Source: Nitratireductor pacificus pht-3B
GTDB taxonomy: Bacteria; Pseudomonadota; Alphaproteobacteria; Rhizobiales; Rhizobiaceae
Reading direction: 5' to 3'
Assembly: GCF_000300335.1 (NCBI RefSeq)
Contig: NZ_AMRM01000014.1
Span: 1 to 64,000, forward strand
DNA: 64,000 nt
A model generated the notes under the pieces. The model did no database searches, was not told the DNA's origin, and was given only the letters and a program-made list of their open reading frames with translations. The position numbers and the translations under genes were made by a program. Numbering within the stretch: the first letter of the stretch is position 1; each line of letters begins with the position of its first letter. Of this stretch, positions 1-64,000 are shown piece after piece.

Positions 1-245
1 TGGAACACCATGGCGATGTCGCGGTTCTTCGGCGCGACACCGACGACCGAGCGCCCCTCGATCCTGATGTCGCCATCCGTCGGGTCCGCCAGTCCGGCGA
101 TCAGATTGAGAAGGGTGGATTTGCCACAGCCCGATGCTCCCAGCAGAACGAGAAAGTCCCCGCTTTCGAGTTTCAGGTCGATGCCCTTGAGGGTTTCCAG
201 GCGGCCGTAACTCTTTCGGATGCCGTCGATTTCGAGTTCGCTCAT
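1..245 (-). CDS. Sugar ABC transporter ATP-binding protein (MalK/UgpC type), N-terminal part only
   Basis: This is the first 81 codons of an ABC ATPase that runs off the left edge of the window. The reading begins [14 protein letters not shown] and contains a Walker A motif GASGCGKST around residues 36-44, then the Q-loop end IAMVFQ where the sequence stops. This is the usual opening of the UgpC/MalK family, which powers CUT1 sugar importers from the cytoplasmic side. The start overlaps the stop of the PfkB kinase gene by four bases (ATGA), so it is the last visible gene of the sugar operon. The regulatory C-terminal domain cannot be judged because it lies outside the window. Confidence 0.9.
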
Positions 246-1168
246 GGGACGGGTTCTTTCTGCTCAAGCTCGTAGGCATAGCTGCGTGGCTGGGTGGAGA
301 TCGCGTTGGAGGCAAGCGATATGCCGGCTGAAAGGCATTCTTCCACCGGCGCGCTGCGCGCTATGCCGGTCAGAAAACCGGCGTTGAAGACGTCGCCCGC
401 ACCGATGGTATCAACCACCTCGACGACGGGCGCGGGGACACGGATGAGGTCCGTGCCGCGCACCGCGAGGGCCCCCTGCGGCCCCAGCTTCGTCACAAGC
501 GTACCCCCGGGCTTCATCGCTCGATGCAGGGTCCGTGCGGCGGCTTCGACATCGGGGGTCCTGGCCAGGCCGATCACTTCGTTTTCGCTGAGCAGCGCAT
601 AGTCGCATTGCGCCAGCCAGTGGAGAGTGCGTTCGCGGGTTTCCTCCGTCCAGCCGTCCACGGGCCAGCCGGTGTCCAGAGCAATCCCGACATCGTGGGA
701 CCGGGCAAGCCGGAAGAACCGATCATAATCGCCGGTCAGCTTTCCCGTGAGGAAGGAGCCGCACAGCAGTGCGGTCCCCCCTTTCAATGTTCCCCAGTCC
801 AGGCTGGCAAGGACATCGTTCAGGGACATGTGAGGCAGATGACCCTGTGTCGTGAAGAACGTCCGCTCGCCGTCGGGGTGGGTGATCCCCACCGAAGTCG
901 TGGTGTTGCCGGAAATGCGGGGCCAGCGCATGGAGCGTTCGCGGAACACCCCGGCAAGCCAATGGCCGAACTCGTCCGTCCCGACGGTCGCGGCGATCTG
1001 ATGCGGGATGCCGAGCCCCGTCCAGGCAAGGGAGGTGTTTCCGGCGGAGCCGCCCGCCCGCAATTCGTCGTGGTCGAGGAGGACTTCCGTGCCGGCTTTC
1101 GGCCAGGCCGGAACGGTGCCCATGATGAGGTCGACATTGACGTTGCCGATGACCGCAAGAGGCTGCAT
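242..1168 (-). CDS. PfkB-family carbohydrate kinase
   Basis: A 308-residue ribokinase-fold sugar kinase, a normal length for the family. The N-terminal substrate motif [10 protein letters not shown] and the glycine pair GGSAGN are present, and the C-terminal signature [13 protein letters not shown] spans about residues 253-265 with the catalytic base at D259. It transfers phosphate from ATP to a sugar or sugar derivative in the cytoplasm; the exact sugar is not readable. ATG at 1168 is preferred over GTG at 1171 because a GGAG lies at better spacing. The start overlaps the stop of the SIS gene (TGATG), so the two are probably translationally coupled. The pairing with a SIS isomerase suggests an amino sugar or an oxidised sugar as substrate (inference). 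Confidence 0.88.
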
Positions 1169-2187
1169 CACTCGCTCCGGGTGATCTTCGTGGAACGGAT
1201 GGGCGTGCCGGCGTCGGAAACGCGGGTGAGGGCGTATTCCATCATGAAGGACTGCGCGAGCGGCAGAAGGGCGAAGATGGCGGCGAGACCGCTGCGGGCG
1301 CCGGTGGCGAGAATGGTGCCGCCGTCAGGGTTGAAGGGCGTTGCAGAGGCATCGAAGACGATCACGGGCGAACCGGCGCTTGCCGCGGTTTCGGCCATGC
1401 CATCCACCAGCGCGGCGGTGTGGTCGTCCGCCTTGAACAGAACGACACCCACGTTTGGCCCCAGCATCTCGAGCGGCCCGTGACGCAGTTGTCCCCCTTC
1501 GAGGGCGAAGCAGGGCAGGCGCGAGAGTTCCATCAAGCCAAGGGCCACCGCCTCGGCGACGCCCTGAAGGCTGCGGCCGGACGTGACGATGGCGTCAACA
1601 TTCCCAAAGGCATCCACCAGCTTGCGGACATCGGCCGTCGGCGGCGTCTCCAGAACCCGCGCGGCGTCGGAAACATCACTGCCAAGCGCTTCCAGAACGG
1701 CCATGTGCATCGCCAGCGTGACGGTGAGGCTGCGTGTTCCGGCAAAGGCGATTTCAGCCCCGCCGCAGCCGATCAGGCATGGTGCACGCCGTGCAAGGGT
1801 CGAGCCGGCATCGAGGGTCAGGCCGAACAGCTGGACATCGGAAAGATCCGCCTCATCCAGCCAGCGGACGACCTCTCCGCTTTCTCCCGACTGGGACGTG
1901 ACGAGGACGGTGTGACCGGCCAGGGACAGGGGTTGGCCGAGCTGCTCCGAAAGGGGCAGGGAAACCGCCGCGATCCCCATCTTCCGGTAGAGCGGCTCGA
2001 CGGCGCGTGCGACGGCGTGAGAGGCTCCCATGCCCAGCATCACGAGGCGCTTCGTGCTCCTGAGGGCTTGGGCGATCCCAGCTGCCCTTTCACGGCAGGC
2101 ATGATGGGTCGCGCGCGCGTCGGCGTGCTGGCGGGCCATTTCCGCGTCGATGGCCCGGATGCCGGATGGTCTCTGAATGTCGTTCAA
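1168..2187 (-). CDS. SIS-domain sugar isomerase/deaminase-like protein
   Basis: About 339 residues with two SIS phosphosugar-binding domains: the first includes MLGMGASHAVAR and TSQSGESGEVV, the second includes TSGRSLQGVAEAVALGLMELS and EGGQLRHGPLEM. This is the layout of GlmS-isomerase-like, AgaS and FrlB-type proteins that act on (amino)sugar phosphates. No ATG exists near the expected N-terminus. TTG at 2187 is chosen because AAAGG sits nine bases upstream; TTG at 2196, which overlaps the permease stop, is an alternative, and the first ATG would remove about 17 residues. It lies between the permease and kinase genes, pointing to processing of the imported sugar. Confidence 0.8.
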   Translation of the reverse strand: MNDIQRPSGIRAIDAEMARQHADARATHHACRERAAGIAQALRSTKRLVMLGMGASHAVARAVEPLYRKMGIAAVSLPLSEQLGQPLSLAGHTVLVTSQSGESGEVVRWLDEADLSDVQLFGLTLDAGSTLARRAPCLIGCGGAEIAFAGTRSLTVTLAMHMAVLEALGSDVSDAARVLETPPTADVRKLVDAFGNVDAIVTSGRSLQGVAEAVALGLMELSRLPCFALEGGQLRHGPLEMLGPNVGVVLFKADDHTAALVDGMAETAASAGSPVIVFDASATPFNPDGGTILATGARSGLAAIFALLPLAQSFMMEYALTRVSDAGTPIRSTKITRSE

Positions 2188-2192
2188 CTGGG

Positions 2193-3038
2193 TCAACCTT
2201 TCACGCCGCCGCTGGTGAGGCCAGAGATGAGGGCGCGCTGCAGGAGCGCGCCGATGATGACGGGGGGCAGGGCTGCGAGCACGCCCGCGGTGGCGATCAG
2301 GCCATAGTCCGACACGCGCCCGCCGGCGAGGTCGGCGATCGCAACCGTCAGGGTTTTCGCGCGCTGGTCGGAGGTGAACAGCAGCGCGTAGAAGAACTCG
2401 TCCCATGCCAGCAGGAATGCGAACAGCGCCGACGTTGCGATGACGGGCATCGCCAGGGGCAGGGTGATGATGCGCAAGGTCTGAAGCAGGCTTGCGCCAT
2501 CCATGGTCGCGGCGGCTTCGAGTTCCTTCGGGATGCCGTCGAAACCCGATTTGAGCAGCCAGGTGGTGAAGGGCGCCAGTATCGAGAGATAGACGAGCGC
2601 CAGTCCGAACACGCTGTTGAGCATACCCAGTTTCGCAAGCCCCATGAAAAGCGGCACGGACAAGGCCACCGGAGGCAGCATGTATGTGAGGATCACCAGC
2701 GACAGCGACCAGCCCACCTGCGGCATGCGTGAGACCGCCCAGGCGGCGGGAATGGCGACGACAAGCGCCATGACCGAGGCCATGGTGGCGACCTTCAGGC
2801 TGTTGAGAAGCGCGGACACGAAGGCTGCGCCTGCGCTGTTGTCGGCCTGCGACAGCAGGAAGACATAGCGGGAGAAGTCCACGGTCTGCGGCCACCATTC
2901 CAGGGGCTTTTCCGTGAGCTGACCGGCCGGGAACACGCTCATCAGAACCAGCCACGCAAGGGGGGCTAGAATGACCACGGCGAGCAAGAGGGCGAAGAAA
3001 TAGACGAGAAGGGTTGCGGGCAGGCTGCGATGTTCCAT
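2193..3038 (-). CDS. Carbohydrate ABC transporter permease (MalG/UgpE type)
   Basis: An integral membrane protein of 281 residues with about six hydrophobic segments, starting with a long helix at residues 8-30. The EAA loop that docks the ATPase is visible as EAAATMDGASLLQTLRIITLPL near residue 190. Together with the next upstream gene it forms the channel of a CUT1 sugar importer. Its start codon overlaps the stop of the first permease (TGATG), indicating coupled translation. The second permease of such operons is normally this MalG type, as here. Confidence 0.92.
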   Translation of the reverse strand: MEHRSLPATLLVYFFALLLAVVILAPLAWLVLMSVFPAGQLTEKPLEWWPQTVDFSRYVFLLSQADNSAGAAFVSALLNSLKVATMASVMALVVAIPAAWAVSRMPQVGWSLSLVILTYMLPPVALSVPLFMGLAKLGMLNSVFGLALVYLSILAPFTTWLLKSGFDGIPKELEAAATMDGASLLQTLRIITLPLAMPVIATSALFAFLLAWDEFFYALLFTSDQRAKTLTVAIADLAGGRVSDYGLIATAGVLAALPPVIIGALLQRALISGLTSGGVKG

Positions 3039-3922
3039 CAGTTCGCACTCCCTGCCGCCTTGCGGATGAGGATCGTGTAAGCGCAGGCGAGAAGCGTCAC
3101 CAGCAGGGTCACGATCAGGGCCAGCGATGCACCCGAGCCGGCCCGCTGGAACGAGAAGGCTTCCTGATAGACAAGGATGGACAAGGTGCGCGTGCTGTTG
3201 GCCGGCCCGCCGCGGGTCATCACCCAGACGATGTCGAACACCTTGAACGCTTCGATCGTGCGCAGGACGAGCGCGACCATGAGCGGTCCGGCCAGGTAAG
3301 GCAGGATCACGTGCCGGAAGCGCGCCAGGGGGCCGGCGCCGTCCACCAGCGAGGCGGCGGTGATTTCACGCGGCACCATCTGCAGGGCGGCCAGCGCAAT
3401 CAGGGCGACGAGCGAGAAATTCTTCCAGGTGTCGGCAATGATCAGGGCGATGAGCGCCGACCCGGGCTCGCCAAGCCAAGACTGATATTCGGCCGACAGG
3501 CCGAACTGGGTGACGAGCGCGTTCAGCGCGCCGTATTGCGGGTTGTAGATCAGCCGCCACAAGGTCGCGTTCACCACCGTCGGCAAGGCCCAGGGCAGAA
3601 TGAGAAGGGCGCGCAGAAGGGTGCGCCCGTAAAAGGCCTGGTTGAGGAGGAGGGCGGCCAGGACGCCCAGCACCATTTCCAGCCCCACCGAGCCCACGGC
3701 GAAGATGGTCGTCGTCTTCAGGGTTTCCAGAAAGCGGCTGCTGGTGAGCATGCGCGCGTAGTTTTCCAGCCCCACCCAGTTTCCGGATGCGCCGATCAGA
3801 CGCGTATCGGTAAAAGACAGCCGCACGGTGTCGATCAGGGGCCAGCCGACGACGGCCAGCATCACGACAAGCAGCGGCGTCATCATAAGCCAGGCCCGAA
3901 GGGTCAGGCGGTCGCCGGACAC
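3038..3922 (-). CDS. Carbohydrate ABC transporter permease (MalF/UgpA type)
   Basis: A 294-residue membrane protein with six predicted helices. The EAA motif is seen as ITAASLVDGAGPLARFRHVI near residue 205. The N-terminus (LTLRAWLMMTPLLVVMLAVVGWPL) is typical of UgpA-like permeases of CUT1 sugar importers. An AGGTG sits close upstream of the ATG. An 82-bp gap containing a stable hairpin separates it from the binding-protein gene, a common arrangement that lets the binding protein be made in excess. Confidence 0.92.
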   Translation of the reverse strand: MSGDRLTLRAWLMMTPLLVVMLAVVGWPLIDTVRLSFTDTRLIGASGNWVGLENYARMLTSSRFLETLKTTTIFAVGSVGLEMVLGVLAALLLNQAFYGRTLLRALLILPWALPTVVNATLWRLIYNPQYGALNALVTQFGLSAEYQSWLGEPGSALIALIIADTWKNFSLVALIALAALQMVPREITAASLVDGAGPLARFRHVILPYLAGPLMVALVLRTIEAFKVFDIVWVMTRGGPANSTRTLSILVYQEAFSFQRAGSGASLALIVTLLVTLLACAYTILIRKAAGSAN

Positions 3923-3966
3923 ATTGCACCTCCAGATAGGAGCTATGGGGAAGAAAGGTACAGCCA

Positions 3967-3995
3967 GCCGGGCGGGGCCGATAGCCTCGCCCGGC
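3967..3995 (-). terminator. Intergenic hairpin between binding-protein and permease genes
   Basis: The arms GCCGGGCG (3967-3974) and CGCCCGGC (3988-3995) are perfectly complementary, and the stem continues inward with GGC/GCC. No T-run follows on the minus strand. It is more likely an mRNA-stabilising or attenuating hairpin that protects the binding-protein message than a full terminator. Confidence 0.5.
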
Positions 3996-4004
3996 GGTAT
4001 GCCC

Positions 4005-5246
4005 TTAAAGGCCGCTGTTCTCAGCCGCTGCGTTCAGGGCGTCCTCGGGAGAGGTTTGGCCGAGCAGCGTCTCCTGGATGGCGACCTGAAGCGCCGCGGA
4101 GAGCTCCTGGTAACGCGGCGTTGTCGGGCGCGGATACATCGCGGCGAGCCCCTTCTCGGCGGCGGCGATAAGCTCTTCCTGTCCGTTCGTGACCTCAGGC
4201 TTCTCATACGAGGAGGCCCAGATCGGAAGGCTGAGTTTGGCGTAGCCGTCCTGCACTTCCTGGGAGGTCATGAAGACGATGTAGTTCCACGCCGCATCGA
4301 CATTCTTGCTGGTGGACGTGATGCCGAGACCCATGGAGCCGTTGACCGCCGAGACCTCGCTCTTGCCTTCGATGCCGGGGGCGGGAACGACGCCGACCTT
4401 GCCCGCGACCTTGCTGTCCTCGCCGGCATTGGCAAGGTTGTACATATAGGTCCAGTTCAGGGCGAAGGCGGCCTCGCCGTTCTGGAACACATTGCGCACA
4501 TCCTCTTCCAGAAACTCCTTGGAGTTCGGATTGGTCAGGCCGCTGTTGTAGCTGCTCGCCATGTACTGCAGCGCCTCGAGGCCGCCGCCGGCCTGAAAGG
4601 CGGGCTTGCCGTCGGAATCGAGGAACGAGCCGTCATAGGCGCTGACGAGGGTTGTGTAGTCGCAGATCGCGGCCTCGGCCTGCGCCCAGCTCCAGGCAAT
4701 CGGGTGCTCGACGATACCCTTCTCCTTGAGGATCTTCGCCTGCTCGTTCAGCTCGTCCCAGGTGGCGGGCGGCGCATCGATGCCTGCCTGCTTCAACATC
4801 TCCTTGTTGTAGAAGAGATATTTCGTGTCGAGGATCCAGGGCATACCGTAGAACTTGCCGTCGTTCTGAACGGTGGTCCAGGCACCGGGAAGCACGCCGG
4901 ATTTCATGGCATCGGTGATGCGGTCGGACACATCGACGAGAACGCCGTTCTCCGCATATCCGGCGGGCCAGATAACGTCGAAAAGCACCACGTCGTAACC
5001 ACCGCCGGAACCCTGCGCGAGCACCGTCTTGTCATGCAGTCCCTCATAGGGAACGAATTCGAGGTTCACGTCGATGTCCGGATTGGCCTTCATGAACCGT
5101 TGCGTCATTTCGCGAACGTCGTTCTCGCTGTAGGCCGCTTGTGCCATGAAGAGCGCGTTCAGCTTGGTTTCCGCGAGAGCCGGGGCTGAGAGCATGGTGC
5201 TCCCCATGGCTGCGGCGGCGAGGATGCTGCGGATAAACAGTTTCAT
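4005..5246 (-). CDS. Extracellular sugar-binding protein (family 1)
   Basis: A periplasmic solute-binding protein of 413 residues. It starts with MKLFIRSILAAAA and a hydrophobic stretch ending in APALAE, a clear Sec signal peptide. The body has features of family 1 binding proteins, such as YDVVLFDVIWPAGYAENGVLVDVSD and the late motif NGSMGLGITSTSKNVDAAWNYIVFM. ATG 5246 is chosen because AGGGGA lies six bases upstream and the signal peptide follows at once. It is the first gene of the sugar operon, directly downstream of a good promoter. The ligand is unknown. Confidence 0.92.
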   Translation of the reverse strand: MKLFIRSILAAAAMGSTMLSAPALAETKLNALFMAQAAYSENDVREMTQRFMKANPDIDVNLEFVPYEGLHDKTVLAQGSGGGYDVVLFDVIWPAGYAENGVLVDVSDRITDAMKSGVLPGAWTTVQNDGKFYGMPWILDTKYLFYNKEMLKQAGIDAPPATWDELNEQAKILKEKGIVEHPIAWSWAQAEAAICDYTTLVSAYDGSFLDSDGKPAFQAGGGLEALQYMASSYNSGLTNPNSKEFLEEDVRNVFQNGEAAFALNWTYMYNLANAGEDSKVAGKVGVVPAPGIEGKSEVSAVNGSMGLGITSTSKNVDAAWNYIVFMTSQEVQDGYAKLSLPIWASSYEKPEVTNGQEELIAAAEKGLAAMYPRPTTPRYQELSAALQVAIQETLLGQTSPEDALNAAAENSGL

Positions 5247-5342
5247 TTCAGTTCCCCTTTCTTGCTTGAAGCGCAAGTGGTTGTTCGGCTGTCTGCGCCA
5301 CGGGGCACACAACGATGGCCGGTAGCGGTGGACCAAATGCGT

Positions 5343-5367
5343 ATTAAGTCACTTGCGTTGACTTAAT
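5343..5367. promoter_or_regulatory. Palindromic operator candidate for the ROK regulator
   Basis: Two perfect 9-bp arms, ATTAAGTCA (5343-5351) and TGACTTAAT (5359-5367), flank the 7-bp spacer CTTGCGT. The right arm overlaps the -10 box of the minus-strand promoter, so a bound dimer would block the sugar operon. The location between the operon and a divergent ROK regulator makes that protein the likely binder (inference). Confidence 0.65.
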
Positions 5368-5395
5368 TATCAGACGATATTTTGACGCGTGTCAA
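5366..5395 (-). promoter_or_regulatory. Sigma-70-type promoter of the sugar operon
   Basis: On the minus strand TTGACA (5395-5390) and GATAAT (5371-5366) are separated by 18 bp, a near-consensus housekeeping promoter. It points toward the binding-protein gene, about 120 bp away. The -35 box lies within a second small palindrome, TTGAC-GCGT-GTCAA (5382-5395), which could be another protein-binding site. Confidence 0.6.
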
Positions 5396-5413
5396 CAGGG
5401 AAGCGGATTCGAC

Positions 5414-6610
5414 GTGAAGCAACAGATTCGAGCGACGCCGGGAACCAATCAGGACGGCGCCAGCGCGCATAACCGCCGGGTGATAATCGATGCGCTCCGC
5501 TCGAACGGCCCTGTTTCCCGGGCGGACCTCGCCCGCGCGACCTCGCTCACCAAGCAGACTGTCTCGAACATCGTCGAGCATTTGACGAATGAGGGTTTCA
5601 TCGAGGCGCTGCCGGCAGTGAAGCAGGGAAGGGGCCAGCCCTTCACGCCCTATCGCCTGATCGCCAACGGTGCCTTTGCAATCGGTCTTCAGATCGACCG
5701 CTTTCTGGCGCGCGCCGTTCTTGTGGACTTTCTCGGCAAGCCGCTTGCACAGGTCGAGGCGCCTGTCCTGAGCGAAGACCCGGAGGGCGGCGTGGAGGTC
5801 ATCTCCCGCCTCATCGCCGATCTGCGCACGGACCTCGCACGCCGCAACGGCACATCCAAAAACCGCATTGTCGGCCTTGGCGTCGCCATGCCCGGCCCAT
5901 TCGGGCGGCAGGAGGAGAATGAGGATCGCTGGGTGATGTCGGCCTGGCAGCGTTATCCGCTGCGCCAGGTGCTGACCGACAGGACGGGCCTCGAGGTCGA
6001 GATCCAGAACGACGCCTCCGCGGCGGCCATAGCGGAACGGATGATCGGCGCGGCAGGCGGACTGGACAATGTGGTGTGCCTGTTCCTCGGCTACGGCATC
6101 GGAACGGGGTTGATCCTCAACGGCGAGGTGTTTCGCGGGGCGAGAGGCAATGCCGGTGAAATCGGCATGATCCTGACGCCGTCGTCCCGCGACGGCACGA
6201 CCACCCTGGAACACGCCGCCTCGCTCGCCTCGCTCTACAACCATCTGGGCATGGATCCGTCGATGCCGGACCTTTACGCGCAGATCGAAGCTCTGATCCT
6301 TGCGAAGGATGAACGGCTCCTGCAGTGGGTGGACCGCGCGGGGGCGGTGTTGCGCCGCAGCATCCAGATCATCGAGAATCTTTTCGATCCCGATACGATC
6401 ATCATGTGCGGCGGCGCGCCCGAGGCGCTGGTTTCCGAGATCGTTGACAGGATGCATCCGCTGCTTCCGTCCATTGCGCAGCGTCACGGGCGAGCCGTTC
6501 CGCGCCTTCAGATGGGCATCACGGATCCCTGGAGCGTCGCGCAGGGTGCGGCGGTCGAACCGATCAGCCGCACCTTCGATCCGCGCTATTCGGCTCTCTT
6601 GAAGACATGA
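5414..6610 (+). CDS. ROK-family transcriptional regulator (NagC/XylR type)
   Basis: A 398-residue regulator with an N-terminal winged helix at about residues 18-70 (SRADLARATSLTKQTVSNIV is the recognition region) followed by a ROK sugar-kinase-like domain. The ROK features GLGVAMPGPF, NDASAAAIAE and GYGIGTGLILNGEVFRGARG are present. The usual CxCGxxGCxE zinc cluster is absent: after AGEIGM the chain goes directly to TLEHAAS with no cysteine. The start is GTG; no in-frame ATG lies upstream. It is divergent from the sugar operon and separated by a palindrome, so it probably represses that operon until the sugar or its phosphate binds (inference). Confidence 0.88.
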   Translation: MKQQIRATPGTNQDGASAHNRRVIIDALRSNGPVSRADLARATSLTKQTVSNIVEHLTNEGFIEALPAVKQGRGQPFTPYRLIANGAFAIGLQIDRFLARAVLVDFLGKPLAQVEAPVLSEDPEGGVEVISRLIADLRTDLARRNGTSKNRIVGLGVAMPGPFGRQEENEDRWVMSAWQRYPLRQVLTDRTGLEVEIQNDASAAAIAERMIGAAGGLDNVVCLFLGYGIGTGLILNGEVFRGARGNAGEIGMILTPSSRDGTTTLEHAASLASLYNHLGMDPSMPDLYAQIEALILAKDERLLQWVDRAGAVLRRSIQIIENLFDPDTIIMCGGAPEALVSEIVDRMHPLLPSIAQRHGRAVPRLQMGITDPWSVAQGAAVEPISRTFDPRYSALLKT

Positions 6611-7039
6611 CGCAGGGCGACCTCCGGCTCCGCGAAGGCCGTTCTTCGCCGGTCTCGGGACAAGGCGCACAACACAGGTGACTGATTTTCACTGCGCGCT
6701 TCAGGTTCCCAACCGGCGCTCGCCTGCCCCCTTTTGCCCGGCCATCGAACCAATGCGAGCATGCGAAACCCACTTCCCGCCGTCGGCTACATGAACCGCT
6801 CGAGCACTGTGCGCAATCAGCCGTTCAACGAGGCGTAGACGCCTCCGTGCGCCGAGACAGGCTTGCCGCAGCGGTAGCCCATGTGGCGGCATATGCTCCG
6901 CCCATCGCCCCGCGGCAGCTCGATCAGATCGCGCGCTTTCATCCATGATCCGGAGCTGCCTGCAATCAAGCCACGAGCGTGTCCCTTCTCCACAAAACGC
7001 CAATTTGAATTCTAAAATACCAAAACATGGCGATTAAAT
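6611..7039. other. Intergenic stretch without a recognisable gene
   Basis: About 430 bp between the ROK gene and the promoter of the next operon. Short open frames exist on both strands but none has a convincing start site or familiar motif. The last 40 bp become strongly AT-rich and include AAAATACCA at 7014-7022, which also occurs upstream of the aldolase gene at 16656-16664. Confidence 0.6.
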
Positions 7040-7068
7040 TTGACATATTGGTTTTTATAATTAATAAT
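7040..7068 (+). promoter_or_regulatory. Sigma-70-type promoter of the hydrolase/ABC operon
   Basis: TTGACA (7040-7045) and AATAAT (7063-7068) are spaced by 17 bp, about 30 bp before the ATG at 7098. The region is much richer in A+T than its surroundings. The spacer holds ATATTGG (7045-7051), which recurs at 16635-16641 and may be part of a regulator site. Confidence 0.65.
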
Positions 7069-7097
7069 CGGCCCATACAAACCATGCAAGGCCTACC

Positions 7098-7907
7098 ATG
7101 ACATCGGGTATCTCACCATTCTGGTTGTGTCGGTTCGACAGCCGGTTTTCCTATTGCAGCTATGTTCCTTCTTCAGCAGAGGGACGTGGCGACCTTCCGC
7201 TTGTCGTGGCCGTTCATGGCTCGTATCGCGTTGCAGAAGGCTATCGCGATGCCTTCGCGGCCTTGGCCGAGCAGCTGGGGGCCGTGGTTCTTGCGCCGCT
7301 TTTCCCTTGCGGCGTCGAGGGGCCGGAAGACACCGAGAGCTACAAATTCTGCGTCACATCCGACACCCGTTTCGATCACGTCCTGCTGGCGATGATCGAT
7401 GAGCTGAACGAGCGGCTGGACGGGCGCGTCGCGACGGGCCGCTTCGCACTTTTCGGTTACTCCGGCGGTGGCCAGTTCGTGCATCGTTTCGCTTATCTCC
7501 ACGCGCACAGGCTGGCCGCGCTGAGCATCGGCGCCCCGGGCAAGGTGACCTTGATGGATGAGACGCTGCCCTGGTGGAAAGGGCTGCGTGGACTGGCCGA
7601 GCTGGCAGGCCAGCCGCTCCGGCTCGATGCACTTCGCGCACTGCCTGTCCAGATGGTCATCGGCGATCTGGACGACAAGGAGGATGATGTCGCGACGGCG
7701 GTTGGTTCCCCGCATTGGATGGACGGTATCAACGATGCCGGCCGCAACCGCACGACTTTGATGGAAAGCCTGCGCCGCAGCCTTGCAGCCGATGGGGTTT
7801 CGGCCAGGCTGGACGTGGTGGAAGGGGTTGCGCATGACGGATTTGCCGTGCTGGCGCCGGTGCAAGCTTTCTTGGCTGACGTGCTGGTCAAGGAGGCGCG
7901 CCGATGA
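7098..7907 (+). CDS. Alpha/beta-hydrolase fold esterase/amidase
   Basis: 269 residues with alpha/beta-hydrolase landmarks: the oxyanion segment LVVAVHGS near residue 37, the nucleophile elbow GYSGGG (serine near residue 120), an acidic stretch IGDLDDKEDD that may carry the catalytic acid, and a late histidine in VAHDGF. No signal peptide is evident, so it should act in the cytoplasm on an ester or amide of an imported compound. AAGG lies six bases before the ATG. It is the first gene after the promoter at 7040-7068 and its stop overlaps the next start by four bases. The substrate is not known. Confidence 0.8.
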   Translation: MTSGISPFWLCRFDSRFSYCSYVPSSAEGRGDLPLVVAVHGSYRVAEGYRDAFAALAEQLGAVVLAPLFPCGVEGPEDTESYKFCVTSDTRFDHVLLAMIDELNERLDGRVATGRFALFGYSGGGQFVHRFAYLHAHRLAALSIGAPGKVTLMDETLPWWKGLRGLAELAGQPLRLDALRALPVQMVIGDLDDKEDDVATAVGSPHWMDGINDAGRNRTTLMESLRRSLAADGVSARLDVVEGVAHDGFAVLAPVQAFLADVLVKEARR

Positions 7908-9004
7908 CGCGGCTTCCCGAAATCACCGTGCGCGGCGGCGCGGCGGAACGCGGAATGGCATATGGCGTCGCAGCCAGAGGGCAGATCGCCTCTGCCCTCG
8001 ATACCTATCGCGGCTTCTTCAAGAGACGGGGGGTGACCTGGGCCGAAGCGATGCTGACGGCGGCCGAATTCCGCGCGGTGATCGAGGCGCAATCTTCGGA
8101 CGCCGCCGAAGAGATCGAGGCGATCGGCAAGGGGAGCGGGCAGGGTGCCGACGCCATCACCCTGCTCAATGCGCGCACGGAGATCCTCTACTGGAGAATG
8201 CGCAAGGCCGAGGTCTTGCCCGCCGATGGCGCGGATGAATGTTCCGGCGTCATTGTCTGTCCGAAGCGAAGCCTCGACGGCACGCTGCTTCATGCGCAGA
8301 ACTGGGACTGGATGCCCGAGGCCGCCGATCACACGGTCGCGCTGCGCATTCTCGATCACGACGGTCCCAACGCGCTGCACTTCGTGGAAGCCGGCCAGCT
8401 TGCCCGACACGGCATGAATGCGGCGGGTTTGGCGATCTCGGCCATGGGGCTGCATTCGGATCGCGACTACGGGCGGCTCGGCCTGCCCAGCCCGGTCTTG
8501 CGCCGGCAGATGATCCATTCGGGCTCTCTGGGGGAGGCGATCGGCCTTGTCTACGGCTCGGACCCGTCATTCTCCCACGCGCTCGCCGCCAGCGATGCCG
8601 ATGGCGCCGCCGTGATCCTGGAATCCGCGCCGGGCCTGACGGAATGGCTGATGCCGAAGGACGGCGTGCTGACGCATACCAACCATTTCAAGAGCGATCC
8701 CGCACGGACCAAGCTTGTCGATATCAATCTGGCACGATGCCCCGACAGCCTGGTTCGCGATCAGCGGCTGATGCAGTTGCTCGCAACCAGCCCCATGCCA
8801 ATCGACCGCGAGGCCATCCAGGCCGCGTTGATGGACACGGCGCATTGTCCCGGCAGCCTGATGCGCGCGCCGGCGGCCCGGCCGGGCGGGCTCACTTCGG
8901 CCACGCTCTACTCGCTGATCATGGAGCCGGCGCTTGGCCGGGCATGGCTCGCGCTTCGCCCGTATCAGGGAACGCATTTCGAAGAATACAAGATCGCGCC
9001 GTGA
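7904..9004 (+). CDS. C45-family self-processing acyltransferase/amidohydrolase
   Basis: A 366-residue protein resembling isopenicillin-N acyltransferase (peptidase family C45, an Ntn hydrolase). Family members are made as one chain and cut themselves just before a cysteine, which becomes the N-terminal nucleophile. Here that residue is most likely C113 in the context GADECSGVIV, followed by the family pattern LLHAQNWDW. Later segments (EAGQLARHGMNAAGLAISAMGL, LTHTNHF) also fit. Known C45 activities include penicillin side-chain exchange and hydrolysis of beta-alanyl amines. Placed between a hydrolase and a peptide importer, it probably cleaves an imported amide (inference). No signal peptide is seen. 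Confidence 0.85.
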   Translation: MTRLPEITVRGGAAERGMAYGVAARGQIASALDTYRGFFKRRGVTWAEAMLTAAEFRAVIEAQSSDAAEEIEAIGKGSGQGADAITLLNARTEILYWRMRKAEVLPADGADECSGVIVCPKRSLDGTLLHAQNWDWMPEAADHTVALRILDHDGPNALHFVEAGQLARHGMNAAGLAISAMGLHSDRDYGRLGLPSPVLRRQMIHSGSLGEAIGLVYGSDPSFSHALAASDADGAAVILESAPGLTEWLMPKDGVLTHTNHFKSDPARTKLVDINLARCPDSLVRDQRLMQLLATSPMPIDREAIQAALMDTAHCPGSLMRAPAARPGGLTSATLYSLIMEPALGRAWLALRPYQGTHFEEYKIAP

Positions 9005-9036
9005 ACGCGGCAGACAATCCAAGGGAGGAGATCACA

Positions 9037-10587
9037 ATGAAGAAAACGCTCAGATATCTTGCCACGGCCGCCGGCCTGGCGATGCTCGTCGCGCCGGCCG
9101 GCGCGCAGCAGGTCACCCTGGCCATGCCGGGGGATATCCGCTCCATCGACTTCGGCGTCAATCGCGACGGCAATACCGACAATGTGCTGCATCATGTCGT
9201 GGAGGCGCTGGTTGCCTATCGCGATGATCTTTCCGTCGGGCCGCAACTCGCCGAATCCTGGGACGTGTCCGAGGACAGGCGCAGCTACACCTTCACGGTC
9301 CGCAAGGGCGCCGTTTTTCACAACGGCCAGCCGGTCACGGCAGCCGATGTCAAATGGTCGTGGGAACGGCTTCTTGCCGATGAAACAGGCTTTCTCTGCC
9401 AGAAGTGGTTCAAGGGCGGCTCTCTCGGCATCGACATTCAGACGATCGAAGCGCTGGACGAGCGCCGCGTTCGCTTCACGCTTGCCGAACCGAACGGCCT
9501 GTTTCTCGTTCGCATGGCGCACAAGGTTTGCCTGACCGGTATCATTCATCCCGATTCCGTCGGGCCGGACGGCAAGCTGGCCCAATTGATCGCTACTGGT
9601 CCGTTTACCATGGGGCGGCACGAAGCAGGGCAGTTCGTCGAGCTGAACCGCTTTACCGACTATGTTCCGCTCGATGCGCCGAAGGATGGTTACGCGGGGA
9701 GCCGCGAGACCTTTCTCGACAGCGTCCGCTTCATGGTCATAGCGGACACGGCGGCCGCCAAGACCGCACTGCTGGCGGGCGACATCGACATCCTGCCGCG
9801 GCTTGACCCGAACGCGATCGCCGAGATCGAGGCGGCCGAGGGGCTTGGTGTCAAGACCGTCGCCACACCCGAATGGCAGGTTGCGCTGATCCAGAACACC
9901 GATCCGCTCCTGAAGGACAGGCGCATCCGTCAGGCGATCAGTCACGCCATCGATATCAAGGGTCTGACGGCAGGGGCGACGAACGGGCTCGGCCAACCGA
10001 ATCCGTCGGCCATCGCGGGTGCCTCCGCATTCTTCGGACCGTTCTTTCAGGAAGGCCTCGGATACGATCCGGAGAAAGCCAAGGCTTTGCTGGGCGAGGC
10101 GGGCTATGACGGCCGGGCCATCAAGCTGATCACCAACGGGACCTATCCGTTCGACAACATCTCCGCCATCGCGATCCAGAGCATGCTGCAACAAGTCGGC
10201 ATCACGACTGAACTGGTGGTGATGGACTGGGCCAGCCAGTACGCCGCCTACAAGGAAGGCAAGTTCCAGATGATGGTGATGGGCTTTTCCGCGCGCACCG
10301 ATCCGACGCTGATGTTCGACGTCGTGGTCGATAGCAAGGAAAACCGGGCAAACGCCATCGCCGATGATCCGGAACTGATCGAGACGGTCAAGAAATCCGG
10401 TGTCAGCGGGGATGAGGCCGAACGGGCGCTCGAGTTCAAGAAGGCGCACCAGCTGATGGTTCAGGATGCGTCGGTCATCGGCCTGTTCAACCCGGCCCGC
10501 TCTGTCGGCGTCAACGATCGCGTCGAAGGCTATGAGGAATGGCCGCTCGAATCGCCCCGCCTGTGGGGTGTGCGCGCAGGCGGTTGA
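9037..10587 (+). CDS. Peptide/oligopeptide ABC transporter substrate-binding protein (family 5)
   Basis: 516 residues, beginning with a Sec signal peptide (MKKTLRYLATAAG...APAGAQ). The body has the family 5 pattern LAESWDVSEDRRSYTFTVRKG followed by FHNGQPVTAADVKWSWERL, and the typical AISHAIDIKGL region. It is periplasmic and delivers substrate to the permeases encoded next. ATG 9037 is chosen for the strong GGGAGGAG upstream and the signal peptide. Family 5 proteins bind di- and oligopeptides but also other amides and glycosides, so the ligand here need not be a peptide. Confidence 0.92.
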   Translation: MKKTLRYLATAAGLAMLVAPAGAQQVTLAMPGDIRSIDFGVNRDGNTDNVLHHVVEALVAYRDDLSVGPQLAESWDVSEDRRSYTFTVRKGAVFHNGQPVTAADVKWSWERLLADETGFLCQKWFKGGSLGIDIQTIEALDERRVRFTLAEPNGLFLVRMAHKVCLTGIIHPDSVGPDGKLAQLIATGPFTMGRHEAGQFVELNRFTDYVPLDAPKDGYAGSRETFLDSVRFMVIADTAAAKTALLAGDIDILPRLDPNAIAEIEAAEGLGVKTVATPEWQVALIQNTDPLLKDRRIRQAISHAIDIKGLTAGATNGLGQPNPSAIAGASAFFGPFFQEGLGYDPEKAKALLGEAGYDGRAIKLITNGTYPFDNISAIAIQSMLQQVGITTELVVMDWASQYAAYKEGKFQMMVMGFSARTDPTLMFDVVVDSKENRANAIADDPELIETVKKSGVSGDEAERALEFKKAHQLMVQDASVIGLFNPARSVGVNDRVEGYEEWPLESPRLWGVRAGG

Positions 10588-10620
10588 GCCTGCGCCGGTT
10601 CCCGCCAAGAGAGGAATGCT

Positions 10621-11562
10621 ATGTGGGCCTATGCCTTGAAGCGGATCGTCTCGGCGATCCCGACGATGATACTCGCCTCGGTGATGGTCTTCGGTCTCAT
10701 GCGCCTGATCCCCGGCGATCCGGCAATGCTGTTCATCGGCGAGATCGACGATCCCGCCGTTCTTGAGGCCAAGCGGCGCGAGCTTGGCCTCGATCAGCCT
10801 CTTGTCATGCAGTATCTCAACTGGGCGGGCGGCATGCTGCGCGGCGACATGGGTGTTTCGGTCCAGACCGGCCGCCCCGTCGCCGGCGAGATCGCCGCCG
10901 CCTTTCCGGTAACGGCCATCGTCGTTGTGGTCGCGACGGCCCTCGCGGCGCTTGTCGCCATCCCTGCAGGGATCGTCGCGGGTTGGAAGCAGAACAGCAA
11001 GACCGACGCCACGATCGTCAGCATCGCGACCTTGTGCCTTTCGATCCCCGGATTCTGGACAGCACTGCTGCTGCTCACCTTTCTGGGCGCGAAATGGAAG
11101 CTGCTGCCAACGGTCGGCTATGTGTCTGTCTTTGACGATGCGCGCGCCGGCGCAATCTACCTGATCATGCCGGTGATCGCGCTGGTGCTGACGGAAGTTG
11201 CCGTCCTGACCCGCATGTCACGGGCGAGCACCATCGAGGTGATGGGGCTCGAATATGTGACCCATGCCCGGGCCAAGGGAATGGGGGAGCGGCGCGTGCT
11301 GTGGCGGCACGTCTTTCCCAATGCGTTCGCCCCGACCCTCACCGTGCTGGGGTTGATCCTCGGCCACCTGCTGGGCGGTGTGGTGGTGATCGAGCAGATG
11401 TTCAGTCTGCCGGGCCTCGGCCGCCTGATGGTGGGCGCCATCTTCGCCCGCGACTACGCCATCGTGCAGGGCGTCCTGATCTTCATCGTCGTGATCTACG
11501 TCGTCCTGAACACGGTGATCGACCTTCTTTATCCCGTCTTCGATCCGAGGGTGAAACTATGA
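10621..11562 (+). CDS. Peptide ABC transporter permease (DppB type)
   Basis: A 313-residue membrane protein with six predicted helices. It has the DppB/OppB landmarks MRLIPGDPA near residue 30, a soluble loop with ELGLDQPLVMQYLNW, and the EAA-like segment EYVTHARAKGMGERRVLWRHVFPNA. An AGAGAGGA precedes the ATG. Its stop overlaps the start of the second permease gene (ATGA). Confidence 0.93.
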   Translation: MWAYALKRIVSAIPTMILASVMVFGLMRLIPGDPAMLFIGEIDDPAVLEAKRRELGLDQPLVMQYLNWAGGMLRGDMGVSVQTGRPVAGEIAAAFPVTAIVVVVATALAALVAIPAGIVAGWKQNSKTDATIVSIATLCLSIPGFWTALLLLTFLGAKWKLLPTVGYVSVFDDARAGAIYLIMPVIALVLTEVAVLTRMSRASTIEVMGLEYVTHARAKGMGERRVLWRHVFPNAFAPTLTVLGLILGHLLGGVVVIEQMFSLPGLGRLMVGAIFARDYAIVQGVLIFIVVIYVVLNTVIDLLYPVFDPRVKL

Positions 11563-12392
11563 GCATCCTGAATCGCTTCCTGACGAACCGGTTGAACGCT
11601 TCCCTGGGACTGATGCTGATTTCCGTCTTCCTGCTGGCCGCGATACTCGGCAGTGTCTGGACACCGCACGATCCGCTCCTGGTCAACTTCGGCGACCGGC
11701 TGCGACCGCCGGGCGGGGACTATTGGCTGGGCACCGACCAGTATGGCAGGGACACCTTCTCACGCATTCTGGTCGGAGCACGGGAAAGCCTGACGATCTC
11801 GAGCCTGTCGGTTGCCGTCGCCGTCGTCTCCGGAACCGTGATCGGCGCACTTGCCGGCTATTTCGCAGGCCTGGTCGACCGTGCCATCGGCACGGTGATG
11901 GACGCGTTGATCGCGTTTCCCAGCCTGCTTCTGGCATTGGGGATCGTGGCGGCCGTGGGGCCGGGAAAATACGGTGTCATCGTGGCGCTCGGTGTCTCCT
12001 ATGCGCCGGGTGTCGCACGGATCGTCCGTGCCACGGTGATGAGCCTGCGCGGCAGGGACTTCATTGACAGCGCCCGTGCGCTCGGCAATTCCCACGCCAG
12101 CACATTGATCCGCCATGTCCTTCCCAACTGCATTGCCCCCGTCGCGGTCATCGGCACCTCGCTTTTTGCGACAGCGTTGCTGTCGGAAAGCGCGCTGGCC
12201 TTCCTCGGCCTGGGCGTGCCGCCGCCAAATCCGACATGGGGAGGCATGCTGGCCGATACGAAACAGTTTGCCACCTCGGCGGTCTGGCTGGTTCTGGCAC
12301 CGGGCCTTGCGATCTCGATGACGCTTCTGGCGGTCAACCTGCTGGGTGACGCGCTGCGCGATTTCTTCGATCCGCGAATGGAGCAGGTGTGA
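11559..12392 (+). CDS. Peptide ABC transporter permease (DppC type)
   Basis: A 277-residue membrane protein. The loop after the first helix carries the DppC hallmark GTDQYGRDTFSRILVGARESL, and the EAA segment is DFIDSARALGNSHASTLIRHVLPNC. The end, LLGDALRDFFDPRM, is the conserved C-terminus of the subfamily. The ATG at 11559 overlaps the DppB stop. Confidence 0.94.
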   Translation: MSILNRFLTNRLNASLGLMLISVFLLAAILGSVWTPHDPLLVNFGDRLRPPGGDYWLGTDQYGRDTFSRILVGARESLTISSLSVAVAVVSGTVIGALAGYFAGLVDRAIGTVMDALIAFPSLLLALGIVAAVGPGKYGVIVALGVSYAPGVARIVRATVMSLRGRDFIDSARALGNSHASTLIRHVLPNCIAPVAVIGTSLFATALLSESALAFLGLGVPPPNPTWGGMLADTKQFATSAVWLVLAPGLAISMTLLAVNLLGDALRDFFDPRMEQV

Positions 12393-12394
12393 TC

Positions 12395-14155
12395 ATGGAC
12401 ACGATGAGCGAAAACCTGCTGGAAGTCAGGGGCCTGACCCTCGCCTTGCAGAACCGCTTCGGTCTCTATCGCGAGATCATCCAGGATGTGAACCTGAACC
12501 TCAAGCAGGGGCATGTTCACGCCGTTGTGGGCGAGTCCGGGTCCGGCAAGACGATGCTGGCGCGTTCGCTGGTCGGGCTTCTGCCGCGGGGCATTGCCCG
12601 GGTGGCGGGCAGCGTTGCGTTTGATGGCGAGCATCTCGATCGGTTCTCGGAAAAGGATTTCCGCCACATCCGCGGCCCCCGTATCGGTTTCGTCTTTCAG
12701 GAGCCCATGCTCTCTCTGAACCCTGCGATCACGGTGGGAAACCAGATGCGCGAGGGGTTGCGCCTGCACACCAGGCTGAGCCGCGCGGAGGTCGACGAGA
12801 CCTGTCTTGCCATGCTGGCGCGTGTCGGGATCCGCAATCCGAAAGGCGCCTTTCACGCCTATCCAAGCGAGTATTCCGGTGGGATGCGGCAACGCATCAT
12901 GCTGGCCTCGGTCCTTGCTCTGAAACCGCGTCTGCTGATCGCCGATGAGCCGACGACGGCGCTCGATGCCATTATCCAGCGCGAGGTTCTGGACCTGATG
13001 GCTGAAATGACGCGCGAGTCCGGTACGTCGGTCCTGCTGATCACCCACGATCTCGGGCTGGTCGGCGAGTATGCGCAGGATGTGACGGTGATGCGTCACG
13101 GCAGCGTGGTGGAGGAGGGGAGCATTGCGGACACCTTCCGGCGCCCGCAGCAAGAATATACCCGGCTGCTGCTTGCCGCGAGCCCGAAGCGGGCAGACCG
13201 GAAAACGCCCGCGCCGGCCCTGGCGCCTCTGCTGTCGGTACACGACCTGTCTGTGACGTTCGCGGGCAGGCGCAAATGGCCCTGGTCCCCGAGAGGTGTG
13301 TTTCAGGCCGTGCATTCCGTCAGCCTGGAACTGCAGGAGGGCGAGAACCTCGCCATCGTCGGCGAATCCGGATCCGGCAAAACCACGCTGGGCCGGGCGA
13401 TTACGGGCCTGCAGTCGTATACGGACGGCCGGGTCATGGTGGATGGCGTGCATTTCGATCCCAGGGACCGGCGACAATGGCAACAGATGCGCTCGGTCAT
13501 GCAGGTGGTGTTCCAGGACCCGGCTTCATCATTGAACCCGCGCTTTCGGATCGGCGCCCTGATCGGCGAGGGGCTTCGCCATTCCGAGCGCTGCGATCCG
13601 CGCGAGACGAAGGCCCGCGTGCTTGCCTGCATGCGCGACGTCGGACTGGAAGAGAGCCAGATCGACAAGTTTCCCCATGAGCTGTCCGGCGGTCAAAAGC
13701 AGCGCGTCGCGATAGCCCGCGCGATCATCATGAAGCCGCGCATCATTCTTGCGGATGAACCCGTCTCGGCGCTGGATCTCACCGTCCAGGCCCAGGTTCT
13801 GAAAGTGATGATGGAGCTGCAGGAGAAATTCGGCTTCTCGTTCCTGTTCGTCTCGCATGATCTGGCGGTGGTCGAGAGGGTCGCCAACCGCGTTATGGTC
13901 ATGCGCCACGGCCGGGTGATCGAGGTCGCCTCGCGCGATCGCATCTTCGATCGGCCCCTGCATCCCTACACGCGCCGGCTCCTGTCGGCTTCGGCCGTCG
14001 TGGCCGAGGACGGCAAGGGCGGCTTCGACGTCGCAGCCCGGCGCGTGCCGGACCGCCCGGCGGGTCTGGAAGACCTGCCCTACTACCAAGACGGGTCGGC
14101 CTATCGCATCGCCGAAGCCGAACCCGATCATTTCGTTGCACTCGCGAAGGACTGA
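12395..14155 (+). CDS. Fused dual ATP-binding protein of the peptide ABC transporter (DppD-DppF/GsiA type)
   Basis: About 586 residues made of two complete ABC ATPase domains, so one gene replaces the usual dppD and dppF. Each half has a Walker A GESGSGKT, a signature (YSGGMRQRIML in the first, LSGGQKQRVAIARAI in the second), a Walker B with DEP and the H-loop (LLITHDL, LFVSHDL). Each half is followed by the oligopeptide-type C-terminal extension with RPQQEYTRLLL or RPLHPYTRRLL. Start choice is uncertain: GTG 12389 overlaps the upstream stop, while ATG 12395 and ATG 12404 are alternatives. Confidence 0.92.
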   Translation: MDTMSENLLEVRGLTLALQNRFGLYREIIQDVNLNLKQGHVHAVVGESGSGKTMLARSLVGLLPRGIARVAGSVAFDGEHLDRFSEKDFRHIRGPRIGFVFQEPMLSLNPAITVGNQMREGLRLHTRLSRAEVDETCLAMLARVGIRNPKGAFHAYPSEYSGGMRQRIMLASVLALKPRLLIADEPTTALDAIIQREVLDLMAEMTRESGTSVLLITHDLGLVGEYAQDVTVMRHGSVVEEGSIADTFRRPQQEYTRLLLAASPKRADRKTPAPALAPLLSVHDLSVTFAGRRKWPWSPRGVFQAVHSVSLELQEGENLAIVGESGSGKTTLGRAITGLQSYTDGRVMVDGVHFDPRDRRQWQQMRSVMQVVFQDPASSLNPRFRIGALIGEGLRHSERCDPRETKARVLACMRDVGLEESQIDKFPHELSGGQKQRVAIARAIIMKPRIILADEPVSALDLTVQAQVLKVMMELQEKFGFSFLFVSHDLAVVERVANRVMVMRHGRVIEVASRDRIFDRPLHPYTRRLLSASAVVAEDGKGGFDVAARRVPDRPAGLEDLPYYQDGSAYRIAEAEPDHFVALAKD

Positions 14156-14161
14156 CCTGTC

Positions 14162-14980
14162 ATGAAAGCCACCCTTATCCAGATGAATGCCGGAGCGGAC
14201 CCGTCGGCGAACATCGCAACGGCCCACCGCCTGATCGAGCAGGCCGTTGTCCAGGAACGCCCGGACCTGATCGTCTTGCCGGAGTGCTTCACGTCGTTCG
14301 GAGGCACGGCCGAAACGCAGATGGCGGCCGCCGAGCCATGCCCCGGCGGCGCCGGTTACGAGATGCTGGCAGGCATGGCCCGTCAGCACGGCGTCTTCAT
14401 CCACGGGGGGTCACTGACCGAGCTGAAGGATGGCCGACGCCACAACACCAGCTTCGTCTTCGACCGTGCGGGCCGCGAGGTCGCGGCTTACCGCAAGATG
14501 CACCTCTTCTCGATCACCGCTCCAGACGGCACCGTCTACGACGAAGGCAGGGTCTATACCGCCGGCGACGATGTCGTTACCTACGATATGGATGGCGTCC
14601 TGGTGGGCTGCGCGATCTGCTACGATATGCGTTTTCCCGAACTGTTTCGCGCCCTGATCGAGAAAGGCGCGGAAGTGATCGTCATCCCGGCCGCCTTCAC
14701 CCTGCAGACGGGCAAGGAGCATTGGGAACCGCTTCTGCGCGCCCGCGCGATCGAAACGCAGTGCTATGTCCTCGCGCCGGGGCAGGAGGGGCGCTACGAA
14801 GAGGATGGCGAGACCCTTTACACCTATGGGCACAGCCTTATTGTCGATCCGTGGGGCGGCGTCATCGCACGCCGTCCTCTGGGTGAGGGGCTGGTGAGCG
14901 CCCGCCTGGAGCGGGATGCCATCGCGCGCGCCCGGCGGCTGATCCCGCTGGCCTCGCATCGGCGGCTTCCCGCAGCTTGA
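14162..14980 (+). CDS. Carbon-nitrogen hydrolase (nitrilase superfamily, Nit2/omega-amidase-like)
   Basis: 272 residues with the full nitrilase triad: E41 in LPECF, K112 in YRKMHLF and C153 in GCAICYDMRFPELFRAL. The motif set ICYDMRFPE plus AFTLQTGKEHWEPLLRARAIE matches the Nit/omega-amidase branch, which hydrolyses amides of short dicarboxylic or oxo acids. It lies seven bases after the ATPase gene in the same operon, so it probably removes an amide nitrogen from an intermediate (inference). No signal peptide is present. Confidence 0.88.
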   Translation: MKATLIQMNAGADPSANIATAHRLIEQAVVQERPDLIVLPECFTSFGGTAETQMAAAEPCPGGAGYEMLAGMARQHGVFIHGGSLTELKDGRRHNTSFVFDRAGREVAAYRKMHLFSITAPDGTVYDEGRVYTAGDDVVTYDMDGVLVGCAICYDMRFPELFRALIEKGAEVIVIPAAFTLQTGKEHWEPLLRARAIETQCYVLAPGQEGRYEEDGETLYTYGHSLIVDPWGGVIARRPLGEGLVSARLERDAIARARRLIPLASHRRLPAA

Positions 14981-15000
14981 GCGAAACCGAAAGGGTGCTG

Positions 15001-15918
15001 ATGAACGTGGCCAGTGCAAAACCTGCGCGCAGTAGAAGTCATATCGAGCCGGAGGATTTCGCCCGCCGTCTCCTGCGCCTCTTTCATCAGGACGGACTGG
15101 CGCCGGGAGACAAGCTGAGCGAGCGCAAGCTCGCAGTGCAGCTCTCGGTCTCGCGCACCCCGATTCGTGCGGCGCTCCAGCATCTCCTGGACGACGGCGT
15201 GGTGGCCCGCAACGAGAATCAGAAATGGATTCTCGCCACCCTGCCGGATCCCGACCCCGGCCAGCCGACAATTCCGAATGACGAGGCAGGTGGGCTGGGC
15301 ATGCGCATCTGCGAAGATCGCCGCACCGGTGTGCTGGCCGACAGCTTCACGGAAACCGAGCTTTTGAAGCGGTACGACGTCACCCGCACCGAACTGGGCC
15401 GCGCCCTCGTGGCGCTGGCCTCCGACGGCATTGTCGAACGTTCCAGCGGCTATGGCTGGCATTTCGCTTCGCTCCTCGACAGTGAAGAGCGACGATTGCA
15501 ATCCTATGAGTTTCGGATCGCCCTGGAACCGGCGGGAATGCGGATGCCGGGCTTCCGGCCGGAACCGCTCCGGCTCGGACACCAGCGCAGCCTGCACGAA
15601 GCGCTCGTCGCCGGCGGTTACAAGACCGCGAACCCCCATGACCTTTTCGAGATCAACGCCGATTTCCATGCCATGCTGGCGGACTTCTCAGGCAATGAGT
15701 TCATCATCCAGGCGATGCGGCAGCAGAACAAGCTGCGGCGCATCTCCGAATATGCGACCACATCCGACCCCCGCCGGGTCCTGCAATCCTGCAGGGAACA
15801 CCTGATGATCATCGAGGCGGTGGAAGAGGGCGATTATCAATGGGCCTCTTCGCTGATGGAGAGGCATCTGCAGACGGTGCGCCGGGTCATCCAGCGCAAC
15901 CTTGCCCGGCCGGGGTGA
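15001..15918 (+). CDS. GntR-family regulator with an apparent second winged helix and an FCD-like domain
   Basis: 305 residues. The first winged helix is at about residues 15-75 with the GntR pattern GDKLSERKLAVQLSVSRTPIRAAL. A second, shorter helix-turn-helix-like segment follows at about residues 110-150 (FTETELLKRYDVTRTELGRALVALASDGIVER), then an all-helical FCD-like ligand domain ending with a run around MERHLQTVRRVI. FadR-type regulators usually have about 230 residues, so this one is longer by roughly one winged helix. ATG 15001 is preferred for GAAAGGG upstream; TTG 14977 overlaps the nitrilase stop. It probably controls the flanking catabolic genes. Its 3' end overlaps the convergent aldolase gene by 32 bp. 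Confidence 0.82.
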   Translation: MNVASAKPARSRSHIEPEDFARRLLRLFHQDGLAPGDKLSERKLAVQLSVSRTPIRAALQHLLDDGVVARNENQKWILATLPDPDPGQPTIPNDEAGGLGMRICEDRRTGVLADSFTETELLKRYDVTRTELGRALVALASDGIVERSSGYGWHFASLLDSEERRLQSYEFRIALEPAGMRMPGFRPEPLRLGHQRSLHEALVAGGYKTANPHDLFEINADFHAMLADFSGNEFIIQAMRQQNKLRRISEYATTSDPRRVLQSCREHLMIIEAVEEGDYQWASSLMERHLQTVRRVIQRNLARPG

Positions 15919-16633
15919 TGCCGGCGCGCTCCAGCAGGACAGCCAGCCCGGTCAGCAGGACATCCTGTTCCTCGGCGACAGCGGTGATCGCCGCTCCCTG
16001 ATCGCGGGCGAGATCGCGTTCCCCGTTGCGCCATGCCGGCATGATCCATGGCTTTCCCGCGACCTTGGCGGCGTTGATGATCTTCTGGATATCTTCGCGG
16101 TCGGCATCGGTGAAACCATAATGGCCCCGTCCCCGGGACAGTGAAAGGTCGGACGGCCCGATGAAAACACCATCGACAGTTTCCAAAGCGAGGATGGCTT
16201 CCACATCGCAAAGCGCACCCGCGGTCTCGATCATCGGATAGCAACGCGTTTTGCGGTTCTGTTCGATGAAATACGCAGGCGTGGGGGCACCGTAGCGCAC
16301 GGACCTGCCGCCGGCATAGCTGCGCCGTCCCAGCGGCGCGAACTTCGCATAGCTGCAGATCTCCTGCGCATGATCAAAATTCTCGATATGCGGGATGATG
16401 ACGGAATCCGCGCCGAGGTCGAGCATCTGCTGGACCGGGCTCATCGCCGGCGCCAGGGTCTTCGCATGAACCTGGAAACCCCGCGCCTTGGCCAGGCAGA
16501 TGAATGTGTCGATCGCCCCGAGATCAAAGGTGCCGTGTTCGATATCGAGTATGAGATGCCGGACCTGAAGCGGATCGAGCATCTCGGTCAGCCACAGATT
16601 GGGAGACGACAGCCAGAAGGCGGATTGGTTCAT
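15887..16633 (-). CDS. HpcH/HpaI-family aldolase
   Basis: A 248-residue cytoplasmic class II aldolase. Conserved pieces are LILDIEHGTFDL, VIIPHIENFDHA, RRSYAGGRSVRYG, the metal-ligand region MIETAGAL, and GVFIGPSDLSLSRG. Family members cleave 2-keto-3-deoxy or 4-hydroxy-2-oxo acids to pyruvate plus an aldehyde, or run the reverse. A good AAAGGA lies eight bases before the ATG, inside an inverted repeat at 16633-16655. It is read convergently to the GntR gene and divergently from the aminotransferase. The oxo acid made by the aminotransferase is a possible substrate (inference). Confidence 0.88.
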   Translation of the reverse strand: MNQSAFWLSSPNLWLTEMLDPLQVRHLILDIEHGTFDLGAIDTFICLAKARGFQVHAKTLAPAMSPVQQMLDLGADSVIIPHIENFDHAQEICSYAKFAPLGRRSYAGGRSVRYGAPTPAYFIEQNRKTRCYPMIETAGALCDVEAILALETVDGVFIGPSDLSLSRGRGHYGFTDADREDIQKIINAAKVAGKPWIMPAWRNGERDLARDQGAAITAVAEEQDVLLTGLAVLLERAGITPAGQGCAG

Positions 16634-16655
16634 TATATTGGTCCTTTCAATATAA
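16633..16655. promoter_or_regulatory. Perfect inverted repeat over the aldolase ribosome-binding site
   Basis: The arms TTATATTG (16633-16640) and CAATATAA (16648-16655) are perfectly complementary around GTCCTTT. On the minus strand the spacer reads AAAGGAC, so the Shine-Dalgarno sequence lies exactly in the loop and the last arm base is the A of the aldolase ATG. It may be a regulator site or an RNA hairpin acting on translation. Confidence 0.55.
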
Positions 16656-16795
16656 AAAATACCATAATATGCCTATCAAACCGGCGTCAATTGGAATATT
16701 AATATATTACCCTGCTGAGCATGGCTGTCGCCTGCCTGGGCGGCCGACAAGCGCATGCGCATGGTTTTATGGGCTCAAGAATCTCTGGAGGTAGG

Positions 16796-18166
16796 ATGAA
16801 TACGCATGCTGGAAGCGCCTGGGCGCGGCGGGACATGGAAAGCGTTTTCCACGGTTTCACCGATCTGGAAACGCTGAACCGGGACGGACCCGTGGTGCTG
16901 ACGCATGGTGAGGGCATTCATGTGTTCGACGTGAACGGCAAGGCATACATGGACGCCAATTCCGGTCTCTGGAACAACGTCGCCGGCTTCAACCATCCAG
17001 GCCTGATCGAGGCGATCTGTCAGCAGGCCAGGCGCTTTCCCGGATACCACGCCTTCTTTGGCCGCGTTGCGGACACGACGGTCGCGCTTTCGGAAAAGCT
17101 CCTGCAGCTTTCCCCGTTCGAAAGCGGCAGGGTCTACTACACGAACTCCGGCTCGGAAGCGAACGACACCGTCGTCAAGATGCTGTGGATGCTGCACCGC
17201 CGAAACGGCCAGCCGCAGCGGCGCAAGATCATCACCCGCTTGAACGCCTATCACGGCGTTACCGTGGCAACGGCCTCGATGACCGGCAAGGCCTACAATG
17301 CGGAGTTCGGCCTTCCGCTCCCCGGTTTTCTGCATGCGGACTGCCCGCATTACTGGCGCTTTGCCAGACCGGGCGAGAGCGAACAGGAATTCTCCCTGCG
17401 TCTTGCCCGCAGTCTGGAAGAGATGATCATCAAGGAGGGACCCGACACGATCGCCGGAATGTTCTGTGAACCGGTCCAGGGTGCGGGGGGCGTCATCCCG
17501 CCGTCCGAGGGGTATTTTGAGGCAATTCGGCCGATCCTGCGCAAGTACGGGATCCCGCTGATTGCCGATGAGGTCATTACCGGTTTCGGGCGGACGGGTG
17601 AAATGTGGGGAAGTGTCAAATACGATCTCCAGCCGGACGCCATCGTCGCCTCGAAATGCATCACCGCCGGTTACTTCCCGATGGGGGCCATCATCCTCGG
17701 GCCAGCGCTTGGCGAGGCGTTGACGCGCGTATCGGAAGCCGCCGAGGAATTCCCGCACGGGTTCACCGCCGGCGGCAATCCGCTGGCGAGCGCCGTGGCC
17801 CTGAAGGCGCTGGAGGTCATCGAGACCGAAGGTCTGCTTGACAACGTTCGCCGCGTCAGCCCGCGGTTTCTGGCGGGACTGAAGGGCCTGGCCGAGCACT
17901 GCTATGCCGGGGAGGCGCGGGGCGTCGGCCTCATGGGCGCCGTCGAGCTCGTGTCGGACAAGAACAGCAAGGCGCCGCTGGACGGTCGGTTGCAGATTCC
18001 CGAGCGCATTGCCAATAAGGCTCTCGGGAAAGGCCTGATCTGCCGTCCCCTGGGACAGGCGATCGTTCTGGGACCTCCGTTCATCATTACCGAGGCGCAG
18101 ATCGACGAGATGTTCGCCATCCTGCAGGAGACCATGGCCGAGGTCTTCTCCGACGTGGGCCTCTGA
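16796..18166 (+). CDS. Class III PLP-dependent (omega-)aminotransferase
   Basis: 456 residues, usual for omega-aminotransferases such as beta-alanine:pyruvate aminotransferase. The PLP lysine is K287 in VASKCITAGYFPMG, the cofactor aspartate is D258 in IADEVITGFGRTGEMW, and the phosphate-binding loop is TNSGSEANDTVVK at about residues 116-128. It moves an amino group from a terminal amine to an oxo acid in the cytoplasm. ATG 16796 has a strong GGAGGTAGG close upstream; an open extension to 16721 lacks a ribosome-binding site. It is divergent from the aldolase and belongs to the same catabolic island. Confidence 0.9.
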   Translation: MNTHAGSAWARRDMESVFHGFTDLETLNRDGPVVLTHGEGIHVFDVNGKAYMDANSGLWNNVAGFNHPGLIEAICQQARRFPGYHAFFGRVADTTVALSEKLLQLSPFESGRVYYTNSGSEANDTVVKMLWMLHRRNGQPQRRKIITRLNAYHGVTVATASMTGKAYNAEFGLPLPGFLHADCPHYWRFARPGESEQEFSLRLARSLEEMIIKEGPDTIAGMFCEPVQGAGGVIPPSEGYFEAIRPILRKYGIPLIADEVITGFGRTGEMWGSVKYDLQPDAIVASKCITAGYFPMGAIILGPALGEALTRVSEAAEEFPHGFTAGGNPLASAVALKALEVIETEGLLDNVRRVSPRFLAGLKGLAEHCYAGEARGVGLMGAVELVSDKNSKAPLDGRLQIPERIANKALGKGLICRPLGQAIVLGPPFIITEAQIDEMFAILQETMAEVFSDVGL

Positions 18167-18170
18167 CCGC

Positions 18171-18205
18171 CATCCTGCCGGCGCCACAAGGGGGCCGGCA
18201 GGATG
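18171..18205 (+). terminator. Hairpin after the aminotransferase gene
   Basis: Twelve-bp perfect arms, CATCCTGCCGGC (18171-18182) and GCCGGCAGGATG (18194-18205), with an 11-base loop, begin five bases after the stop codon. No T-run follows, so termination may be incomplete or need another factor. Confidence 0.55.
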
Positions 18206-18690
18206 CAGGCTCTGCCGGCGGAATTCCCGAACCTCTCCGGCCGAAAATGCAGCGGGGCGGAACTCGATCCCCGCATCTCCGGCCATGTCTCTCAAGGGAT
18301 TGAGGGACTCTGTGTTGCACAGTTCCCGGCACCCGTGATTCCCGGAGACGCCGCCCGAGGCAATCCGGTAGAGACACAGAACCCGCCCACATGACGCACC
18401 CCGGGACGCATCCGAGGACACGATCGCGCGGATGATTGCTCATCCCGCCCGGTCGGCACCTGTTCGGCCGGCCTTCCGCCGTAAGCGTCCAGATTGTGAT
18501 TCCCGGCAACAATTCTCTGTTAATGCAGTCCCGGGTCATTTAAGATTAAAAAACTCCAGTTTTCTTTTTCGTCACGGAAAGCTCTTCGACGCACGCGTTG
18601 GCGATACCTTTCCAGCGGCGAGTTCCCCAAAAAGCGAAGAAGTTCAACTGGCTGTCTTGCGTTGTCCTAGAGAGTGTATCGAGAAGAAAA
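18206..18690. other. Intergenic stretch before the exbB operon
   Basis: About 485 bp without a convincing gene. The last 150 bp turn AT-rich (for example ATTTAAGATTAAAAAACT near 18539) and presumably hold the exbB promoter, but no clear -35/-10 pair or iron-regulator box could be assigned by eye. Confidence 0.5.
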
Positions 18691-19821
18691 ATGCTAAAAC
18701 TCTGTCGGTTTGTCGCCTCCCGGAATCATGGCTCCTGCGCAGGCGGTCTTCTGGCTCTGATTCTATCAGCTGCCATGGTCGTGGCTGCTCCGCTTTCCGC
18801 GGAAGCGCAGGAAGCATCTGCTCCCGTTGAAGCCCCGGCGTCACAGCAGGCGTCACCCGCACCGGGTTCCGGTGAGATGATCCAGCAGACGCCGTCAGGC
18901 GAAGCCGCCGCGGAGAGGAGCGGTGACGAGGTCGATCCCCAGGCCACGCCGGCGCCCTCCGGCGACGAGGGCGTCGAGCCGGCCGTGGCGGAAGATCTTC
19001 CGGCCGCCGACCCCGCACCATCCTTCATGCAGGACCCGGCGGGGGCGCTCTCGCAGATGCTGGCGCAGGACGGACGCGATCCCAGCCTGCCGCACGATCT
19101 GTCGCCCTGGGGCATGTTCATGGCGGCCGACTGGGTGGTGAAGGCGGTGATGATCGGCCTGGCGCTCGCCTCGCTGGGCGTGTGGACCATCTGGGTGGCC
19201 AAGGCGATCGCGATCGCCTGTGCCAAGGCGCGGGCGCGGCGCGCCGTCGGCGTCGTCGCTTCGGCGTCGAAGCTCGCGGATGCCTCGCAGAAGCTCGCGG
19301 GCCGGGGCGGGCCGGCTGCATTCATGGTGCGCTCTGCAGAGGACGAGCTGCGCCGCTCATCGCCGGCGCTCGATTATGCCGGTAATGAGGGCGTGAAGGA
19401 GCGGCTCGGCGCGCGGCTCGCCCGCATCGAGGCGCAGGCGACGCGGCGGCTTTCGCGCGGCACCGGCCTTCTGGCGACGGTGGGATCGACGGCGCCCTTC
19501 GTCGGTCTGTTCGGCACGGTGTGGGGCATCATGAACTCCTTCATCGGCATCTCGGAGGCGCAGACGACCAATCTGGCGGTGGTGGCGCCGGGCATCGCCG
19601 AGGCGCTGCTGGCGACGGCGATCGGCCTCGTCGCGGCCATCCCCGCGGTGATCATCTACAACGTTTTCGCCAGAAGCATCGCCGGCTACGGACAATTGCT
19701 CGCCGACGCCGCCTCGGGGGTCGAGCAGCTGGTCAGCCTCGAACTCGATCTGCGCCGGGTCCCGGCCAACGATCCGGGCGACCCGGCGGCGGCATCCGTT
19801 CCGGCGGCGGCGGCGGAGTAG
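18691..19821 (+). CDS. exbB: TonB-system energiser ExbB with long N-terminal extension
   Basis: 376 residues. The C-terminal 220 or so residues are ExbB: a first membrane helix ([20 protein letters not shown]), then [20 protein letters not shown] and a last pair of helices with [21 protein letters not shown]. Before this lies a signal-peptide-like helix (residues 15-38) and a low-complexity region of about 100 residues rich in Ala, Pro and Glu. ATG 18691 directly precedes that signal-like segment; an upstream open stretch has no better start. ExbB-ExbD use the proton gradient to energise TonB. It is followed by exbD and tonB in one operon. Confidence 0.9.
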
Positions 19822-19826
19822 GCGTC

Positions 19827-20333
19827 ATGGCCGGAGGCATACGCAGGAACGCGGGATCGCTGCCCGAAGAGAACAGCGAGATCAACATCGTCCCGTTCAT
19901 CGACATCATGTTGGTGCTGCTGATCATCTTCATGGTGGCGGCGCCGCTGGCGACGGTGGACGTGAATGTCGACCTTCCCGCCTCGACGGCGCAGCCGCAG
20001 CCGCGCCCGGAGGAACCGCTCTACGTGACGCTGAAGCCCGATCTGACGCTGCATCTGGGCGAGACGGCGGTGGCGCGCGAGAGCCTGCGGGCCAGCCTCG
20101 ATGCGTCGAGCGAGGGGGATCGGGAGACGCGCATCTTCCTGCGCGCCGACCGGGGCGTCGATTATGGCGACGTGATGGACGTGATGAACCTGCTGCGCGA
20201 CGCGGGCTATCTGAAGATCGCGCTGGTCGGGCTGGAGAAGGCGCAGGCGTCGGCGGCAGCGGGCGGTGCGGGGGAGGCTGCCGGGAAGATCACGGGAGAG
20301 GGCGCGCCGGTTCCGGCGGATCCTTCCGAATGA
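19827..20333 (+). CDS. exbD: TonB-system protein ExbD
   Basis: 168 residues: a short cytoplasmic N-terminus, one membrane helix with the essential aspartate in INIVPFIDIMLVLLIIFMVA, and a periplasmic domain. This is the standard ExbD layout and it follows exbB after five bases. The C-terminal 25 residues are a Gly/Ala-rich tail (AAAGGAGEAAGKITGEG). The stop overlaps the tonB start by four bases. Confidence 0.93.
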   Translation: MAGGIRRNAGSLPEENSEINIVPFIDIMLVLLIIFMVAAPLATVDVNVDLPASTAQPQPRPEEPLYVTLKPDLTLHLGETAVARESLRASLDASSEGDRETRIFLRADRGVDYGDVMDVMNLLRDAGYLKIALVGLEKAQASAAAGGAGEAAGKITGEGAPVPADPSE

Positions 20334-21211
20334 GCGGAACTGCGTGGCATAGCGGCGGCGGTGTCCGGATCGCCGAGACGGCGCTGTGGACGGGCGCGGT
20401 TGCGCTCGTCCTGTCGGTGCATCTGGGCGTGGCAGCGTGGCTGATGCGCGAACAGCCGGTCGTCGCGGCGGACGATGCGCCGCCGGCGGCGATCATGATC
20501 GATCTGGCGCCCGAGCCGGAGGCGGTGGAGACCGAGGAGACGGAGATCTCCGAGCAGATGCAGGAGGCGGAGGAAAGCGCACCCACCGAGGAGAGCCCGC
20601 CCGAGGAAGTGGTCGAGCTGAAACCGGAGCCCCTGCCTGTACCCGAGCCTGAACCGGAGCCCGAGCCCGTGGAAGAGCCCGAGCCGACGGAGACGGTTGC
20701 GCTGCCGCCCGATGCCGCGGTTCCGTTGCCGACGCCGCGCCCAAATCCACCGGAGCCGAAGCGGGAACTGGCGAAGAAGCCGGAACCCCGGAAGAAGACG
20801 GTGGAGAAGGCGCAGAAACCGCGCCCGCAGCGGCAGCAGGCGGCGTCGCAGGCGGCGCGGAAGGCGCAGGTGCAGACCCGCCAGTCGAACCGGAACGCCG
20901 CCCGCCAGACGTCGTCTGGCGTGTCGAAGGCGCAGCAGGCGCGGTGGCAGTCGCGTCTGATGGCGCATCTGGAGCGGCGCAAGCGCTATCCGGCCGATGC
21001 ACGCCGGCGTCGCGAGCAGGGCACCGTCTATGTGCAGTTCCGCATCGACGACAACGGCAATGTCCGCTCCGCCTCGATCGCCCGCTCGTCAGGCTATCCC
21101 GCGCTGGACCAGGCGGTGGTCGCCCTCGTCAGGCGCGCATCGCCCGTCCCGAAACCACCCCCGGGCGTCAACAAGACGATCACCGCACCCGTCAGGTTCA
21201 ATGTGAGGTGA
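20330..21211 (+). CDS. tonB: TonB energy transducer
   Basis: 293 residues with one N-terminal membrane anchor (about residues 17-38), a long periplasmic spacer rich in Pro, Glu and Lys that includes alternating PEP repeats (residues 60-140), and a C-terminal TonB domain with HLERRKRYPADARRRREQGT, VYVQFRIDDNGNV and SSGYPALDQAV. It spans the periplasm and pulls on the TonB box of outer-membrane receptors such as the one at 23292-25538. It is the third gene of the exbB-exbD-tonB operon. Confidence 0.93.
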   Translation: MSGTAWHSGGGVRIAETALWTGAVALVLSVHLGVAAWLMREQPVVAADDAPPAAIMIDLAPEPEAVETEETEISEQMQEAEESAPTEESPPEEVVELKPEPLPVPEPEPEPEPVEEPEPTETVALPPDAAVPLPTPRPNPPEPKRELAKKPEPRKKTVEKAQKPRPQRQQAASQAARKAQVQTRQSNRNAARQTSSGVSKAQQARWQSRLMAHLERRKRYPADARRRREQGTVYVQFRIDDNGNVRSASIARSSGYPALDQAVVALVRRASPVPKPPPGVNKTITAPVRFNVR

Positions 21212-21265
21212 GCGCGTTCATCCTGATATGGCGAAGCGGGGTGGGTAAGGGGCCGGAGCCGCATC

Positions 21266-21293
21266 GCATGCGTGGCAGAATTGCCACGCATGC
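21266..21293 (+). terminator. Hairpin downstream of tonB
   Basis: Twelve-bp perfect arms, GCATGCGTGGCA (21266-21277) and TGCCACGCATGC (21282-21293), enclose the tetraloop GAAT. It lies 54 bp after the tonB stop. No T-run follows. The 225 bp from here to the sigma-factor gene hold no other gene and turn AT-rich after 21365, where the sigma-factor promoter probably lies. Confidence 0.6.
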
Positions 21294-21518
21294 CGCAAAA
21301 AGACGGACGGGCCTCGAACGGCACGCGCCGCCGCGGTCTTTCCCGCCATCGCCCGTCGCCCAAGGAAATCAATCATTAAACATGATAATTTCGCACAAGA
21401 TTTACCTCGCCGATTACAATCGCTCTAAATCATTGTGGTTGCGGGGATTTTTCTCATCCTCTAGGCACTCCCCATCAAGCCTTCGCGCAGCGGAGGCGCG
21501 TTGTAATCCCTGACTGTA

Positions 21519-22043
21519 GTGGTTGGCGTGGACAGGCTGAAACTCAAGAAACTGATCGGGACCTTCGTGAAGTCCCGGCCGCGTCTCGAAGCGATGGCGC
21601 ATATGCGCACCGGTTGCGGTATGACCGCCGAGGACCTGGTCCAAGACGTCTGGCTCAAGCTGGAGAACACCAGCATGGACGGCCAGATCGAGAATCCGGG
21701 CGGCTTCATCACCCAGGTCGCCAAGACGACGGTTTCGGGACATCTGCGCAAGGAACGCCGCCGCGCGGAGATCGACGCGGAAGTCTGCGGGCTTCTTTGG
21801 GACGGCGTGGACGAGACGACACCCGAACGGACCCTGATCGGCCGAGAGAAGCTGTGCCAGGTGTGCGGTGTCCTCGACGAATTGCCGCCGAAGACCCGGC
21901 GCATCTTCCTGATGAACCGGATCGAGCATATTCCGCACCGTCGGATCGCCGAGATGCTGGGCATCACTGACGAAGCCGTCTACTACCACGTTCGCCGGGC
22001 ACTGGAGCGGCTTGCCAGCCTTCGCGACGAACTCTCCGACTAA
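21519..22043 (+). CDS. ECF RNA polymerase sigma factor, FecI type
   Basis: 174 residues with sigma region 2 (MTAEDLVQDVWLKLE and the following ENPGGFITQVAKTTVSGHLRKERRR) and region 4 (LDELPPKTRRIFLMNRIEHIPHRRIAEMLGI). It lies directly before a fecR-like gene and a receptor with an STN domain, the classic surface-signalling trio for iron uptake. The start is probably GTG 21519 or GTG 21528; neither has a strong ribosome-binding site. It should read the motif found at 22057-22083 and 23176-23202 (inference). Confidence 0.9.
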   Translation: MVGVDRLKLKKLIGTFVKSRPRLEAMAHMRTGCGMTAEDLVQDVWLKLENTSMDGQIENPGGFITQVAKTTVSGHLRKERRRAEIDAEVCGLLWDGVDETTPERTLIGREKLCQVCGVLDELPPKTRRIFLMNRIEHIPHRRIAEMLGITDEAVYYHVRRALERLASLRDELSD

Positions 22044-22056
22044 TTTCTGTCGTCTC

Positions 22057-22083
22057 TTTAGGCAAAGGACTTCCTCGCGCGTC
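22057..22083 (+). promoter_or_regulatory. ECF-type promoter candidate before fecR
   Basis: TTTAGGCA, 10 bp, then TCGCGCGTC. The same two blocks with the same spacing occur at 23176-23202 before the receptor gene, and CGTC precedes both by a few bases. The fecR start lies 63 bp downstream. A CGTC element at -10 is common in ECF promoters. Confidence 0.65.
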
Positions 22084-22146
22084 TATATGGTAGAAACATT
22101 CGATTCTGAACGCTTCTGCCCCTTGGAACCTTCTTCCGACGAGTGA

Positions 22147-23139
22147 ATGGCCGAGCCTGACAAACGCCCTGAAATCGACCGCCGGATCGCGCTGGATGCG
22201 CGTGACTGGATCGTTCGGCTCGCTTCCGGCAACATCAGCGACGCCGAGCTCCAGCGTTTCAGGGCCTGGCGGGATCTCTCGCCCGAGCACGGCCGCGCCT
22301 TCGAGCGCGAGCGGGTCTTCTGGCAGCAGTTGCAGATCCTCGATGGCAGATCGGACGGCACGCCACCTTTCCGCGCGCCGAGGTCACCTCGGCTCAGCCG
22401 TCGCGGGTTCGTCATCGGTGGGGGCATGGCGGCCGCCGCCGGGATCGCGGCGACGGTGGCGTTGCCGCGCCTGAACGTGATGTCGGGCGCGGACCACCTG
22501 ACGGCCGTGGGCGAGCAGAGGGAGATCCCGCTGCCGGACGGCTCGGTCGTGACGCTCAACACCGACAGCGCGATCGCGGTGGACTTCACTCCCGGGCTGC
22601 GCCTCGTGAAGATGCTGAGGGGGGAGGCGGAATTTCAGGTCCGCCCGGATGTCTCTTCCCTGTTCCGGGTCGCGGCGCTCGGCGGCAACAGCGATGCCCT
22701 GGGCACGATTTTTTCCGTGAAGGCGGTCGACAACATGGCGACGATCACGGTGCGCGAAGGCCGTGTGCGCGTCGCGGGCGCCGTCACGCCGACGGGGTCC
22801 GGCGAAGGCGGGGAGGGCAATGTCGAACTCGCTGCCAGTGAACAGACCAGATATGCCGCCGGGACGCGGCCGTCACCGGCGTCGGCAGTGGATGCGGAGA
22901 TCATTTTCGCTTGGCGCAGCGGGCGGGTGATCTTCGAGGGGCTTGCGTTCTCGGCAGCCGTCGCCGAGCTCGGGCGCTACGTGCCGGAACGCGTCGTGCT
23001 CGGACCGGGCGCGAACCGTGACGTGCCGATCAGCGCGATGTTCTCCACCAGCGACGCGCTTGCCGCCTTAGAGGCCCTGGCGAAGACGCAGGGGCTTGCG
23101 GCGCGCCGGATTCCGGGCCTGATCATCCTCATCGCCTGA
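22147..23139 (+). CDS. fecR: FecR-type anti-sigma/sigma regulator
   Basis: 330 residues. The N-terminal cytoplasmic part (ALDARDWIVRLASGNISDAELQRFRAW) is the sigma-binding domain of FecR proteins. One membrane helix lies at about residues 89-110 after a twin arginine (SRRGFVIGGGMA). The periplasmic FecR domain contains REIPLPDGSVVTLNTDSAIAVDF, and the C-terminus has the secretin-like fold that contacts the receptor. It passes the signal from a ligand-loaded receptor to the sigma factor. Confidence 0.9.
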   Translation: MAEPDKRPEIDRRIALDARDWIVRLASGNISDAELQRFRAWRDLSPEHGRAFERERVFWQQLQILDGRSDGTPPFRAPRSPRLSRRGFVIGGGMAAAAGIAATVALPRLNVMSGADHLTAVGEQREIPLPDGSVVTLNTDSAIAVDFTPGLRLVKMLRGEAEFQVRPDVSSLFRVAALGGNSDALGTIFSVKAVDNMATITVREGRVRVAGAVTPTGSGEGGEGNVELAASEQTRYAAGTRPSPASAVDAEIIFAWRSGRVIFEGLAFSAAVAELGRYVPERVVLGPGANRDVPISAMFSTSDALAALEALAKTQGLAARRIPGLIILIA

Positions 23140-23175
23140 CCGCCGCAAACTTTTCGAGGAAAATGCGAATCCGTC

Positions 23176-23202
23176 TTTAGGCAGACTGCCTCTTCGCGCG
23201 TC
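23176..23202 (+). promoter_or_regulatory. ECF-type promoter candidate before the TonB-dependent receptor
   Basis: TTTAGGCA, 10 bp, then TCGCGCGTC, identical in both blocks to 22057-22083, while the spacer differs at most positions. The receptor start is 89 bp downstream. The conserved blocks around a drifting spacer are what a shared promoter would show. Confidence 0.7.
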
Positions 23203-23291
23203 AATGTAACGAAGGGATCAGGCAAAGCACTACCCAACCCTTCTATCGGGGGCCCTCGCGGGCCGCGTCTCAGAGAGAGGATTGGGGTTCG

Positions 23292-25538
23292 ATGGACAAC
23301 AATGGTGCAGGACAGGATGTCTCCCGGCGGGCGCGTCGCCGGCTGCTCACGACGCTTACGATGAGCACGGCGCTGTGCCTCGGTGCCGTTCCGGTTGTTC
23401 TGTCCGTCACCCATGCGGCAGCTCAGGCCGATGGCCGGCACAGTTTCAACATCCCAAGTCAGCCCCTGAATGCGGCGCTTCGCTCGTTCGCCAACCGGAC
23501 GGGTGTGCAGATCGCCTACCAGACCTCGGTCGCCGCAGGTGCGGTCGCGCCGGCCGTGTCAGGCACGATGTCGGCCGAGGACGGCCTCGCGCGCTTGCTG
23601 TCGGGATCGGGCCTCCACTACAGCTTCACCGGTGCAAACACCGTGACCATCCTCGATCCGGCCTCGACGGCTGGCGCCGACGGTCCGATCACCGACGGCT
23701 CGACGGTCCTCGAAGCCATCACCGTCACCGCCGCCGGCTCCGCGCAGACCGTCGCCGGCGCGCCCGCAACCGTGACGCTGATCGACGGCGAAACGATCAA
23801 TTCCCGTTCCTATTCGAGCGTCAACGACGTCCTGCGCGATGTCCCCGGCATCGTGCTCAGCGCCCCTTCCACCAAGACGGGCGACGCGGGGATATCGATG
23901 CGCGGACTGGGACAGGCCTACGTCCTGATGATGGTCGACGGCAGACCTCTCGGCAATTCGAGCGAAGCCACCTACAATGGCTGGGGGTCGGGCCTCGACG
24001 GTGGCTATCTTCCGCCTCCCGCCGCGATAGAGCGGATCGAGGTCGTTCGCGGCCCCATGTCCTCCCTCTATGGCACGGCCGCCCTGGGCGGCGTGATAAA
24101 CGTCATCACCAAGCCCGTCGCCGATGCGTGGACGGGTTCCGTCACCGGCGGCATGACGATCTACGACGACAAGAGGTTCGGCAAATCCTACGAGGGGCGC
24201 TTCCATGTCAGCGGACCGATCATCGCCGACGTTGTCGGGCTCTCGCTGTACGGCTCGATTCACGAACGGCTCGACCACATCCTCGTGGACGGCAACCTGA
24301 ACTCGATCGGCCGCGACAGCCTCGGCGGGCGGCTGACCTGGAACGTCAACGACAGCAACAGGCTGGCGCTGGAGATCGCCAGGAACGCGACGGATATCGA
24401 GACGGTCGGCCCGGGCCGCAATGCGGGGGATGTCCTCGCAAGGCGCATGAACTACAGCCTGACGCACAATCTCGACTGGGGCAATGACTACGAAACCGTA
24501 TCGTATCTCAACTATGAGGATCTCGATTTCAACAACGGGGACTATGGCTCCGGTTACACCCAATTGAACCTGAACTCGAAGACGTCCCTGAGCCTGGGGT
24601 CGCATGACATCACGGCGGGCCTCGACTATCGCAGCGAAGAGACGCAGCACGAACCGGATCGTTTCCCCGGATCCGACCCGGTCATGACCCGCTGGAACTT
24701 TGCCGTGTTCGGCGAGGACAACTGGCGCGTCTTCGACAGTTTCACCGCGACGCTGGGCGCACGCTACGACTACAACGAACGCTACGGGTCGCATTTCACG
24801 CCGCGTCTCTATGGTGTGTGGGAGGTCTCTCCCGACCTGACCCTGAAGGGCGGGGTGAGCGGAGGCTATAAGGTTCCGCAGCTGAAGCAGGCCGACGGCG
24901 GCATCTTCGAGCCGGCCGCCCGCGGCGCGGCCTGGGACCAGGGCAACACGAACCTCAAGCCGGAGGAGAGTACCAATTTCGAAGTCGGCGCAGTCTGGGC
25001 AAGCCCGCTCGGCTTCCAGCTCGGCCTGACCGCCTACCACACCCGGTTCAGCAACAAGATCGACCGGCAGGAGATCTGCTTCGACCCGGTCGGCCTGACC
25101 TGCCGGGGCCGCTCGTCCATACGTCAATATGTGAACCGCGACGCAGCGGAGCTGAACGGCGTCGAGGTGACGCTCGATTTCCCGGTCGGCGATGTGGACG
25201 TGTCGCTCAACTACACCTATGCCGACAGCGAGATCACCAAGGGCGCCGGCGCAGGCGAGCGCTTCAACGACCTGCCCGAGCATGTCGCCAATCTGGGCCT
25301 CAACTGGCGCGCGACGGATGCGCTCAACGTCTGGGGACGCGCCCAGTACCGCAGTGCGACGCACGATGCCGGCACGGGGCACATTCCCGAGCATGTCTTG
25401 TTCGACCTCGGCGGCCAGTACGACTTCAACGAGCATCTCCAGGCGAACTTCGCCGTCTACAATGTCGCGGATAAGACTTTCGACAACGACTACCTGGACG
25501 GCCGCCGCTTCTATCTCGGCATGACCAGCCGGTTCTGA
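23292..25538 (+). CDS. TonB-dependent siderophore receptor with STN signalling domain (FecA type)
   Basis: 748 residues. A long signal peptide (about residues 1-46) is followed by an STN domain (about 50-105; FNIPSQPLNAALRSFANRTGVQIAY and GLARLLSGSGLHYSF), a TonB box LEAITVTA near residue 140, a plug with MRGLGQAYVLMMVDGRPLG and IERIEVVRGPMSSLYGTAALGGVINVIT, and a beta-barrel ending in the aromatic SRF. The STN domain signals to FecR, and transport is powered by ExbB-ExbD-TonB. The barrel resembles catecholate receptors such as FepA/CirA, but the ligand is not proven. A proposed ECF promoter lies 89 bp upstream. Confidence 0.93.
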   Translation: MDNNGAGQDVSRRARRRLLTTLTMSTALCLGAVPVVLSVTHAAAQADGRHSFNIPSQPLNAALRSFANRTGVQIAYQTSVAAGAVAPAVSGTMSAEDGLARLLSGSGLHYSFTGANTVTILDPASTAGADGPITDGSTVLEAITVTAAGSAQTVAGAPATVTLIDGETINSRSYSSVNDVLRDVPGIVLSAPSTKTGDAGISMRGLGQAYVLMMVDGRPLGNSSEATYNGWGSGLDGGYLPPPAAIERIEVVRGPMSSLYGTAALGGVINVITKPVADAWTGSVTGGMTIYDDKRFGKSYEGRFHVSGPIIADVVGLSLYGSIHERLDHILVDGNLNSIGRDSLGGRLTWNVNDSNRLALEIARNATDIETVGPGRNAGDVLARRMNYSLTHNLDWGNDYETVSYLNYEDLDFNNGDYGSGYTQLNLNSKTSLSLGSHDITAGLDYRSEETQHEPDRFPGSDPVMTRWNFAVFGEDNWRVFDSFTATLGARYDYNERYGSHFTPRLYGVWEVSPDLTLKGGVSGGYKVPQLKQADGGIFEPAARGAAWDQGNTNLKPEESTNFEVGAVWASPLGFQLGLTAYHTRFSNKIDRQEICFDPVGLTCRGRSSIRQYVNRDAAELNGVEVTLDFPVGDVDVSLNYTYADSEITKGAGAGERFNDLPEHVANLGLNWRATDALNVWGRAQYRSATHDAGTGHIPEHVLFDLGGQYDFNEHLQANFAVYNVADKTFDNDYLDGRRFYLGMTSRF

Positions 25539-25555
25539 TCCCGGCGGCACCCTTT

Positions 25556-25589
25556 ACCGGGCCGCGGGAGATCCCTCACGTGGCCCGGT
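25556..25589 (+). terminator. Hairpin between receptor and binding-protein genes
   Basis: The arms ACCGGGCC (25556-25563) and GGCCCGGT (25582-25589), with an inner GGGA/TCCC pair in the loop, lie just after the receptor stop. There is no T-run. It may reduce read-through into the ABC transporter genes. Confidence 0.45.
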
Positions 25590-25633
25590 TCAGCGAACCC
25601 AACCCAACAGGTAACCGGTAGAGATCATCAGAA

Positions 25634-26539
25634 ATGCGCATCCTGTCCCTTGCCCTTCTGCTTTGCGCGGCGTTCGCCGGACCCGCCTCGGCGGATCTCC
25701 TCGACATTTCAGGCTCCGAGCCGTATCCGCCCCTCTACCGGCCGGACGACGCCGGCACGCCGGCGGAAGGCCCGGGCGTCGTTCTTCTCGGCGCCGATCT
25801 CGTCGAGATCGCGGTGGCGCTGGGCGCGGCCGAGCACATTCTCGCACGGCCCGCCGACATCGAGCTTCCTGGAATTGAAAAAACCCCGCACAAGGTGCGC
25901 GAATGGGCCGGTGTCGAGGGCATTCTGTCGCTGAGGCCGAAGCTGGTCATCGGCTCCAGCGTGATCACCCAGCGGCTGCTCGACGGTCTCAAGACCGTCG
26001 GCATTCAAACCGACCTGATCGACCGCACCCTGCCGGCGACCGAGAAGGTCAGCCGGCTTGCGGCGCTGCTCGGACTGGAGGATCGCGGCGCCGCGCTGAT
26101 CGCGGCCATCGAGGCCGACTACGAGGCGGTTCGCCCGGTGACCGTGGAAGGGCGGCCGCTGCGCATCGTGCACGCCTCGAAACAGGGAGCCGGGACCAGT
26201 TTCACGGCCGGCGGAGCCGAGACGGCGGTGCACAATCTCATCCTGCGCGTCGGCGCCCTGAACGCCACCGCCGAGATCGGCAGGGACCGCTACCGGCCCG
26301 TAACGCCGGAAGGGATGATCCTGATGGCGCCGGACGTGGTCCTGATCGCCGAAAGCGAGCTTCCTTCCTTCGGCGACATCGACGGGTTCTGGGAAAACTA
26401 TCCCGGCATCGGCCTCACCCCGGCCGGCCGCGCCGGCAACATCATCGTCATGCGCGATCTGCACGTGCGTGCCGACGCGGCGTCGAGCGGCATCGCCGCA
26501 AAGGCGCTGTCGGGAGCGCTGCACGAGATGTTCGAATGA
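25634..26539 (+). CDS. hmuT: Heme/siderophore ABC transporter substrate-binding protein (HmuT-like)
   Basis: 301 residues with a short signal peptide (through ASADL). The body matches TroA-fold iron/heme binding proteins: LLGADLVEIAVALGAAEHILARPAD, EGILSLRPKLVIGSS, and TAGGAETAVHNLILRVG. It is a periplasmic carrier that feeds the permease encoded next; its stop overlaps that start (ATGA). The similarity is greatest to HmuT, yet no hmuS heme-handling gene is seen, so the cargo may be a siderophore rather than heme. Confidence 0.82.
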   Translation: MRILSLALLLCAAFAGPASADLLDISGSEPYPPLYRPDDAGTPAEGPGVVLLGADLVEIAVALGAAEHILARPADIELPGIEKTPHKVREWAGVEGILSLRPKLVIGSSVITQRLLDGLKTVGIQTDLIDRTLPATEKVSRLAALLGLEDRGAALIAAIEADYEAVRPVTVEGRPLRIVHASKQGAGTSFTAGGAETAVHNLILRVGALNATAEIGRDRYRPVTPEGMILMAPDVVLIAESELPSFGDIDGFWENYPGIGLTPAGRAGNIIVMRDLHVRADAASSGIAAKALSGALHEMFE

Positions 26540-27603
26540 CCGTCGCGAGCCTGCGCCGCCTCGAAAGGCCAGTGGACCGCACGTCCTGGGTCGCCATGGG
26601 GCTCGCGGCCTGCTTCCTTGCCGCGTTCTTCGCCTCGGTGGCGATCGGCGCGGTTTCCCTTTCGCTCGGCGACGTGATGAACGCGCTTGCCGCGCGGTTC
26701 TCGTCGGCCCCGCAGGCGCCGGCCGAGGCGCTCAACGAGGCGGTGGTCTGGGACCTGCGCCTCGCGCGCGTGCTGACCGCGGTCATCGTCGGCGCGAGCC
26801 TCGCCACCTGCGGCGCGGCCATGCAGGGCCTGTTCGGCAATCCCCTCGCGGATCCCGGCATCGTGGGCGTGTCGAGCGGCGCATCGCTCGGCGCGATCAT
26901 GGTGGTGGTGCTCCAGATATCGACTTTCGGCATGTGGACGCTGCCGGTCGGCGCGTTCCTGGCCGGCACGGGGACGACCTTCATCATCTATGCGCTGGCG
27001 CGGCCGGGACAGGAGGGCAGCGACAATTCCAGGCTGCTCCTCGTCGGCATCGCGGTCAACGCCATAGGCGGGGCGTTCGCCGGCTTCCTGACATACCTGG
27101 CGACCGCCGAGCAGTTGCAGAGCCTCACATTCTGGTCGATGGGGTCGCTGGCGAGCGCCAAATGGATCACCGTCGGGATCTCCGCCCCGCTGACCATCGT
27201 CGGCATCGGCCTCCTCTATCACTGGGCCAGGCCGCTCGACCTGCTGGCGCTCGGCGAGCGACAGGCCCGGCATCTCGGCGTCGATGTCAAGATCCTGCGG
27301 CGCAAGCTCATTCTGGTCACCGCCCTTCTGGTCGCCGCCGCCGTGTCCTTCAACGGGACGATCGGCTTCGTCGGGCTGGTGGTGCCGCATCTTTTCCGCC
27401 TGATGATCGGGCCGGCACACCGGCTTCTGATTCCCTTCTCGGCGGCGGGCGGGGCGCTGCTGGTCATGCTGGCGGATCTTGCGGCGCGGACGCTCGACCC
27501 GCCGTCGGAGATCCCCATCGGCGTCATCATGGGCTCGCTCGGCGGTCCTTTCTTCCTCTGGATGATCTACCGCAGCCGCAGGTTCGGGATCACACCGACA
27601 TGA
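26536..27603 (+). CDS. hmuU: FecCD-family ABC permease (HmuU-like)
   Basis: A 355-residue membrane protein with about nine to ten helices. The BtuC/FecCD landmarks RLARVLTAVIVGASLATCGAAMQGLFGNPLADPGIVGVSSGASLGA (about residues 75-120), GFVGLVVPHLFRLMIGP and IPIGVIMGSLGGPFFLWM are all present. It forms the inner-membrane channel with the HmuV-like ATPase. The start overlaps the binding-protein stop by four bases and the stop overlaps the next start. Confidence 0.9.
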   Translation: MTVASLRRLERPVDRTSWVAMGLAACFLAAFFASVAIGAVSLSLGDVMNALAARFSSAPQAPAEALNEAVVWDLRLARVLTAVIVGASLATCGAAMQGLFGNPLADPGIVGVSSGASLGAIMVVVLQISTFGMWTLPVGAFLAGTGTTFIIYALARPGQEGSDNSRLLLVGIAVNAIGGAFAGFLTYLATAEQLQSLTFWSMGSLASAKWITVGISAPLTIVGIGLLYHWARPLDLLALGERQARHLGVDVKILRRKLILVTALLVAAAVSFNGTIGFVGLVVPHLFRLMIGPAHRLLIPFSAAGGALLVMLADLAARTLDPPSEIPIGVIMGSLGGPFFLWMIYRSRRFGITPT

Positions 27604-28352
27604 TCGAGATCCGCAATGTGACGGTGACCGTGGGCGAGCGGAACCTGCTCCACGACGTCTCGACCACCTGCGAACAGGGATCGCTGACGGCGCTGGTCGG
27701 ACCGAACGGTGCGGGCAAGTCGACGCTGCTCGCCGTCGTCGCCGGCGACCGGCAGTGCGACCGCGGCACAGTGCGGCTTCTCGACAAGGAGGTGTCGCGG
27801 TACTCGGTGCGTGAACTCGCACAGATACGCTCGGTGTTTCCGCAAGGGTCGATGATCCGCTTCGGATACACGGTGGAGGAGGTGGTCACGATGGGACGCG
27901 CCTTCCGCGACCTGCCGCCCGACGGCGACGGCGACGCGGTGCTCGATGCGATGATCTCCACCGAGGTCGAGCACATGGCCTTCCGCAATGCCCAGACGCT
28001 TTCGGGCGGGGAGCAGGCCCGCACCACCTTCGCCCGCGTGGTCGTCCAGGCGACGCCGGTCGTGCTGCTCGACGAGCCGACCGCCGCGCTCGACCTGCGC
28101 CATCAGGAGCGCGTTCTCACCCGGGCGCGGGCGCTTGCGCGGGCGGGCGCGACCGTCGTGGCGGTGCTCCACGACCTCAACCTCGCGGCGGCCTATGCCG
28201 ACAAGGTGGTGCTGCTCGACGACGGCAGGGTTGCGGCCGATGGCGAGCCGTGGGAGGTGCTGACGCAGGAACTGATCGAGCGCGTCTACCGGCAGGAGGT
28301 CCGCGTCCTGGAGCATCCCGTGCGTGGTTGCCCCGTTATTCTAACAACCTAG
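27600..28352 (+). CDS. hmuV: Heme/siderophore ABC transporter ATPase (HmuV-like)
   Basis: 250 residues with Walker A GPNGAGKST near residue 38, signature LSGGEQARTTFARV, Walker B VVLLDEPTAALD and H-loop VLHDLNLAAAY. The C-terminus VRVLEHPVRGCPVILT is typical of HmuV. The serine-glycine signature and lengths are normal. It is the third gene of an overlapping hmuTUV-like unit. Confidence 0.9.
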   Translation: MIEIRNVTVTVGERNLLHDVSTTCEQGSLTALVGPNGAGKSTLLAVVAGDRQCDRGTVRLLDKEVSRYSVRELAQIRSVFPQGSMIRFGYTVEEVVTMGRAFRDLPPDGDGDAVLDAMISTEVEHMAFRNAQTLSGGEQARTTFARVVVQATPVVLLDEPTAALDLRHQERVLTRARALARAGATVVAVLHDLNLAAAYADKVVLLDDGRVAADGEPWEVLTQELIERVYRQEVRVLEHPVRGCPVILTT

Positions 28353-28368
28353 TCACAAGGATGAAGCC

Positions 28369-29031
28369 GTGAAGAGCACGCTATCTCGCCAGGATGTCGC
28401 CGAAACCCTGAAGCGCGAGCATGCCGCCGCGCGCGCCATGCGCGAGGCCCGTATGCAGCAGCCCCGCGACGAGAACGCACCGCCTCCCCAGACACTGGAT
28501 TTCCGCACCTCGGAACTGCACCGCACGCAATATCTGTCGATCGGACCGCGCATGGGCCGGTTCCTCTACAACAGCGCCCGCGCCATCGGCGCACGCACCA
28601 TCGTGGAGTTCGGAACATCCTTCGGCATATCCACCCTGTATCTGGCAGCGGCGGCCGCGGATACCGGCGGCAGGGTGAGCGGGTCCGAGTTCCACCCGAG
28701 CAAGGCCGAGAAAGCGCGCGCCAACCTGGCCGATGCCGGACTGTCCGCGCAGGCGGACATCCGCATCGGCGATGCGATGGAAACGCTGAGCACCGTCGAA
28801 GGGCCGATCGATCTTCTGTTCCTCGACGGCGCGAAAGACCTCTATCTGGAGGTCCTGAAGATGCTCGAGGACAGGCTACGGCCGGGCGCGCTGGTCATCG
28901 CGGACAATGCCGACCATCTGCCGGAGAACGAGGGCTTCCTGCACCATGTCGGGGATGACAGCGATCGCTACGTGACCACGCTGATCGGTTTCCACAAGGG
29001 CCTGGTGAGCCAGAGCCTCGTGCTTTCATGA
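28369..29031 (+). CDS. COMT-like metal-dependent O-methyltransferase
   Basis: 220 residues. The SAM-binding segment IVEFGTSFGISTLYLA is near residue 78, and GSEFHPSKAEKAR follows. The late part aligns with catechol O-methyltransferase: FLDGAKDLY (D153, K156) corresponds to the metal ligand and catalytic lysine, and VIADN (D179, N180) to the other two metal ligands. The start is GTG at 28369 with AAGGA seven bases upstream. It follows the HmuV-like gene by 16 bp and so belongs to the iron operon. A role in methylating a catechol siderophore or its breakdown product is possible but unproven. Confidence 0.8.
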   Translation: MKSTLSRQDVAETLKREHAAARAMREARMQQPRDENAPPPQTLDFRTSELHRTQYLSIGPRMGRFLYNSARAIGARTIVEFGTSFGISTLYLAAAAADTGGRVSGSEFHPSKAEKARANLADAGLSAQADIRIGDAMETLSTVEGPIDLLFLDGAKDLYLEVLKMLEDRLRPGALVIADNADHLPENEGFLHHVGDDSDRYVTTLIGFHKGLVSQSLVLS

Positions 29032-29052
29032 ACCGCGACAAGGAGTGATGCG

Positions 29053-29799
29053 ATGAGCGAAGCCGCCAGGACGATGGGCAGCAAACGACCGGACATGCCG
29101 GTCTGGGAACTCTCCGTGGTCGAGGCGTTCGACGTTACGCCGCGCATGCGCAGGGTGGTGTTCGAGGGCGAGCTGGGCGCCATGGCCTACAGGCCCGGCC
29201 AGGCCCTGGTGCTGGCCATGCCACTGCCCGAAGGCGGAACGGGGCGGCGTGACTACACGATCCGCGAACTGGACAGGTCCTTGGGACGTCTTTCCATCGA
29301 CTTCGTGCTGCACGGGGAAACGCCGGCGCCAAGCTGGGCCCGGCGCGCGAAAGCGGGAGACACGCTCCTGGCGCGGGGGCCGCGCGGCCGCACCGTCTTC
29401 AACCCGGAAGCGGACTGGCACCTCTTCTGCGGCGACGAGACCTGCCTTCCGGCCATCCTCCACATCCTGGAGACCGTCGACTCCGGAACGAAGATCCATG
29501 CCTTCATCGAGGTCGAGGGGCCTGAAGACCATCAGCCGGTTCCGCCCGCCTTTGCATCCTCCGTCACATGGGTCCACAGGGACGGACAGCAGTCCGGGCC
29601 GAGCAGCCTGCTTCTCGAGAGGTTGACGGCCTTCACCTTGCCGGAAGGACGCGGCCACGCCTATCTGATCGGCGAAACGGGCAATGTGCGGGCGCAGCGC
29701 CATCACCTGGTGGCACGCGGTCTTTCGAAGGAACAGATCTCATCGGAGGGTTACTGGCGCCCGGGGCGTATCGGAGGACACGACCACGTCGATGACTGA
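29053..29799 (+). CDS. Siderophore-interacting protein (FAD-dependent ferric reductase)
   Basis: 248 residues of the SIP/ViuB family. The FAD-binding motif is RDYTIRELD (about residues 63-71), followed by the HGETPAPSWARRAKAGDTLLARGPRG region, the NAD(P)H-side motif GDETCLPAILHIL and a C-terminus ending SSEGYWRPGR. Such enzymes release iron from imported ferric siderophores by reduction in the cytoplasm. It is the last gene of the iron-uptake cluster, 21 bp after the methyltransferase gene, and completes a receptor-to-cytoplasm pathway. Confidence 0.9.
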   Translation: MSEAARTMGSKRPDMPVWELSVVEAFDVTPRMRRVVFEGELGAMAYRPGQALVLAMPLPEGGTGRRDYTIRELDRSLGRLSIDFVLHGETPAPSWARRAKAGDTLLARGPRGRTVFNPEADWHLFCGDETCLPAILHILETVDSGTKIHAFIEVEGPEDHQPVPPAFASSVTWVHRDGQQSGPSSLLLERLTAFTLPEGRGHAYLIGETGNVRAQRHHLVARGLSKEQISSEGYWRPGRIGGHDHVDD

Positions 29800-30009
29800 G
29801 CACACTGCCTGCGTGGCATTCGTTCGGCCGGGGCCGGCGGCGGCAGGATCGTTCAGCCCTCCGTCCATGTGAAGTTGCCGCGACAAGCCTGGGAACATAG
29901 TATCAAGCGGCAGGTGGGACTTCCACGCACTCCTGGAGCGTGCGAATAAGTACAATCTCGGGATCCAATCTACCCGCCGTCACGACACGTTTGCGTCTTT
30001 GAGAGTTCA

Positions 30010-30855
30010 ATGCCGGTCAATCTGGAAAACGATCTGTTGCGAACCTTTGTCGCGATCGCGGAGGAGGGGGGGTTTTCGGCCGCTGCCCGCCGGGTCTTTC
30101 GTACCCAGTCCGCCGTCAGCCAGCAGATGAAGCGTTTGGAGGAAGCACTCGGCCAGCAACTCTTCGAGAAGGTTGGCCGTCAGCGCAGGCTCAACGAGGC
30201 AGGACAGAACCTGCTCACCTACGCGCGCCAGATTGTTGCACTGAACGATCAGGCGGTGATGACCGTCAATTCCTCCCAGCAGAGCGGCGAGGTACGCATC
30301 GGCGCTCCGCATGATATCGCCGATTCCATCCTCCCGCGTTTTCTCTCCACCTTCGCCCGCTCCAATCCGCGCGTTCACGTGATGCTGACGGTCGATCGCA
30401 GCCCGAACCTGATGCCGCTGCTGGAAGATGGCCGGCTCGACATGACGTTGACGACCCGCCATTCCGAACGTTTTCAGGGCCGCCTCCTGCGTACTTCGCC
30501 CACTGTCTGGATCGCCGCGGCGTCCTTCGAGCTCGACCGGCGGCAGCCCGTGCCTCTCGTCCTGGCGGACGAGCCGTCGATCTTTCGCCGCATGGCGCTG
30601 AACGCGCTCGACCAGCGGGGCGTACCATATATCGAGCGCTATACCTGCCCCAGTCTTTCGGGCATCCACGTGGCCCTCAACGCCGGGCTCGGCGTAACGG
30701 CGCGCACGCCGGAGATGCTGAAGCCCGATCTCAAAGTGCTCGGTGAAAGGGATGGGCTTCCGCCGCTGCCGGACGTCAATTTCTACATCTACCGCAGCAA
30801 TGTGACGCCTTCACAGGCGGCGAATGCGCTTTTCGAGCAGATTTGCGCCGGCTGA
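30010..30855 (+). CDS. LysR-family transcriptional regulator
   Basis: 281 residues with an N-terminal winged helix (LLRTFVAIAEEGGFSAAARRV and TQSAVSQQMKRLEEALGQQLFEK, residues 8-55), a linker helix, and a LysR substrate domain that begins GEVRIGAPHDIADSILPRFLSTF. It is slightly shorter than the usual 290-310 residues. It reads in the same direction as the downstream organosulfur genes with a 160-bp gap and is the likely activator of them (inference). Confidence 0.9.
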   Translation: MPVNLENDLLRTFVAIAEEGGFSAAARRVFRTQSAVSQQMKRLEEALGQQLFEKVGRQRRLNEAGQNLLTYARQIVALNDQAVMTVNSSQQSGEVRIGAPHDIADSILPRFLSTFARSNPRVHVMLTVDRSPNLMPLLEDGRLDMTLTTRHSERFQGRLLRTSPTVWIAAASFELDRRQPVPLVLADEPSIFRRMALNALDQRGVPYIERYTCPSLSGIHVALNAGLGVTARTPEMLKPDLKVLGERDGLPPLPDVNFYIYRSNVTPSQAANALFEQICAG

Positions 30856-30994
30856 TAGATAAGTATTTTATCCGTTTTAGATTGCATTTTGCTCGCAAAC
30901 ATTAGGATCACTAATGATTTTCGCGAGAGTTTGAATTGGTGCTGCCTTCAAACACGCTGCTAGCCTGCTTCGTAAGCCCTGAGGGAGGGCAGTG

Positions 30995-31021
30995 ATGAAC
31001 GACGAGGCTGGAAGACGATGA
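30995..31021 (+). CDS. Eight-residue leader peptide overlapping the dioxygenase start
   Basis: ATG at 30995 has a very strong GGGAGGG eight bases upstream and encodes MNDEAGRR followed by TGA at 31019-31021. That stop overlaps the ATG of the dioxygenase gene (ATGA at 31018-31021). This could be a translational-coupling leader. The composition does not suggest classic amino-acid attenuation, and the ORF may be chance. Confidence 0.35.
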   Translation: MNDEAGRR

Positions 31022-31590
31022 CCCGCGAAGAAGAAGTGGAAGCTGTTCTGGCAAAGGTGCGCGTGGCCATGACCGGCGGGCCGAACCGTGCAGCGCTGGA
31101 GGACGCCAAGAACGCATTGATCGGGCTGGCCGCCAAGCGCGATCTGTGGAGCGAGGCCGAATACCCGCGCCCGGACGAGGGCGAACGCCAGGCCCGCTAT
31201 CTTATCGCGCAGGACGATCCCCAGGGACTGACCCTCTATCTCAATGTCATGTTGCCGGGAAAGAAGATCCCGCCGCACAATCACACTACATGGGCCTGCA
31301 TCGCGGCGGTGGAAGGTGTGGAACACAACACGCTGTACGAGCGGCTCGACAACGGCAGCGTTCCGGGCCGCGCCGAAATCCGCGTCGACCGTGTCGTGTC
31401 CGTTGAGCCGGGCGCGGGGGTCGCGATGATGCCGGACGACGTGCATCACGTGGAGATTCAGGGCGAACAGCCCATTCGCCACCTTCATATGTACGGACGC
31501 CCCCTCGAAACCCTGACCGAACGCCTTGTTTTCGACCCGGAAGCCGGCACGACCAAGATCATGTCCGTCGGCGTGAAGACGCGGCGCTGA
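31018..31590 (+). CDS. Cysteine-dioxygenase-family thiol dioxygenase (cupin)
   Basis: 190 residues. The iron ligands of cysteine dioxygenase are present as H87 and H89 in PPHNHTTWAC and H143 in DVHHVE. The motif LHMYGRP places Y159 where the catalytic tyrosine sits. R60 (QARYL) aligns with the arginine that binds the substrate carboxylate, and C94 aligns with the cysteine that cross-links to tyrosine in animal enzymes. Family members turn cysteine, 3-mercaptopropionate or mercaptosuccinate into sulfinates or oxidised products. Next to rhodanese and a C-S lyase, it probably oxidises a small thiol acid in the cytoplasm; which one is unknown. Confidence 0.85.
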   Translation: MTREEEVEAVLAKVRVAMTGGPNRAALEDAKNALIGLAAKRDLWSEAEYPRPDEGERQARYLIAQDDPQGLTLYLNVMLPGKKIPPHNHTTWACIAAVEGVEHNTLYERLDNGSVPGRAEIRVDRVVSVEPGAGVAMMPDDVHHVEIQGEQPIRHLHMYGRPLETLTERLVFDPEAGTTKIMSVGVKTRR

Positions 31591-31611
31591 AGCAGAGGCA
31601 GTCCAGAAGCA

Positions 31612-33243
31612 ATGACGTCAGCAATGTCGCCTCAAGAGGTGAAGGCCGCCCTTTCGGACGCAGCCGAGATCGCCTTCCTCGACGTGCGCGAGCACGGCCA
31701 ATATGGCGAAGGGCATCCCCTTTTCGTGGTCAACTGCCCTTTCAGCATTCTGGAGGCCGAGGCACCCCGTCTCGTTCCCAACCGGCACGTGCGCACGGTT
31801 CTGCTGGACGATGGCGACGGGGTTGCCGAGCGCGCGGCGCATGAACTCGAAGCCCTTGGTTATACGTCTGTCTTTGTCCTTCAGGGCGGCGCTCCCGCAT
31901 GGGAAGCCGCCGGCTTTGGCGTATTCAAGGGTGTTAATGTCCCCTCGAAGGCTTATGGCGAGATGGTGGAGCACGATATGGGCACCCCCTCGCTCTCTGC
32001 CGAGGAGTTGAACGCCATGATCGGCGCGGGCGAGGACATGGTCATCCTCGACGGCCGCAGCCCGGCCGAATTCGCCAAGATGAACATTCCCACCGCACGC
32101 TCATGCCCGAATGCCGAACTGGGGCTGCGCATCGGCGAACTGGTGAAGAAGCCGCAGACGCGCATCGTCATCAACTGCGCCGGCCGCACGCGGTCCATCA
32201 TCGGCGCCCAGACATTGCGGAACCTCGGCTTCACCAACCCGATCCATGCCTTGCGGAATGGCTCACAGGGCTGGCAGCTCGCTGGCCTGACCCTGCAATA
32301 CGGTTCGCAGCCTTTGCCGCTTCCCGCGCCGGCGGACGAAACGCTCGCCGATGTCGCCGCCCGTCGCGCCGCATTCATCGATCTCAACGGCCTGCCGCTT
32401 CTGAGTCATAACACACTTCAGACCTGGCTTGCGGACGACACGCGCACCACATTTCTTCTCGACGTCCGCAGTGCGGAAGAGTTTGCGGACGGCACGATTG
32501 CCGGCGCCGCCCATGCGCCGGGCGGTCAGCTCGTCCAGGCGACCGATCAGTGGATCGGCGTGCGCGGCGCCCGGATCGTGCTGGCCGACAATCGCGACAT
32601 TCGCGCGGCAACCACCGCTTTCTGGCTCCGCCGCATGGGACATGACGCCGTCATTCTCGATGTCGATACACGCGGGTACGCCGTGTCCGCTCCGGCCGAG
32701 CGCGACTGGATGGCGGGGCTTGCCACGATGTCTCCGCGCGAGGCCGCGACGGGGCTGTCGGAGGGAGCGCAATTGATCGACGTTTCTTCCGGCAAGGCCT
32801 ACCGTGAAGGCCACATCAAGGGCGCCGTCTGGGCCATACGCCCACGGCTCGCCGCGCTCGCGCTCGATCCGGCCCGTCCGCTGATCGTTGCAGGCCAGGA
32901 ACCGTCCACACTTCACCTTGCGGCCGGCGATCTGACCGACATGGGACATGCGGATCTGCACGTCCTTCCCGGCAACCCGGCGCAATGGCGCGACGCGGGG
33001 CTTGCCATCGAGGCGACGCCGGATGTGCCTTCCGATGCCGACATGATTGATTTCCTGTTTTTCGTTCATGACAGGCATGATGGAAGTCTGGAGGCTGCGC
33101 GCCGCTACCTCGCATGGGAAACGGGGCTGATAGACCAGATGGATGCGCAGGAAAAAGGCGTGTTCACGCGGGGTCCCGCGCCTGTGGTCGAACACGGCGC
33201 TGCAGCCATTGCGCCCGCAAGAACCTTGCAGAAGGTGAGGTAG
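31612..33243 (+). CDS. Four-domain rhodanese-like sulfurtransferase
   Basis: 543 residues built from four rhodanese-type repeats of about 120-130 residues, beginning near residues 5, 127, 265 and 375. Only the second has an active-site cysteine: C189 in NCAGRTRS. At the matching place the first has LLDDGDG, the third LADNRDI and the fourth VAGQEPS, so three domains look inactive. It follows the thiol dioxygenase by 21 bp. A likely task is to carry persulfide sulfur or to bind other enzymes of the pathway (inference). No signal peptide is present. Confidence 0.85.
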   Translation: MTSAMSPQEVKAALSDAAEIAFLDVREHGQYGEGHPLFVVNCPFSILEAEAPRLVPNRHVRTVLLDDGDGVAERAAHELEALGYTSVFVLQGGAPAWEAAGFGVFKGVNVPSKAYGEMVEHDMGTPSLSAEELNAMIGAGEDMVILDGRSPAEFAKMNIPTARSCPNAELGLRIGELVKKPQTRIVINCAGRTRSIIGAQTLRNLGFTNPIHALRNGSQGWQLAGLTLQYGSQPLPLPAPADETLADVAARRAAFIDLNGLPLLSHNTLQTWLADDTRTTFLLDVRSAEEFADGTIAGAAHAPGGQLVQATDQWIGVRGARIVLADNRDIRAATTAFWLRRMGHDAVILDVDTRGYAVSAPAERDWMAGLATMSPREAATGLSEGAQLIDVSSGKAYREGHIKGAVWAIRPRLAALALDPARPLIVAGQEPSTLHLAAGDLTDMGHADLHVLPGNPAQWRDAGLAIEATPDVPSDADMIDFLFFVHDRHDGSLEAARRYLAWETGLIDQMDAQEKGVFTRGPAPVVEHGAAAIAPARTLQKVR

Positions 33244-33247
33244 CCCC

Positions 33248-34405
33248 ATGAAGAAGGACACAAAGATCGCAAGGCTGGGACGGCCCCATGCAAAGGATCG
33301 ACCGGTTGCCGTGAACCCGGAGATCGTTCGCGCATCGACCATCCTGTTCCCTGACATGGACAGCTACGATGCGGCGGGCAAGGAGAAATACACAACGCTG
33401 CGCTATGGCCGTCATGGCACCCAGACGGCCTTCGCCCTCGCGGATGCGGTGGCTGAGCTGGAAGGCGGTTATCGCGCGATCGTCATGCCATCCGGGCTCG
33501 CCGCCGTTTCGGCCGCACTCCTCACCTATGCCCGGCCGGGCTCGCATCTTCTGATGACGGACAACGTCTACGGCCCGACCCGCAACCTGTGCGAATCCTA
33601 TCTGCGCACCATGGGGGTCGACGTCGAGTATTTCGCGCCGCGCGTCGGTGCGGCAATTGCCGATCTGATCCGCCCTGAAACAGTGGCGATCTACTGCGAG
33701 AGCCCAGGCTCCGGAACGTTCGAGCTGCAGGATATCCCGGCCATCGCATCCGTGGCCGCACCGCGCGGCATTCCGGTCATGAACGACAACACCTGGGCCA
33801 CGCCCTTGCTGTTCCCATCCTTCGAGAAGGGCGTTGATGTTTCCGTCCACGCGGCCACCAAATACATCGTCGGCCATTCCGATGCGATGCTTGGCCTGAT
33901 CGTCTGCTCCGAGGCGACCTGGGGCCCGGTGCGCAACATGGTCGGCCTTCTCGGCTATTCGACCGCACCCGACGATTGCTATCTGGCCTTGCGCGGATTG
34001 CGCACCATGGGCCTGCGACTAGAGCGGCACCAGCAGAACGCGCTGAAGATCGCCCGATGGCTCGAGGGGCGTCCGGAAGTGGCTGCGGTTCATTATCCAG
34101 CACTGGAAAGCCATCCCGACAACGCGCTTTGGAAGCGCGACTTCACGGGCGCTTCGGGCCTCTTCGCCTTCAGGCTGAAGTCGAAGGATAACGAGGCCGC
34201 GCGCCGCTTTGCCGACGGGCTCGACTATTTCGGTATCGGGTCGAGCTGGGGAGGCTTCGAAAGCCTGATCACGATCCCGCATCCCACACGCAACCATGAA
34301 GTCTCCGCCGATGATGGAGTTCTGGTGCGCCTGCATGTGGGGCTCGAGGATCCCGATGACTTGATCGCGGATCTGGCGGCGGGCCTGACCGCCCAGTTCA
34401 GCTAG
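33248..34405 (+). CDS. PLP-dependent trans-sulfuration enzyme (cystathionine beta-lyase/MetC type)
   Basis: 385 residues of the Cys/Met metabolism PLP family. The PLP lysine is K205 in VHAATKYIVGHSD, the ring-binding aspartate D180 in VMNDNTWATP, and the neighbouring-subunit phosphate ligands are in LRYGRHGTQT (Y53, R55). Also clear are MPSGLAAVSAAL and SWGGFESLI near the end. Such enzymes cleave the C-S bond of cystathionine and other S-substituted cysteines, releasing a thiol, pyruvate and ammonia. GGTGAGG lies upstream of the ATG, five bases after the rhodanese stop. In this setting it is a candidate C-S lyase for an imported cysteine conjugate. Confidence 0.9.
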   Translation: MKKDTKIARLGRPHAKDRPVAVNPEIVRASTILFPDMDSYDAAGKEKYTTLRYGRHGTQTAFALADAVAELEGGYRAIVMPSGLAAVSAALLTYARPGSHLLMTDNVYGPTRNLCESYLRTMGVDVEYFAPRVGAAIADLIRPETVAIYCESPGSGTFELQDIPAIASVAAPRGIPVMNDNTWATPLLFPSFEKGVDVSVHAATKYIVGHSDAMLGLIVCSEATWGPVRNMVGLLGYSTAPDDCYLALRGLRTMGLRLERHQQNALKIARWLEGRPEVAAVHYPALESHPDNALWKRDFTGASGLFAFRLKSKDNEAARRFADGLDYFGIGSSWGGFESLITIPHPTRNHEVSADDGVLVRLHVGLEDPDDLIADLAAGLTAQFS

Positions 34406-34421
34406 AAGGGGGGAGAGAACC

Positions 34422-35459
34422 ATGAGCAAAGAGCGCATTTCGACCGAGGCAGGTTTTGCCGAAGCCTTTGCCACTGCGGCACCGGGAAGCCTGACCGAGG
34501 GGCGCATCCGTGTTGGAAGTTTCGCCTCCGGTGCCGAAATCGTCCTTCCTTTCCTCATCCTGAAAGGGGCGAAGCCCGGCCCCTGCCTGTGGATTTCCGG
34601 ACAGGTTCACGGCAACGAGATCAACGGCATCTGGGCAGCGCTCGACTTCATGGAAGGTCTTGATCCAGCTGAACTTTCGGGCTCGGTGGTTCTCAGCTCG
34701 ACGGCCAATCCGCTGGCCCTCGACGCCCGTCGCAAGACCGCGCCGCAGGATGAACAGGATCTCGACCAGACCTTTCCGGGCAATGCGAACGGGCTTGTCA
34801 GTGACCAGATGTCGGCGGCGCTTTTTGCGGCTGCAGCCGATTGCGCGGATGTGCTGATCTCGATGCATACCATGAACAACCTGTTCTATTCGGACCCCTA
34901 TGCGGTCTACAAGCTGCATCCCGACAGCGGCATCGACGAAGCGAAACTGTTCTCGATGATCCGTCATTTTCACCCGGTAGTCGCTTGTCGCATGAATGTT
35001 GCGCCCGGCGCGGGCGAACTTCCCGGCAACATCCCCGGAGCGCTCGATTACCAGATGCTGGCCCGCGGCAAGCCGGCCTTCATGATCGAGCTGGGGTCCG
35101 GCAGCGAAACGGACGAAGGCTGCGTCGCGCTCGGCGTGGCGGGATTGCATGGCGTGGCTGCAGAAATGGGCATGATCGCCGCGCCGCAGCGCAAGCCTGC
35201 CGAAAAGCTCCGCCGGGTCGCCCGACGCACCCATGTGATGACGCGCGAGGGCGGCTTGTTCCGCACCGCCAATCGTCCAGCCATGAAGGTGGAGGCCAAC
35301 AGGCCTCTCGGCACCATCTGCAGCATCACCGGACGTCCCATGGCCGAGCCGGCCATGGCCCAGGATGTGCTGATCATCGGCATTCGCAAGGATCCGGTGG
35401 TTCACACTGGGGACCGTATCGCCTTCGTGGCGCTTGAATGGACGGACGTGTCCGTCTGA
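34422..35459 (+). CDS. Succinylglutamate desuccinylase/aspartoacylase-family deacylase
   Basis: 345 residues of the M14-like AstE/AspA zinc family. The zinc ligands H63 and E66 lie in SGQVHGNEINGIW and the third, H149, in LISMHTMNN. The substrate loop DLDQTFPGNANG and the catalytic-acid region FMIELGSGSE follow. These enzymes remove an acyl group from an N-acyl amino acid in the cytoplasm. A GGGAGAG precedes the ATG, 16 bp after the lyase gene. Deacylation of an N-acyl-S-substituted cysteine before C-S cleavage would fit the neighbourhood (inference). Confidence 0.85.
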   Translation: MSKERISTEAGFAEAFATAAPGSLTEGRIRVGSFASGAEIVLPFLILKGAKPGPCLWISGQVHGNEINGIWAALDFMEGLDPAELSGSVVLSSTANPLALDARRKTAPQDEQDLDQTFPGNANGLVSDQMSAALFAAAADCADVLISMHTMNNLFYSDPYAVYKLHPDSGIDEAKLFSMIRHFHPVVACRMNVAPGAGELPGNIPGALDYQMLARGKPAFMIELGSGSETDEGCVALGVAGLHGVAAEMGMIAAPQRKPAEKLRRVARRTHVMTREGGLFRTANRPAMKVEANRPLGTICSITGRPMAEPAMAQDVLIIGIRKDPVVHTGDRIAFVALEWTDVSV

Positions 35460-35526
35460 CCGCAATGCGGCAACCACAAGAACCGGAAAACGGCGACATG
35501 ACAAATCGAACCTCAGGGGAAAAACG

Positions 35527-36507
35527 ATGAGAAAGATCAAAGTCCTGACAGCCGCCTTTGGCGTGATTTCCATGGCCATGTTTGGCACGGCGGCCGAGGC
35601 CCAGAACTATCCGGATCGTCCGGTTACCATGATTGTGCCGTGGGCACCGGGGGGGGCCGCCGACATCATCGCGCGGCTCGTGGCAGAACCGATGGGCAAA
35701 GCGCTCGGTCAGCCTGTCGTCATCGAGAACCGGCCCGGGGCCGGCGGCACCGTGGGTTCCGCCGTGGTCGCCAAGGCCGATCCGGATGGCTACACCATCC
35801 TGATGGGCAATGTGGCCAGCGAAGCCATTGCGCCGGCCTTTTATGCAGACACCATTCCTTACAAGGTGCTTGAGGATTTCGCCCCGGTCACCCAGCTCAT
35901 CCAGCAGCCGAGCGTTCTTCTGGTTTCCAAGGATTTCGAGTTCGACAACGTGAAGGACCTGATGGCTTTTGCCAAGGAAAACCCTGGTGAACTCTATGCG
36001 ACGCCGGGCGTGGGCAACTCACCCTACCTCACTTTCGAGCTGATCAAGGACAATTACGACGTCGACATGGAGAACGTGCCCTATGACAGCGGCGCGGAAG
36101 TGAACAATGCCTTGAATGCGGGCGACGTCCAGATTGCCATCAACAACCTGCCGGAAGCCATCAAGGCGATTCAGGCCGGGATCGCCAAGCCGGTCGCGGT
36201 GACGGCTGCCGAGCGCAACCCGCTCCTGCCGGATGTGCCGACATTCGTCGAGTCGGGAGGCGACAAGATCGTTGCCATTTCCTGGCAGGGCATCTTTGCG
36301 CCTGCGGGCACGCCCGATGCCATCGTCCAGAAGCTCTACGAGGCGACCGCCGCAGCCCTGAAGGATGAGAACGTCGTTCAGCGCAACAAGGAGCTCGGCT
36401 CGGTGCCGGTCGGCTCGACGCCGGAGGAATTCAAGGCCTTCGTCGCTTCCGAGATCGAGAACTGGGCCTACATGGTCAAGCTTGCCGGCGCCAGCGCGCC
36501 CAAGTGA
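35527..36507 (+). CDS. tctC: TTT-family substrate-binding protein (TctC/Bug type)
   Basis: 326 residues with a Sec signal peptide (MRKIKVLTAAFGV through AAEAQ). The mature start NYPDRPVTMIVPWAPGGAADIIARL and the stretch VIENRPGAGGTVGS are hallmarks of the Bug family of tripartite tricarboxylate transporters. It is periplasmic and hands di- or tricarboxylate-like solutes to TctA/TctB. ATG 35527 has AGGGGA upstream; an earlier in-frame start would bury the signal peptide. Confidence 0.92.
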   Translation: MRKIKVLTAAFGVISMAMFGTAAEAQNYPDRPVTMIVPWAPGGAADIIARLVAEPMGKALGQPVVIENRPGAGGTVGSAVVAKADPDGYTILMGNVASEAIAPAFYADTIPYKVLEDFAPVTQLIQQPSVLLVSKDFEFDNVKDLMAFAKENPGELYATPGVGNSPYLTFELIKDNYDVDMENVPYDSGAEVNNALNAGDVQIAINNLPEAIKAIQAGIAKPVAVTAAERNPLLPDVPTFVESGGDKIVAISWQGIFAPAGTPDAIVQKLYEATAAALKDENVVQRNKELGSVPVGSTPEEFKAFVASEIENWAYMVKLAGASAPK

Positions 36508-36675
36508 TGTCTCGATGCTGTCGCGGAAGCCGGTCGCAGTCTGGCCGGCCTCCGCATGCCCCGCCCGCTGGAAGCGCGGCGGACGGTCCATCCCGGCGGG
36601 TTTGAAAGCACCCGACTGCGGCGGGACCGGAAAGGCTCCGGAATGCGCGGGATCTTCCGAAAAGGACAAAGCGAC

Positions 36676-37458
36676 ATGGAACCCTTCAAGCCACTGCCTG
36701 CAACGCCGGTTCGGCTAGGCTTCGTCATTCCCGAGAGGAACGTCGCCTGCGAGACCGAGTTCCCGCAGTTCCTGCCCGATGGCGTGACGGCCCATTTCTC
36801 GCGCCTTCCACGAGAAGGGGCAGCGCTCACGCAGGAATCGCTCATTCGCATGATGGACAGCGTCGAGCATCAGTCGCGCCTTCTGGGCGGCATCGACGCC
36901 CGCATCATCCTCTATGCGTGCACATCCGGGAGTTTCCTGGGCGCCGACGATGCTCTCGACACCATTGCGGACAGGATCGGCGCCGCTTCGGGCGTTCCCG
37001 CAGTCACAACCACACGGGCCGTGCTCGATGCGCTGGCGGCGCTTCAAGCCAGGACGGTGTTCCTGATCAGCCCGTATCCCGACGACATTCATGCCGCCGA
37101 GATCGCATTCCTTGAAAAGGCGGGGCATCCGGTGCCCGGCAACGCCACTTTCGGCTGCGCGAGCTCCGAGATGATCCGCGGTATCAATTCGCGTGACGTG
37201 GAAGCGCTTGCGCTCGGCCATCGTGCTGCGATCAGGGAATGTGACGCCGTTTTCCTGAGCTGCACGAACCTGCGTTCCATGGACCGCATCGCGGCGCTGG
37301 AGGCAGATCTTGCGCGGCCTGTCTTCTCGTCCAATTCGGCCTCGCTCTGGCGCGCCATGCGCGGGGCGGGCCTCACGCCGCGCGATATCGGCGCCGGCCG
37401 CCTGTTCCGCCTCGATCTGGCCGGTGTCGATCCCTCGGCCCGGGTTCGTGGTGCCTAG
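36676..37458 (+). CDS. Maleate isomerase/Asp-Glu racemase-family enzyme
   Basis: 260 residues. The two active-site cysteines of maleate isomerases are visible: C82 in LYACTSGS and C196 in LSCTNLRS, with the conserved PERNVACETE near residue 19 supplying N22. Related enzymes are arylmalonate decarboxylase and Asp/Glu racemases. The gene stands between tctC and tctB, splitting the transporter genes, which suggests action on the transported acid, for example maleate to fumarate (inference). AAAGGA lies ten bases before the chosen ATG. Confidence 0.83.
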   Translation: MEPFKPLPATPVRLGFVIPERNVACETEFPQFLPDGVTAHFSRLPREGAALTQESLIRMMDSVEHQSRLLGGIDARIILYACTSGSFLGADDALDTIADRIGAASGVPAVTTTRAVLDALAALQARTVFLISPYPDDIHAAEIAFLEKAGHPVPGNATFGCASSEMIRGINSRDVEALALGHRAAIRECDAVFLSCTNLRSMDRIAALEADLARPVFSSNSASLWRAMRGAGLTPRDIGAGRLFRLDLAGVDPSARVRGA

Positions 37459-37554
37459 GGTGTTGCCGGCTAAACGGAAAGTCCGCATCAGAGGTCGGGC
37501 GATGGCCTAAGGTTTCGAAACAGCAAAATGCCCTGGAGTTCAATGGGGATAAAA

Positions 37555-38013
37555 ATGAGAAATGGAAAGCAAATCAGGGGCGCGCAATACGCCGACATTG
37601 CAATCGCCCTCGTTCTTCTGGCGGTCGGTGTCGGCTTCACGATCGTCGCCTATGATCATGGCCTCGGCTCCGTGCGACGCATCGGCGCCGGCGCTATGCC
37701 GTTCCTGATCGGCTGCGCGCTTTGCCTTTGCAGCCTCATCTGTCTTGTCGGCGCGCTGCGAAACCGGATCGAGGTCGATGTCTCGCCGCCATTTCCGGTT
37801 GCCTTGGTGCTCATCGCCGTCGTGGCGTGGGCACTGCTGGTCGAACCGTTCGGGCTTGTCCCGGCCACCATTGTCCTGATGCTGATCGGGACATTCGCCT
37901 ATGGACCGATACGCTGGATTTCAACGAGCATCGTGATTGCGGCCATGTGCGTGGGATGCGTGGCGCTCTTCATCTACGGCTTCCGCCTTCCTTTCACGAT
38001 TTTCGGGGGCTGA
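37555..38013 (+). CDS. tctB: TTT-family small membrane subunit (TctB)
   Basis: About 152 residues with four membrane helices: ADIAIALVLLAVGVGFTIVA, a second around MPFLIGCALCLCSLICLVGAL, and a pair after residue 75. This is the size and pattern of TctB. ATG 37555 has GGGGA five bases upstream; ATG 37543 with GGAG upstream is an equal alternative. The next gene starts four bases after its stop. Confidence 0.85.
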   Translation: MRNGKQIRGAQYADIAIALVLLAVGVGFTIVAYDHGLGSVRRIGAGAMPFLIGCALCLCSLICLVGALRNRIEVDVSPPFPVALVLIAVVAWALLVEPFGLVPATIVLMLIGTFAYGPIRWISTSIVIAAMCVGCVALFIYGFRLPFTIFGG

Positions 38014-38017
38014 GACC

Positions 38018-39541
38018 ATGGACCTTTTCAACCAGATCCTCGGCGGTTTCGCCACGGCGACCACACCCCACAACATCCTGTTCTGCTTCATCGGCGTCAC
38101 GATCGGCACATTCGTCGGCGTTCTGCCGGGTCTCGGGCCGCTGGCGGCAATCGCGCTGTGTTTGCCGATCACCTTCTACCTCGACCCCACGACCGCCATG
38201 ATCATGCTGGCGGGCATCTTCTATGGCGCGCAATATGGCAGTTCCACCGCCTCGATCCTGCTCAACATACCAGGCACGGCCAGCGCTGCCGTCACCTGCC
38301 TCGACGGTTACCCGCTGACCCAGAAGGGGCAGGCAGGCGTGGCGCTGATGATCACCACGCTGACCTCCTTTGCCGGCGGCACCATGGCCATCGTGCTCGT
38401 CATGGGGCTTGCGCCGGTCATCTCCGCCTTCGCGATGAATTTCTCGTCGGCAGAATATTTCTCCGTCATGCTGCTCGGTCTCGTGGCGGCTTCCACCCTG
38501 TCTATCGGCTCGCCCATCAAGGGCATGACGATGGTGGTCGCGGGGCTTGCCCTCTCCATGATCGGCACGGACAAGTACACGGGCGAATTCCGCTTCACCG
38601 GCGGCATCCTCGATCTGGCGGAGGGCGTCAGTCTCGTGGCGCTTTCGATCGGCCTGTTCGGCGTCGCGGAAATCCTGTCGAGTTTCGCGGGCAAAGGCCC
38701 TGTGCTTCTCAACGCGAGTTCGGTGCGCCTGCGCGACATGCTGCCGACCAGGACGCAGCTCAAACAGGCGATCCTGCCCACATTTCGGGGCATGGGCATC
38801 GGTTCTGTCATCGGCGCGATGCCGGGCGCAGGGCCGGCCCTGGCTTCCTATCTTGCCTATGTGGCCGAGACGCAGGTTTCGAAGAATCCGGAAAAGTTCG
38901 GCAAGGGCGCCATCGAGGGCATTGCCGCACCGGAGGCCGCCAACAACGCCTCCGTGCAGACGGCCTTCATTCCCACGCTCACGCTCGGCGTGCCGGGCGA
39001 CGTGGTCATGGCGGTCTTGATCGGTGCGCTGATGATCCACGGCATCACGCCGGGTCCGGATTTCATCAGCTCCCACGGCGACATCTTCTGGGGGCTGGCA
39101 GCCAGCTTCTGGATCGGCAACGTTCTGCTTCTCGTGCTCAACATTCCCCTGATCGGCATCTGGGTCCGCATGCTGGCCATTCCGCCACGCATCCTCTACC
39201 CGATCATGCTCGTTTTTGTCTGCATCGGCGTCTACAGCATCCGCAACAGCATCTTCGATGTCTACATAATGCTCGTCTTCGGCGTCGTGGGTTATGTGCT
39301 GGCGCTGTTTCGGTATCCAGCGCCGCCCCTCCTGCTCGGCTTCGTGCTGGGACCGCTGATGGAGCAGCATCTGCGCCGCGCCTTGCTTCTGGGGAGAGGG
39401 GACCCGATGACGTTCCTCTATCATCCGATCAGCGCGATCTTTCTGGCGATCTGCCTGGTGCTTATTCTGCGTTCGCTGCCGCTGGGTCCCATCGTGCAGA
39501 AACTGCGCGCGCGCCAGACCCACCGGGTGGACATCGAGTAG
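38018..39541 (+). CDS. tctA: TTT-family large membrane subunit (TctA)
   Basis: 507 residues with about twelve helices. The TctA signatures GVLPGLGPLAAIALCLPITF, GIFYGAQYGSSTASILLNIPGTASA, GAMPGAGPALASYLAY and PEAANNASVQTAFIPTLTLGVPG are all present. It forms the transport channel with TctB and uses the ion gradient. ATG 38018 starts right after tctB. Confidence 0.94.
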   Translation: MDLFNQILGGFATATTPHNILFCFIGVTIGTFVGVLPGLGPLAAIALCLPITFYLDPTTAMIMLAGIFYGAQYGSSTASILLNIPGTASAAVTCLDGYPLTQKGQAGVALMITTLTSFAGGTMAIVLVMGLAPVISAFAMNFSSAEYFSVMLLGLVAASTLSIGSPIKGMTMVVAGLALSMIGTDKYTGEFRFTGGILDLAEGVSLVALSIGLFGVAEILSSFAGKGPVLLNASSVRLRDMLPTRTQLKQAILPTFRGMGIGSVIGAMPGAGPALASYLAYVAETQVSKNPEKFGKGAIEGIAAPEAANNASVQTAFIPTLTLGVPGDVVMAVLIGALMIHGITPGPDFISSHGDIFWGLAASFWIGNVLLLVLNIPLIGIWVRMLAIPPRILYPIMLVFVCIGVYSIRNSIFDVYIMLVFGVVGYVLALFRYPAPPLLLGFVLGPLMEQHLRRALLLGRGDPMTFLYHPISAIFLAICLVLILRSLPLGPIVQKLRARQTHRVDIE

Positions 39542-39545
39542 AACG

Positions 39546-41867
39546 ATGGATGACACCACCTACAAGCAGCACAGCAGTCATTGGGGCGCGTTCAGCGCGC
39601 GGATGAATGGCGGAAGGCTGGACATCCGCCCCTTCGAGGCCGATCCCGACCCGTCGCCTTTGCTTGCCAACATTCCGGCGTCGCTCGATCACCCCGCCCG
39701 CATCCGAAAGCCGCTGATCCGCCGCGGCTGGCTGGAAGATGGCCCGGGCCCGGACGGACGTCGCGGCTCCGATGCATTCGTCGAGGTCGAGTGGGAAGAA
39801 GCCCTGCAAAGGACGGCACAGGAGTTGCGACGCCTGGGTGCTTCGCCCTCCCTGTCGGACGACGGTCCCCTGCCTGGCGCGCGTGTGTTCGGGGGGTCCT
39901 ACGGCTGGTCCTCGGCCGGCCGCTTCCATCATGCGCAAAGCCAGGTGCACCGCTTTCTGAACAGTGTTTTCGGCGGCTACGTTGCCTCCGTAGACACCTA
40001 TTCGTCCGGTGCAGGCAGCGTGATCCTGTCGCTGGTTCTAGGCAATGCGATCAAGTTGAACCGCGATCATCCCTATCTGCGCGAGCTTGCACAGGATACG
40101 GAACTTCTGATCTGCTTCGGCGGTCTTCCGCTGCGCAATCTGGCGGTGAGCGCGGGCGGCAGTTCCAGGCACTTGGGCAAGAGTGTTCTGCACAAGGCCG
40201 CTGCTCGCGGCTGCAACTTCGTCTCGGTCAGCCCCATCGCCGACGATTTCAGCGATCTGCCGGGCCTCACGCGCATTGCTCCGCGCCCGGCCACCGACAC
40301 CGCATTGATGCTTGGCATGGCCTACAGGCTGCATGAGACGGGCCTGGTCGATCGCGCCTATCTGGAGCGCTACACGACGGGTTATCCCGCGTTCGAGGCC
40401 TATCTGACGGGCAAATCGGATGGTGTCGCTAAAACGCCAGAATGGGCCGAGAGCATCTGCGGCGTCCCGTCCTCCGAGATCGCCGCTCTGGCCGAGCGGG
40501 CCGCGAAGAGCCGGACGCTGATCAACGTCACGTATTCGTTGCAGCGCGCGGAGAACGGCGAACAGCCCGTCTGGATGGCGCTGACGCTTGCCTGCATGCT
40601 GGGGCAGGGCGGTTTGCCCGGTGCGGGTTTCTGCTACGGACTGGGCTCCATTGGCAATATCGGCAAGGAAGCGCTGGCCGTGCCGTTGCCCACCATGCCA
40701 CAGGGGCATAACCGGGTTGACGATTTCATTCCCGTGGCCGGCATCTCGGATCTTCTGTTGAAACCGGGCGAGCCCTACACCTACAAGGGCGAAGTGCGCC
40801 GCTATGCCAATATCCGGCTCGTCTACTGGGCGGGCGGCAATCCCTTTCATCACCACCAGGATCTCTCGCGTTTGAAGGAGGCATTCTCCCGGCCGGAGAC
40901 GATCATCCTGCACGACAGCGTCTTTACCGCATCGGCGCGCCACGCCGACATTGTGTTTCCCGCAACCATCACGGCCGAACGGAGCGATATCGGCGCGGGC
41001 GGCAACGACCCGTATCTCTTTGCGATGCAGAGGTTTGCGGAACCTTTCGGCGAAGTGCGCGATGATTACTCAATCTTCGCGGATCTGGCCGGCAGGCTCG
41101 GGTGCAGCGAGATCTTCACAGAGGGTCGCGACACGGACGGCTGGTTGAAAGCCATGTATGAGCCGACGCGCGCAGCTCTCGAAAAGCTCGGACACGATGC
41201 CCCGTCCTTCGAGGACTTCATGCAAAACGGGCGGATTGAACTGCCTGTGCGCGACGCCCCCGGCACGATGGTGCGCTTTCATCGGGACCCGTCGGGTGCC
41301 CCGCTCGATACGCCAAGCGGCAAGATTGAGCTGTTTTCGGAAACCGTTGCGGGCGCTGGCCTGCCAGGGCATGCGGCATGGCTCGCACCGGCCGAATGGC
41401 TGGGTGCGCCGATGGCCGAACGCCATCCGTTTCAACTCGTCTCCAACCAGCCGGCCACCCGCCTCCACAGCCAGCTCGATTTCGGAAGCACCAGCATGGC
41501 TGCAAAGATGAAAGGACGCGAGGTTGCGAGGCTCAACGGGGACGATGCCGCGCGGCTCGGAATTTGTGAGGGAGATGTGATCCGGCTCCACAACGAACGC
41601 GGCTCGGTTCTGGCAGCGGCACGTCCCTCTGACGCGGTCTTGCCTGGCGTGGTGCAGCTCTCGACCGGTGCCTGGTATGCCCCGGAGGAACTGCCGGGAA
41701 CAGGGCTCACCTGTGTCAACGGCAATCCCAACGCGGTGACGTCAGATGCCGGAGCCTCCGCCTTGAGCCAAGGTTGCGCAGGCCAATTGTGCCTCGTGTC
41801 GCTGGAGAAACTGCAGGGCGCAGCCCCGCAGGTCTGGCCACACTCCGCCCCATTTCACGAACGGTGA
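39546..41867 (+). CDS. DMSO-reductase-family molybdopterin oxidoreductase (BisC-like S/N-oxide reductase)
   Basis: 773 residues. It has the family pattern FGGSYGWSSAGRFHHAQSQ near residue 116, and S153 in VDTYSSGAG is where the serine ligand of molybdenum lies in DMSO and biotin sulfoxide reductases. There is no N-terminal iron-sulfur cysteine motif and no twin-arginine signal, so it is a cytoplasmic BisC-type enzyme with bis-MGD only. The C-terminal domain includes the cofactor-binding QPATRLHSQLDFG. It may reduce a sulfoxide of the imported compound (inference). It starts five bases after tctA. Confidence 0.87.
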   Translation: MDDTTYKQHSSHWGAFSARMNGGRLDIRPFEADPDPSPLLANIPASLDHPARIRKPLIRRGWLEDGPGPDGRRGSDAFVEVEWEEALQRTAQELRRLGASPSLSDDGPLPGARVFGGSYGWSSAGRFHHAQSQVHRFLNSVFGGYVASVDTYSSGAGSVILSLVLGNAIKLNRDHPYLRELAQDTELLICFGGLPLRNLAVSAGGSSRHLGKSVLHKAAARGCNFVSVSPIADDFSDLPGLTRIAPRPATDTALMLGMAYRLHETGLVDRAYLERYTTGYPAFEAYLTGKSDGVAKTPEWAESICGVPSSEIAALAERAAKSRTLINVTYSLQRAENGEQPVWMALTLACMLGQGGLPGAGFCYGLGSIGNIGKEALAVPLPTMPQGHNRVDDFIPVAGISDLLLKPGEPYTYKGEVRRYANIRLVYWAGGNPFHHHQDLSRLKEAFSRPETIILHDSVFTASARHADIVFPATITAERSDIGAGGNDPYLFAMQRFAEPFGEVRDDYSIFADLAGRLGCSEIFTEGRDTDGWLKAMYEPTRAALEKLGHDAPSFEDFMQNGRIELPVRDAPGTMVRFHRDPSGAPLDTPSGKIELFSETVAGAGLPGHAAWLAPAEWLGAPMAERHPFQLVSNQPATRLHSQLDFGSTSMAAKMKGREVARLNGDDAARLGICEGDVIRLHNERGSVLAAARPSDAVLPGVVQLSTGAWYAPEELPGTGLTCVNGNPNAVTSDAGASALSQGCAGQLCLVSLEKLQGAAPQVWPHSAPFHER

Positions 41868-41960
41868 AATCTGCCCCCGACCGGTGCTGTCGGATTGTTC
41901 ATTGGGGAAATGAACGTGCGGGCGCGAGAAGATCGCGCCTGGAGAAACGAGACAAGGACG

Positions 41961-42965
41961 ATGGTTCGCATGACACATCAGGGCAAGATGCGCGTTATTG
42001 ATGTTCCGGTACCGGGCGGACCGGAGGCACTTACCCTGGTCTCGAGACCGGTGCCTTCCGCTCAGCGCGGAGATGTCCTCATCAAGGTGGAGGCTGCCGG
42101 TGTCAATCGCGCCGATCTCAAGCAGCGGGCCGGCGACTATCCGATGCCATCGGACGCACCTACGGTGCCCGGTCTGGAAGTTGCCGGAACTGTTCTGGCG
42201 ACAGGGGCGGAGGTTGATGAGTTCGATGTCGGTGACAGGGTCTGCGCGCTTCTCATAGGTGGCGGCTACGCCGAATATGTGGTCGCTCCTGCCGTGCAGT
42301 GCCTGCCCATCCCCGAAAGTCTGAGTTTCGTCGAAGCAGCCGGCTTGCCCGAGACAGTTTTTACCACATGGGCAGCCTTGTTCGAGCAGGCGGGACTTCA
42401 GCCTGGTGAGACCGTGTTGATCCACGGAGGTGCAAGCGGAATCGGGACGACGGCCATCCAGCTTGCGGCCGCGTTCGGAGCAAAACCCCTCGCCACCGCA
42501 GGAACGGCCGAGAAGGTGGCACTGTGCAAGGATATCGGTGCCGTTCTGGCGATCAACTATCGTCAGGACGATTTTGTGGAAAGGGTTCTGGAGTTTACAG
42601 CCGGACACGGCGTTGATGTGGTTCTCGACATGGTCGGTGGAAGCTATTCCCAGCGCAACCTCGAGAGCCTTGCCCTGCACGGGCGCATCTGCTTCATCGC
42701 CGGCGACGAAGCTCCGGAGGCTGTGTTCAACATCCGTCAGATTATGCTCAAGCGCGCGGTGATTACCGGCACAACACTCCGCCACCGCACACCGAAGGAA
42801 AAGGGACGACTGCGCAGCATCATCAAGGAGCGTGTTTGGCCGCTGATCTCCCAGGGGAGTTTCAAACCGGTGATTGGGGCAGAGTTTCCCATGGCTTCGG
42901 TCGCCGATGCCCATGCGGCCCTGGAGTCCGGTCGACACGCCGGCAAGATAGTGTTGCGTATCTGA
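41961..42965 (+). CDS. NAD(P)H:quinone oxidoreductase, zinc-free MDR (PIG3/QOR type)
   Basis: 334 residues of the medium-chain dehydrogenase superfamily. The N-terminal GroES-like domain has RVIDVPVPGGPEALTL and AAGVNRADLKQRAGDYP. The nucleotide-binding motif is VLIHGGASGIGTTAIQLAAAFGA. The structural-zinc cysteines are missing, as in quinone oxidoreductases. The start is uncertain among ATG 41961, 41970 and 41988; 41961 has AAGGA close by. It follows the molybdoenzyme by about 95 bp and could handle an enone or quinone product (inference). Confidence 0.85.
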   Translation: MVRMTHQGKMRVIDVPVPGGPEALTLVSRPVPSAQRGDVLIKVEAAGVNRADLKQRAGDYPMPSDAPTVPGLEVAGTVLATGAEVDEFDVGDRVCALLIGGGYAEYVVAPAVQCLPIPESLSFVEAAGLPETVFTTWAALFEQAGLQPGETVLIHGGASGIGTTAIQLAAAFGAKPLATAGTAEKVALCKDIGAVLAINYRQDDFVERVLEFTAGHGVDVVLDMVGGSYSQRNLESLALHGRICFIAGDEAPEAVFNIRQIMLKRAVITGTTLRHRTPKEKGRLRSIIKERVWPLISQGSFKPVIGAEFPMASVADAHAALESGRHAGKIVLRI

Positions 42966-43425
42966 CCGCCGAAGCAAGACGGAGAGGCATCCGGAAACGA
43001 CTGATCATCCCGACCGTCAAAGGGTGTGAGGGGAGATGATGTCTCGGCTACCTTTCCGAATGCTCTGCGCTGAAACCGGGCCCTGCAACGCCCGAGCACC
43101 CTGACAGCAACGGCAAGGCGTCCGGTCGCGGATCAGCTGACATCGCCAGCGTACAGCAGATCCTCAGGAACTCTCTTTCGCTGGAGGGGATCGTTGCTCA
43201 GGCGGGGTGAAAGCGATCCTCTTCATTCGTCTCATTGTCGTCGAACATTCGGTTCCCTGAGCGGCGACACGTCTCTCGCGCGGATCGCCCTTCCTGTCAC
43301 GATAGCTATGTTCGGCGTGTCGGCGCCCCTGCTTCGGGTGGTGCGCAATGCCGTCGTTGATGTGACCGGCGCCCTCTATTTCATCTTTGCGAGAATACGG
43401 ACGGACCCGCGACGCGCGTGGGGTT
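42966..43425. other. Intergenic stretch without a recognisable gene
   Basis: About 460 bp between the quinone reductase and a small membrane-protein gene read from the other strand. A short open frame from 43194 shows no known motif and mainly mirrors the membrane-protein gene further on. No repeat or promoter stands out. Confidence 0.5.
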
Positions 43426-43827
43426 TCACCCCCGCTTCTGGACGTGAAAAACCGATTGATGCCAGGCTATCAGCGAGGCTGGCACCGAGATCAGCCCGTA
43501 TTGCCATGATATGTCCGCCCAGCCGCTCTCGAAATCGAAGAGGAACATTTCCAGCCAGATCGCAACGCATTGCACGGCGACAAAGAAAAGAAACAGCGAG
43601 GGCAGGGGCTTCAGTTTCAACGCCCCGACAACCGCGAGCAGCACTGCCCCTCCCGCCAGAGCGACGACAATCGCCACCGCGAAAGTCAGGCTGGCGATCG
43701 CAACCAGTTCCAGCCCGATGGAGCGGGCGGCCACCGCCACCAGCGCCGCATGAGCGAACGCGGCAAAACCTGCCGTTATGATCGCTGCGGGGAAAAGGCG
43801 GCTGTAGTACGGTCTGATCATGTCCAT
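43426..43827 (-). CDS. Small membrane protein of unknown function
   Basis: 133 residues with about four hydrophobic helices: residues 12-35, 40-66, 74-95 and 105-120. A short charged tail HVQKRG follows. I do not recognise a family. The steady third-position GC and helical pattern favour a real gene. It lies between the organosulfur island and tRNA-Ser and is read toward the island. No ribosome-binding site is strong. Confidence 0.5.
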   Translation of the reverse strand: MDMIRPYYSRLFPAAIITAGFAAFAHAALVAVAARSIGLELVAIASLTFAVAIVVALAGGAVLLAVVGALKLKPLPSLFLFFVAVQCVAIWLEMFLFDFESGWADISWQYGLISVPASLIAWHQSVFHVQKRG

Positions 43828-44104
43828 GCGTTTCAGTGCTCCCGATGTTCGGAAGCTAGCGCCGCAACGGCGGTCGATCTACCCAGAATTTGCGGTGGCC
43901 CCCGGTCTGGCTGCTCTGATTGGCAGGATCGGAGGCTGCTTCTGGTGTGAATTCACAGGAACGCCGGACCGTATCGACTGGTGGCAAATGGCGTCGAGTT
44001 CGGGACGAAGTTCGAAGTATACGGCAAGAGCGCGACTGCGCGACTGACCGACAGGCGGCCCCGCGGAGGCGTTGAACGAAGTGAAACTGCCGTGAACTGA
44101 CCAA

Positions 44105-44194
44105 TGGCGGAGGGAGTGGGATTCGAACCCACGGTGGACTCGCGCCCACGCCGGTTTTCAAGACCGGTGCCTTAAACCGCTCGGCCATCCCTCC
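44105..44194 (-). tRNA. tRNA-Ser (anticodon UGA)
   Basis: A 90-base serine tRNA with encoded CCA. The acceptor arms GGAGGGA and TCCCTCC pair, the anticodon stem CCGGT/ACCGG encloses the loop CTTGAAA, giving anticodon TGA (44160-44158), and the T-loop GGTTCGAATCC is standard. The long variable arm of serine tRNAs is present (GTGGGCGCGAGTCCAC). It reads UCA and other UCN codons. Confidence 0.97.
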
Positions 44195-44479
44195 GGCTGA
44201 CGGCTGTATGCTTCAAGCCCTGCGCCTTTTCAAGGCAAAACGCGGGGAAGGACGCGGGCTGGGGCGCGGGATCTTGCGCATTTTGTGGCGCGCCCGCCTA
44301 CTTCCCGCCACAAATGATTTACACGGTAATAAGAGATTATGTACCAGTATGCGACCGGGATGCGGAGGGCGTCCCGTCGTATTTGCATCTGAAGACCGGG
44401 TTACCGGATATTTTTCGCCTGGATGGGGATTTCCTGCGCCGATGAATGATTGTTCGACGTCTCGACTGGATTCGGGCGC

Positions 44480-45721
44480 ATGAGCCTGCGGATATCTTCG
44501 AGCCCCGCCGGCGCGCGCCGCTTATCGGTGACGGTCATGGCCGCCGCCTGCGCGGCTCTCGTCTCGGCCTGTTCATCCACGACGCCGAAAGTCGCAGTCA
44601 GCAAGAAACCCACCAAGGAATATTTCGCCGAATCGGAATACGGCGTCAAAGCCAGTCCGCGCGTCACCTCCGTCCGTTCCAACCTGCCGCGCGGCGGCGG
44701 GCGCTATCAGGTCGGCAAGCCTTATCAGATCAAGGGGCGCTGGTATCATCCCGCCGAAGATCCCGACTACAAGAAGGTCGGCATGGCATCCTGGTACGGC
44801 GATGCCTTCCACGGGCGGCTGACGGCAAACGGCGAAGTCTATGACATGACGCATCTGACCGCCGCGCATCCGACGATGCCTCTGCCCAGCTATGCGCGCG
44901 TCACCAACATGAAGAACGGCAGTTCGGTCCTCGTCCGCGTCAACGATCGCGGACCCTTTGCGCACAACCGCGTCATCGACCTGTCGAAACGCGCTGCGGA
45001 AATGCTCGACTACACCCATTCGGGCATCGCCGAGGTGCAGGTGGAATATGTGGGCCGCGCGCCGCTCGAGGGCCAGGACGACCAGTATCTCCTGGCGTCC
45101 TATCGCCCGGGCGGCGCTGCTCCGGACCCGTCCGACGGCCTTCCGACCGGTGTCATGATCGCCATAAACGGCACGACCCCGACCGCCACGCTTCCCGGCG
45201 TCAGGGCGGCCGATGCCTTCGCCAGCCAGCCGGGCCTGGCGCCGCCCGCGCCCCTGCCGGTCGCTGCCGGTGGGGAGCAGGCGGTGCTTCCCGCGCTCGG
45301 CCCCATCGTTCCGGATCGCCCACGGACCGTCTCGCCGGCAGAGAGCGACGCGACCGATGTGGCACTTCTGTCCTATGCGGACCGGCGCATCTGGAACGCT
45401 TCGACGCCGTTCGACGCCGTGTTGCAGCCGGAACTGACGGCGAACGCCGTGGCGGAATGGTGGAACGGCCGCGCTATGGCGGGAGAGGAGGCCGGGCAGG
45501 CCTATCTGAACGCCGGAAGCTGGACCTCGCGCACCGAAGCCGAAGCGCAGGCCGAGCGCCTGAAAGGTGTCGGCAGGGTTGCCCTGCAGAGCGCCGTGGA
45601 GCCCGGCGGCCAGACCTATTTCACCGTCAGCGTCATGCCCGACGGCCGGATGGATCTGGACCGCATGCTGGAAACAGCATGGGCGGCGGGCGCACAGGAT
45701 GCCTTCGTGGTGCGGCAGTAG
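44480..45721 (+). CDS. rlpA: Septal ring lytic transglycosylase RlpA
   Basis: About 413 residues with a lipoprotein signal whose lipobox ends LVSAC (C31). A double-psi beta-barrel follows at about residues 100-190 with MASWYGDAFHGRLTANGEVYD and VRVNDRGPFAHNRVIDLSKRAAEML, the RlpA core that cleaves denuded peptidoglycan. A Pro/Ala-rich linker leads to a C-terminal SPOR domain (about 335-413; YLNAGSWTSRTEAEAQAERL). It acts at the division septum in the outer envelope. ATG 44480 is chosen for the signal; a TTG 30 bases upstream is possible. The dac gene follows. Confidence 0.9.
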   Translation: MSLRISSSPAGARRLSVTVMAAACAALVSACSSTTPKVAVSKKPTKEYFAESEYGVKASPRVTSVRSNLPRGGGRYQVGKPYQIKGRWYHPAEDPDYKKVGMASWYGDAFHGRLTANGEVYDMTHLTAAHPTMPLPSYARVTNMKNGSSVLVRVNDRGPFAHNRVIDLSKRAAEMLDYTHSGIAEVQVEYVGRAPLEGQDDQYLLASYRPGGAAPDPSDGLPTGVMIAINGTTPTATLPGVRAADAFASQPGLAPPAPLPVAAGGEQAVLPALGPIVPDRPRTVSPAESDATDVALLSYADRRIWNASTPFDAVLQPELTANAVAEWWNGRAMAGEEAGQAYLNAGSWTSRTEAEAQAERLKGVGRVALQSAVEPGGQTYFTVSVMPDGRMDLDRMLETAWAAGAQDAFVVRQ

Positions 45722-45835
45722 CGCACAGTCAAAAGCCGCGGACCGTTAAACTTTGTCGCTTTATTTCGTGCGGAACTGTTGATCGCCGCGCGCCGAAACC
45801 TGTACCATCGGCGGGTGGATAGGACCCCGGGGCGT

Positions 45836-47014
45836 ATGGTGTACAGGTGGAATTTCAACGGGTTGCTTGCCGCGGCGCTTGTCGTGCTGCTGTTCGGCGC
45901 GCAGTCGGCATCGGCGCAGCTCTTCGAGACGCGCGCCAAACAGGCCTTCATGATCGATGCCGAAACCGGCACCGTTCTGTTCTCCAAGGAAGCCGACGCG
46001 CGGATCCCACCGGCCTCGCTCGCCAAGCTGATGACGATGGAGGTCGTCTTCAATGCGATCAAGAGTGGCCGGCTGACCCTCAACGACGCCTTCTATGTCA
46101 GCGAGCATGCCTGGCGCACCGGCGGAGCCATATCAGGCACGTCGACCATGTTCGCCGAGATCAAGTCCTCCGTGCCGCTGGAAGCGCTGATCCAAGCGGT
46201 CATCGTGCAGTCGGCGAATGACGGCTGCATCATCATCGCCGAGGGCATGGCTGGTTCCGAGGAAAACTTTGCCCGGCTGATGACCGAACGCGCCCGCACT
46301 ATCGGCCTGACGGATTCGGTTTTCGTCAACGCGACCGGCCTGCCGGCGGAGGGTCAGCATGTGACGATGCGCGACCTCGTCCGGCTCAGCGCGCATATCT
46401 GGCGCGAGTATCCGGAATTCTACAAATACTACGCCCAGGAAGCCTTCACCTGGAACAAGATCCTGCAGCGCAACCGCAATCCGCTGTTGCGCATGGACAT
46501 CGGCGCTGAGGGCATGAAGACCGGCTTCACCGAGGAGACGGGCTACGCGATCGTCGGCGCCGTGCATCGCGGCGACCGGCGTCTGTTCGTCGCGATGAGT
46601 GGGCTGTCGAGCGAAAGCGAGCGCGCCGAGGAAGCCCGCAAGATGCTCGACTGGGGCATCCGCGCCTTCGAGCGGACGGAGATCTTTGCCGCCGGCGAGA
46701 CCATCGGCCGCGTTTCCGTGTTCGGCGGCGAGCAACCGGATCTGGCCCTGCGGGCGGAAGGCCCGATCGCGATCTTCAAGCCGATCACCGAGGCCGACCG
46801 ACTGGTCGCCCGTATCGTCTACCAGGGACCGGTCCCGGCGCCCGTCGCGGCGGGAACGCGGATCGGCACGCTAAAAGTCTGGATCGGCGACACGCTCAGC
46901 CAGGAAACACCCCTCTACGCCGCCGAGGACGTTGCCGTCGGCACGCTGTCGGACAGGGCGATGGACGCGGTCGGCGAATTGCTGGTCGGCTGGCTGCGCA
47001 AGTATCGTTCCTGA
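45836..47014 (+). CDS. D-alanyl-D-alanine carboxypeptidase (PBP5/6, DacC/DacF type)
   Basis: 392 residues with a signal peptide (hydrophobic residues 8-26). The three penicillin-binding motifs are present: S61-L-A-K64, S126-A-N128 and K228-T-G230. The C-terminal beta domain of PBP5 (residues 290-375) precedes an amphipathic anchor VGELLVGWLRKY. It trims the terminal D-alanine from peptidoglycan stem peptides in the periplasm. The ATG is preceded by GGGGCGT; a TTG start 57 bases upstream cannot be excluded. Confidence 0.92.
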   Translation: MVYRWNFNGLLAAALVVLLFGAQSASAQLFETRAKQAFMIDAETGTVLFSKEADARIPPASLAKLMTMEVVFNAIKSGRLTLNDAFYVSEHAWRTGGAISGTSTMFAEIKSSVPLEALIQAVIVQSANDGCIIIAEGMAGSEENFARLMTERARTIGLTDSVFVNATGLPAEGQHVTMRDLVRLSAHIWREYPEFYKYYAQEAFTWNKILQRNRNPLLRMDIGAEGMKTGFTEETGYAIVGAVHRGDRRLFVAMSGLSSESERAEEARKMLDWGIRAFERTEIFAAGETIGRVSVFGGEQPDLALRAEGPIAIFKPITEADRLVARIVYQGPVPAPVAAGTRIGTLKVWIGDTLSQETPLYAAEDVAVGTLSDRAMDAVGELLVGWLRKYRS

Positions 47015-47142
47015 TGCATCCGGCGGGCAATCGCGTGTTGAGAAGCCGGGGCGCGGCGTGGACCTTTGTTCCCCGACGGCCTAAGTAGGAGGCGAGGGCT
47101 GCCGGCGCGCATGGACGGCCGCCGACGAACGGGGAGCTTACC

Positions 47143-47814
47143 TTGCCGCGCGGTTTCTTCATCACATTCGAGGGGGGCGAGGGGGCTGGCAAGTCGACGC
47201 AGATCGGCCGGCTGGCGGAAAGCCTGCGCGCCGATGGACGCGAGGTGATCGTGACCCGCGAGCCCGGCGGATCGCCCGGCGCCGAGGCCGTGCGCCACGT
47301 GCTCCTGTCGGGCGCTGCCGAACCCTTCGGCCAGTCGATGGAGGCGATCCTGTTCGCCGCCGCCCGCTCCGACCATGTCGAGCAGGTGATCCGGCCGGCG
47401 ATCGAGCGCGGTGCCGATGTGCTGTGCGACCGGTTCCTCGATTCCTCGCGCGTCTATCAGGGCGTCACCGGCGATCTCGATCCCGCCTTCATGCGCAATC
47501 TTGAACGCGTCGCCATCAACGGCATGCTGCCGGATCTGACGGTCATCCTGGACATCGATCCTGAGGAGGGGCTGCGGCGCGCCGGCGCGCGGCGCAGCGC
47601 CGAGGAAGCGCCCGACCGTTTCGAGAAGGAGACGCTGGCCATCCATCGCCGCCGGCGAAAAGCCTTTCTCGAGATCGCCAAGGCAGAGCCGGGTCGCTGT
47701 GTGGTGGTGGATGCATCGCTCGAGCCCGACAGGGTGGCGACGAGCGTGCTGAAGGCGGCGCGCGGCGCCATCGCCGGCGAAACGGCCGCCGCCGGCCGAC
47801 GGAGCAACGCCTGA
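47143..47814 (+). CDS. tmk: Thymidylate kinase
   Basis: 223 residues. The P-loop [11 protein letters not shown] is at residues 9-19, the DR(F/Y) motif is seen as [14 protein letters not shown] and the lid region as [16 protein letters not shown]. It phosphorylates dTMP to dTDP. The start is TTG at 47143 with GGGGAG six bases upstream. The stop overlaps the start of holB by one base (TGATG), a pair conserved in alphaproteobacteria. Confidence 0.95.
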
Positions 47815-48884
47815 TGTTCGAGCGGATCGCGCCGGAACGCTTCGACACGCTGCCGGACATTCCCGAGCCGGCCGAGAATCCGCTTCTCGTCGGGCATTCC
47901 GAGGCTGCAACCATGCTCGCCGGGGCCTACCGGGCAGGCAAGCTCCATCACGGACTGCTGTTTGCCGGGCCGCCCGGCATCGGCAAGGCGACGCTGGCCT
48001 TTCACCTGGCGCATCATCTTTTCACGCATCCCGACCCGTCCAACGCGCCCGGACACCTGACGGCGCCCGATGCGGCGGGGCAGGCGTTCCGCCTGATCGC
48101 CCAGGACGTACACCCCTCGCTGCTGCACCTGACCCGGCCCTATGTCGAGCGTGACAAGAAATTCAAGACCGTCATCACGGTCGACGAAATCCGCCGGATC
48201 CAGCGCTTCCTCTCGCTGACGCCGCACGATGGCGGCTATCGCGTGGTGATCGTCGATCCCGCCGACGACATGAATGTCAGCGCCGCCAACGCCCTGCTGA
48301 AGAGCCTGGAAGAGCCGCCACCGCGCACGGTCTTCATCCTCATCGCCCATTCGCCGGGCCGTCTCCTGCCGACCATTCGCTCGCGCTGCCAGGTCATCCG
48401 ACTACAGCCGCTCGGCGACGACGCGCTTGGCGGCCTGCTCGGCGCACTCGGCGCAGCCGATGGCGGCGACGGTCAGGCCGTTGCCGCGCATGCAGGCGGC
48501 AGCGTCCGCAATGCCATCCTGCTTTCCCAGTTCGGCGGCGCGGAGATCACGAGCGTCCTGCAACGCCTGGTCGAGGCGCGCGGCGCGTTCGACAGTACCG
48601 AGGCGCTGCGCCTGGGCGACGCGGTCAGCGGCCGTGAACGCGACGTACAGTTCGCCATCTTCAACCGCGCCGTGCTGGACATGATCGCGGAGCGCGCTTC
48701 GGCCTTTGCCGCCGCCGGCGATGCAGAAGCCGCCGCCGGCGCGGCCGATCTGTGGGAAGAGACCAACGCGGCGATCCGCGACGCCGAAACCTACAATCTC
48801 GACCGCAAGCAGCACGTGGCCGGGCTGGCCGCCAGGCTGCACGCCGCTTTCCGGACCGGAGACCCACGCCGCACTGGCATGTGA
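47814..48884 (+). CDS. holB: DNA polymerase III subunit delta'
   Basis: 356 residues of the AAA+ clamp-loader family. Walker A is GPPGIGKAT (residues 52-60). The delta' arginine-finger region is INGHSPGR-like as LIAHSPGRLLPTIRSRCQ, with SANALLKSLEEPP before it. It works with DnaX and HolA to load the beta clamp. The N-terminal region is longer than in E. coli, as is common in alphaproteobacteria. It is translationally coupled to tmk. Confidence 0.93.
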   Translation: MFERIAPERFDTLPDIPEPAENPLLVGHSEAATMLAGAYRAGKLHHGLLFAGPPGIGKATLAFHLAHHLFTHPDPSNAPGHLTAPDAAGQAFRLIAQDVHPSLLHLTRPYVERDKKFKTVITVDEIRRIQRFLSLTPHDGGYRVVIVDPADDMNVSAANALLKSLEEPPPRTVFILIAHSPGRLLPTIRSRCQVIRLQPLGDDALGGLLGALGAADGGDGQAVAAHAGGSVRNAILLSQFGGAEITSVLQRLVEARGAFDSTEALRLGDAVSGRERDVQFAIFNRAVLDMIAERASAFAAAGDAEAAAGAADLWEETNAAIRDAETYNLDRKQHVAGLAARLHAAFRTGDPRRTGM

Positions 48885-48974
48885 GGGCGCGATGCGGTAT
48901 TGCGCTGTTGAATTTCGTCCAACGACGGTCCGAACAGTCCGACCGAGCATCACTAAGCCTGGAAACTCCCCCGC

Positions 48975-50534
48975 ATGGCCCGCGAAAAGTTCTACATCAC
49001 CACACCGATCTTCTATCCCAACGGCAAGCCGCATATCGGCCATGCCTACACCGTGATCGCCACCGACGCGATGGCGCGGTTCCAGCGCCTGGACAACAAG
49101 GATGTGTTCTTTCTCACCGGCACCGACGAGCACGGGCTGAAGATGCAGCAGACGGCCGACAAGGAGGGCGTCGCGCCGCTGGCGCTCGCCGACCGTAATG
49201 CCGCCGTGTTCCGCAGCATGGTCGAAGCCGTCGGCGGCTCCAACGACCAGTTCATCCGCACCACCGAGGAGCGTCACAGGCGCGCCAGCCAGGCCATCTG
49301 GCAGAAGATGGCCGACAATGGCGACATCTATCTCGACCGCTATTCCGGCTGGTACTCGGTGCGCCAGGAGGCCTATTTCGACGAGAGCGAGACCACGATC
49401 GGCGAGGACGGCGTGCGCCGCGAGCCGCTCGGCTCGCCGGTCGAGTGGAACGAGGAGGAAACCTATTTCTTCCGCCTCTCGGCCTATCAGGAGCGCCTTC
49501 TGGCGCATTACGAGGCCAATCCCGATTTCATCGGTCCGGTCGAGCGCCGCAACGAGGTGATGAGCTTCGTCCGCTCGGGCCTGCGCGACCTGTCGATCTC
49601 GCGCTCCACCTTCAACTGGGGCATCCCGGTGCCGGGCGACGAGAAGCACGTCATGTATGTCTGGGTCGACGCGCTCACCAACTACATCACCGCCGCCGGC
49701 TATCCCGACACCGATGCCGCGAGTTGGTCCTGCTGGCCGGCCGACGTGCACGTCATCGGCAAGGACATCGTCCGCTTCCACGCCGTCTACTGGCCGGCCT
49801 TCCTGATGTCGGCCGGGATTCCGCTGCCGAAGCGGGTCTATGCGCACGGCTTCCTGTTCAACCGCGGCGAGAAGATGTCGAAATCCGTCGGCAACGTCGT
49901 CGATCCCTTCGCGCTCATCGAGCATTATGGGCTCGACCAGGTGCGCTATTTCTTCCTGCGCGAAGTGCCCTTCGGACAGGATGGCAGCTACAGCCACGAC
50001 GCCATCGTCAACCGGTCGAACGCGGACCTCGCCAACGATCTCGGCAATCTCGCGCAGCGCTCGCTGTCGATGATCGCCAAGAACTGCGGCGGCAAGGTGC
50101 CCGAGAAGGGGACGCTGGAAGACGTGGATCTCGCCATTCTGGCCGCCGCCGATGCGGCGCTCGGCGCAGCGCGCAAGGCCATGGGCAACCAGGCGATCCA
50201 CACCGCGCTCGCCGCCATCTTTGCCGTCGTCGCCGAGGCGAACCGTTACTTCGCCGGCCAGGAGCCCTGGTCGCTGAAGAAGACGGACCCCGCGCGCATG
50301 GAGACCGTGCTCTACACCACGGCGGAAGTCGTCCGCCGTGTCGCGATCCTCTGCCAGCCCTTCATTCCGGGATCGGCCGCCAAGCTGCTCGACCTGCTCG
50401 CAGTCCCCGTTGATAAGCGCAGCTTCCAGGAAGTTGCGGATGCGGCCGCCCTCGTTTCCGGACAGGAGCTTCCGGCGCCGCAACCGGTGTTTCCGCGCTA
50501 TGTCGAGGAAAAGAAGGAAGGCGAGGGGGCCTGA
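48975..50534 (+). CDS. metG: Methionyl-tRNA synthetase
   Basis: 519 residues, the short form without a C-terminal tRNA-binding extension. The class I signatures are PHIGHAYT (H20-H23) and [10 protein letters not shown] near residue 300. The insert between them, [15 protein letters not shown], lacks the zinc-binding cysteine pairs found in E. coli MetG, so it is the zinc-free type. It charges tRNA-Met in the cytoplasm. The next gene follows after five bases. Confidence 0.96.
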
Positions 50535-50539
50535 GCCGG

Positions 50540-51328
50540 ATGCTGGTCGACAGCCACTGCCATCTCGATTTCGCCGACTTCGACGACGAGCGCCCCGCCA
50601 TCCTGGAACGCGCCCGCGCGGCCGGCGTCGGGCTGATGGTGACGATCTCGACGCGGGTCCGCCAGTTCGAGCGGGTGCGGGCCATCGCGGACGCCCATGA
50701 AAACGTGTTCTGCTCGGTCGGCACCCATCCGCACAATGCCGACGAGGAGCTCGACGTCACGGCCGAGGACCTCATCAGGCTTGCCGAGCACCCGAAGGTC
50801 GTCGCCATCGGCGAGGCAGGTCTCGACTATCACTACGACAAGGCGCCCCGCGCCGCGCAGGCCGAGGGGCTGCGTACCCATATCGCGGCGGCGCGCCAGA
50901 GCGGCCTGCCGCTGGTGATCCACGCGCGCGCCGCCGACGACGACATGATCGCCATCCTCGAGGAGGAGACGGGGAAGGGGGCTTTCCCCTTTATCCTGCA
51001 CTGCTTCTCATCCGGCGCGGCACTGGCTGTCGCCGGCGTGCGGCTGGGCGGCTACGTGTCCTTCTCGGGCATCCTGACCTTCAGGAATTCGCAGGAACTG
51101 CGCGACATCGCGGCGACCGTGCCGCATGACCGCCTGCTGGTCGAAACGGATGCGCCCTATCTGGCGCCGGTGCCGAAGCGCGGCAAGCGCAACGAACCGG
51201 CCTTCGTCGCCCATACCGCCCAGGTGCTCGCCGAGACGGTCGGCCTCGATCCGGCGGCGCTTGCCGCAACCACTACCGACAATTTCTTCCGCCTGTTCTC
51301 CAAGGTGCCGCGGAGCCTCTTTCCGTGA
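50540..51328 (+). CDS. TatD-family metal-dependent hydrolase
   Basis: 262 residues with TatD signatures: LVDSHCHLDF (H6, H8), VGTHPHNADE, AIGEAGLDYHY, LHCFSSGAAL and LLVETDAPYLAP. TatD proteins are metal-dependent nucleases of the amidohydrolase fold. The stop overlaps the start of the next gene by four bases. The order metG-tatD-MBL is conserved in related bacteria. Confidence 0.93.
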   Translation: MLVDSHCHLDFADFDDERPAILERARAAGVGLMVTISTRVRQFERVRAIADAHENVFCSVGTHPHNADEELDVTAEDLIRLAEHPKVVAIGEAGLDYHYDKAPRAAQAEGLRTHIAAARQSGLPLVIHARAADDDMIAILEEETGKGAFPFILHCFSSGAALAVAGVRLGGYVSFSGILTFRNSQELRDIAATVPHDRLLVETDAPYLAPVPKRGKRNEPAFVAHTAQVLAETVGLDPAALAATTTDNFFRLFSKVPRSLFP

Positions 51329-52134
51329 GCGACCGCCTGCGTCTGACGATCCTCGGCTGCGGCTCGTCGCCGGGTACGCCGCGCATCACCGGTGAGTGGG
51401 GCGCCTGTGATCCGGAGAACCCGAGGAACCGGCGGCGGCGCTGTGCCGCCATGATCGAGCGCATCGCGGCGGATGGCGGCGTCACCCGTGTCGCGATCGA
51501 CACGGGGCCGGATTTCCGCGAACAGATGATCGATGCCCGCGTCACCAGGCTCGACGCCGTGGTCTACACCCATCCGCACGCCGACCACATCCACGGCATC
51601 GACGATCTGCGCGGCTTCGTCCTGAACCAGCGCCGCCTGATGGACATCTATGCGGACCAACCGACGCTCGCGCGCCTGCGCGACGCCTTCGGCTACTGTT
51701 TCGAAACGCCGCCCGGCAGCAGCTATCCGCCGATCCTCAAGGCGCATGCCATCGGCCACGAGGATGATTTCACGATCACGGGAGAGGGCGGTCCGCTGAC
51801 CTTCACGCCGCTGCCGCAGATCCACGGCGACATCCTGTCGCTCGGCTTCCGCATCGGCGGCATCGCCTATTGCCCCGATGTCAGCGATTTTCCCGGCGAG
51901 ACGGCCCCGCTGATCGCCGATGCCGAGATTCTGGTGATCGACGCCCTGCAATATCAGACGCATCCCAGCCATTTCTCGCTGGACCAGGCGCTCGGCTGGA
52001 TCGCCCGGCTTGCGCCGCGCCGCGCCGTGCTGACCCACATGCATATCCCGCTCGACTACGCGACCGTGCTGCGCGAAACTCCGGACCATGTCGAACCGGC
52101 CTATGACGGCATGATATTGGAAGTTTCCATTTAA
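51325..52134 (+). CDS. MBL-fold metallohydrolase (PhnP-like)
   Basis: 269 residues. The metal motif THPHADHIHG gives H83, H85, D87 and H88, and LTHMHIPLDY near the end supplies the last ligands. The beginning ILGCGSSPGTPRITGEWGACDPENPRNRRRRCA matches PhnP-type phosphodiesterases. It probably cleaves a cyclic phosphodiester or nucleotide-like substrate; the exact substrate is open. Confidence 0.88.
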   Translation: MSDRLRLTILGCGSSPGTPRITGEWGACDPENPRNRRRRCAAMIERIAADGGVTRVAIDTGPDFREQMIDARVTRLDAVVYTHPHADHIHGIDDLRGFVLNQRRLMDIYADQPTLARLRDAFGYCFETPPGSSYPPILKAHAIGHEDDFTITGEGGPLTFTPLPQIHGDILSLGFRIGGIAYCPDVSDFPGETAPLIADAEILVIDALQYQTHPSHFSLDQALGWIARLAPRRAVLTHMHIPLDYATVLRETPDHVEPAYDGMILEVSI

Positions 52135-52208
52135 AATCAGCATGTTATGCTGACATCATGAGAAATGTCCAAACAGCTCGATATCCGACTGAAAAACAAG
52201 AGGAATCC

Positions 52209-52679
52209 ATGAGCAAGAGCATCAGCCGCGTCCAATCCGCCGCCGACCGGGCCGGCCTTGCGATCGACATCAGACGCATGGGTGAATCGACCCGCACCGC
52301 CGAGGAAGCCGCCAGCCAGTGCGGCTGCAGCGTCGCGCAGATCGTCAAGTCGCTGATCTTCCAGGGCGAAGACAGCGCAAGCCTTTATCTGTTTCTGGTG
52401 TCGGGCGCGCATCAGCTCGACCTCGACAAGGCTGCCGGGATCGCCGGCGAAGCACTGAAGCGCGCCGATCCGCGCCGCATCCGCGACGAAACGGGTTTTG
52501 CCATCGGCGGCGTTTCGCCGCTCGGCCAGCCGGACGGCGTACGCAGGTTCGGCGACAGGACGCTGCTTGGTTTCGACGTGGTCTGGGCGGCGGCGGGCGC
52601 GCATGACGCCGTGTTCGCCGCCGAACCGGGCGCTCTGTTCCGCGCGGCCGGCGTGTCGGAAGCCGACCTGACGGCCTGA
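52209..52679 (+). CDS. YbaK/EbsC-family aminoacyl-tRNA deacylase
   Basis: 156 residues of the YbaK/ProX editing family (SISRVQSAADRAG, CSVAQIVKSLIFQGEDSASLYLFLVSG, AIGGVSPLG, LLGFDVVWAAAG). Family members hydrolyse misacylated tRNAs such as Cys-tRNA(Pro) or Ala-tRNA(Pro). GAGGA lies just upstream of ATG 52209. The 221 bp after it contain no gene that can be recognised. Confidence 0.88.
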   Translation: MSKSISRVQSAADRAGLAIDIRRMGESTRTAEEAASQCGCSVAQIVKSLIFQGEDSASLYLFLVSGAHQLDLDKAAGIAGEALKRADPRRIRDETGFAIGGVSPLGQPDGVRRFGDRTLLGFDVVWAAAGAHDAVFAAEPGALFRAAGVSEADLTA

Positions 52680-52900
52680 GGTGCATGCGCAGGCGTCGGA
52701 GTCCGTTGGGCGCAAGATGCATCACCGACAGACGCGCGGGACGCGGGGCATGATGCCAGATGCAGCGTCAGGACCGCAAACGCAGTTTCTGGCAGTGCGC
52801 GTCGCACCGTATTGTTCCATAATCTATCTTATGCAACTTTCCGATATGCCAGCGCCCGTGTGCCTTCATCTCTCCGCGTGTGCCTCGCACGGCTGAGCGC

Positions 52901-53368
52901 CTACTCCTGATGCCAGCCTTCGATGCTCCATCCAGTCAGACTCTCGGCTTCGTCCCGGGAGACCGAGCGAACAGGCTGAATGAACGTCCAGACGTGCCCT
53001 TCCGGATCACGCGCGCGATAGATGCGGTCACCATAGACCTGATCCTCAGGCTCCTGCAGGATTTCGGCACCCGCCCGCCGCGCTGTGTCGCAATGCTGAT
53101 CGAGGCCGTAGCGCAGCTTGATATAGAGGACCTGCGTGTTCTTCGCGCCGACTGATGCCGGGCTCGCAATATAGGACGCCCACTCCGAATCCACGACGAT
53201 ATAGGCGTCCTCCATGCGCATTTCGGAGTGGACAAGCACGCCGTCGCGATCCCGCACCTCAATGTGGCGCTCGAATCCGAAAGCGTGCTCGAGCCAGTCC
53301 AGCGCCGCGACCGGGTCACGATAAAAAACACCGGCGCCGAGCGTGGAGCGTCTAAAAGGGTCGTTCAT
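52901..53368 (-). CDS. VOC (glyoxalase/bleomycin-resistance) family protein
   Basis: 155 residues with the VOC pattern: GAGVFYRDPVAALDWLEHAFGFE at the start, EMRMEDAYIVV in the middle, and GDRIYRARDPEGHVWTFIQ near the end, the last matching PhnB-like members. The fold binds a metal or small ligand. No operon partner is present, and its substrate is unknown. Confidence 0.85.
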   Translation of the reverse strand: MNDPFRRSTLGAGVFYRDPVAALDWLEHAFGFERHIEVRDRDGVLVHSEMRMEDAYIVVDSEWASYIASPASVGAKNTQVLYIKLRYGLDQHCDTARRAGAEILQEPEDQVYGDRIYRARDPEGHVWTFIQPVRSVSRDEAESLTGWSIEGWHQE

Positions 53369-53512
53369 GCCGCTTCATCCAGCAATGATATACACCTGTG
53401 AAATGCCGCGATGCGGCTTTCATTTGAAATCTTTATCGCGCTGCGATGAAACGCCGAAAGAGTTTGGCATGGAGATCTGCAAATGCCACCCCTGCCCCTC
53501 GCCAAGCGGTTT

Positions 53513-53968
53513 CTAAGTCCTCCTCGATGCACTCTCGACAGCGCCGGCGCGGGGTTTGACCGAGCGATCCTCATTGTCCTGGCCGGTCTCGAGCTGGTGC
53601 AGGATCGGGCAGTGCGGGCGGTGATCGCCCCGGCAGGACCGGATCAGCACGGTCAGCGTCTGAACCATGTCCTGGAGACCGGCGATCTTTCTCTCCAATT
53701 CCCGGACATGCCCTTCCGCCAGACGCTTGACCTCCGAACTCTGCCGGGCATCGTCGCGCCAGAGCCCCAGCAGATTGCCGATCTCGGCCACCGAGAAGCC
53801 GAGGTCGCGCGCGCGGCGGATGAAGCGAAGCATATGGACATCGGTGTCGGAATAGTCGCGATAGCCGGACTCCGTACGATCCGCCCTGGGGATCAACCCG
53901 TTCTGCTCATAGTAACGGATCATCTTGGACGAAACGCCCGATGCGCTCGATGCGCGTCCGATGTTCAT
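53513..53968 (-). CDS. cueR: Copper-responsive MerR-family regulator CueR/HmrR
   Basis: 151 residues. The N-terminal winged helix is NIGRASSASGVSSKMIRYYE. The copper-binding loop has C112 and C120 with seven residues between (SCRGDHRPHCPIL), and S77 in RQSSEVKRL marks the Cu(I)-type rather than mercury-type sensor. It twists promoters with long spacers when bound to Cu(I). GGGAG lies seven bases before ATG 53968; two other starts overlap. It is downstream of copA on the same strand and probably acts on 56578-56664. Confidence 0.93.
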   Translation of the reverse strand: MNIGRASSASGVSSKMIRYYEQNGLIPRADRTESGYRDYSDTDVHMLRFIRRARDLGFSVAEIGNLLGLWRDDARQSSEVKRLAEGHVRELERKIAGLQDMVQTLTVLIRSCRGDHRPHCPILHQLETGQDNEDRSVKPRAGAVESASRRT

Positions 53969-54028
53969 CATCACACTCCCGAAAAAGCTCCGGCAACCGG
54001 CCCTATATAGGGCGGCTGCCGGGCGTTG

Positions 54029-56536
54029 TCAGTTCGACACCCTGAAGGTCTTGAGCCGCAGCGCGTTGCCGAGCACGAAGACGCTGGAGAGCGCCATGGC
54101 GCCGGCCGCGAAGACGGGCGACAGGAGGATGCCATAGGCCGGATAGAGCATGCCGGCGGCAACCGGGATCAGCGCCGTATTGTAGGCGAAGGCCCAGAAC
54201 AGGTTCTGCCGGATGTTGCCGATCGTCGCCTTGGACAGGGCGATCGCATTCGGCACGCCCTGCAGGCTGCCGGACATCAGCACCACGTCCGCCGCCTCGA
54301 TGGCGATGTCCGTTCCCGTGCCGATGGCGAGGCCGACGTCCGCTTCCGCGAGCGCGGGAGCATCGTTGATGCCGTCGCCGACGAACGCCACCTTGCCATG
54401 CTCCGCCCTGAGGCGGCGGACGGCGTCCACCTTCCCGTCCGGCAGCACTTCCGCCACGACGCTGTCGATGCCCAGCTGTGCTGCAATGGCCCTGGCGGTG
54501 CCGGCATTGTCGCCGGTGATCATCGCGACCTTCAGCCCTAGATCATGCATCGCCCTGATCGCCAGCGGGGTCGTCTCCTTGATGGGGTCCGCCACCGCGA
54601 TGATGGCCGCCAGCTTTCCGTCGATCGCCGCATAGAGCGGGGACTTGCCTTCGTTTGCGAGGCGTTCGGCAACGCTGGCGAAACCGGTGACGTCCAGACC
54701 GAGCGCGGCCATGTAGCGGTCGGCGCCGATCTCGACGCGCTTGCCGTCCGCGCTGGCCTTCACCCCAAAGCCCGTCACGGATTCGAAGTCCGACACGGAG
54801 GCCAGTGCGATGCCCTCGCCTGCCGCCGCATCGACGATCGCGCGGGCGATCGGGTGTTCCGACTTCGCCTCGACCGCCGCGACGAGGCCCAAAACCGTCT
54901 CGCGGTCGAAACCCGGGGCCAGTTCCAGATCGGTCAGCGCCGGCCGGCCTTCGGTCAGCGTGCCGGTCTTGTCGACGGCGACGACCTTTGCATCCTTCAG
55001 CAATTGCAGTGCTTCACCCTTGCGGAAGAGCACGCCCAGTTCCGCCCCGCGGCCGGTGCCGACCATGATCGAGGTCGGCGTCGCCAGCCCCATGGCGCAT
55101 GGGCAGGCGATGATCAGGACGGCGACGGCGTTGACCAGCGCGAAAGTGAGCGCCGGCGACGGACCGAAATAGAACCAGGCTGCGAAGGTCAGCGCCGCCA
55201 CGGCGAAGACAGCCGGCACGAACCACATCGTAACCTTGTCGACCAGTGCCTGGATCGGCAGCTTCGAACCCTGCGCTTCCTCGACCATGCGGATGATCTG
55301 CGAAAGCACCGTGTCGCCGCCGACGGCCGTCGCGCGGATGGCGAAGGCGCCCTTCTGGTTGACGGTGCCGCCGACCACCGGGCTGCCCGGCGACTTGGAA
55401 ACCGGGATCGGTTCGCCGGTGATCATCGACTCGTCGACATAGCTGTCGCCCTCGATCACCTCGCCGTCCACGGGGATTCGCTCGCCAGGGCGAACCTCGA
55501 CGACATCGCCGGAGGCGACCGAGCCGATCGGCAGGTCGATCGTCCCGCCGTCGCGGCGCACGCGCGCTGTCTTGGCCTGCAGGCCGACCAGGCGCTTGAT
55601 CGCTTCGGAGGTGCGACCCTTGGCGCGGGCCTCGAGCAGCCGGCCGAGCAGGATCAGCGTCACGATGACGGCTGCCGCCTCGAAATAGACGTTGACCGTC
55701 CCGGCAGGCAGGAATCCGGGCGCGAAGGTCGCCACCAGCGAGTAGCCATAGGCTGCCAGCGATCCGACGGCGACAAGCGAGTTCATGTCGGGCGCAAGCC
55801 GCCACAGCGCCGGGAGCCCCTTGTCGTAGAAGCGGATCCCCGGAACGAACAGCACCAGCGTCGTCAGCGCGAACTGGAGATACCAGCTGTTGGTCATGCC
55901 GATGGTGCTGTCGATCAGCGCGTGGACGCCCGGAATGAGGTGCGATCCCATCTCTAGCAGGAAGACGGGAGCGGTGAGCACGGCAGCGATGATGAAGTCG
56001 CGAGTCAGCTCACGCCGCTCCGCTTCCTTCTTCTGCGCACGGTCGTCGGCTTCGGTCTCGGCGCCGGTGCTTGCGGCCGCGAGGACCCGGGCGTCGTAGC
56101 CGGCGTTCTCGATCGCCGCCACCACGGCGGCTGGCTCCACGGTTCCGTGGACGGTTGCCTTTTCCGTTGCGAGATTGACCGCCGCGCCCGTGACGCCGGG
56201 CACCGCCTTCAGGGCCTTTTCGACACGGCCGACGCAGGACGCGCAGGTCATGCCCTCGATCGCCACCTCGAGCGTCGCCGTCTGCGGAGCGGAGAAGCTG
56301 GCCGGAACCTCATAGCCGACAGCCTCCACTTCCCTGACCAGCGCGGCGGGATCGACCGGCGCGCTGAAGGTGATGCTGGCCTTCTCGGTCGCCAGATTGA
56401 CCACCGCGTCGGCGACGCCGGGCACCGCCTTCAAGGCTCTTTCGACGCGACCCACGCAGGACGCGCAGGTCATGCCCTCGATAGGCAGTGAGAGCGCCTG
56501 CCTCGTCGTGTCGGTGTTTCGAACAGGGGCATTCAT
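54029..56536 (-). CDS. copA: Copper-exporting P1B-type ATPase
   Basis: 835 residues. Two N-terminal metal-binding domains each carry GMTCASC (C24/C27 and C98/C101). Eight membrane helices follow, with the transport motif [11 protein letters not shown], the phosphorylation site [10 protein letters not shown], the HP motif SEHPIARAI and the hinge [10 protein letters not shown]. It pumps Cu(I) out of the cytoplasm. ATG 56536 has an AGGAGGT five bases upstream. It is divergent from copZ across a shared promoter region and is followed by cueR after 60 bp. Confidence 0.96.
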
Positions 56537-56577
56537 CGCCACCTCCTTCATCAGTCCGGAATTCATGTTCGGACCAG

Positions 56578-56664
56578 AGATGGAGCTTCCAGCGATGGGA
56601 AGGTCAAGCGCAATTTTTCTGCTTTTTTCATCGCTTGACCTTCCCATCGCTGGAAGCTCCATCT
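56578..56664. promoter_or_regulatory. Perfect 33-bp inverted repeat with two divergent CueR-type promoters
   Basis: The arms are 56578-56610 and 56632-56664, perfect over 33 bp, with a 21-bp T-rich spacer. The right arm holds TTGACC (56635-56640), a 19-bp spacer and CATCTT (56660-56665) facing copZ. The left arm holds the mirror set, TTGACC (56607-56602) and CATCTC (56582-56577), facing copA. The core ACCTTCC-N7-GGAAGCT matches CueR boxes, and a 19-bp spacer is the MerR-family feature. Confidence 0.85.
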
Positions 56665-56699
56665 TGCACCGGATGAGACTCACAGCAAGGAGAAACACC

Positions 56700-56894
56700 A
56701 TGGAGCTCAAGATCGAGAATATGACCTGCGGCGGCTGCGCGCGCTCCGTCACCAAGGCGATCCAGTCCGTCGACCCCAATGCGAAGGTCGAGGCCGATCC
56801 GGCCGCCCGGATCGTCAAGGTCGAGACCGAGGCGTCCGCGGCAGCGGTGCAGACGGTCCTCGATGAAGCCGGCTTTCCGGCAACCGCGCGCTGA
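56700..56894 (+). CDS. copZ: Copper chaperone CopZ-like HMA protein
   Basis: 64 residues, one heavy-metal-associated domain. The metal site is MTCGGC (C10, C13) in [14 protein letters not shown], followed by the usual [15 protein letters not shown] and VLDEAGFPA. It carries Cu(I) in the cytoplasm and can hand it to CopA. AAGGAG lies seven bases before the ATG. It is transcribed divergently from copA from the inverted-repeat promoter region. Confidence 0.93.
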
Positions 56895-56907
56895 TCGAAG
56901 AAGCGCC

Positions 56908-57051
56908 ATGAACAGGCTCACTCCGATCTTCATTGCTGCGGCACTTGCAATCAGCGCCGGGCTCGCCCTGGCACAGAGCCGCATGACCCTGCAGGACGGG
57001 AACCGGGGTCATGCCGCGCCGGGCCACTCCATGCCTGCCGCCGACCGGTAG
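56908..57051 (+). CDS. Small secreted His/Met-containing peptide (47 codons)
   Basis: A 47-residue product with a clear signal peptide ([18 protein letters not shown] to ALAQ) and a mature part of about 24 residues that reads [20 protein letters not shown] and a few more residues. Two His and two Met in a short tail would suit copper binding. It starts 13 bp after copZ and so shares its promoter. No family is recognised. GAAGAAG is a weak ribosome-binding site. It could instead be a remnant of a larger copper-resistance protein. Confidence 0.55.
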
Positions 57052-57067
57052 ACCAAGCCCGTATCGA

Positions 57068-57090
57068 CGTGGGGGCCGGTGGCCCCCACG
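57068..57090 (+). terminator. Hairpin at the end of the copZ unit
   Basis: Ten-bp perfect arms, CGTGGGGGCC (57068-57077) and GGCCCCCACG (57081-57090), with loop GGT. It starts 16 bp after the stop of the small peptide gene. There is no T-run, but stem stability is high and its location fits a terminator. Confidence 0.6.
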
Positions 57091-57268
57091 CCGCCATAAG
57101 CCGTCAAACCTCCTCCCCTGAAGCGTGACGCCGGCCTTTACCCCGGTGCCGGCTGGTGTCAGAGTGTTTTCGAGGTTCCACCACCGACACGCCGCAGAAC
57201 GGCACAGCAATTCCACGAGCATGCAGGCAGCCGGCCTCGTCAACGCCTTCACAATGAGGATTGATGCC

Positions 57269-57748
57269 ATGCTTAGACATGCTGTTGCAGCGTCGTTCCT
57301 GACGCTCGCCACATCCGCGACCGCCTATGAGACGCTCGACCAGACCGGTTTCGAGGATTTTTCCGGCCTGGTGGCCACATCGACCACCTGGGTCAATGAG
57401 CACGGGTCGATGATGACGATCACCGTGAGCACGACCGACCAGGTGAGCGGCCACTACGTCAACCACGCCCGCGACACCGGCTGCCAGAACACGCCCTACC
57501 CGCTCACCGGCCGCGTCAACGGGCAGTTCATCGCCTTTTCTGTGGCCTGGCGGAACGGCACCCAGGACTGCAGATCGGCGACGGGCTGGACCGGCTACGC
57601 GCGGCGCAACGACGACGGGACGATCCAGATCGTCACCGACTGGAACCTGTCCTACCAGGGCGGTTCGGAACCGGCGATCGAACGCGGTCAGGATCTTTTC
57701 AGCTATGTTCCGCCAAGCATCGGCGAAGCGCCGCCGATGAAGGAGTAG
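57269..57748 (+). CDS. Rhizavidin-like biotin-binding protein (avidin family)
   Basis: 159 residues with a signal peptide (through residue 19). The mature part follows rhizavidin closely, for example GCQNTPYPLTGRVNGQFIAF and SATGWTGYA. Avidin binding-site residues are present: N43, S47, Y63, N65, S103, T105, D142 and the tryptophans W94, W107 and W125. The extra tryptophan that tetrameric avidins borrow from a neighbour is absent, as in dimeric rhizavidin. C72 and C101 match its disulfide. ATG 57269 has GAGGA nine bases upstream. It should bind biotin in the periplasm or outside the cell. Confidence 0.93.
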   Translation: MLRHAVAASFLTLATSATAYETLDQTGFEDFSGLVATSTTWVNEHGSMMTITVSTTDQVSGHYVNHARDTGCQNTPYPLTGRVNGQFIAFSVAWRNGTQDCRSATGWTGYARRNDDGTIQIVTDWNLSYQGGSEPAIERGQDLFSYVPPSIGEAPPMKE

Positions 57749-57766
57749 CAGGGCACGGGTGGACAT

Positions 57767-57798
57767 GGCCGGGCAGGCGGCAACGCCCCTGCCCGGCC
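57767..57798. terminator. Bidirectional hairpin between convergent genes
   Basis: Eleven-bp perfect arms, GGCCGGGCAGG (57767-57777) and CCTGCCCGGCC (57788-57798), with a 10-base loop. It lies between the 3' ends of the rhizavidin-like gene and the convergent exporter gene and could end transcription from both sides. Confidence 0.65.
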
Positions 57799-57805
57799 TT
57801 GGCCA

Positions 57806-58990
57806 TCAGCGCCTCAGGATCGCCAGCCCGGCGAGCACCAGCAGCGCCATGGAACCCGCATAGCCGACCAGTGGCCAGGCGGTGTCACCATCCAGGCAGA
57901 TGACGAACAGCGTTCCCGCCAGCGCGACGATCAGGCTCTGAACACAGAAATAGAACGCGACGGCCATTCCCGCCGATGCGCCGAAAGCCGCCAGCGCGCC
58001 GTTCGCCGTCACCGACGAGGCAAGGACGATGCCGACCGCGATCACCCACATGGGCATCACGAAGCTGGCGAAGGACGGCGTGAGGAACATCTGGCCCAGC
58101 GCCAGAAGAACGGCCCCCAGGAGCAGCATGACCATGCCCCGCGCCAGGCAACCTGCCTGACCCCAGCGCGTCACGAATCGACTGGCGAAACGCGTGGTGA
58201 TGATCATGGCGAATGCCGCGCTGGCGAACGACAGGCTGAACCCGATCTGCGAAAAGCCGGCGCCGTCGATCAGGACACGCGGCGCCGTGGAGAAGAAGAC
58301 GAAGAACGAACCCATCGCGGCACTGAAGCCGAGCGTGTAGATCCAGAAGGCACCGCTTGTGAGAATGGCGCGCCATGCGGTGGAGGACGAAGGCGTCTCG
58401 GCCGGCCGCGTCTCGGGCCATCGGACGAGAGCAGGTACGAGCGCCGCGACGGCCAGGCCGGCCAGAACGGCGAAGATTGCGCGCCAGCCGAAATGTGCGG
58501 CGATCAGCGCCCCGGCGATCGGCCCCAGAGCCGGCACGAAAGCCAGCATGGACCCGAACAGGCTGTAGATCACCGCACCTTCCGGACGCTCCGCGTACAC
58601 ATCGCGTACCGTGGCAAATGTCGCGACCAGCGCCGCCGAGGCGCCCGCCGCCTGCACGATGCGCAGGATCACGAAGAAGATGGCCGATGCGGTCAGCGCC
58701 AGGCCGAGGGAACTGGCGGCGAACAGAAGCGCCCCGACGATGAGGACCGGACGGCGGCCGACACGGTCGGACAACGGGCCAAAGACCATCTGCCCGAGCC
58801 CAAGCACCACCATGTACAGGCTGAGCGTGAGCTGCACCACAGACGTTGTGGTCTGCAGGCTTTCCGGCATCTGCACGATGACGGGAAGATAGATGTCCAT
58901 CGCCAGGGAGGCGAGAATGTCGAATGGCGCCATAAGCATGAGCGCCGTGGCGAGAGAATGGTTCCAGACAGAAGAGCTGGGACGAAGCAT
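57806..58990 (-). CDS. CmlA/FloR-type MFS chloramphenicol/florfenicol exporter
   Basis: 394 residues with twelve predicted helices. The N-terminal LMAPFDILASLAMDIYLPV, the loop GPLSDRVGRRPVL, TFATVRDVYAERPE, and the central AAMGSFFVFFSTAPRVL all resemble CmlA/FloR proteins of the Bcr/CflA family. It exports drugs from the cytoplasm by proton antiport. ATG 58990 is chosen; a GTG at 59005 is possible, and neither has a strong ribosome-binding site. The gene has the composition of its surroundings and no mobile element, so it looks like a chromosomal member. Its actual substrate range is unknown. Confidence 0.85.
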   Translation of the reverse strand: MLRPSSSVWNHSLATALMLMAPFDILASLAMDIYLPVIVQMPESLQTTTSVVQLTLSLYMVVLGLGQMVFGPLSDRVGRRPVLIVGALLFAASSLGLALTASAIFFVILRIVQAAGASAALVATFATVRDVYAERPEGAVIYSLFGSMLAFVPALGPIAGALIAAHFGWRAIFAVLAGLAVAALVPALVRWPETRPAETPSSSTAWRAILTSGAFWIYTLGFSAAMGSFFVFFSTAPRVLIDGAGFSQIGFSLSFASAAFAMIITTRFASRFVTRWGQAGCLARGMVMLLLGAVLLALGQMFLTPSFASFVMPMWVIAVGIVLASSVTANGALAAFGASAGMAVAFYFCVQSLIVALAGTLFVICLDGDTAWPLVGYAGSMALLVLAGLAILRR

Positions 58991-59310
58991 GGCAAAAATC
59001 CGCACAAATGAACTGCATTTGGCGGCGCCCTGCCGGCATGATTTCTTGAACGATGACGGATCAGACGCCGCAACGACCTGAAATGGCGTTGCGGCTCACT
59101 TGTCTGCGGACTTGGTGCTTCCCGTCATCTGCTTTCGTCCTGTTCAGGCCCGTCTTGCGTGCGGGCCGGGAGCGGTTTCTAGCAGCAACACTCCACCGCA
59201 GCAAGACGGCCTCGTGGCGGAAGAAACGGTGGAGACATCCCGCGGTCTCCCTCCCCCGACCGCCAATCCATGCTATGACGCCCCGCCGAGCGACAGCGAA
59301 AGGATCATCC
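58991..59310. other. Intergenic stretch between exporter and mazG
   Basis: About 320 bp that must contain the divergent promoters of the exporter and mazG genes. I saw no clear -35/-10 pair, repeat or small gene. AAAGGA just before 59311 is the mazG ribosome-binding site. Confidence 0.45.
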
Positions 59311-60126
59311 ATGCAGCCCTCGACCGACATCGCCCGCCTGCTGGAGATCATGACCGCGCTGCGCACGCCCGAAACCGGCTGCCCGTGGGACGTGGAGCAG
59401 GATTTCTCGTCCATCGCCCCCTACACGATCGAGGAAGCCTATGAGGTGGCGGACGCCATCGAGCGCGGCGACATGGACGATCTGCGCGACGAGCTCGGCG
59501 ACCTGCTGCTGCAGGTCGTGTTTCACGCCCGCATGGCCGAGGAAGAAGGCCGCTTCGCCTTCGGCGACGTCGTGCACGCCATCACGGCCAAGATGATCCG
59601 CCGGCACCCGCATGTCTTCGGCCCGGCCGAGGCGCGCGGCAAGGGCCTTGCCAAGGGCATGTGGGAGGCGATCAAGGCGCAGGAGAAGGCAGACCGCCGG
59701 GCGCGCCGCGCGGCGAATGGCCAGACGCTGGAAGAGAACGCCTATCTCGACGACGTGCCACGCGCCCTGCCCGCGCTGATGCGCGCCCTCAAGTTGCAGT
59801 CGCGCGCCGCCCGCGTCGGCTTCGACTGGGGCGCGGCAGGCCCGGTCTTCGACAAGATCGAGGAAGAGATCGGCGAGCTGCGCGAGGCCATCGAGAGCCG
59901 CGACGAAGCCCATATTGCCGAGGAATACGGCGACCTCCTGTTCGCCTTCGTCAATCTCGGCCGTCATCTGGGGCACGATCCCGAAGCCGCGCTTTCGGCC
60001 GCCAACGACAAGTTCCGCAAGCGGTTCGATCATGTCGAGCGGGCGCTGGACGGTGCCGGACGCTCGCTCGAAGAGGCGAGCCTTGCTGAAATGGAAGAGC
60101 TCTGGCAGCAGGCCAAGTCCCTGTAG
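59311..60126 (+). CDS. mazG: Nucleoside triphosphate pyrophosphohydrolase MazG
   Basis: 271 residues with two MazG domains. The first has CPWDVEQDFSSIAPYTIEEAYEVADAI and DELGDLLLQVVFHARMAEE, with the EExxE..D metal motif. The second has KIEEEIGELREAI and EYGDLLFAFVNLGRHLG. It hydrolyses (d)NTPs to monophosphates and pyrophosphate, clearing damaged nucleotides. AAAGGA precedes ATG 59311. It is convergent with hflX, with seven bases between the stops. Confidence 0.94.
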   Translation: MQPSTDIARLLEIMTALRTPETGCPWDVEQDFSSIAPYTIEEAYEVADAIERGDMDDLRDELGDLLLQVVFHARMAEEEGRFAFGDVVHAITAKMIRRHPHVFGPAEARGKGLAKGMWEAIKAQEKADRRARRAANGQTLEENAYLDDVPRALPALMRALKLQSRAARVGFDWGAAGPVFDKIEEEIGELREAIESRDEAHIAEEYGDLLFAFVNLGRHLGHDPEAALSAANDKFRKRFDHVERALDGAGRSLEEASLAEMEELWQQAKSL

Positions 60127-60133
60127 CAGGACC

Positions 60134-61510
60134 CTATGCTTCCTCGGCGGGTCTCGAGCCCAGGCGCTCGCTGATCTCGCGCCGGGCGGCATCGGTGGCG
60201 CGCACCGTCATCGTGACGCTGCCGTCGTCATTGTCGGAGCGCTCCGTCACGTCGCCATTCCGATAGACCCAGTCGAGCAGCGGCATCTGCGCTGGCGTCA
60301 GGGAGATGGTGATCGCCTTGACGACACCCGATATCCGCGCCTCCACCTGGGCCAGAAGCGCGTCGATCCCTTCGCCGGTGACGGCGGAGACCGCCAGGGG
60401 CGCCTCCGCTCCCCGCGTACCGTCGAGAAGCGCCCGGCGCTTCTCCGCGTCGAGATTGTCGATCTTGTTCCACACTTCCAGCACGTGCTTCTTGTCGGCC
60501 ACGTCGACGCCGAGATCGCCGAGGATCTCTTCGACATCCGCCGCCTGCGCGCTGGAAGCGGGATCGGAGATATCGCGCAGGTGGATCACCAGATCGGCTT
60601 CGATGACCTCTTCCAGCGTCGCCCGGAAAGCGGCGACGAGATGGGTCGGCAGATCCGAGATGAAGCCCACCGTGTCGGACAGGATGATGGTCGTGCCGTG
60701 CGGCAGCTGCACCCGCCGCAGCGTCGGGTCGAGCGTTGCGAACAGCATGTCCTCGGCCATCACCGCGGCACCGGTCAGCCGGTTGAACAGCGTGGATTTT
60801 CCGGCATTGGTGTAGCCGACGATGGCGACGATCGGGAACGGAACCTTGCGCCGCTTGGACCGGTGCAGATCGCGCGTGCGGCGCACCGTTTCCAGCTCGC
60901 GCTTCAGGCGCACGATGCGGTCCTGCAGCAGCCGGCGGTCGGCCTCGATCTGCGTTTCGCCCGGGCCGCCCATGAAGCCGCCGCCGCCGCGCTGCCGTTC
61001 CAGGTGGGTCCAGCTCCGCACCAGCCGGCCGCGCTGGTATTCGAGATGCGCCAGTTCGACCTGCAGGCGCCCTTCCTTCGTGCGCGCCCGCCTGCCGAAG
61101 ATCTCGAGGATCAGGCCGGTCCGGTCGAGCACCTTGGCGTTCAGCGCCTTTTCGAGATTGCGCTGCTGCACTGGCGTCAGCGGATGATCGATGATGACCA
61201 CTTCGATCTCGGCCTCGGCGACGCGCGCGGCGAGATCGTCGAGCTTGCCGGTGCCGATGAGCGTCGCCGGGCGCGGCGTGCCGACCGGGATGATCTCCGC
61301 GGAAACCACCTGGAGGTCGATCGCCTCGGCAAGCCCTACGGCTTCTTCCGAGCGTGCTTCCGGCGAGCGCGCCGGCGTGGTGCCGCTTTCTGCAGCGCGC
61401 CGGTCCGCGGCAAGCACAGGCGAAACGACGAAAGCGCGCGTCGCCACGGCGCCGCGCGTCCCGCTGTCGTCGGTCTGCCCCCTGCCCTCAGGCTTGCGTG
61501 GCTGGGTCAA
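60134..61510 (-). CDS. hflX: Ribosome-associated GTPase HflX
   Basis: 458 residues. An N-terminal HflX domain (ATLIGTGKLDDLAARV, GRRARTKEGRLQVELAHLEYQRGRL and the glycine-rich GGGGFMGGPGE) is followed by the G domain: GYTNAGKST (232-240), DTVGF and NKID. The family splits stalled ribosomes. The apparent start is TTG 61510, directly after the hfq stop, with GGGA seven bases upstream; no upstream ATG is available and the first 20-50 residues are poorly conserved. hfq-hflX is a conserved pair. Confidence 0.93.
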   Translation of the reverse strand: MTQPRKPEGRGQTDDSGTRGAVATRAFVVSPVLAADRRAAESGTTPARSPEARSEEAVGLAEAIDLQVVSAEIIPVGTPRPATLIGTGKLDDLAARVAEAEIEVVIIDHPLTPVQQRNLEKALNAKVLDRTGLILEIFGRRARTKEGRLQVELAHLEYQRGRLVRSWTHLERQRGGGGFMGGPGETQIEADRRLLQDRIVRLKRELETVRRTRDLHRSKRRKVPFPIVAIVGYTNAGKSTLFNRLTGAAVMAEDMLFATLDPTLRRVQLPHGTTIILSDTVGFISDLPTHLVAAFRATLEEVIEADLVIHLRDISDPASSAQAADVEEILGDLGVDVADKKHVLEVWNKIDNLDAEKRRALLDGTRGAEAPLAVSAVTGEGIDALLAQVEARISGVVKAITISLTPAQMPLLDWVYRNGDVTERSDNDDGSVTMTVRATDAARREISERLGSRPAEEA

Positions 61511-61759
61511 TCAGGATTCCCGAGCGCCTTCCTCTGCATCGTACAGCTGCACGGGCTGGCTCGGCATGATTGTCGAGATCGCATGCTTGTAGACGAGCTG
61601 CGAGTGCCCGTCGCGACGCAGAAGCACGCAGAAATTATCGAAGGATGTGACAATGCCCGTCAGTTTGACGCCGTTGATGAGAAAGATCGTCAACGGGTTC
61701 TTGCTCTTGCGAACGGTGTTCAGGAACAGGTCCTGCAAATTTTGTGATCGTTCCGCCAT
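61511..61759 (-). CDS. hfq: RNA chaperone Hfq
   Basis: 82 residues. The Sm1 motif ([20 protein letters not shown] and [19 protein letters not shown]) and Sm2 motif ([11 protein letters not shown]) are complete. It forms a hexamer that pairs small RNAs with mRNAs. The length and ATG 61759 agree with rhizobial Hfq proteins. It is followed without a gap by hflX. Confidence 0.97.
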
Positions 61760-61907
61760 TTCTTGGTCTTTCACCCATTCGCTGCCGTCAAGGCAGCCAG
61801 TAGCGCAAATATCACCCGCCTCTGTCAAGAAATCCAATGACAGAAGTCGCGTGCGCGTTTGACGCCGGTTTTCCTTGCTCGTGTTGAGCCGCTACCATGT
61901 CCGTTGG

Positions 61908-62774
61908 TTAACAGGTAGGACTTTTTTCCGCAATTGCAAAAAACGCTTCGCGCAGGGAGCGTGCAATCGAGCCGGGATGTCCGTTCGCGATGGCCTTGCC
62001 GTCGATGCTGATCACGGGCGTGACGACGGAGGTGGCGCTGGTGACGAAGGCTTCGCGCGCCGCCTGCGCCTCCTCCACCGTGAAATGCCGCTCCTCGACC
62101 TTCAGGTCATGCTCGGCGGCGATCCTCATGACGGTGGCGCGCGTGATGCCGCGCAAAATGCCGAAATCGGCCGGGTGCGTGACCAGAACGCCGTCCTTGC
62201 TGACGATCCAGGCATTGGTCGAGGCGCCTTCCTTCACCGTGCCGTCGGGATCGACGAACCAGGCTTCCTGCGCGCCTGCATCCACCGCCGCCTGCCGCGC
62301 CAGGACGTTCGGCAGAAGGCCGATCGTCTTGATATCGACCCGCTCCCAGCGGTTCTCCGGGACGGTGATGACCGCCATGCCCTTCTCGGCCTTTCGCGCC
62401 GAAACGCGCGGATCCGTGCGCTTCGCCGTCACCACCAGCGCCGGCCGCACGGGCTTCGTCGGGAAAGCATGGTCGCGCGGCGAAACGCCGCGCGTCACCT
62501 GCAGATAGACCAGGCCATTGCGGACGTGGTTGCGCCGGATGACCTCCCGCATGACGAGTTCGAGCGCGCTGCGCTCCAGCGGCCAGCCCATGCGCAACTC
62601 GCTCAGCGAGCGGTCGAGCCGGTCGAGATGCCCCTTCATGTCGATGATGAAGCCACGCGCGATCTCGCACACCTCGTAGACGCCGTCGGCCAGCTGATAG
62701 CCGCGATCCTCCACATGGACGACGGCGTCGGCGTGGCGAACGTAGCGCCCATTCACATAGGCAATGCGTGGCAT
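61908..62774 (-). CDS. dat: D-amino acid aminotransferase
   Basis: 288 residues of class IV PLP aminotransferases. The N-terminus MPRIAYVNGRYVRHADAVVH and VEDRGYQLADGVYEV are typical, the PLP lysine is K149 in RVDIKTIGLLPNV, and the cofactor loop is VKEGASTNAWIV. It interconverts D-alanine and D-glutamate for peptidoglycan. It lies between trkA and hfq, the order found throughout Hyphomicrobiales. Confidence 0.92.
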   Translation of the reverse strand: MPRIAYVNGRYVRHADAVVHVEDRGYQLADGVYEVCEIARGFIIDMKGHLDRLDRSLSELRMGWPLERSALELVMREVIRRNHVRNGLVYLQVTRGVSPRDHAFPTKPVRPALVVTAKRTDPRVSARKAEKGMAVITVPENRWERVDIKTIGLLPNVLARQAAVDAGAQEAWFVDPDGTVKEGASTNAWIVSKDGVLVTHPADFGILRGITRATVMRIAAEHDLKVEERHFTVEEAQAAREAFVTSATSVVTPVISIDGKAIANGHPGSIARSLREAFFAIAEKSPTC

Positions 62775-62889
62775 CTGGACTCTCCGTGCTGGTGAATGCC
62801 GCGCCCTGTTCCAGGCGGCAAGGCAAGAATGATGACTGCATTCTTTTGCAGGGGTGCGACGTGCATTTCAAGCCGCCGCGCAAACTGGC

Positions 62890-64000
62890 TCAAAAGAATT
62901 CGAGGCTGACCCGGAACATCTGCTCCACCTGCCGGACCGCGCTCTCGAGAGCGAAGATCACCACCCGGTCCTTCGGCTTGATCCTGAGCGAGCCGCTGGG
63001 CTTGATCACCGCGCCGTCGCGATAGACCGCGCCGATGCGCATCCCGTCGGGAAATTCCACTTCGGAGAGCGGCGGCCCGACCAGAGGCGAGGTCTCCAGC
63101 GCCTCGGCCTCGATCACCTCGGCAGCTCCCCGCTGGATGTTGTGGACCGCGCGGATGCGCCCCCTCCGGACATGCTGCAGCACCTTCGAGATGGTCACCG
63201 AACGCGGGTTCACATGCGCGTCGATGCCCAGCGTCTTGGCGAAATCATGATAGGTCGGGTTGTTGATCAGAACCAGGTTCGATCGGCAGCCGAGTCGCTT
63301 CGCGATGACGCTCGACAGGATATTGACCTGGTCGTCATTGGTCAGCGCCACCATCAGGTCGGCATGCTGGATATCTGCCTCGAGGAGCAGCTTCTGGTCG
63401 AGCGCGCTGCCATGGAGCACCACCGTGCGGCGCAGCTTGTCGGCCAGCGCCACGGCGCGCTCGCGCGTGTTCTCGATGATCTTGACCTTGGTACGGCTCT
63501 GCTTCTTCTCCATGGTCCGCGCCACGAACAGGCCGATATTGCCGCCGCCGGCAATGACAATGCGCGTCGCTTCCCGTTCCTCGTGCCCGAACAGGCCCAG
63601 CGTCCGGCGCACCTGCTCGCGGGTCGTCACCACATAGGCAAGGTCGCCGGCGATGAGCTGGTCACCCGAATGGGGGATGAACAGCTTTCCGTCGCGCCAC
63701 ACGCCGACCACGGTCGACGGCAGATCGGGGAAAAGCTCGGTCAGCTGCGCCAGAGGCGTGTTGATGACCGGGCATTCCTCAAGACATTCGATCGCCACCA
63801 TCAGCACATGGTCGTCGGCGAAGCGCACCACGTCGGTGGCGCCCGGCAGCGCGATGCGCCGCATCACCATCTCGCCGACCTCGACCTCTGGCGAGATGAT
63901 CACGTCGATCGGCAGGTGATCGCGCGAGAACAGATCCATGTAATGGGCCTGCAGATAGGATTGCGAGCGGATGCGGGCGATCTTGGTGGGCACGTTGAAC
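62890..64000 (-). CDS. trkA: Trk potassium-uptake regulator TrkA (N-terminus outside window)
   Basis: The last 369 or so residues of TrkA; a full-length protein has about 458, so roughly 90 N-terminal residues are off the right edge. Visible are the end of the first RCK unit (VPTKIARIRSQSYLQ), a TrkA-C domain, the second NAD-binding domain with VIAGGGNIGLFVARTM, and a final TrkA-C domain (PLSEVEFPDGMRIGAVYRDGAVIKP). It is the NAD(H)-binding cytoplasmic subunit that gates TrkH/TrkG potassium channels. It precedes dat. Confidence 0.95.
   Translation of the reverse strand, partial: FNVPTKIARIRSQSYLQAHYMDLFSRDHLPIDVIISPEVEVGEMVMRRIALPGATDVVRFADDHVLMVAIECLEECPVINTPLAQLTELFPDLPSTVVGVWRDGKLFIPHSGDQLIAGDLAYVVTTREQVRRTLGLFGHEEREATRIVIAGGGNIGLFVARTMEKKQSRTKVKIIENTRERAVALADKLRRTVVLHGSALDQKLLLEADIQHADLMVALTNDDQVNILSSVIAKRLGCRSNLVLINNPTYHDFAKTLGIDAHVNPRSVTISKVLQHVRRGRIRAVHNIQRGAAEVIEAEALETSPLVGPPLSEVEFPDGMRIGAVYRDGAVIKPSGSLRIKPKDRVVIFALESAVRQVEQMFRVSLEFF

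Follow-up and report, generated by a model that had tools for sequence, protein, structure and literature searches.

A LysR-led island around a mercaptosuccinate dioxygenase relative in Nitratireductor pacificus and its possible role in the breakdown of succinated cysteine

Gene order and regulation of the island

The window analysed here (the whole stretch of 64,000 nucleotides from contig NZ_AMRM01000014.1 of Nitratireductor pacificus pht-3B) contains a LysR-type regulator gene (30010..30855; Pfam LysR_substrate and HTH_1) followed by ten further genes, all on the + strand. These encode a relative of mercaptosuccinate dioxygenase (Msdo; 31018..31590), a four-domain rhodanese (31612..33243; four Pfam stretches), a MetC-type PLP-dependent C–S β-lyase (METC; 33248..34405) and an AspA/AstE/DoeB-like deacylase (34422..35459; Pfam AstE_AspA_cat, 2e-19). 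Downstream are the TctC solute-binding protein of a TTT importer (35527..36507; Pfam TctC, 3e-64 with a query from 35521), an enzyme of the Asp/Glu-racemase superfamily resembling EutA, maleate isomerase and AMDase (36676..37458; Pfam Amdase, 6e-27), the small and large membrane subunits TctB (37528..38013; Pfam TctB, 1e-14) and TctA (38018..39541; Pfam TctA, 1e-151), a BisC/DMSO-reductase-type molybdoenzyme (39546..41867) and a PIG3-type quinone oxidoreductase (41895..42965; TIGR02824, 443 bits with a query from 41961). The open reading frames and the Pfam/NCBIfam assignments bear out the first-pass annotation, which had given this order of eleven same-strand genes and these families. It had also placed most gaps between 31018 and 41867 under 25 bp. 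With the preferred starts of TctC (35527), the AMDase-like gene (36676) and TctA (38018; first possible starts 35434, 36556 and 37937, respectively), the nine genes that begin with the dioxygenase and end with the molybdoenzyme are separated by 21, 4, 16, 67, 168, 69, 4 and 4 bp, so that this is correct for five of the eight gaps and not for the three in the middle.

A stretch of Nitratireductor indicus C115 (L004) carries the genes from LysR to the molybdoenzyme in identical order, with 89–97% identity. It extends 3.5 kb beyond the molybdoenzyme and holds no counterpart of the quinone oxidoreductase, which had been counted as an island gene; we therefore rejected it as a member, and judging from this comparison it probably lies outside the unit.

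A 6-bp inverted repeat, CATTAG-N5-CTAATG, is located in the gap between the LysR and dioxygenase genes (30900..30916) and is a putative LysR operator. With at most one mismatch allowed it is the single such site in the genome; the control, the same pattern written backwards, gives two sites. The repeat is also present without any mismatch in L004, L016, L017, L036 and L038, and comparison points to a putative LysR-type operator common to Nitratireductor and Cupriavidus. The dioxygenase loci compared fall into clade A (23 loci) and clade B (18 loci), both counted here by locus, although close kin (L036/L038, L016/L017, L083–L085 and the window/L004) are not independent of one another. Of the 23 clade A loci, 22 have a LysR with 40% identity or more no further than 10 kb from the dioxygenase, a count that favours clade A because its reference is the LysR of the window, just as the PAAT references, taken from the clade B locus L019, favour clade B. 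Growth of Advenella on mercaptosuccinate was suppressed by deletion of lysR and restricted by deletion of msdo (PMC5373536).

The dioxygenase, rhodanese and lyase

The dioxygenase matches the solved Msdo (PDB entry 8vni) with 236 bits and 59% identity; four further PDB chains were matched, all of the 3MDO/CDO type and none above 44.4 bits. Against Pfam Cupin_2 it scores 19.6 bits, under the cut-off of 27.2. The iron ligands of the HxH...H pattern (His87, His89 and His143) are kept in the window and in all clade A rows, and Arg60 and Arg169 are both kept in 23/23 clade A and 18/18 clade B rows, a residue count that leaves out both L035 fragments and the rows of the 35% type (L041 16777 and L070 5733 on the clade A side, L075 3691 on the clade B side). 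With positions counted by hand on the alignment, Arg60 falls on Gln63 and Arg169 on Arg168 of Av3MDO, given in PMC8050391 as the Arg/Gln-type position and the carboxylate binder, respectively. The pair points to two carboxylate binders, which would fit a thiol with two carboxylates. Arg154, present in all 23 clade A rows and replaced by Leu in 17 of the 18 clade B rows, is a candidate for an extra carboxylate binder. By sequence, the protein thus combines a close relation to Msdo with the iron ligands and the carboxylate-type arginines; the earlier naming as a thiol dioxygenase, a relative of enzymes that oxidise cysteine or mercaptosuccinate, stands and can be narrowed to Msdo as the nearest relative. 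A dioxygenase of clade A level occurs in just six of 247 genomes of the family. It should also be mentioned that other thiol dioxygenases use the positions of Arg60 and Arg169 singly for a carboxylate.

Every clade A locus (23/23) has a rhodanese gene at most 10 kb from the dioxygenase. The CxxGxR loop of the second rhodanese domain is present in 36 of 37 aligned rows, the remaining row having a gap, and by eye the loops of domains 1, 3 and 4 of the window protein lack a cysteine. The rhodanese probably handles released sulfite or sulfur.

The lyase scores 440 bits against the general cystathionine β-lyase model TIGR01324, over the cut-off of 365.9, and 434 bits against PRK05967, the model of the housekeeping cystathionine β-lyase, under the cut-off of 649, which L087, the housekeeping MetC encoded at a different place in the genome, passes with 720. 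In 21 of the 23 clade A loci the dioxygenase has a METC gene no more than 10 kb away; none was found within this distance in L035 and L065. Lys210, Tyr56, Trp340 and Arg372 are kept in all 36 METC rows (taken from the loci with a METC match, hence none for L035, L065, L073, L074 and L077). In these rows Ser or Ala replaces Tyr338, a position at which E. coli MetC and the housekeeping MetC of the genome both retain the tyrosine; the change is also seen in clade B, and the METC rows from Msdo loci do not group into a single clade. An arginine at E. coli MetC position 55 was considered as a succinate binder and discarded, as only five of the 21 clade A METC rows carry it (the window, L004, L011, L018 and L044).

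This core is already in print for mercaptosuccinate catabolism, and "undescribed", the term of the first-pass annotation, does not apply to it: in the available part of PMC5373536, both known msdo genes, those of Advenella mimigardefordensis DPN7 and Variovorax paradoxus B4, have metC and rhodanese genes in their cluster, with a LysR in Advenella, and the window brings together the same LysR, msdo, metC and rhodanese genes (30010–34405). A published identity of 60% with the Variovorax enzyme probably places the Advenella enzyme in clade A. On the other hand, the Advenella cluster has a PAAT ABC transporter where the window has a TTT, and that part of the source names no deacylase, BisC or racemase-like gene in the Msdo clusters and gives no substrate for the lyase.

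The additional enzymes and the transporters

The deacylase belongs to a distinct subfamily; it reaches only 64.6 bits against the DoeB model TIGR02994 (cut-off 402.7), and carries DLDQTFPG where PDB entries 3cdx and 2qj8 have a DxNRxFPG-like stretch. His63, Glu66, His149 and Glu223, as well as Asp115 and Gln116 of this stretch, are invariant in 12/12 aligned homologues (the split L067 being left out). Each of the 13 deacylase loci is linked to a dioxygenase of clade A level. Nine carry it themselves, and for L013–L015 and L005 it lies elsewhere in the genome (for L005 with 53% and 214 bits). L063 and L067, however, were found through their dioxygenase, so that their deacylases are no independent test of this link. 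The two genes co-occur in several genera and several gene orders. Within 10 kb of the dioxygenase, the deacylase is absent from 14 and BisC from 16 of the 23 clade A loci, so the steps on masked substrates appear to be optional; in three of the genomes concerned, both genes are found together at a separate locus. Conversely, BisC was not seen in the available stretch at three of the 13 deacylase loci (L005, L063 and L067).

The racemase-like gene was matched at four loci only, and its product scores 98.6 bits against the EutA model (cut-off 318). It has a cysteine at both positions where AMDase (PDB entry 3dg9) has Gly and Cys, in 4/4 rows once a weak L017 match is filtered out. Arylmalonate decarboxylase has a glycine at the first position and a single catalytic cysteine, and the two-cysteine pattern led us to reject an AMDase identity. 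The molybdoenzyme, by its matches a molybdopterin oxidoreductase of the type acting on S- or N-oxides, belongs to the BisC/DMSO reductase family, with Pfam domains over their cut-offs, yet its score against the BisC family model TIGR00509 (802.2 bits) remains under the cut-off of 1017.55. It aligns over its full length with DMSO reductase (PDB entry 1eu1), with the Mo-site residues Tyr114, Trp116 and Ser147 kept (counted by hand on the printed alignment). Biotin or ergothioneine catabolism, an idea raised by BisC and by ureido-type genes near some relatives, was dropped as no observation pointed there.

TctC, TctB and TctA of the window are all over their Pfam cut-offs and form a TTT transporter by family. 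TTT genes lie near the dioxygenase in 19 of the 23 clade A loci, with TctA in nine and only TctC-type binding proteins matched in the others; such binding proteins are common, being nearby in six of the 18 clade B loci too. One clade A locus, L044, has PAAT-like permeases and an ATPase with 29–49% identity, mostly below the 45% limit used. The island set does recur in other genera, where the core is accompanied by other transporters, and the deacylase–BisC pair is found with TTT, Opp, Liv plus BMP, and TAXI-TRAP systems. Compared with the core, the extended form of the cluster has further genes for a distinct deacylase and a BisC-type S-oxide reductase, and its importers are not of the polar-amino-acid ABC type, as would be expected for N-acyl and sulfoxide forms of the substrate.

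A possible route for succinated cysteine

Michael addition of fumarate to cysteine yields S-(2-succino)cysteine (2SC). It is described as a stable damage product of the two and as a biomarker for raised-fumarate conditions. Because a MetC-type lyase accompanies Msdo in 21 of 23 loci and β-elimination of 2SC would yield mercaptosuccinate, the Msdo clusters have the appearance of a 2SC route that has gone unrecognised. We propose, with a probability of about one half, that the island is an accessory LysR-controlled catabolic operon acting on 2SC and on masked forms of it. Its TTT transporter would import the acidic compound, the BisC-like enzyme would reduce a sulfoxide form and the AspA/AstE-type enzyme would remove an N-acyl group. 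The lyase would then convert 2SC into mercaptosuccinate, pyruvate and NH3, and the two-cysteine enzyme, as an epimerase or racemase, might interconvert both configurations at the succinyl carbon. Msdo would oxidise mercaptosuccinate to sulfinosuccinate, to be broken down to succinate and sulfite, and the rhodanese could aid the disposal or use of the sulfite. The Msdo step and the LysR requirement have been shown for relatives (PMC5373536). The kinship of the dioxygenase, the co-occurrence of the genes, the operator and the transporter tendency come from comparison of sequences, and from these we infer the substrate of the lyase and the roles of the deacylase, the S-oxide reductase and the racemase-like enzyme. 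The results are consistent with the outline of import, N-acyl removal, C–S cleavage and thiol oxidation in the first-pass annotation, with 2SC or its N-acyl or sulfoxide form as the presumed substrate.

We may ask whether the operon instead serves general scavenging, the deacylase, BisC and lyase stripping many mercapturates or S-alkylcysteine sulfoxides and the dioxygenase oxidising several thiols. The variety of importers found with the deacylase–BisC pair would suit this, as would the B. subtilis clusters with a putative role in the degradation of several S-alkylcysteines, which would be acetylated, cleaved and deacetylated (PMC12757645). However, all deacylase loci are linked to an Msdo-level dioxygenase with two carboxylate-type arginines, which argues for one dicarboxylic thiol, and we regard broad scavenging as unlikely. 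Degradation of free mercaptosuccinate, with the lyase, deacylase and BisC as passengers or in sulfur assimilation, is the printed role of the Msdo cluster (PMC5373536), and a TTT could carry in the dicarboxylate; yet free mercaptosuccinate would need no C–S lyase, such as most clade A loci have, and this reading is distinctly improbable.

Two unrelated neighbouring pathways, an Msdo cluster and a cluster of acylase, EutA-like and TTT genes as in ectoine utilisation, would account for the top NCBIfam matches, EutE/DoeB for the deacylase and EutA for the racemase-like gene. But both scores are far below their cut-offs, for which we rejected an ectoine-like pathway, and the deacylase and Msdo stay together across genera and gene orders, leaving little room for such a chance juxtaposition. 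It is more doubtful still that the lyase acts on lanthionine, cystathionine or cystine and the Msdo-like enzyme on cysteine or homocysteine: the lyase does pass the general model TIGR01324, but it fails the specific model that its housekeeping paralogue passes, and the dioxygenase is nearest to Msdo and not to the CDO/3MDO-type chains.

If the 2SC reading is correct, it would explain why bacteria possess a mercaptosuccinate dioxygenase at all, by giving its substrate a natural source, and would predict a 2SC β-lyase, an N-acyl-2SC deacylase, a 2SC S-oxide reductase and a LysR sensor. Somewhat more tentatively, the Msdo–lyase–rhodanese clusters of Alpha- and Betaproteobacteria may constitute a third 2SC route, of which the extended form in the window would clear N-acylated and oxidised substrates and both stereo-forms. 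The scm (yxe) and 2SL routes share with it the proposed 2SC substrate and a deacylation step: as published (PMC12757645 among the sources), 2SC is acetylated, then split by a monooxygenase or by a lyase that releases fumarate, and N-acetylcysteine is deacetylated to cysteine. They end at cysteine, whereas the β-lyase/Msdo route would cleave on the cysteine side to give mercaptosuccinate and pyruvate, and would thus differ chemically from both. No 2SC acetyltransferase, ScmK monooxygenase or 2SL lyase was found among the ten island proteins scanned with Pfam/NCBIfam. Finally, clade B loci combine METC and both arginines with other transporters, so that these clusters may serve more than 2SC.

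Layout and genomic setting of the island

The island occupies 30010..42965 of the 4.47 Mb genome's contig and reads, on the + strand, LysR, Msdo-type thiol dioxygenase (DO, 31018..31590), four-domain rhodanese (RHOD), MetC-type C–S lyase (METC), AspA/AstE-type deacylase (DEAC), TctC, racemase-superfamily enzyme, TctB, TctA, BisC-type molybdoenzyme (BISC) and then a quinone oxidoreductase. Of the eight intergenic gaps between DO and BISC, five measure less than 25 bp. The nearest named match of DEAC (93%) is in Nitratireductor indicus C115, whose locus (L004) has the same gene order from LysR to BISC at 89–97% identity; the quinone oxidoreductase has no match in this stretch. Because blastn, run without a positive control, found no L004 match for the flanks (24001–30009 and 41869–50000), and because DEAC at E 1e-60 or better occurs only in the window's genome among ten genus genomes searched (N. 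indicus not being recognisable there), the island is accessory, and its location probably differs between the two species. To its left (25634–29799), genes for a periplasmic binding protein, a methyltransferase and a siderophore-interacting protein, with a permease and an ATPase recognized by eye, look like an iron or heme uptake cluster; a tRNA-Ser (44105–44194) lies to its right.

Dioxygenase, lyase and the mercaptosuccinate dioxygenase cluster

The best PDB match of DO is a mercaptosuccinate dioxygenase (Msdo; PDB entry 8vni; 236 bits over 188 residues, 59% identity), compared with 44.4 bits or less for the four remaining matches, 3-mercaptopropionate dioxygenases and cysteine dioxygenase type I chains. 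In a tree of 47 dioxygenase rows, 21 stand apart as a group (support 97/99); 18 of them are named clade B (95/86), and the other three are more distant. Entry 8vni groups outside it with L037 and L068 (90% identity to 8vni); the remaining rows, including the window protein, form our clade A, whose internal branching order the tree leaves open. Every one of the 23 clade A rows (8vni and 22 loci) and of the 18 clade B rows carries R60 and R169, which by our count on the printed alignment correspond to Gln63 and Arg168 of Av3MDO. The former position separates Gln-type from Arg-type thiol dioxygenases and Arg168 binds the substrate carboxylate (PMC8050391). Together, the two arginines would fit a thiol with two carboxylates.

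The clade B loci (L019, L039–L041 and L069–L082; Burkholderiales where named) mostly have a MetC-type lyase and a polar-amino-acid ABC transporter (PAAT) adjoining; besides keeping both arginines, their dioxygenases have Leu at R154 in 17/18. Dioxygenases of a third type, with some 35% identity to 8vni (L041:16777, L070:5733 and L075:3691), occur in stretches carrying clade B clusters, next to a rhodanese of either the Klebsiella type or that of the second L039 copy. Klebsiella (L020:6360–8548) and Acinetobacter (L023:6411–8566) pair a distant thiol dioxygenase (26% identity to DO in Klebsiella) with a four-domain rhodanese; ABC transporter and LLM-monooxygenase-like genes were seen by eye near the former, and the similar, annotated Acinetobacter pair has an LLM oxidoreductase alongside. 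This pair looks like a general thiol-to-sulfite module. The Msdo gene of a Marinobacter (L035:8001–8563) is matched as two fragments and may be disrupted.

A METC gene is found no more than 10 kb from DO at 21/23 clade A and 15/18 clade B loci; at L018 its reading frame overlaps that of DO. METC scores above the cut-off of the general cystathionine β-lyase model but fails the specific PRK05967 model, which the genome's second, housekeeping MetC (L087) passes with 720 bits. All 36 METC rows (21 clade A, 15 clade B) retain Lys210, Tyr56, Trp340 and Arg372 (E. coli numbering), and all have Ser or Ala in place of Tyr338, which E. coli MetC and L087 keep. METC is therefore plausible as a catalytically active paralogue, whose pocket may be more open. 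If METC makes the thiol of Msdo, chemical reasoning requires that β-elimination start from S-(1,2-dicarboxyethyl)cysteine, i.e. S-(2-succino)cysteine (2SC).

RHOD has a CxxGxR loop in domain 2. A TauE-type exporter (L039) and a PF03601 protein (L012), from a family that includes YeiH-type exporters, lie beside DO–RHOD genes, in agreement with sulfite release.

The first-pass annotation had proposed an undescribed pathway for N-acylated cysteine conjugates. Its picture is right in outline, but the core (LysR, DO, RHOD and METC) is the known Msdo set: in Advenella mimigardefordensis, PAAT genes adjoin those for LysR, Msdo, MetC and rhodanese, growth on mercaptosuccinate is restricted by msdo deletion and suppressed by lysR deletion, and the Msdo product, sulfinosuccinate, decays to succinate and sulfite (PMC5373536). 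What is new, as far as our literature searches reach, is the extension by a deacylase and an S-oxide reductase, an unproven and testable proposal, as is 2SC as the natural substrate of the Msdo cluster, equally new within those searches. The 2SC breakdown described in two papers proceeds by acetylation and then a monooxygenase or a fumarate-releasing lyase, and both 'mercaptosuccin' and 'dioxygenase' are absent from the two main texts (PMC9706529, PMC12757645). Among the matches listed for open-licence PMC papers, none joined mercaptosuccinate or thiomalate with succinocysteine.

The deacylase and proposed S-oxide-reductase extension

DEAC keeps H63, E66, H149 and E223 in 12/12 aligned homologues and is far from DoeB (64.6 of 402.7 bits). 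Tyr114, Trp116 and Ser147 of DMSO reductase are kept in BISC by our count on the alignment; Tyr114 favours sulfoxides over N-oxides. All ten BISC homologues have a GSYGW motif; a long leader and an N-terminal Fe–S motif were not seen in BISC by eye. In the racemase-like enzyme, unlike in AMDase, both catalytic positions are Cys (4/4 rows).

DEAC is rare: at E 1e-60 it occurs in 3/297 genomes of the family, 4/385 of the class and 1/398 of the phylum, counting the window's genome each time. DO at E 1e-35 occurs in 6/247 (family), 5/329 (phylum) and 16/309 (family of G845). Of 13 DEAC loci collected, nine themselves include a clade A DO. For L013–L015, which come from three genomes of a single genus, DO sits in a separate DO–RHOD–METC–TTT locus (L083–L085; TTT, TctA/TctB/TctC importer), and the genome of L005 encodes a DO of 53% identity elsewhere. 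BISC lies within the stretch at 10/13 and was not found in the stretches L005, L063 and L067; in L067 (3868–4302) the deacylase gene gives two partial matches and may be disrupted.

These loci differ in gene order and in transporter. L011 has a divergent LysR with METC–DEAC–racemase on one side and DO–RHOD–BISC–GST–TctA–TctC–second racemase-like gene–MmgE/PrpD on the other; L012 has DO–RHOD–METC–DEAC–LysR on one strand, with BISC and the genes of an Opp-type ABC transporter on the opposite strand. The Cupriavidus loci (L016, L017) read DO–RHOD–TctC–METC–DEAC–TctC–BISC beside a divergent LysR, and Aminobacter (L018) has metC–DO–RHOD, a Liv-type ABC, DEAC–nitrilase-like–BISC and a BMP-type ABC. 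A few kilobases behind the Cupriavidus cluster (L017:14274–17205), hydantoin-racemase-like and hydantoinase-like genes were seen by eye, with a weak racemase-superfamily match (28%); hydantoinase/oxoprolinase genes also lie near L013 and L019.

Transporters by clade and a putative LysR operator

Within 10 kb of DO (limits of 40% or more for LysR and 45% or more for PAAT), and with references that favour their own clade and loci related to each other, the 23 clade A loci have RHOD at 23, METC 21, LysR 22, any TTT gene 19, TctA 9, DEAC 9, BISC 7 and PAAT 0; the 18 clade B loci have RHOD at 14, METC 15, LysR 2, any TTT gene 6, PAAT 16, and TctA, DEAC and BISC 0. The TTT loci would suit an N-acylated, strongly acidic substrate and the PAAT loci a free amino acid. 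The association is a tendency, not a law, because of this reference bias and kinship, because L044 has PAAT-like genes under the 45% limit, and because Advenella, whose dioxygenase is probably clade A given the 60% identity reported between it and that of Variovorax, nevertheless has a PAAT (PMC5373536).

The gap between LysR and DO holds a putative operator, CATTAG-N5-CTAATG (30900–30916), which recurs without mismatch in this gap in L004, L016, L017, L036 and L038, and with one or two mismatches beside LysR in L011, L012 (DEAC–LysR gap) and L083–L085. Operator-like sites thus total 11/23 clade A loci; up to two mismatches, none was found in the other 12 or in clade B (0/18). Finding a single match with up to two mismatches in a 64-kb stretch is unremarkable (expected number 0.44; at least one in 36/100 shuffles). 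With up to one mismatch, this site is the only one in the whole genome, and a backwards control pattern gives two. The case for an operator is made by position and by recurrence across genera.
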